A DNA stretch of 19,981 nucleotides from Planctomycetota bacterium (GTDB lineage: Bacteria; Planctomycetota; UBA8108; UBA1146): positions 1-19,981 of the forward strand of contig NZJA01000072.1 in assembly GCA_002691835.1 (NCBI GenBank), given 5' to 3'. Positions 1 to 19,981 of the stretch are shown in pieces (positions within the stretch are counted from its first letter, which is position 1; each line of letters begins with the position of its first letter). The translations under genes were made by a program, and so were the position numbers. Below the pieces are notes generated by a model. That model made no database searches and was not told the DNA's origin. It saw nothing but the letters and a program-made list of their open reading frames with translations.

Positions 1-1
1 A

Positions 2-1072
2 AAAGTAACCGTAGAAGAGCAGTACCGGCACATGTTTGAGAACAGTGTCCCGGGACTACCCGAAAAAGCGGCAGAAAAGAACATGTCGCCGATGGAGTAC
101 ATGACTCGTGTTGGAGCCCATGAACTTCCCGGTGAAGGCTATGAATTGCACCGAGATACCGTCGATCTGAAATCTGGGCAGGTACCAGAGGTCGATCCAC
201 AGACGGGATTGGCAAAGGTCGATGGAAAAGTAATCGGGATTGCCGTCGACGGAGCTATCCGAAAAGGATTTCCGACACCCAGTAGAAGAATCGAAATCTT
301 CTCAGAGATTCTTGATCGTTGGGGCTTTTCAGATGAAGCCCTCCCAGGGGTTTCTCAAAGCCATGTTGGACCTGAAAATCTAGATCCTGAAAAAGGAATC
401 TACGTTCTCGTACCGACTTTCCGGTTACCGACGATGATTCATTCGAGATCTGCCAATTCCAAGCACTTGATGGAGATCTCACATGCCAATCCGGTTTGGA
501 TTCACCCGGATGATGCCGGTCGCCATGATATTGAGGATGGTTCACTCATTCGTGTGGAAACTGAAATCGGACATTTCGTCAATCGAGCTCGAGTTACGGA
601 TGGTATCCGTAGCGGAGTGATTGCTTGCTCGCATCACATGGGCCGTTGGCGCAAAGAAGATGGACCTGGATCCCGTTGGGGAAGCGCGACCGTCAAATTT
701 GAAGATTTACCAGATGGAAGCACCCGGATGCGGAGAATCACCGGTTCGGTCCCCTTCGAGAGTAAAGATGGAGATAGCGAACGTACCTGGTGGGACGAGA
801 GTGGTGTTCACCAGAATCTTGCTTTTCCAGTTCAGACGGACCCCGTTAGTGGAATGCATTGTTGGCACCAAAAGGTTCGCTTGCTGAAGGCTTTACCCGA
901 TGACTGCTACGGGGATGTGGTGGTTCATCCTGAAAAATCACGGCAGGCTCATCGTAACTGGATGGAACTGGCTCGCCCGGCTTCTCCGGAAAGTCATGGG
1001 GGGTTGAGGAGACCTCCTGAGATTCCACGTCCACTGGCTCGAGATCCACAAGCGTATCGCTTCCAAGATTGA
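2..1072 (+). CDS. Molybdopterin oxidoreductase, C-terminal part (5' truncated by window)
   Basis: The reading frame is open from base 2 with no stop before the first in-frame ATG at 32, so this is the 3' end of a longer gene (about 356 codons visible). The central part has the hallmarks of the molydopterin-dinucleotide-binding domain of the DMSO-reductase family. Around visible residues 145-190 there is a histidine/arginine/serine-rich strand (MIHSRSANSKH) followed by NPVWIHPDDA and a DGSLIRVETEIG turn. These enzymes bind Mo- or W-bis-MGD and carry out two-electron oxidoreductions, usually with Fe-S and membrane or periplasmic partners. The catalytic N-terminal half lies outside the window, so substrate, Fe-S cluster and Tat signal cannot be judged. 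After the binding domain there is an unusually long tail rich in His, Trp and charged residues (about 130 residues). miaE starts 16 nt downstream, so the two are probably co-transcribed. Family assignment is secure; the substrate is unknown. Confidence 0.85.
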   Translation, partial: KVTVEEQYRHMFENSVPGLPEKAAEKNMSPMEYMTRVGAHELPGEGYELHRDTVDLKSGQVPEVDPQTGLAKVDGKVIGIAVDGAIRKGFPTPSRRIEIFSEILDRWGFSDEALPGVSQSHVGPENLDPEKGIYVLVPTFRLPTMIHSRSANSKHLMEISHANPVWIHPDDAGRHDIEDGSLIRVETEIGHFVNRARVTDGIRSGVIACSHHMGRWRKEDGPGSRWGSATVKFEDLPDGSTRMRRITGSVPFESKDGDSERTWWDESGVHQNLAFPVQTDPVSGMHCWHQKVRLLKALPDDCYGDVVVHPEKSRQAHRNWMELARPASPESHGGLRRPPEIPRPLARDPQAYRFQD

Positions 1073-1088
1073 AACAGGAGCTGAAACT

Positions 1089-1703
1089 GTGACCTCAACA
1101 CTCTTGGCAGGACTTCCCCTCATTTGTGAAACTTCATCCGATTGGGCTCCTCTGGCTCTTGCGAATCTGGATGAAGTACTTAGAGATCATGCTTGGTGTG
1201 AATACAAAGCTGCCAGTGCAGGCCTGGGCCTTATGGCCAGATTTCCTGAGCATGAATTTCTGCATCGCCCGATGGTGGCCCTCGTTCAGGAGGAAATGCT
1301 TCACTTTCGCCAAGTGACAGATCTCCTGAAAAATCGAAAGGTTGCTTTGGGACCTCCTCCAGTTGATCCGTACGTCAAAAAATTGCGGGGATTACTTTGT
1401 GCCAAAGGTTCCGGCATCGGTGGATTGGGGGATCTCCTGATTGTGAACGCTTTCATCGAAGCGCGTTCCTGCGAAAGATTTCGGGTTCTCTCCCGTGCAT
1501 TGGAAGTCGGATCTGAAGAAGATGTGGAATTGTCAGGATTCTATCAACGACTTGCAGACGCCGAGGCGCGACATTGGGAATCCTTTCGAGATTTAGCGAT
1601 GGAAGTGTGCGATGAGAAATCGGTCCTCACAAGGATCGAAGAGGCTGCTGGAATCGAAGCAGAGCTGCTCCAATCACTCCCTGTCGAGCCACGGATGCAC
1701 TAA
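1089..1703 (+). CDS. miaE: tRNA-(ms2io6A)-hydroxylase (MiaE family)
   Basis: MiaE is an O2-dependent non-haem di-iron monooxygenase that hydroxylates the isopentenyl group of ms2i6A at tRNA position 37. The 204-residue length is typical. The ferritin-like four-helix iron site is readable: E38 in DHAWCEYKAA, E69 and H72 in QEEMLHF, glutamates of IEARSCERF (124-131), and E159 and H162 in DAEARHW. The start is GTG, supported by AGGAG at 1076-1080, 8 nt upstream; no ATG gives a better N-terminus. The stop codon TAA shares its last base with the ATG of the following SDR gene (TAATG), indicating translational coupling. MiaE is best known from gamma-proteobacteria, so its presence in a likely planctomycete-type genome is notable. 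A wider di-iron hydroxylase role on another substrate cannot be excluded, but the motif set fits MiaE well. Confidence 0.85.
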   Translation: MTSTLLAGLPLICETSSDWAPLALANLDEVLRDHAWCEYKAASAGLGLMARFPEHEFLHRPMVALVQEEMLHFRQVTDLLKNRKVALGPPPVDPYVKKLRGLLCAKGSGIGGLGDLLIVNAFIEARSCERFRVLSRALEVGSEEDVELSGFYQRLADAEARHWESFRDLAMEVCDEKSVLTRIEEAAGIEAELLQSLPVEPRMH

Positions 1704-2377
1704 TGGCCAGGCAGGTGTTGATCACCGGATGCAGTCGTGGAATCGGCAGAGCCCTCACTGAGGCCTTTATTGATCAAGGAATCGAAGTTGCCGGGTGTGC
1801 ACGGACTGAGGCTGCGATCTCTGAGTTTGGACCGGATCCATATTTTCGAGCACTGGATGTCTGTCATGAAGAGGGCTTGAAAACTTGGGCTGAGGATCTT
1901 GGGCAACAAAGTTTCGAGCCAGATCTTGTGATCGCGAATGCCGGTCTTCTGAATGTTCGTGCCCCCTTGTGGGAAGTCAGTTCCGAAGAGTTTAGTTCGG
2001 TGATCGATGTCAACATCAAAGGGGTTTATCACACTCTGAAAGCCTTCATTCCTGGGCTACTAAAGAAAGGGAGCGGGGTGTTTGTCGCTTTCTCATCCGG
2101 CTGGGGCCGCAGTACCTCACCAGAGGTTGCTCCATACTGTGCTTCCAAATTTGCTGTAGAGGGACTTGTAGGTTCCTTGGCCCAAGAGCTTCCGGCGGGG
2201 GTGGCAGCGGTCGCTCTTTCGCCAGGTGTTGTTCATACAGAGATGCTCAGTCGAGCCTTTGGCAGTGCAGATGCGGCTTTGGCTGTTGAGCCGACGGAGT
2301 GGGCCCGTTCAGCAGTTCCTTTTTTATTGGGATTGAATGAAAGTGATTCGGGGAAATCCCTTTCGTTCCAGCGTTAA
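1703..2377 (+). CDS. Short-chain dehydrogenase/reductase (SDR family)
   Basis: A classical Rossmann-fold NAD(P)-dependent oxidoreductase of 224 residues, slightly short for the family (about 250). Visible motifs are the cofactor loop TGCSRGIG (8-15), NAG (79-81), the catalytic Ser in AFSSGW (about 131), Y145 and K149 in YCASK, and the SPG turn (173-175). R12 in the glycine loop hints at NADP(H) preference, which is inference. The substrate cannot be deduced. It overlaps miaE by one base and so probably belongs to the molybdopterin oxidoreductase-miaE unit. Its C-terminus ends soon after the substrate-loop region, as in compact SDRs. Its stop shares the palindrome TTAA with the stop of the opposing DUF885 gene, so there is no intergenic space between the convergent genes. 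Confidence 0.85.
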   Translation: MARQVLITGCSRGIGRALTEAFIDQGIEVAGCARTEAAISEFGPDPYFRALDVCHEEGLKTWAEDLGQQSFEPDLVIANAGLLNVRAPLWEVSSEEFSSVIDVNIKGVYHTLKAFIPGLLKKGSGVFVAFSSGWGRSTSPEVAPYCASKFAVEGLVGSLAQELPAGVAAVALSPGVVHTEMLSRAFGSADAALAVEPTEWARSAVPFLLGLNESDSGKSLSFQR

Positions 2378-4224
2378 TCTTCTGGAGTCGTCGAAGCTTT
2401 CTGCTCTTCTATCCATTTTTCCATTCGGGACCTAAGAATTTCCAGAGGCATCGAACCTTCTGCCAACATGTGGTCATGGAAATCCCTAATGTCGAATTGC
2501 TCGCCCAAGATTTCTTCTGCTTGACTCACAAGAGCTTTGATTTCCAACTCGCCAATCTTGTAGGCGAGAGCTTGACCGGGCCATGCAATGTAACGATCCA
2601 CCTCAGCTTCAATATTTTTCTGGGTGAGAGCTGAGTTTTCCATCATGACTTGAATCGCCTGATCTCGGGACCAGCCCAGTTGGTGAATCCCCGTATCGAC
2701 AACTAATCTTAATGCTCTCCACATTTCGTAGGAAAGTTTTCCAAAACGTGAGTAGGGGTCCTGATAGAAACCCATGCGATCTCCGAGCGATTCTGAGTAA
2801 AGCCCCCAACCTTCAATGTAAGCGGTGAAATGTGTTATTTTTCTCCACTCGGGTAGCCCCTCCAACTCGCCCTGAAGAGCCAGTTGGTGATGATGCCCAG
2901 GAACCGCTTCATGTAAGGCGAGAGCTTCCATCTCGTAGATGGGACGGCTTGTGAGATCGTAGGTATTTGCGTAGAACCAGCCGGGTTGAGTCCCGTCTGC
3001 GGGCGGTGACATGTAATAGGCTGTCGTCGAGCGAGGAGCTTCATGAAGAGGGATCTCTCGGACTCCGTAAGGAGCTCGTGGAAGTTTCCCAAAGAGTGAG
3101 GGCATCATCGCATCGGCGCGTTTACAGATATCTCTATAGCCTTGGAGTAAAGCCTCTGGAGAAGTGTGATAGAAACGTGGATCCTCCCGAAGGAATGTTG
3201 TGAAGGCCGCGAAATCGCCTTCGAATTCGACCTCAAGAATGACTTTTTGCATCTCTTTACGTATCCGTGCAACTTCGCGAAGACCCAGCTGATGAATTTC
3301 CATGGCTGATTTGTGGGTAGAAGTATGTTTGCGGATGCAGTAGCTGTAGTACTCGTTTCCATTTGGATATTGATAAGCTCCAAATGTATCTCTCGCTAAA
3401 GGTATGTATATGGTTTCGAGATATAGCGCCAGATCGGCAAGTGGCTTCTGGACACTTTCAGCAATGACACTTTTTGCCTTTTCCACCAATTGATTCCATT
3501 CGTCGCTCGATGTTCCTGGTGGTTGCATTCGAAAGGGATCGAAGAAGAGGGATTTTTCAGGAGTGGGAGAGGTACATGCCTTGAACTGATCCAAGACTCC
3601 AACGAGTGTTGCTTTTGGAGGCAAGAAGCCCTCAGTGATAGCCTTTTCCAAAATTTCTCTGATACCTGAGAGGTATTGGGGGACCTGCGTAAGTTTCGAG
3701 AGATAGTAACTGTGATCTTTGAGCTGTTGGAAACGAAGTTGACTCGAAAGGCGAGGTAGCCAAACCTGAGGACCGCGTCTCTGATTGATAGGAGCGAGGT
3801 GTACGCCTACGCGGATGCCATCGAGTCGGTTCTCAATAATGTCGATGAGAATCTGGGCTTGTTGACGTTCCTGTTCCGAAATTTGAGAAAGGTCCAAAGC
3901 ATGCATCTCATTGAAAAACCGAAAATAGTTCTGTAGATCTCGATCGATAGTCTGGATTCCGGAATCGGGGAGTAATCCTCGTGCTGATTCGACGCCATGT
4001 TCAGCTGCAAGAGTGGGGCTGACCGACAGTTGATATTGCCAATATTCGTCATAGATTCTGTCGAGAGATGCATTGACCTGATCAGCGGGTTTTACAGGGG
4101 GGGAAGTCGTTTGTGCTTCCACAAAGACTGATCCATGAATCAACATGAAAAAGATCAGTGTTCTCAATAATGAAGGCAGGGCCGGTGTTGAAACTGGAAG
4201 GCGGAAAAATCTGGGCGAGGTCAT
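2374..4224 (-). CDS. Secreted DUF885 family protein (putative metallopeptidase-like)
   Basis: A 616-residue protein with an N-terminal hydrophobic segment (about residues 18-36) ending in VEA-Q, which fits a signal peptide and export. The body matches the DUF885 family. The diagnostic motif is HEAVPGHHHQ at 438-447, followed by an aromatic stretch ending IEGWGLYSE, as in the family. The HExxPGHH pattern resembles zinc-peptidase metal sites, and members are often annotated as putative peptidases or carboxypeptidases; no substrate can be given. Full family length is about 550-600, so the gene looks intact. The start ATG at 4224 has GGAG five bases upstream. It lies 72 bp downstream of the cvpA-like gene on the same strand and may be co-transcribed with it, although a TATACT box in the gap could give it its own promoter. 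Confidence 0.85.
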   Translation of the reverse strand: MTSPRFFRLPVSTPALPSLLRTLIFFMLIHGSVFVEAQTTSPPVKPADQVNASLDRIYDEYWQYQLSVSPTLAAEHGVESARGLLPDSGIQTIDRDLQNYFRFFNEMHALDLSQISEQERQQAQILIDIIENRLDGIRVGVHLAPINQRRGPQVWLPRLSSQLRFQQLKDHSYYLSKLTQVPQYLSGIREILEKAITEGFLPPKATLVGVLDQFKACTSPTPEKSLFFDPFRMQPPGTSSDEWNQLVEKAKSVIAESVQKPLADLALYLETIYIPLARDTFGAYQYPNGNEYYSYCIRKHTSTHKSAMEIHQLGLREVARIRKEMQKVILEVEFEGDFAAFTTFLREDPRFYHTSPEALLQGYRDICKRADAMMPSLFGKLPRAPYGVREIPLHEAPRSTTAYYMSPPADGTQPGWFYANTYDLTSRPIYEMEALALHEAVPGHHHQLALQGELEGLPEWRKITHFTAYIEGWGLYSESLGDRMGFYQDPYSRFGKLSYEMWRALRLVVDTGIHQLGWSRDQAIQVMMENSALTQKNIEAEVDRYIAWPGQALAYKIGELEIKALVSQAEEILGEQFDIRDFHDHMLAEGSMPLEILRSRMEKWIEEQKASTTPED

Positions 4225-4258
4225 TTGGGCTCCGTTCTCAAGACTGAGGTCGAAGATC

Positions 4259-4264
4259 AGTATA
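4259..4264 (-). promoter_or_regulatory. Possible -10 box upstream of the DUF885 gene
   Basis: Read on the minus strand, TATACT (5 of 6 matches to the sigma70 -10 consensus) lies about 35 nt before the DUF885 start codon. The -35 region at the expected distance (TTTCGA or TTCGAA, depending on spacing) is a poor match. This is offered only as a candidate for separate transcription of this gene from the upstream cvpA-like gene. Confidence 0.22.
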
Positions 4265-4296
4265 TCTTGTCGATGTGAGATTCGAAACTGACCCAG

Positions 4297-4986
4297 TCAG
4301 CGAGGTTCGGGCTCGTTCAGTTGCGCACTCGCTGGAACGATACGGACTTGAGCTTCGAGAGATTCAGCGAGGGTGACATTGAACCGATCACGGAAATCAG
4401 TTGGAAAGAATTGATCAAGTTTCCCAGTCGCCTCAGCAAGAGGAACTCCGATGATTGAAGATCGAATCGGCGAGTGAATCTGACCATCCGGCCACTGGAA
4501 GACTCCTAAAAGGAGTAGTCCAAAGATCATACCAGCGAGTGAAGCTCCCATGAGAGCACCCAGGACTCCATCACAGGTCTGCAAGGTCCGATCAAAGTAG
4601 CTTCTGAAATAGCGTGTGATCAGCATCGTTGAGATGATGGAGCCGATGAAAATTGACAATCCAGCAAGTATCTGAGCTCCGAGAGGACCCACTTCACTGA
4701 CTACCGAACTAAAAAGCGGTATTTGTGACAGGGTGTTGGAAAACTGAAATGCCATGAAGGCACCTGTTGTCGAACCGAACAACAGGGCTGTTGAGCGAAA
4801 AAATCCGAGGCCGGCTCCCATGAAGAGTCCAGCGAGCATACCCAGAAGGATCACGACATCGATCCAATTGCACTGTTGCCAGAAAACCTGAAGGTTGTGC
4901 AGGGATCTGGAACCGTCCAACCACTCCGGTAGGATAGTGGCTCCTGACATCAGGGTTGTCATGATGTCAGGCGAGATGGTGGTCAT
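4297..4986 (-). CDS. CvpA family membrane protein
   Basis: A 229-residue integral membrane protein with four hydrophobic segments at about 42-62, 66-84, 102-123 and 140-163. The segment beginning CNWIDVVILLGMLAGLFMGAGLGFFRS is the typical start of CvpA proteins, followed by the conserved run of small residues between helices. CvpA proteins are known for a role in colicin V production and envelope stress tolerance in enterobacteria; their molecular activity is unsettled. Most family members begin almost at the NWID motif, whereas this one has about 39 extra N-terminal residues. AAGGAG lies 10 nt before the chosen ATG, and no better-supported start is seen further in. It is divergent from the SDR gene at 5111 and upstream of the DUF885 gene in the same orientation. 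Confidence 0.75.
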   Translation of the reverse strand: MTTISPDIMTTLMSGATILPEWLDGSRSLHNLQVFWQQCNWIDVVILLGMLAGLFMGAGLGFFRSTALLFGSTTGAFMAFQFSNTLSQIPLFSSVVSEVGPLGAQILAGLSIFIGSIISTMLITRYFRSYFDRTLQTCDGVLGALMGASLAGMIFGLLLLGVFQWPDGQIHSPIRSSIIGVPLAEATGKLDQFFPTDFRDRFNVTLAESLEAQVRIVPASAQLNEPEPR

Positions 4987-5068
4987 GTTGATGCGACTCC
5001 TTCATGGCGGTTCACCAATTCCCGCATTTTACGATTTTTTTGTCAATAGAGACTGGGGATTGGGCAAT

Positions 5069-5089
5069 CTGGGCCTCAAACAGGCCCAG
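5069..5089 (+). other. Inverted repeat (8-bp stem) in the leader of the SDR gene
   Basis: CTGGGCCT and AGGCCCAG form a perfect 8-bp, GC-rich stem around a 5-nt CAAAC loop, ending 21 nt before the ATG at 5111. No T-run follows, so it does not look like a classical terminator. It could be a leader hairpin or an operator in the divergent region between the cvpA-like gene and the SDR gene. Confidence 0.4.
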
Positions 5090-5110
5090 CGATACATTTG
5101 AAGGGAAGGC

Positions 5111-5905
5111 ATGTCTTCATATCTAACTGGAATGAACGTTTTGGTGACGGGGGCCAGTGACGGAATTGGTGCTGCGATCGCCCAGCAGTTGGCAAAACAG
5201 GGGGTCGAATCTCTGATTCTTGCCGGTAGAGATCGATCGCGGCTCGAGAAGACAGCCCGGTCCGTTGAAGTTCCTTGCCAGCTTCATGTTGCGGATCTTT
5301 CGGTTCAGACTGGAGTGGATCAACTTCTGGATGATCTTGCAGACGAAAAAATTGATGGGCTTGTCAATAATGCTGGAGTGGGATTGGGTGGAAGATTCGA
5401 GTCTCTTCCGATCGAGGATCAAAACCGGATGGTCTTTCTGAACTGCCAGGCAGTGATTCAATTGAGTCATGCTCTTCTTGGCCCAATGCAGGAGAGACAG
5501 AGGGGGTTCATTTTGTTTGTTGGATCCCTGATCGGTTTCGTGGGAGGGCCTGGGATGGCTGCCTACAGTGGAACCAAAGGTTTTGTAAATCGATTTGCAG
5601 AGAGCTTGCGGTGGGAGCTTTCAGAAGACTCCGTCAGAGTCATACTTTTAGCACCTGGAGTTACCCGGACTTCATTTTTTGAAACAGCGGGTATTTCTGA
5701 AGATCATATTCGAGCAGGACAAATGACGGCCAAGGATGTTGCTAAAGAAGCGGTTCAGGGGGTCACTCGAAATTCCGCAACTGTCGTTGCAGGGGGCAGG
5801 AATCGAGGGCTGTTGTTTTTGATGAGGTTTGCTCCCCGCAGATTAGTGGGGGCAGTCTCTCGGCGGATTTTTTCAGGGATTCTTCAGCAAAAATCTACGA
5901 AATAG
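5111..5905 (+). CDS. Short-chain dehydrogenase/reductase (SDR family, DltE/HSD-like)
   Basis: A complete 264-residue classical SDR. Visible motifs are the glycine loop TGASDGIG (13-20), a cofactor-side GRDRSRL strand (39-45) suggesting NADP(H) by its basic residues, ADL (61-63), NNAG (86-89), catalytic S139 in VGSL, Y152 and K156 in YSGTK, and the PG turn (182-183). The basic C-terminus (FAPRRLVGAVSRRIFSG) resembles that of SDRs placed with DltE and 17-beta-hydroxysteroid or 3-ketoacyl reductase types; the actual substrate is unknown. A strong Shine-Dalgarno stretch, AAGGGAAGG, ends one base before the ATG. It stands alone on the plus strand, with a GC-rich hairpin in its leader. It is only distantly similar to the SDR at 1703 (different lengths and loop residues), so the two are not a recent duplication. 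Confidence 0.85.
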   Translation: MSSYLTGMNVLVTGASDGIGAAIAQQLAKQGVESLILAGRDRSRLEKTARSVEVPCQLHVADLSVQTGVDQLLDDLADEKIDGLVNNAGVGLGGRFESLPIEDQNRMVFLNCQAVIQLSHALLGPMQERQRGFILFVGSLIGFVGGPGMAAYSGTKGFVNRFAESLRWELSEDSVRVILLAPGVTRTSFFETAGISEDHIRAGQMTAKDVAKEAVQGVTRNSATVVAGGRNRGLLFLMRFAPRRLVGAVSRRIFSGILQQKSTK

Positions 5906-5932
5906 TCGCTCCAGCTTCGACTCTCTCCAGGC

Positions 5933-6331
5933 CTACTTTCGGGTGGTCGGCAATCCACGGGAGTTCCAGCCAGGAAAGGTGATGTTTCCAAGAACATCGG
6001 TTTCGCCGATGTATCCACCCCGCATGTCATGAAGATTATTAAAGCCTTTTTCCGAGAGCAGGTCGGCGGCTTTTTGAGAGCGTCCACCTTTTTGGCAACC
6101 CAAAATAATCTTTGTGTCGGACTGGAATTCGTCCTCGACACAATTGACGAAATTGGGATTCATTTTTAAGCCGACTCCTCCTTCACCCCGAATCATAATT
6201 GGGATGTTTGTGGAATTGGGGACGTGACCTTCAACAAACTCTTCAGGCATCCGGACATCGAGATAATGAAATCCCTGCTCCGATTGCAATAGGTCATGAG
6301 CCTTGTCTGGATCGATGCGTTTAATAACCAT
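5933..6331 (-). CDS. Single-domain rhodanese-like protein
   Basis: A 132-residue stand-alone rhodanese domain, probably cytosolic. It has the N-terminal YLDVRMPEEFVEGHVPNS signature (23-40) and the active-site loop CQKGGRS with catalytic C79, so sulfur transfer or persulfide carriage is likely. The C-terminal GGY and FPGW motifs are also typical. An ATG 10 codons further upstream (6361) is in frame, but the ATG at 6331 is preferred because GGGGGAG sits four bases before it and homologous domains begin close to this point. A distinctive insertion (about 47-72) lies before the active-site strand. Its 3' end faces the SDR stop 27 bp away; upstream is a gene-free gap holding an 11-bp tandem repeat. 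The sulfur donor and acceptor are unknown. Confidence 0.85.
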   Translation of the reverse strand: MVIKRIDPDKAHDLLQSEQGFHYLDVRMPEEFVEGHVPNSTNIPIMIRGEGGVGLKMNPNFVNCVEDEFQSDTKIILGCQKGGRSQKAADLLSEKGFNNLHDMRGGYIGETDVLGNITFPGWNSRGLPTTRK

Positions 6332-6704
6332 GTTTCTCCCCCAATCTCTCCTCATTGTCATCGGCTGACACGCTTCAAGTATGAGTCAGCAGTCTGTGAG
6401 CGAACTTCTTGAGAACTTCTTGAAAACTTCTCATTGGAAGCGATCTCGCGACAGATCCTGCCGGTGAAGATACTGGTTCGCCTCCGAAGTGTGGCTGCTC
6501 ACCATGGTCCCGATCTCCCTGCATCATCCATTCTATTCCGAAGGGTGTCAACCGGCCGCATCCAGCCTGATATAAGGGATATCGGCTAACTGTGGCCAAT
6601 CAGTCGAGTTCGCTGGGCAAGGCCGGTGCGCTCGGTGGGAGGCGACAGATGGAAATGGGGTCGCAAGGGGATTGGGGTAAGCCCAAGGGGGGATCAGTGG
6701 GGGA
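6332..6704. other. Gene-free stretch of about 370 bp
   Basis: This lies between the start of the rhodanese gene and the 3' end of the CPBP protease gene, both on the minus strand. Short open frames exist on both strands, but none has a Shine-Dalgarno sequence, a recognisable domain or plausible composition. The rhodanese promoter should be here. The visible structure is an 11-bp tandem repeat near 6402-6434 and a G-rich 11-bp repeat that begins near 6691 and runs into the 3' end of the protease gene. No strong hairpin followed by a T-run was found. Confidence 0.6.
6402..6434. repeat. 11-bp tandem repeat, about three copies
   Basis: GAACTTCTTGA occurs twice exactly, back to back (6402-6412 and 6413-6423), followed by a third, degenerate copy, AAACTTCTCAT (6424-6434). 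The unit is about one helical turn, so identical bases fall on the same DNA face. It lies about 70-100 bp upstream of the rhodanese start codon, where an operator or activator site could be. Confidence 0.6.
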
Positions 6705-6734
6705 TCAGTGGGGGTTCAGCAGAGGATCAGAAGC
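6691..6734. repeat. 11-bp G-rich tandem repeat across the 3' end of the CPBP gene
   Basis: GGATCAGTGGG is repeated exactly at 6691-6701 and 6702-6712 and then decays: GGTTCAGCAGA (6713-6723) and GGATCAGAAGC (6724-6734). The stop codon of the CPBP protease gene (ending at 6705) lies inside the array, so the last ten or so residues of that protein are encoded by repeat units. Loss or gain of one 11-bp unit would shift the reading frame and change the C-terminus. Confidence 0.6.
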
Positions 6735-7298
6735 GGGGTTTGCTTTTCGGTTCCCACGGGTCAGAACCCAAAGGCTGGTCAGATTGATAAGAAAATGAGC
6801 GGCAACGCAGCCCGGAATACCAAAGTGAGGGTTTTCGGCCAGATATCCCAAAAACAGACCTCCAAGAATCGCCACAAAAACCCAGATTCGAAGTTCACGG
6901 AGTCCTGTCCAATGAGCCAGACCAAAGATCAGGCTCGTGAGCCACAAACCCAGGTATGGCTGAAGGAGTGCCCTGAAGAGCAGCTCTTCTGAAATGGATG
7001 AGATCAGGGCGACGAAGAAAATCTCCTTTAGATTCCAGCCTTCAAACTGTTGCGCCAGAGTCTCGCTCAGCTTCCTGAGGGCGGGGCTGAACCAGTGAGC
7101 GACGATCTGAACGAATTGGACTCCGACACCGGCCAGAGCGCCCAAAGCCAGAGAAAGAACCAGGGCCGTAAATGAATCGATCTTAAAGAAATCGATACCC
7201 CGAATGAGAAAGAGTGCAAGAGTGGAAATGACGGCGAGGAATCCATGAGTGATCATCGCAGTATTGAAGAGTTGGCTGGGTGAGGACAGAGTTCTCAA
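6705..7298 (-). CDS. CPBP family intramembrane metalloprotease (CAAX protease/Abi type)
   Basis: A 197-residue polytopic membrane protein with hydrophobic segments at about 18-34, 42-66, 93-115, 118-130, 136-154 and 161-180. The three metalloprotease motifs are present: SEELLFRA (E104, E105, R109), FGLAHW (H129) and AAHFLINL (H168, N172). Family members act as membrane-embedded glutamate/histidine proteases in prenyl-protein processing, bacteriocin immunity or regulated proteolysis; the substrate here is unknown. The start is TTG and overlaps the queG stop as TTGA (7295-7298). AGGAG nine bases upstream supports translation from this codon, coupled to queG. The C-terminal tail is built from an 11-bp DNA repeat and ends NPASDPLLNPH. 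Confidence 0.85.
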   Translation of the reverse strand: MRTLSSPSQLFNTAMITHGFLAVISTLALFLIRGIDFFKIDSFTALVLSLALGALAGVGVQFVQIVAHWFSPALRKLSETLAQQFEGWNLKEIFFVALISSISEELLFRALLQPYLGLWLTSLIFGLAHWTGLRELRIWVFVAILGGLFLGYLAENPHFGIPGCVAAHFLINLTSLWVLTRGNRKANPASDPLLNPH

Positions 7299-8263
7299 GT
7301 AGTTTTCTCCTGATCTCCCTTTTCGCGAATCAGTTGTTGGGCATTCCGTTGCAGTCCTTGCAAGCCCGTTCTTGTGACAGGGGTTCCTGCGAAAAACTCA
7401 AGGTATTGCTCGTGGGAGAGATCTAATATTTTTTCGGCTGACTCGGGTGCACTTCGGGGTTTGAGGTCTTCATGGATTTCTGGCGAGATTCGGGCAGGTC
7501 GACTATTCCATGGGCATACCTCTTGGCAAATGTCACAGCCAAATAGCCAGCCGTGCAGGGAGGCCTCTTTAGGAAGCTCTCCTCGGTGTTCAATGGTCCA
7601 GTATGAGATGCATTTTCTGGCATCAATCGACCTCGGTTTGACGATGGCAGAAGTTGGACAAGCGTCAATGCAACGGGTGCAGCTGCCGCAGTGATCCGTT
7701 ACGGGGGTCGTTGTTGGATATGTTCGGTCTGTCACGATTCCACCCAGAAAAAACCAGCTACCAATCTCTCGATCGATCAATAGCCCGTTTTTTCCGATCC
7801 AGCCCAGCCCTGAGATCTCTGCCCAATCTCTTTCAAGAATTGGGGAGGAGTCGACGCAATACCAAGTCTTCCACTTTCCCGAATCCGAAATGTAGTGGCT
7901 TAATTTCTTAAGAAGGGGAGCCATCACCTTGTGATAGTCTCTTCCACGTGCATAACGGGCTATGCGAGGTGCTGAATCGTTCAATTCCGGTTGGTCTGAG
8001 TAGGGTAGGCAGACCATCACGATGCTTTGAGCACCTTCCAGTGTGAGAGTGGGATCGAGTCGCCTCTCGGTGTTCTTTTTCATCCATTCCATGCCGGCAT
8101 GCATGCCATTGTCGATCCAGTTCATGAATCGATCAGCATGAGGGGAGACACCCGCACGGGAGACTCCCAATGAATAGAACCCGAGATTTCGGGCCTCTTG
8201 CAGGAGATCTTCCAGCTCAGAATTATCTCTGTTGTTCGGAGTGGGTATCATGGGAGCTTCCAT
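7295..8263 (-). CDS. queG: Epoxyqueuosine reductase QueG
   Basis: QueG is a cobalamin- and Fe-S-dependent enzyme that reduces epoxyqueuosine to queuosine in the anticodon wobble position of tRNAs with GUN anticodons. The 322-residue protein has the expected layout: an N-terminal cobalamin-binding part with RYARGRDYHKVM (103-114), the catalytic-loop Asp in CVDSSPILERDWAE (D138), WIGKNGLLI (155-163), and two [4Fe-4S] motifs, CGSCTRCIDACP (Cys192, 195, 198, 202) and CDICQEVCP (Cys243, 246, 250), with Cys218 as the remaining cluster ligand. The start could be the ATG at 8263 or one four codons later (8251); neither has a strong Shine-Dalgarno. It is divergent from the UbiA-family gene and translationally coupled to the CPBP protease gene. 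Function is secure. A de novo queuosine pathway (QueCDEF, Tgt, QueA) is implied elsewhere, since none of those genes is in this window. Confidence 0.95.
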   Translation of the reverse strand: MEAPMIPTPNNRDNSELEDLLQEARNLGFYSLGVSRAGVSPHADRFMNWIDNGMHAGMEWMKKNTERRLDPTLTLEGAQSIVMVCLPYSDQPELNDSAPRIARYARGRDYHKVMAPLLKKLSHYISDSGKWKTWYCVDSSPILERDWAEISGLGWIGKNGLLIDREIGSWFFLGGIVTDRTYPTTTPVTDHCGSCTRCIDACPTSAIVKPRSIDARKCISYWTIEHRGELPKEASLHGWLFGCDICQEVCPWNSRPARISPEIHEDLKPRSAPESAEKILDLSHEQYLEFFAGTPVTRTGLQGLQRNAQQLIREKGDQEKTT

Positions 8264-8299
8264 GGGGGGATCTTAACCGAGGCGGGGGGTTTTGGAGAT

Positions 8300-8305
8300 G
8301 GGGGA
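8300..8305 (+). promoter_or_regulatory. Shine-Dalgarno deciding a TTG start for the UbiA-family gene
   Basis: GGGGGA lies eight bases before TTG at 8314. The only in-frame ATG upstream (8170) is inside queG and would add a 48-residue non-homologous segment rich in Trp and Gly, so the TTG is preferred. Confidence 0.45.
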
Positions 8306-8313
8306 AACCGAAT

Positions 8314-9231
8314 TTGGCCAGTCTTCCTGATACTTCGAGTAATTCGGATCCAAATTACGATTCATGGAGGCCTCTCCTTGAATTGTTGAGAATTCGCCAC
8401 TGGATCAAAGGATTGTTCATTTTACTGCCTTTGCCATTTGCTGTGGCTTCAGGAGTCGATCTTCACCCAGAGAATCTGATTCTTGGGATCCTCGGATTTT
8501 CGTTGGTTTCCTCCTCAGTATATATCTTCAACGACATCCAGGACCGTCACAGAGATCAACACCATCCCTTGAAGTGCCAAAGACCTATTGCGGCTGGAGT
8601 GATCAGGCCAATGGTCGCATTTTGGTGGGGAATCGTTGTTCTAGGGATCGGGATGACGATTCTTGGGTTGCCAGGGATCCTGAAACCCTACTCCCCCGAG
8701 CCATGGTTGTTGGCTCTGATTTATCTCGGCGGAAATGGAATATATACTTTTTGGGCTAGGTCATTGGCTTGGCTGGACGCACTCTTTCTCGCTTCATTCT
8801 TCCTGCTGCGACTCTATTTAGGTTGTACGTTGTCGCAGATTTCTCCGAGTGCAACATTGCTCTCTACAGGGTTTTTATTGGCGTTCTCATTAGCCCTTGG
8901 GAAGCGTTATTCCGAATTGATCTCTGGCTATGACGGGGAGTATCGATCGAGCCTAAATCAATATCGTCAGGAGATATTGGTGAAGATCCTGATTTTGACT
9001 GTCGCTTGTTGTTGGGGCTGTTATCTCTGGTACTGCTGGACTTCTCCGTTGATTTCACAGGAGAGATGGTGGTGGAGTGCGATCGTTTCTGGATTTGGCC
9101 TCTACAAATATATGAACGAAACGATTAGAGAGAGATCTGCGAGGGAACCCGTCGCCATGATTCTTGAATCCATTTGGCCAAGATGGGTTATTCCAATATG
9201 GATAATATTGGTAATTTTGAGTATTGAGTAA
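8314..9231 (+). CDS. UbiA-family prenyltransferase, decaprenyl-phosphate phosphoribosyltransferase-like
   Basis: An integral membrane enzyme of about 305 residues with multiple hydrophobic helices. The first aspartate-rich motif is NDIQDRHRD (73-81), followed directly by QHHPLKCQRPIAAG. The HPxKxRPIAxG extension, the later WLDALFLASFFLLR and the LGKRYSEL segment are characteristic of the UbiA branch that includes DPPR synthase (transfer of phosphoribose from PRPP to a polyprenyl phosphate). This supports a polyprenyl-phosphate pentose role rather than quinone prenylation, but it is a similarity-based inference. The start is placed at TTG 8314 with GGGGGA upstream; the frame is open back to an ATG at 8170 inside queG. 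It is divergent from queG with about 50 bp between them. No partner genes for arabinan or ribosyl-lipid synthesis are next to it, so the acceptor pathway is unknown. Confidence 0.8.
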   Translation: MASLPDTSSNSDPNYDSWRPLLELLRIRHWIKGLFILLPLPFAVASGVDLHPENLILGILGFSLVSSSVYIFNDIQDRHRDQHHPLKCQRPIAAGVIRPMVAFWWGIVVLGIGMTILGLPGILKPYSPEPWLLALIYLGGNGIYTFWARSLAWLDALFLASFFLLRLYLGCTLSQISPSATLLSTGFLLAFSLALGKRYSELISGYDGEYRSSLNQYRQEILVKILILTVACCWGCYLWYCWTSPLISQERWWWSAIVSGFGLYKYMNETIRERSAREPVAMILESIWPRWVIPIWIILVILSIE

Positions 9232-9245
9232 GTATGATTCGAGGC

Positions 9246-9268
9246 TTAACAGGAGATATGACTGTTAA
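9246..9268 (+). other. Inverted repeat after the UbiA-family gene
   Basis: TTAACAG and CTGTTAA form perfect 7-bp arms around 9 nt, 15 bp after the UbiA-family stop codon. The stem is AT-rich and no T-run follows, so a terminator role is doubtful; it could equally be a protein-binding palindrome in this AT-rich gap. Confidence 0.3.
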
Positions 9269-9327
9269 TGTGTTTAACTGACATTTGTGACAGATGATCT
9301 CAAAATTTATTCTTTAGCCACACGTAA

Positions 9328-9356
9328 TTGAACTTCTGTTGGTGAGATTATAAGAT
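9328..9356 (+). promoter_or_regulatory. Candidate sigma70 promoter for the PAC2-family gene
   Basis: TTGAAC (9328-9333) and TAAGAT (9351-9356) are separated by exactly 17 bp, each matching the -35 and -10 consensus at four of six positions. They lie in an AT-rich gap about 75-80 bp before the preferred start codon at 9434. No other promoter evidence is available. Confidence 0.35.
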
Positions 9357-9433
9357 CTAGCTATCTCTTAGCGATGATATAAAACGCTTTGAGGGTTTAT
9401 TTATATTTTATGCAAGATTATTCAGGGGACTTA

Positions 9434-10399
9434 ATGAGCAATAACCAATTCGGGTTTTCTGCACATTTCACGGGTGCTCCCATGCTTGTCGTCGGGTGGC
9501 CTGGATTAGGCGGAGTTGCATCTTCCTGTGTTCGAAGCCTCTCTAATGGGCTTCAGTCCGAAACAGTGGCAGCGATAAACCCCGATTCACATTTTGATTT
9601 CGAAGAAATCCAGGTGAAGAATGGATTAATTTTCCAAGGAGATCTTCCAAAGCTGGTGTTTCAAAGAGTGAAATTAGCTTCCTCATCTGAAATGATATTG
9701 TTTATTCCTGATACTCAAGCGCTTGATAAACCAATGGACTTGGCTCGCTCTGTGATACGACTAGCCATGTCAAAATTTGGTATAGAGACAGTGGTCTCTT
9801 TCGCGGCAACATCCGGAATGCTTGAGCCAGAGGATGAACCTGTCGTTCGATTTGGCACCACTGATTATCATTTGGGAGAGGGCCTCGCAACTTCAGGCAT
9901 TCCACCGCTTCGATCTGATAGACTCGTTGGTTTGAATGGATTAATGATGATCGCCGCTCAGGAATTGGGCGTGAAGGGGGTCTGTTTAGTCTCGGAGATT
10001 CCAGTTTGGGGACTTCACACTCCAAATCCAAAAACAACTCGAGCGTTATTGAAAAGCTTCTGCTCCCTCATGTCTATTAGACTCAACTTTGACCATCTGG
10101 ACGGTCAAATATCGGCACTCGAGGAGAGAATGGTTTCCTTCAGAGATTCATTTTCTAAAAAGGACGATAATGTCTGGAATGAGATTGAAGATTTCTCTTC
10201 AGGTTTCGTCAGTTCGACTGATTCAAGCGATGGTATGGCGGAAGTTACCGCAAAAGAAATTGAAGAAGTTGAACAGTTTTTTAACAGAGCCAAGTTTGAC
10301 CGTAGTCAAACACCGCTTCTGAAAGCTGAGCTTGATCGATTGGGAATTTTCCAGCAATACGAGGATCGGTTCCTGGATCTGTTTCGTGATTTGAGTTAA
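9434..10399 (+). CDS. PAC2 family protein
   Basis: A 321-residue soluble protein whose first two thirds match the PAC2 (proteasome assembly chaperone 2-like) fold. Visible family marks are LVVGWPGLGGVA (18-29), an NPDSHFDFEEIQVKNGLI stretch (49-66), FAATSGML, and near residues 165-200 a NGLMMIAAQELGVKGV segment followed by EIPVW and NPKTTRALLKSF. The last 90 residues are acidic and helical (EIEEVEQFFNRA), as in many bacterial members. PAC2 proteins are chaperones for proteasome subunits in eukaryotes and archaea; the role in bacteria is poorly defined. The start is placed at the ATG at 9434, with AGGGGA four bases upstream; earlier in-frame TTG (9389) and ATG (9410) codons lack a well-spaced Shine-Dalgarno. 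It is a single-gene unit, with a possible sigma70 promoter upstream and a strong terminator downstream. Confidence 0.8.
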   Translation: MSNNQFGFSAHFTGAPMLVVGWPGLGGVASSCVRSLSNGLQSETVAAINPDSHFDFEEIQVKNGLIFQGDLPKLVFQRVKLASSSEMILFIPDTQALDKPMDLARSVIRLAMSKFGIETVVSFAATSGMLEPEDEPVVRFGTTDYHLGEGLATSGIPPLRSDRLVGLNGLMMIAAQELGVKGVCLVSEIPVWGLHTPNPKTTRALLKSFCSLMSIRLNFDHLDGQISALEERMVSFRDSFSKKDDNVWNEIEDFSSGFVSSTDSSDGMAEVTAKEIEEVEQFFNRAKFDRSQTPLLKAELDRLGIFQQYEDRFLDLFRDLS

Positions 10400-10414
10400 T
10401 CAGAAAATGAAAAA

Positions 10415-10454
10415 AAAGAAGCCCCGTCATGTCTTTGCATGACGGGGCTTCTTT
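10415..10454. terminator. Strong bidirectional Rho-independent terminator
   Basis: A perfect 17-bp stem has left arm 10415-10431 (ending GCCCCGTCATG) and right arm 10438-10454 (starting CATGACGGGGC) around a 6-nt TCTTTG loop. On the minus strand the stem is followed by a long T-run, a strong terminator for the dockerin gene ending at 10480. On the plus strand the T-tract is short (CTTCTTTG...TTT), but the stem should still stop transcription of the PAC2 gene ending at 10399. It sits between the two convergent genes. Confidence 0.9.
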
Positions 10455-10479
10455 GAATTTCGGGGTAAAAGCTATCCGT

Positions 10480-11364
10480 CTAGAGCCCCTGAGCGCAATC
10501 GAGATTGTCGCTGGTTAAATCTTCTCCGGGGTTAGGGAACGGAAACCAAGGCCCAGGACCGTCGAGGAAAAACCAATACAGAAGAAAGATGGCGTCTGAG
10601 ACATCGGAAATACCGTCATCGTTGGCATCTCCTGAGTCCATACATTCAGGTAGGGGGCCAGAAAGGAATGTGTAATCCAGGTGGTAGATCACATCAGCGA
10701 GATCCACCATGGCATCCATATTGACATCCCCACGGATAAACAATTCCGGCTCCGGCGGAATAACGATTTCCAGAGATCCCGGTAAAAGCGTATCTACAGC
10801 TACTGAAGAAGTGCCAAAGACGAGCATATTACTGATGGGGGGGGTTCCGAAGCCGTCCTGTGGAACAAACTCAATGACCGATGGTGTTGCTGTCGCTAGA
10901 GTCGTGCCTCTGAGAAATGAGATTTCCTGTGGATAGCCCAATGAAGGTAAGGTTTGACCGTTAAATGGTGGGAGAGCATCAAAGAGAACTCCGCATATGA
11001 TGGTTCCTGCGGAATAGTCAATTTGTTCTTGGACATATTCTGCTGTGATGGCTCCTGCCAAAGTTCCTTCCACATCGATCAGCATATCATTGATTGGGAA
11101 CGGGGTTGGCCCGGAAAAGCCGATTGAGAAACTGAATCCAGCAATCGTCCCTGACCAGTCTCCAATGATGGGGATGGCTACTTCTTGACCAGGTTGTGCC
11201 GTCAGAGAACCAACACCTATCGTCGTCGATTGTGCCTGGATCGATCCTCCGATCCACAAAGACAGAAATACACCAAGCCACCCGGTTAGGGGAAGCCTGT
11301 GCCGGTGGTTGCTACTCAAAATGAGGGCATGTTGAATGCCGTCTTGTTGAGGTGATTGATTCAT
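10480..11364 (-). CDS. Secreted protein with cohesin-like domain and paired dockerin-type repeats
   Basis: A 294-residue exported protein. A basic N-terminus is followed by a hydrophobic segment (about 27-42) and a signal-peptidase site at IQA-Q. The next 150 residues (TTIGVGSLTAQPGQEVAIPI onward) look like a beta-sandwich of the cohesin/carbohydrate-binding type. After a short Pro-rich linker come two dockerin type I-like calcium repeats, RGDVNMDAMVDLADVI (D213, N215, D217, D221, D224) and SGDANDDGISDVSDAI (about 243-258), ending in PFPNPGEDLTSDNLDC. In planctomycetes such proteins are cell-surface or extracellular; no enzymatic domain is visible. The ATG at 11364 is chosen because GAGGT precedes it closely and it gives a proper signal peptide, unlike an upstream in-frame start at 11481. 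The first calcium loop has Ala where Gly is usual. It diverges from aconitase. Confidence 0.75.
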   Translation of the reverse strand: MNQSPQQDGIQHALILSSNHRHRLPLTGWLGVFLSLWIGGSIQAQSTTIGVGSLTAQPGQEVAIPIIGDWSGTIAGFSFSIGFSGPTPFPINDMLIDVEGTLAGAITAEYVQEQIDYSAGTIICGVLFDALPPFNGQTLPSLGYPQEISFLRGTTLATATPSVIEFVPQDGFGTPPISNMLVFGTSSVAVDTLLPGSLEIVIPPEPELFIRGDVNMDAMVDLADVIYHLDYTFLSGPLPECMDSGDANDDGISDVSDAIFLLYWFFLDGPGPWFPFPNPGEDLTSDNLDCAQGL

Positions 11365-11561
11365 GTGACCTCTTTCCCTGCACCGGAATCTCTGAAGCCA
11401 ACATCGTGGCTCCCTAAATCTGGAGGCGGGCATTTTGTCAACAATTCGCAGTCCGGAATCACTCCCGTGTATACAGATCATGGGATACGATCTTGTCGAT
11501 TGAATAGACGGACTTCCGAGTATTGAATGATACCCGCTGTGGAGAGAGTCTCAAGTGGGAC

Positions 11562-11566
11562 AGGAG
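11562..11566 (+). promoter_or_regulatory. Shine-Dalgarno deciding the aconitase start
   Basis: AGGAG lies seven bases before ATG at 11574. The frame is open back to a TTG at 11523, but that codon lacks a Shine-Dalgarno and adds residues absent from aconitases. Confidence 0.6.
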
Positions 11567-11573
11567 CCAGCAA

Positions 11574-13829
11574 ATGATTGAAATCGACACGATTCGTGGG
11601 CTTTACGAGAAATCGCTTCAACGCCATGAACGAGCACGCCAGATATTGGGCAGGGGTTTGACTCTTGCTGAGAAGATCCTGTGTGCCCATCTGGAAGTCG
11701 AAAAAGAAGATTTCGATTCGGTTCCTGAGCGCAGCATGAACTATTGTGACTTACGCCCTGACCGAGTTGCAATGCAGGATGCCACTGCCCAAATGGCGAT
11801 CTTGCAGTTCATGCAGGCTGGACTGGACCATGTCCAAGTCCCTTCAACTGTTCACTGCGATCATTTGATTCAGGCTCGCCATGAAGCTCAAGCAGATCTC
11901 GCTGCTGCAGAAGAAGTGAATGCTGAAGTATATCGATTCCTAAGATCTTCCTCTGAGAAATATGGGATTGGTTTCTGGAAACCGGGTTCAGGCATCATTC
12001 ATCAGGTGGTTCTTGAAAATTATGCATTTCCAGGTGGATTGATGATCGGGACTGATAGTCACACTCCTAACGCGGGTGGACTGGGTATGTTGGCAGTTGG
12101 AGTGGGAGGTGCCGATGCGGTCGACGTCATGGCCGGCCTTCCGTGGAATGTTCGTTGGCCGGGTGCGATCGCTGTTCATCTCAAAGGTGAGCTGAATGGT
12201 TGGACTTCTGCAAAAGACGTGATCTTAAAAGTTGCGGGAGAATTGACGGTAAAAGGTGGCACCGGAGCTATCGTCGAATACATCGGTGATGGAGCACGCT
12301 CGATTTCGTGCACTGGTAAAGCAACCATTACAAATATGGGTGCGGAGATCGGTGCAACCTGTTCGGTCTTTCCTTTTGATGAAGCGATGGCTCAATACTT
12401 AGAGTCTACAGATAGGGCTGCTCTTGCAGCTTTGGCCAGAGAACATGCTGATTTACTTGTTCCTGATCCTGAAGTTGAAGAAAACCCGAGCCAATTTTAT
12501 GACCAGGTTCTTGAGATAGACTTAGATACTTTGGAACCCCACGTCGTCGGTCCACATTCACCAGATAGAGCAAGACCAATTTCTGATTTGGGTGCTGAGG
12601 CGAAGGAAAATGGCTGGCCCTTGGAGATCAGTGCCGCATTGATTGGTTCCTGTACGAATTCCTCATACGAAGACATGGATCGTGCGTCCTCTGTCGCTGA
12701 CGAAGCGGTCAAAATGGGTCTTAAGGCCAAGAGCCAGTTCCTTGTTTCTCCAGGATCTACTCAGGTGTTTAAAACAGTGGAGAGGGACGGTCAGGCCGGG
12801 ATTTTTGAAAATTTGGGAGGAACAGTCCTCGCGAATGCTTGTGGTCCTTGTATCGGGCAGTGGCAGCGCGATGACATGGAGAAGGGAACCTCTAACAGTA
12901 TCGTGAGTTCCTTCAACAGGAACTTCCCTGGCAGGAATGATGGAAATGCGCAGACCTTATCATTTATTGCCAGTCCAGATTTGGTGACTGCTTTTGCAAT
13001 TGCAGGGTCTCTTGATTTCAACCCGTTAACCGATCTGATCACGACTCCCGATGGCAAAGAGATTAAACTTCCCACACCGGAAGGCGACAGTCTTCCAGAT
13101 CAAGGTTTCGTCGTTGATACGGAAGGTTTTGTGAATCCGCCTGAAGACGGAACTTCTGTTGTTGTCGACGTTGCGGAAGATAGCGAACGATTGCAATTGT
13201 TGAAGCCATTTCTCCCTCGTGAGTCGGCTCAGCTCATTGAGATGCCGTTGCTTTTCAAGGCGAAGGGGAAGTGCACGACCGATCATATTTCTCCTGCGGG
13301 GCCTTGGTTAAAGTTCAGAGGTCACTTGGAAAATATTTCGCGAAATATGTTCCTGGGTGCGGTGAATGCTTTCCACGATAGTCCTGGCTTGGGCGAAGAT
13401 CCGCAAAGCGGAGCGAGCAAGCCCCTTCACGAGATCGCCTCAGGCTTGAGGGATTCCGGACGTTTCTGGACTGTGGTCGGTGATGAAAATTACGGGGAAG
13501 GTTCCAGTCGAGAGCACGCTGCGATGTGCCCGAGATTCATGGGCTGCGGTGCAGTGATCGTGAGATCATTTGCGCGGATCCACGAAACTAACCTTAAGAA
13601 GCAGGGAATTTTACCGCTTCGATTTAGTGATCCTGCCGATTATGACAAGGTTCTCAAAGGTGACGTGGTCACCATTGAGGGATTAGATCAATTGGCACCA
13701 GGAAGCACTATAACGGCTGTTTTCAGACATGAAGATGGTTCTGAGGATCGAGCCACTTGCAGTCATACTTGTAGTGAAAGTCAGGTGAAGTGGTTTTGGG
13801 CGGGAGCTGCTCTCAACACTCTGACCTGA
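11574..13829 (+). CDS. acn: Aconitate hydratase, mitochondrial type
   Basis: Aconitase isomerises citrate to isocitrate in the TCA cycle using a [4Fe-4S] cluster with one labile iron. The 751-residue length and the segment order match the mitochondrial-type enzyme rather than the roughly 890-residue AcnA/IRP type or AcnB. The cluster cysteines are C360 in GSCTNSS and C423 and C426 in NACGPCIGQW, the same spacing (63 and 3) as in heart aconitase. Active-site segments include VHCDHLIQA, GTDSHTPNAGGLGML, the KCTTDHISPAGPW stretch of the swivel domain and EGSSREHAAM (S644 as catalytic base equivalent). The start is ATG 11574 with AGGAG seven bases upstream. It is transcribed divergently from a secreted dockerin protein, and a second such protein follows 91 bp downstream with its own strong Shine-Dalgarno. 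No other TCA gene is adjacent. The cytosolic role is certain. Confidence 0.95.
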   Translation: MIEIDTIRGLYEKSLQRHERARQILGRGLTLAEKILCAHLEVEKEDFDSVPERSMNYCDLRPDRVAMQDATAQMAILQFMQAGLDHVQVPSTVHCDHLIQARHEAQADLAAAEEVNAEVYRFLRSSSEKYGIGFWKPGSGIIHQVVLENYAFPGGLMIGTDSHTPNAGGLGMLAVGVGGADAVDVMAGLPWNVRWPGAIAVHLKGELNGWTSAKDVILKVAGELTVKGGTGAIVEYIGDGARSISCTGKATITNMGAEIGATCSVFPFDEAMAQYLESTDRAALAALAREHADLLVPDPEVEENPSQFYDQVLEIDLDTLEPHVVGPHSPDRARPISDLGAEAKENGWPLEISAALIGSCTNSSYEDMDRASSVADEAVKMGLKAKSQFLVSPGSTQVFKTVERDGQAGIFENLGGTVLANACGPCIGQWQRDDMEKGTSNSIVSSFNRNFPGRNDGNAQTLSFIASPDLVTAFAIAGSLDFNPLTDLITTPDGKEIKLPTPEGDSLPDQGFVVDTEGFVNPPEDGTSVVVDVAEDSERLQLLKPFLPRESAQLIEMPLLFKAKGKCTTDHISPAGPWLKFRGHLENISRNMFLGAVNAFHDSPGLGEDPQSGASKPLHEIASGLRDSGRFWTVVGDENYGEGSSREHAAMCPRFMGCGAVIVRSFARIHETNLKKQGILPLRFSDPADYDKVLKGDVVTIEGLDQLAPGSTITAVFRHEDGSEDRATCSHTCSESQVKWFWAGAALNTLT

Positions 13830-13879
13830 TATCTGCTTTCCGGTCATTAGGAATGAAGAATTTTAGCCTTCGGTGATAT

Positions 13880-13900
13880 CCTTGAATTATTGAATCAAGG
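13880..13900 (+). other. Small inverted repeat before the second dockerin gene
   Basis: CCTTGA and TCAAGG form a 6-bp stem over an AT-rich 9-nt loop in the 91-bp gap after aconitase, eight bases before the Shine-Dalgarno at 13908. There is no T-run after it, so it may be an RNA leader structure or chance. Confidence 0.25.
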
Positions 13901-13920
13901 AAGATTCGGAGGAGATTCTG

Positions 13921-15747
13921 ATGCTTCATTCCAAAAACGCCCAGTTTGTTCACCAGAAGTTGGCCATCTTCTGCTCTTTGTTACTGACATTGGGAGCGAC
14001 TACGCTATCAGGTCAACAGATCGAGCTGGAATTGAATGTTTCTTCGACGACTTATTCTCCCGGTGAGACTTTTGTCGCCGATCTCGTTCTCTTGAACTCA
14101 GCCGGCCTTTCGGTGCGCGGTCTTCAGCATGCCATTTCTTGGGATTCTGAGTATCTCCAGCTACTGAATGTGGAATTGACCGGTGACCTTGAAGGCTCCC
14201 CTGTTCCAGAAATTCTGATTTGGAATGCACCTCCGCCAGCGGGGCTCGGTGGAGACCAGGGTTGTTCTTCATGGTGGGATGGAACGGGATTAGAGGCCCT
14301 GAGTTTAGGGCTAATTCTCACGGAATCAATTTCAGCAGATGCGGTTCCCCTTGTTCGGATGGAATTTCGCGTCGTTGGTAGTTCCAACAATGGAACGACT
14401 CAAATCTCGACTCCTGATCCGGATCTTTCTTGTGGTTGGATTGGGTCCATTGCAACCGACTCTCAAGGAATGGTCTTGCCAACCAGTACTTCGGTGGTTG
14501 ACCTATCGGTCAGTAATCTTCCTCGTCCCACGGATCTGAACTGCGGGGAGGTAGATCAGACGGTTTATCTGTCGTGGCTCGAACCGGTGGCTTATTCTCA
14601 GATAGAGATTCATCGAGATGGCAATTTCATTGCCCAGCTTCCGGGTGGAGTTCTGAGTTTCGAAGATCCAGATGGAGTCCTTGGAACTGAACGAGCATAT
14701 CGCATCATAGGTATTTCGGGTTCTCTGGAATCACCGGAAGTAAATTGTATTGCAACGATCGATGGAGATTTGGAAACCCCTAGTACATTCAGCTGTGAAC
14801 AGAACGGGGCAACTGTCCTGCTCACATGGGAGAATCTACTTCCCTATGATCAGGTCGAAGTGTTACGCCAGGGCGAAGTTTTATCAGTCTTGGATGCGAC
14901 AGCCAATAGTTTTATCGATCAAAACCCCATACCAGGAACTACTCTGCAATACAGTTTAAGGAGCACTTTATCTGGAATCAGCGCTGAGTCTGAAGTATGC
15001 GAGCTTTTTCTGCCGATTCCTGATGTGTTATTCATTCGCGGAGATGTTGACAGCGACGGAGAACTGAATCTGGTCGACCCAGTGACGACCCTTCAGTACC
15101 TGTTTGTTTTCGGTGATATGCCATGTGCATCAGCCGCTGATTTCAATGATGATGGATCTCTAGACCTTTCCGATGCGGTGAATCTTTTGGATTTCCTGTT
15201 TACAGGGGGAGGGGCACCTGAAGCCCCATTTCCGCTAGCCGGACTCGACCCGACTCCAGACTCTTTAGGCTGTGATGCTGGTTGTGATGACGTTACTTGT
15301 GGGAGTGGATTTCCTGGGGACGAATGTATTAGTGCTCTAACAGTCACTATTGGTGGGAATGAGTTTGATACGAGCTTGATGACTGATTCCTCCGATGCTT
15401 ATGACAACACAGGGTGTGAATCGACCTTCCTCGGTCAAATGTACGCAGATATCTGGCTTGATTTCACTGCACCAGTTTCTGGTGTCGCTTCATTTTCGCT
15501 CTGTACGGAAGATGTGGAATTCGATTCAGATATGGTGATTTATAGCGGTTCTTGTGGGCAGCTTGTTCAGGAAGCCTGTAATGGAGACGGTGTCGATGAA
15601 TTCGGCGAGCCGTGTCCGCTACTGACTTCGCGAATCAGTGATTTCCCGGTTAATCAGGGGGATCACTATTTCATCAGGGTCGGTGGATTCGACTCCGTGA
15701 GCCAGGTTGAACTGGGCCCCGGGGTTCTGACCATCACCATTGACTGA
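13921..15747 (+). CDS. Large secreted protein: cohesin-like, two Fn3-like domains, dockerin repeats, C-terminal beta domain
   Basis: A 608-residue exported protein with a signal peptide (hydrophobic 13-28, cleavage near LSG-QQ). Domains in order are: a cohesin-like beta-sandwich at about 33-197 (LELNVSSTTYSPGETFVADL start); two fibronectin-III-like modules at about 201-283 and 287-366, each opening with Pro-Thr or Pro-Ser and a Cys and containing a Trp core; a dockerin type I-like pair with RGDVDSDGELNLVD (D375, D377, D379, D386) and ADFNDDGSLDLSD (from D407), followed by DPTPDSLGCDAGCDD; and a C-terminal domain (about 465-608) with paired cysteines and aromatic strands resembling bacterial pre-peptidase C-terminal (PPC-like) modules. 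GGAGGAG six bases before the ATG gives a strong start. No catalytic domain is seen, so an adhesion, surface or scaffold role is inferred. Its 3' end overlaps the opposing PPTase gene by 14 bp. Confidence 0.75.
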   Translation: MLHSKNAQFVHQKLAIFCSLLLTLGATTLSGQQIELELNVSSTTYSPGETFVADLVLLNSAGLSVRGLQHAISWDSEYLQLLNVELTGDLEGSPVPEILIWNAPPPAGLGGDQGCSSWWDGTGLEALSLGLILTESISADAVPLVRMEFRVVGSSNNGTTQISTPDPDLSCGWIGSIATDSQGMVLPTSTSVVDLSVSNLPRPTDLNCGEVDQTVYLSWLEPVAYSQIEIHRDGNFIAQLPGGVLSFEDPDGVLGTERAYRIIGISGSLESPEVNCIATIDGDLETPSTFSCEQNGATVLLTWENLLPYDQVEVLRQGEVLSVLDATANSFIDQNPIPGTTLQYSLRSTLSGISAESEVCELFLPIPDVLFIRGDVDSDGELNLVDPVTTLQYLFVFGDMPCASAADFNDDGSLDLSDAVNLLDFLFTGGGAPEAPFPLAGLDPTPDSLGCDAGCDDVTCGSGFPGDECISALTVTIGGNEFDTSLMTDSSDAYDNTGCESTFLGQMYADIWLDFTAPVSGVASFSLCTEDVEFDSDMVIYSGSCGQLVQEACNGDGVDEFGEPCPLLTSRISDFPVNQGDHYFIRVGGFDSVSQVELGPGVLTITID

Positions 15748-16492
15748 GACCGACCTCTTGGGGGTTTCTTTCGATCAGTGTGGTCTCTGAGCCTTGGAAA
15801 ACAATCGCTGACCTCATGTCTTCGCCAGCAGGGGCCGCATGAAAGAACCAAAGGTCTTTCCCGATCTCCGGTAGCTCTGAGGTGATGTTTCCCCCATGTT
15901 GCAAGGGATCGGCGATCCCTGAAAAAAATCTGAGTGGCAGTGTCATTCCAGCTCCATGGGCTTTAACCATGGCTTCCTTTTGAACCCATAAATGAAAAAA
16001 GGAAGTTCTTCGCTGCTTCTCTGGAACCGAGAGCCATTTCTTTCGCTCTTCGACTGCAAAGCATCTCTCTGCCAAATCTTCGATGGGTGATTCTTCCCGA
16101 ATCCTTTCCAGATCGACTCCGACTGGAGATTTTCTGGAAACGGCGAGAAGAGCATAGTCTCCACAATGACTGAGGTTGAAATACAATTGTGGACTGATTT
16201 TGAAATCAGTAGAGAGCTCAGGTTTTCCATGGGGTCCAATGACCAATGGAACTTCTACAGCTGAACAATTTAAATAGGTCGCCAGGATCCAACGCATTCC
16301 TAATCTCGAACGAGTCGCACGTTCGCCGAGTTCAGGGAAAATCCCCTGATCGATTCTTTGTCGTTCATCTTGCGCCAAATCTTTTAGATGGGCACGGGGA
16401 TCCCGAGGGTTTCCATTAAGAGTGAATTTCCAAATATCAAGGTGTGTGATATCGGGGGCCATGTCTGTGTTGTCATTGGCTTGCGAGTTCAT
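15734..16492 (-). CDS. 4'-phosphopantetheinyl transferase (Sfp type)
   Basis: Transfers the phosphopantetheine arm from CoA to a conserved Ser of acyl-, peptidyl- or aryl-carrier proteins, turning them into the holo form. The 252-residue length is that of the Sfp/Gsp class. Diagnostic motifs are FNLSHCGDYALLAV (105-118), VGVDLE (124-129; Mg-binding D127 and E129), and the helix FFHLWVQKEAMVKAHG with W169, K172, E173 and K177. The ATG overlaps the oleD stop as ATGA (16489-16492), so translation is coupled to the ole operon. No carrier protein, PKS, NRPS or fatty-acid synthase gene is in the window. The reason for its place as the last gene of an olefin operon is not established. Sfp-type enzymes are needed by PUFA synthases, and a Pfa-type synthase elsewhere in the genome is one candidate client. 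Confidence 0.9.
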   Translation of the reverse strand: MNSQANDNTDMAPDITHLDIWKFTLNGNPRDPRAHLKDLAQDERQRIDQGIFPELGERATRSRLGMRWILATYLNCSAVEVPLVIGPHGKPELSTDFKISPQLYFNLSHCGDYALLAVSRKSPVGVDLERIREESPIEDLAERCFAVEERKKWLSVPEKQRRTSFFHLWVQKEAMVKAHGAGMTLPLRFFSGIADPLQHGGNITSELPEIGKDLWFFHAAPAGEDMRSAIVFQGSETTLIERNPQEVGLSQW

Positions 16493-17505
16493 GACGAAAT
16501 GGATTCGGCAATAGACGACTGGCCCGAGTGATAGTCTTTAAGTCGTTTCAGACCTTCTGCAGTCGAGATTTTTGGATTCCAACCAAGGTCCCGTTTTGCA
16601 GCTGTGAGATCAAACCAGTGACTGGTTGCCTGTTGATGAACAACAAATCGTGTCACTGGTGGTTCTCCACTAAAAAAGGGAGTTCTGTACAGAGCTTCAA
16701 TAATCCAACCAGCGGCATATGCGAGGGAAGGTGGAATCGAAGGTCGAATCGGGGAAATCCCGGCACAGTCGAGAAACTGATTGATCAGTTCTTCGGGAGG
16801 CGTCGGTTCTTCATTTGAGATGAAATAAGCTTTTCCACGACAATTCGGATTTGTTCGGAGGCTTTCCATGGCACAGAGATGTGCGTCTACAGCATTATCG
16901 ATGTAGCAGGCATCAATCTTCATTCCATTCCGATGGACGAGTTTCAGTTTTCCATTTTTGGCTCGTTCGACGATTCTCGGGTACAGATGCCGGTCTCCGG
17001 GTCCCCAAACGAGATGCGGTCGAATAGAGATGGTGGCCAGTTCACTGGAATTGGCGTCTAGTACTTCTGATTCAGCGATGGCTTTTGTTCTTGGATAATC
17101 AGCCAGATAACTATCGGGATAAGGCTCAGACTCATCGATCCCATTCTGATCGCGTCCTGAGAAGACGACACTGGGAGATGAAGTAAAAACGAGTCTCGGG
17201 ACTTTATTTTGACGACAGGCCTGAATGATATTGCGAGTTCCTTCGACGTTGGCATTGTGAAAGTCATCGGTGGGGCCGGAGATGGCCGCTAGGGCAGCAA
17301 CATGAAAGACAGTATCCACACCTTTCATAGCGTCTGACAATGGACCTAACTGATCGATGCTTCCTTGAAGGTGAGTTCCTTCGAGCTGCAATAGATTTGG
17401 GTATTTACCTCTCTGGTAGGTGACGACTTGATGTCCTTCCTCCAGAAGACGACGTGTAATCTGCCCTCCGATGAATCCACCAGCTCCAGTAATGAGGCAT
17501 TTCAT
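16489..17505 (-). CDS. oleD: OleD, 2-alkyl-3-ketoalkanoic acid reductase (extended SDR)
   Basis: OleD reduces the 2-alkyl-3-ketoacid made by OleA to the 2-alkyl-3-hydroxyacid with NADPH, the second step of long-chain olefin formation. The 338-residue protein is an extended, epimerase-like SDR: TGAGGFIG at 6-13, VFHVAA (66-71), NVEGTRNII (86-94), TSSPSVVF (108-115), Y137 and K141 in DYPRTKA, and RPHLVWGPGDRHL downstream, a segment shared with 3-beta-HSD-like and OleD proteins. Identity as OleD rests on these features plus position: its ATG overlaps the oleC stop by four bases (17502-17505), and oleB precedes oleC. The enzyme family alone would only justify an NAD-dependent epimerase/dehydratase call. 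OleBCD are known to form a cytosolic multienzyme assembly in Xanthomonas. The gene is intact and coupled to the downstream PPTase. Confidence 0.85.
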   Translation of the reverse strand: MKCLITGAGGFIGGQITRRLLEEGHQVVTYQRGKYPNLLQLEGTHLQGSIDQLGPLSDAMKGVDTVFHVAALAAISGPTDDFHNANVEGTRNIIQACRQNKVPRLVFTSSPSVVFSGRDQNGIDESEPYPDSYLADYPRTKAIAESEVLDANSSELATISIRPHLVWGPGDRHLYPRIVERAKNGKLKLVHRNGMKIDACYIDNAVDAHLCAMESLRTNPNCRGKAYFISNEEPTPPEELINQFLDCAGISPIRPSIPPSLAYAAGWIIEALYRTPFFSGEPPVTRFVVHQQATSHWFDLTAAKRDLGWNPKISTAEGLKRLKDYHSGQSSIAESISS

Positions 17506-19145
17506 GAGAGATGCCTGCCAATGAGAGTCGCGAGGGCCTCGCGCTGGATTTTTGCGTTATGGCGGATATCGACAGGGAAAGGTCCCGTGACAACAACATG
17601 TTTGATTTCACGTGTCATGGTAAGACTTTGAGCCTGTTTAAGGAGATCGTTTTGAATTTGTGCAGGGGAAAGATCTGTTTCCTCTTGCGGTTCAACACAA
17701 AGAATCGCTCTTTGATGTCCGGGTGAACCCACGCCCACCAACGCTGTCCTGAAAACTCCGGGATGGTTTTCAAAGATTCTTTCGATCGCAACGGTATCGA
17801 GGGGGCCTGAAGGAGTGATGACTCTTTGGCTAGCCCTTCCTCGGAACCAAATTTTCTGCTCTTTGTCTCGCAATCCGATATCTCCGGTGCGGTGCCAGGT
17901 TTCACCAGTTGAGTCAATAAATTTGTGCTCTTCATTGGCTGTTGGATCAAACAGGTAGCTGCGACTGACTGTCGGACCAGATACCCAGATTTCTCCAACG
18001 GACTCGTCTGGCAATGATTTCCCCACGGGCCGCCCGCCGGGCTCGACGATTTTCAGGTCGATACCTGAAACCTTCTTTCCCAAACAAACTCCCAACCCAG
18101 CGGATGTGGATTCGTGAGTCTCAAGAATTTCGTGATGATCTACATGACAGAGCGGCAGCCCTTCGGTCGCTCCATAGGGTGTTTCGATCCGGGTTTCAAC
18201 AGCAAGGTGGTTTGCGAGAGTTTCAATAGCTCCATGGCGTGCTGGAGCTCCAGCACTGATGACTCTGCGCAGGCCCTTGAGAATGACTCCGGATTTTTCA
18301 AGATAGTTGGAAAGAGAACCAAGAAGAGCGGGTGAAGCAAACAGATTTGTGACCTGATATCGTTCGATCAGGTCAATGAGATGAACAGGGTCAGCTTGGG
18401 CAGGACGCGTGAAATCCATGACGGGAACAGTGGAAGTCATGCCCATTGCGACTCCAAAGAGTCCGAACAGGGGAAATGTCGGTAGATCTACTTCACCAGC
18501 CTGAAGCTGGTGACACTCTGCGAGTGAATCCACCTGCGCTTCGAGTTGCCCATGGTGTGCGATCGCTCCTTTTGCAGGCCCCGTGCTCCCGGATGTAAAT
18601 AGAACTGCAGCCATTTCATCAGTTCCCAGAACGGGGCCCTCATATGGAATCTGTTGAGGAATCTCTTTTCGTAGCGAATCCAGGCTCCACGTCCCTGGCG
18701 GAAATGGTCCTTTTCCGACACCAAAGCGATAGCGGATCGTTCGTCGTCCCCAACCAAGGAGTACTCTGGCCCAGTGAGCTTTACCGATACCGACAAACGC
18801 TTCGGGGGCAGCCCGATTTAGACATGATTTCAATCCTGAGATTCCGAGTCCCGGGTCGACGAGAACGGGAGGAGCACCAATTCGTAATAGGGCAAACGTA
18901 CAAGCCAGAAATTCACGGCCCGGTGGAACCATCAAGACGGTCCGCATTCCGCGACGGATTCCACGAAGCAACAGTGCATGGCAGGTTCGATCTACCAAGG
19001 CGTCTAATTCGGCAAAGGTTCGCTCTTCGCAGCGTCCGTGATGAAATTCACGTATCGCGATCTGATCGGGTGCATTTTGGGCATGATTTCGCAGGCGTCG
19101 ATCAACACCTGCCTGCGCCTGCCCCATTCTGGTCACGGGACTCAA
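17502..19145 (-). CDS. oleC: OleC, beta-lactone synthetase (AMP-forming ligase family)
   Basis: OleC is an acyl-adenylating-superfamily enzyme that uses ATP to close the 2-alkyl-3-hydroxyacid into a cis-beta-lactone. The 547-residue protein shows the superfamily motifs LFTSGSTGPAKGAI (182-195), the OleC-like FPLFGLFG (224-231), YGATE (324-328), HRTGD (418-422), and near the C-terminus PVDIRHNAKI (524-533) with the conserved Lys K532. The RHNAKI ending is typical of OleC rather than of acyl-CoA synthetases. The start is TTG, overlapping the oleB stop as TTGA (19142-19145), with GGGAG six bases upstream; an in-frame ATG six codons later has no Shine-Dalgarno. A fatty acyl-AMP or CoA ligase would be the alternative by family alone, but the neighbours settle the call. 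Confidence 0.9.
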   Translation of the reverse strand: MSPVTRMGQAQAGVDRRLRNHAQNAPDQIAIREFHHGRCEERTFAELDALVDRTCHALLLRGIRRGMRTVLMVPPGREFLACTFALLRIGAPPVLVDPGLGISGLKSCLNRAAPEAFVGIGKAHWARVLLGWGRRTIRYRFGVGKGPFPPGTWSLDSLRKEIPQQIPYEGPVLGTDEMAAVLFTSGSTGPAKGAIAHHGQLEAQVDSLAECHQLQAGEVDLPTFPLFGLFGVAMGMTSTVPVMDFTRPAQADPVHLIDLIERYQVTNLFASPALLGSLSNYLEKSGVILKGLRRVISAGAPARHGAIETLANHLAVETRIETPYGATEGLPLCHVDHHEILETHESTSAGLGVCLGKKVSGIDLKIVEPGGRPVGKSLPDESVGEIWVSGPTVSRSYLFDPTANEEHKFIDSTGETWHRTGDIGLRDKEQKIWFRGRASQRVITPSGPLDTVAIERIFENHPGVFRTALVGVGSPGHQRAILCVEPQEETDLSPAQIQNDLLKQAQSLTMTREIKHVVVTGPFPVDIRHNAKIQREALATLIGRHLS

Positions 19146-19981
19146 ACCAATCTCCCACGAACTCGATTTCTGTTTCTGAACTGCCGAATGATTGGCAGGA
19201 TTTTTTCAGGAAACTCATCTAGCAGGAGATGTCCTGCATCTGGCCAACTGTGAACTTGTGCTTCTGGCCAGAGCTTTTGCCAATGATCTCGGAAATCCGT
19301 ATTGAAGACGGGGTCTTTTTCACCCCAAAGAAGCAGTAAGGGGAGGTGCTTCAAATTTGTCAGATCATTTTCCACTTTGAGAAGAGTTTCCCAAGACGGA
19401 TCAGCAGGACTGACAGGGATATCCTCGACAAATCGATGAATTGCGAGTCGATCTTGAGAGGTCTTGTAGGGAGATTTGTAGCCAGCTTTTTCTGCCCGTG
19501 AAAGCTTTCTCGACTTCACCCCGATAAAGAGAGTCCCTAATAGGAAAGTGTTCAGTTGGCAAATGAGCCATTTTCCGAGAGGGCCTCTTGCCGGTCCCAA
19601 AATTGGCGGGAAAGACATTCCGGGTTGGAGCGGAAATGCAGCAGTGTTTACTGCGACGAGATGGCTGAAGCGATCCGGATTACGACCGGCTGCACCAAAG
19701 CCGATAGCCCCTCCCCAGTCGTGTGCGAGAAGGGTGGCATTTTCTTCGATACCCAAGTGATCCAGTAAGCCTTCAAGATCATCGATACGATCTGCGAGAC
19801 GATAACCGTATTGATCTGGTGAAGGTCGGTCGGAGAGACCACAACCGACATGATCGATGGCGATCACCCTGTTCATCGTAGAGAGCCCACGAATCATGTG
19901 ACGGAAATGGAACGACCAAGTGGGATTTCCATGCACGCAGACGATGGTTGGGCCTTCACCCTCATCGACGTAGTTGATTCG
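19142..19981 (-). CDS. oleB: OleB, beta-lactone decarboxylase (alpha/beta hydrolase; 5' end outside window)
   Basis: OleB removes CO2 from the beta-lactone made by OleC to give the final cis-olefin; it belongs to the haloalkane-dehalogenase-like alpha/beta hydrolases. The frame remains open to the window edge, so about 279 residues are visible and the N-terminus is missing. Counting from the GTG codon at 19936 (Val of the VHGNP oxyanion motif), the visible catalytic features are the Asp nucleophile D73 in AHDWGG, D208 in GEKDPVF as the acid and H236 in DAGHLLLDEFPEKI. The Asp nucleophile, rather than Ser, fits OleB. By sequence alone it could be called a haloalkane dehalogenase; coupling to oleC and oleD decides. 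The stop overlaps the oleC start by four bases. OleA, the thiolase-like first enzyme, is expected upstream, beyond 19981. Confidence 0.88.
   Translation of the reverse strand, partial: RINYVDEGEGPTIVCVHGNPTWSFHFRHMIRGLSTMNRVIAIDHVGCGLSDRPSPDQYGYRLADRIDDLEGLLDHLGIEENATLLAHDWGGAIGFGAAGRNPDRFSHLVAVNTAAFPLQPGMSFPPILGPARGPLGKWLICQLNTFLLGTLFIGVKSRKLSRAEKAGYKSPYKTSQDRLAIHRFVEDIPVSPADPSWETLLKVENDLTNLKHLPLLLLWGEKDPVFNTDFRDHWQKLWPEAQVHSWPDAGHLLLDEFPEKILPIIRQFRNRNRVRGRLV

Follow-up and report, generated by a model that had tools for sequence, protein, structure and literature searches.

Why should a phosphopantetheinyl transferase (PPTase) gene close a predicted operon for olefin synthesis? This arrangement was found at the end of the window, the whole stretch of 19,981 nucleotides analysed here, where the ORF calls place four minus-strand genes head to tail: oleB (19142-19981, beta-lactone decarboxylase family, alpha/beta hydrolase, an open ORF whose 5' end lies beyond the window edge), oleC (17502-19145, olefin beta-lactone synthetase type, TTG start), oleD (16489-17505, 2-alkyl-3-oxoalkanoate reductase type, ATG start) and a gene for an Sfp-type 4'-phosphopantetheinyl transferase, read as pfaE (15734-16492, ATG start). 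Successive genes overlap by 4 nt, with the letters TTGA at 19142-19145 (oleB/oleC), ATGA at 17502-17505 (oleC/oleD) and ATGA at 16489-16492 (oleD/PPTase); the ORF coordinates thus agree with an earlier note on this DNA, which had described this order and the three overlaps. At the downstream end of the unit the PPTase gene overlaps tail to tail, by 14 nt (15734-15747), with the convergent gene of a 608-aa protein (13921-15747, plus strand), an overlap kept in 11 of 12 related planctomycete genomes (G001-G012) and measuring 20 nt in the twelfth (G005).

OleC passed PRK09274 (568 bits, cut-off 478) and gave 469 and 464 bits with two olefin beta-lactone synthetase models (cut-offs 900 and 850). 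The best models of OleD were two 2-alkyl-3-oxoalkanoate reductase models at 372 bits each (cut-off 580). Both proteins were assigned to the named OleABCD families, OleC through PRK09274 with the olefin-specific models below their cut-offs. OleB passed Pfam Abhydrolase_1 and reached 160 bits with haloalkane-dehalogenase models (cut-off 241); the OleB proteins of four other loci (L001-L004) share 81-83% identity with it. The scores below curated cut-offs for OleB, OleD and the specific OleC models count against the pfa-ole reading proposed below.

The PPTase (252 aa) matched PF01648 at 57.7 bits (cut-off 25), PF22624 was also over its cut-off, AcpS models were absent among its profile matches, and Sfp was the closest PDB entry by sequence (5.6e-22). 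The PF01648 match, the motifs GVDLE and WVQKEA (WxxKEA) and a length of about twice that of AcpS place it in the Sfp-type W/KEA group, as described in PMC5605751. For the PUFA-type PPTase (PfaE), PMC3098273 gives the motifs P0 (hRxhLS), P1a (x(G/D)xP) and P1b ((F/S)NxSH). P1a and P1b are present as HGKP and FNLSH; these are weak marks of PfaE because other PPTases also carry them. P0 was not found in the window PPTase, which has MRWILA with alanine replacing the final serine, a further point against the pfa-ole reading; some relatives carry it in full, as LRSILS (G007-G009) or LRKILS (G012). The window PPTase is best read as the PfaE of a PUFA synthase feeding OleA.

Neither oleA nor the pfa genes lie within the window, which also weighs against this reading; judging from the relatives, they would lie beyond its edge. 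The order pfaD-pfaA-pfaBC-oleA-oleB-oleC-oleD-PPTase was found on one contig in nine of the 12 relatives, that is, in all those with contigs long enough, and in the remaining three the locus is broken by contig ends, with pfaD elsewhere. The earlier note had proposed that the acyl chains come from a carrier-bound, Pfa-type synthase, and the position of pfaD, pfaA and pfaBC upstream of oleA in these nine supports it. The pfa and OleA protein families of the clade were determined by profile in one of the nine (G003), whose OleA was over the NF006720 cut-off (393 bits vs 285) and whose PfaBC showed KS and FabA-like domains. In the relatives pfaBC is one ORF of about 2240-2310 aa, with the acyltransferase motif GHSLG in 9/9 full-length ORFs. 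OleA carries NACLG, with the cysteine known as the OleA nucleophile, in the 11 clade loci (of 11) that contain oleA.

The four genes are read here, with a probability of roughly 0.85, as the 3'-terminal genes of an uncultivated planctomycete's Type-I-like pfa-ole operon (pfaD-pfaA-pfaBC-oleA-oleB-oleC-oleD-pfaE), one that would make a polyene through Pfa and Ole enzymes and whose PPTase would also charge AcpP. The PPTase would turn PfaA's tandem ACPs into holo-ACPs, the Pfa synthase would build a polyunsaturated acyl chain, and OleA would condense two such chains head to head. OleD would then reduce the beta-keto acid and OleC would close the beta-lactone, whose decarboxylation by OleB would give a long polyene, with C31:9 or a related compound as the likeliest product. 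The cluster very probably makes long polyunsaturated hydrocarbons.

The pfa-ole-PPTase arrangement is already known. According to PMC4882568, Geobacter bemidjiensis Bem produces C31:9 and has a tandem array of pfaD, A, B, C, oleA, B, C, D and pfaE; the earlier note had held that the known pathway leaves the link unexplained, a view that this published case does not support. The planctomycete relatives share with it the order pfaD, pfaA, pfaB/C, oleA-D, pfaE with the PPTase last, but they differ from it in host phylum, no further PPTase was found in the planctomycete genomes with the link, and their product is predicted. Type I pfa-like clusters were defined in PMC3098273, with Gemmata as the one planctomycete of this type in 2011; the planctomycete cluster is provisionally assigned to Type I by its gene order and by the pfaBC fusion, the mark of this type, seen in relatives of the window. 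In PMC6463001, PfaA-E with OleA yielded a 31:8 ketone in E. coli. Shewanella, with pfaA-E and oleABCD, is similar in that the Pfa synthase supplies OleA, the PPTase is PfaE and a C31 polyene is expected; it differs in having pfaB and pfaC as separate genes (Type A, PMC3098273), and its ole genes and pfaE are sometimes separated from the remaining pfa genes. What was less expected is the sole-PPTase situation. Among the papers listed in the literature searches, judged mostly by titles and abstract starts, none described a pfa-ole operon that contains the only PPTase of the cell, nor the cluster in Planctomycetota beyond Types I and J of PMC3098273.

To describe the distribution of the cluster, an OleA search at E 1e-40 was used, which gave 150 genomes; the 12 relatives and 80 others, mostly top-ranked, were examined, and 58 were left out, some with a contig ending near oleA. 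Among these 92 genomes oleA was on the stretch in 91, with oleC and oleD downstream in 47. The PPTase follows oleD in 18 of these 47 loci. It was not seen there in 13 of the 31 pfa-bearing loci with oleC and oleD, among which G293 is unjudgeable (its contig ends) and G221 and G119 have less than 2 kb past oleD; these 13 count against the pfa-ole reading, and because of them the oleD-PPTase link is not obligatory. Six of 18 loci from the relatives search (two Legionella, one Gemmatimonadetes, two Bacteroidaceae and one Clostridia) were set aside, having only a distant PPTase; OleB and OleD matches were not found in them, and L015 alone had a weak OleC hit (24%). No plasmid relatives of oleD were found.

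The PPTase could be merely a general AcpS substitute behind oleD, with an operon position irrelevant to hydrocarbon synthesis. The ole-linked PPTase was the sole PF01648 match in all 22 genomes with the link, a count limited per genome since a single MAG may miss contigs. AcpS (TIGR00516, E up to 1) was found in 0/19 genomes, with a model that is not very sensitive, because 9 of 14 controls were detected (five over cut-off), and that did not match the ole-linked PPTase either. PF01648 detected 10/14 controls and, in other parts of the phylum, numerous ORFs of AcpS size; on these results the idea that it had overlooked a second PPTase or an AcpS was rejected. Searches with PF00550 (E up to 0.001) showed in 12/12 genomes one AcpP-sized ORF and three to five hits in one long ORF (PfaA), the only carriers found, and NRPS or other PKS clients are thus not supported. 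The sole PPTase, the lack of AcpS matches and the single housekeeping AcpP all favour an AcpS substitute, as does G062, where the PPTase stays with ole though pfaD is on a different contig; this separation, like the approximately 37 kb between pfaD and ole-PPTase in G038, also counts against the pfa-ole reading. That it is nothing more than such a substitute is nevertheless unlikely: the ACPs of PfaA are the only carriers found besides AcpP and are encoded in the same gene run, a PPTase gene after oleD was seen only in genomes with pfaD (18/18 vs 0/16 genomes, in rows related by kinship), and the Geobacter order likewise ends in pfaE (PMC4882568). Of this alternative, raised in the earlier note, half seems to hold: no other PPTase was found in the relatives, which also have a housekeeping AcpP.

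Within the pfa-ole reading, the PPTase probably does both jobs, on the PfaA ACPs and on AcpP. Because related genomes yielded no other PPTase, the housekeeping AcpP of type II fatty-acid synthesis is very likely among its substrates. It looks like the only enzyme in related planctomycetes that can activate fatty-acid carrier proteins, and is thus probably indispensable to the cell. Broad-range Sfp-type enzymes that charge fatty-acid ACP are described in PMC5605751 (cyanobacterial SPPT, whose attempted deletion in Synechocystis failed) and PMC5686131 (Pseudomonas PcpS). Both resemble the window PPTase, as read here, in this activity, but here the gene closes a secondary-lipid operon. The host of PcpS has, to our knowledge, no other PPTase. 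G328 has the PPTase with the same downstream genes; OleD was not found in it, PfaA was not over cut-off, and it is absent among the OleA matches listed. A relative that retained the PPTase after pfa/ole loss would be direct evidence of the housekeeping role, but G328 was rejected as such a case: with a contig that begins within the PPTase gene and an assembly of 2.2 Mb, loss and missing sequence are indistinguishable.

It is also improbable that the Ole enzymes use ordinary acyl-CoA or acyl-ACP of type II synthesis while the Pfa product goes to membrane lipid. In favour of this, sixteen planctomycetes carry oleABCD without pfaD, Ole without Pfa being therefore common in the phylum, and Photobacterium profundum SS9 has both operons with no detectable polyunsaturated hydrocarbon (PMC6463001). 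Against this, pfaBC and oleA overlap by 4 nt in 11/11 clade loci with both genes, the Ole protein tree separates pfa-less from pfa-bearing genomes by a branch of support 100, and C31:9 is the hydrocarbon of Shewanella oneidensis and G. bemidjiensis (PMC6463001 and PMC4882568).

The PPTase position is conserved in 12/12 related loci; oleB-oleC-oleD-PPTase is present in 11 of them, and the twelfth, a cut locus, shows oleD-PPTase. The earlier note had allowed that the oleD/PPTase overlap might be unique to the window genome, but it recurs, as 4 nt, in all 12 relatives and in five of six further planctomycetes measured, with a script that picks, among the possible starts, the one closest to a 4-nt overlap and is biased toward finding one. 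The sixth (G126) has a 7-nt gap, and G055, where the two genes lie about 1.85 kb apart, is outside this count. A 4-nt overlap is possible wherever A, G or T stands before a TGA stop and, by a rough estimate, arises in about a third of adjacent pairs. Taken by themselves, the overlaps are weak evidence of linkage; the conservation exceeds chance. That the genes are chance neighbours without a functional link can practically be dismissed: 4-nt overlaps are common in bacteria and the window has one more (7295-7298), but in the order to which the closest genomes belong, oleD and the PPTase gene are adjacent in 16 of 17 genomes (the remaining one has a contig that begins within the PPTase gene), and they are also neighbours in other lineages of the phylum, which rules out chance adjacency and upholds the earlier view of the PPTase as part of the ole unit.

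A PUFA-synthase-plus-olefin operon ending in its own PPTase is now placed across an uncultivated planctomycete order, and its members are therefore predicted C31 polyene producers, with a possible lipid biomarker. Each genome offers, as far as the assemblies show, a clean natural case with a single PPTase, a single AcpP and a single multi-ACP synthase, suited to the question of how an essential activator and a secondary-lipid operon come to be tied together. We lean slightly towards the view that, order-wide, a polyene-hydrocarbon operon ends in a translationally coupled gene for the only PPTase of the cell, on which all fatty-acid synthesis depends. If so, the "secondary" hydrocarbon pathway would be bound to an essential gene, expressed together with primary lipid synthesis, and difficult to lose or silence.

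The four genes at the end of the window lie on the minus strand and comprise oleB (19142–19981, cut at the window edge), oleC (17502–19145), oleD (16489–17505) and an Sfp-type 4'-phosphopantetheinyl transferase (PPTase), read as pfaE (15734–16492). These names agree with the profile matches of the window proteins. OleC was over the cut-off of the general PRK09274 model, and the olefin-specific OleC and OleD models gave strong matches, yet under the cut-off. The PPTase showed two Pfam domains, each over the cut-off, and the motifs GVDLE and WVQKEA; by sequence comparison, its nearest solved structure was Sfp. The three 4-nt overlaps reported in the earlier note as joining the ole genes and the PPTase were confirmed at oleB/oleC, oleC/oleD and oleD/PPTase. 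Two other minus-strand genes of the window, at 6705–7298 and 7295–8263, also share 4 nt (7295–7298), so such an overlap alone is weak evidence and not special to the ole unit.

A total of 20 PPTase homologues were found, and a scan of one genome per species with the window PPTase aligned with ten homologues gave 18 loci, ole genes being present at 12 (relatives G001–G012). The latter are labelled planctomycetes (nine), bacterium only (two) and Bacillota (one) and, labels notwithstanding, all fall within a single order of the genome collection. The order oleB-oleC-oleD-PPTase was present at 11 of the 12 loci; the remaining sequence (L006) is cut inside oleD and retains oleD-PPTase. Identities to the window at the closest loci (L001–L004) were 81–83% for OleB, ~76% for OleC, 70–72% for OleD and 60–62% for the PPTase. 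Conservation of the oleD/PPTase junction in related genomes was corroborated, with a 4-nt overlap in 12/12 relatives and the PPTase after oleD in 16 of the 17 genomes of the order (the 12, G157, G250, G259 and G172), each of the 17 with one PF01648 match. The contig of the 17th, G328, starts within the PPTase gene.

Upstream of oleB, the loci of the relatives contain very long genes followed by oleA. The oleA and PUFA synthase (pfa) genes sought there were recovered: pfaD, pfaA, pfaBC and oleA share a contig with oleB-oleC-oleD-PPTase in nine of the 12 genomes (15 further stretches examined), while in G006, G007 and G012 the locus is broken by contig ends and pfaD is on another contig. In G001 pfaA occupies two ORFs, by assembly error or genuine split. 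Protein families were scanned in one genome, G003, where PfaD scored 571 bits against TIGR02814 and PfaA 1523 bits against TIGR02813, with KS, AT, five PP-binding stretches, KR and PS-DH; in PfaBC, KS was accompanied by four FabA stretches, and the OleA score exceeded its cut-off. Overlaps of 4 nt, in a measurement favouring start codons close to such an overlap (at oleD/PPTase too), were obtained for pfaA/pfaBC (9/9) and for pfaBC/oleA, oleA/oleB, oleB/oleC and oleC/oleD (11/11 each), and for pfaD/pfaA in 3/8, the remaining five overlapping longer, with an uncertain start.

Nine of the 12 relatives show on one contig the tandem order pfaD, A, B, C, oleA, B, C, D, pfaE published for Geobacter bemidjiensis, a C31:9 producer (PMC4882568); the window itself shows oleB-oleC-oleD-PPTase. 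Type I clusters, with a pfaBC fusion, are described in Deltaproteobacteria and Gemmata, mostly with the PPTase in direct proximity; ole genes accompanied pfa or pfa-like genes in 44/80 genomes, and olefin synthesis fed by Type I was proposed (PMC3098273). Escherichia coli with PfaA–E and OleA formed a 31:8 ketone, and P. profundum SS9 has both operons, yet polyunsaturated hydrocarbon was undetectable (PMC6463001). The window therefore represents the end of an already known type of cluster, here in additional hosts. The earlier note was right in direction in its interpretation of the PPTase link and wrong in calling it unexplained, since the tandem order is published.

Among 392 sampled genomes of the phylum, OleA was matched at E 1e-40 in 150, and in 145 the cut-off was exceeded. 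Loci were examined in the 12 relatives and in 80 of the 138 genomes that remained. oleC and oleD lay downstream of oleA at 47 loci, with the PPTase after oleD in 18: directly in 11 of the clade, G157, G225, G031, G126, G038 and G062, and ~1.85 kb beyond in G055. pfaD was present in all 18 genomes, and a PPTase followed oleD in 0/16 oleABCD genomes without pfaD; it was not seen there in 13 pfa-bearing genomes (G293 ends 2 nt past oleD, and G221 and G119 have <2 kb left), these counts not being independent because the rows are related. On the OleA+C+D tree the PPTase label required six changes, two forced by well-supported branches, and the pfa-less genomes made up one entire side of a branch supported at 100.

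Among 80 OleA loci (L064–L143), pfaBC directly 5' of oleA was also observed in planctomycetes outside the order; in many cases no PPTase followed oleD (11 of the 47 loci with oleC and oleD), and pfa-ole linkage in the phylum is therefore wider than the one Gemmata example in PMC3098273. In G116 (L072, locus 7607–9040) pfaD directly follows oleD, in place of the PPTase of others.

The PPTase gene overlaps tail to tail by 14 nt (15734–15747) with a convergent gene (13921–15747) whose 608-aa product looks secreted, as in 11/12 relatives and G328; in G005 the overlap is 20 nt. Genes at 5111–15747, tentatively read as those for this protein, an aconitase, a dockerin-like-repeat protein and several more, keep their order in the relatives, including the more distant G328. 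This 2.2-Mb assembly (L162, PPTase at the contig edge) lacked an OleD match and a PfaA score above the cut-off, reflecting either a natural loss of pfa-ole in which the PPTase was retained, or missing sequence.

The ole-linked PPTase was the sole PF01648 match found in 22/22 linked genomes (16 of the order, including the 12, and seven others, G157 being in both sets), absence of a second PPTase being weak in any one genome because these are MAGs. TIGR00516 (AcpS) was without match in 19/19 genomes, the model detecting 9/14 controls. Each of the 12 had one AcpP match, and PF00550 found AcpP, 3 to 5 ACPs inside the PfaA ORF and no further carriers. Two client systems of the PPTase are therefore detectable, and no enzyme that could replace it is visible. 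PF01648 matches occurred in 263 of 294 planctomycetes, about four in five of these with just one (counted from the listing); a single PPTase, often an AcpS-sized ORF, is therefore ordinary in the phylum.

Judged from family and operon, the PPTase would charge the ACPs of PfaA. The Pfa synthase would build a polyunsaturated chain, and OleA, D, C and B, by the chemistry of their families and in part as in PMC6463001, would convert two such chains to a long polyene. The single-PPTase result suggests that the PPTase probably also serves AcpP, with precedents in cyanobacterial Sfp-type enzymes charging fatty-acid ACPs (PMC5605751) and in PcpS charging Pseudomonas AcpP1 (PMC5686131). The refuting alternative named earlier, an AcpS substitute, seems to be true of this sole PPTase alongside, not instead of, its pfa-ole role. 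The distinctive point is an Sfp-type sole PPTase sitting in the pfa-ole operon.
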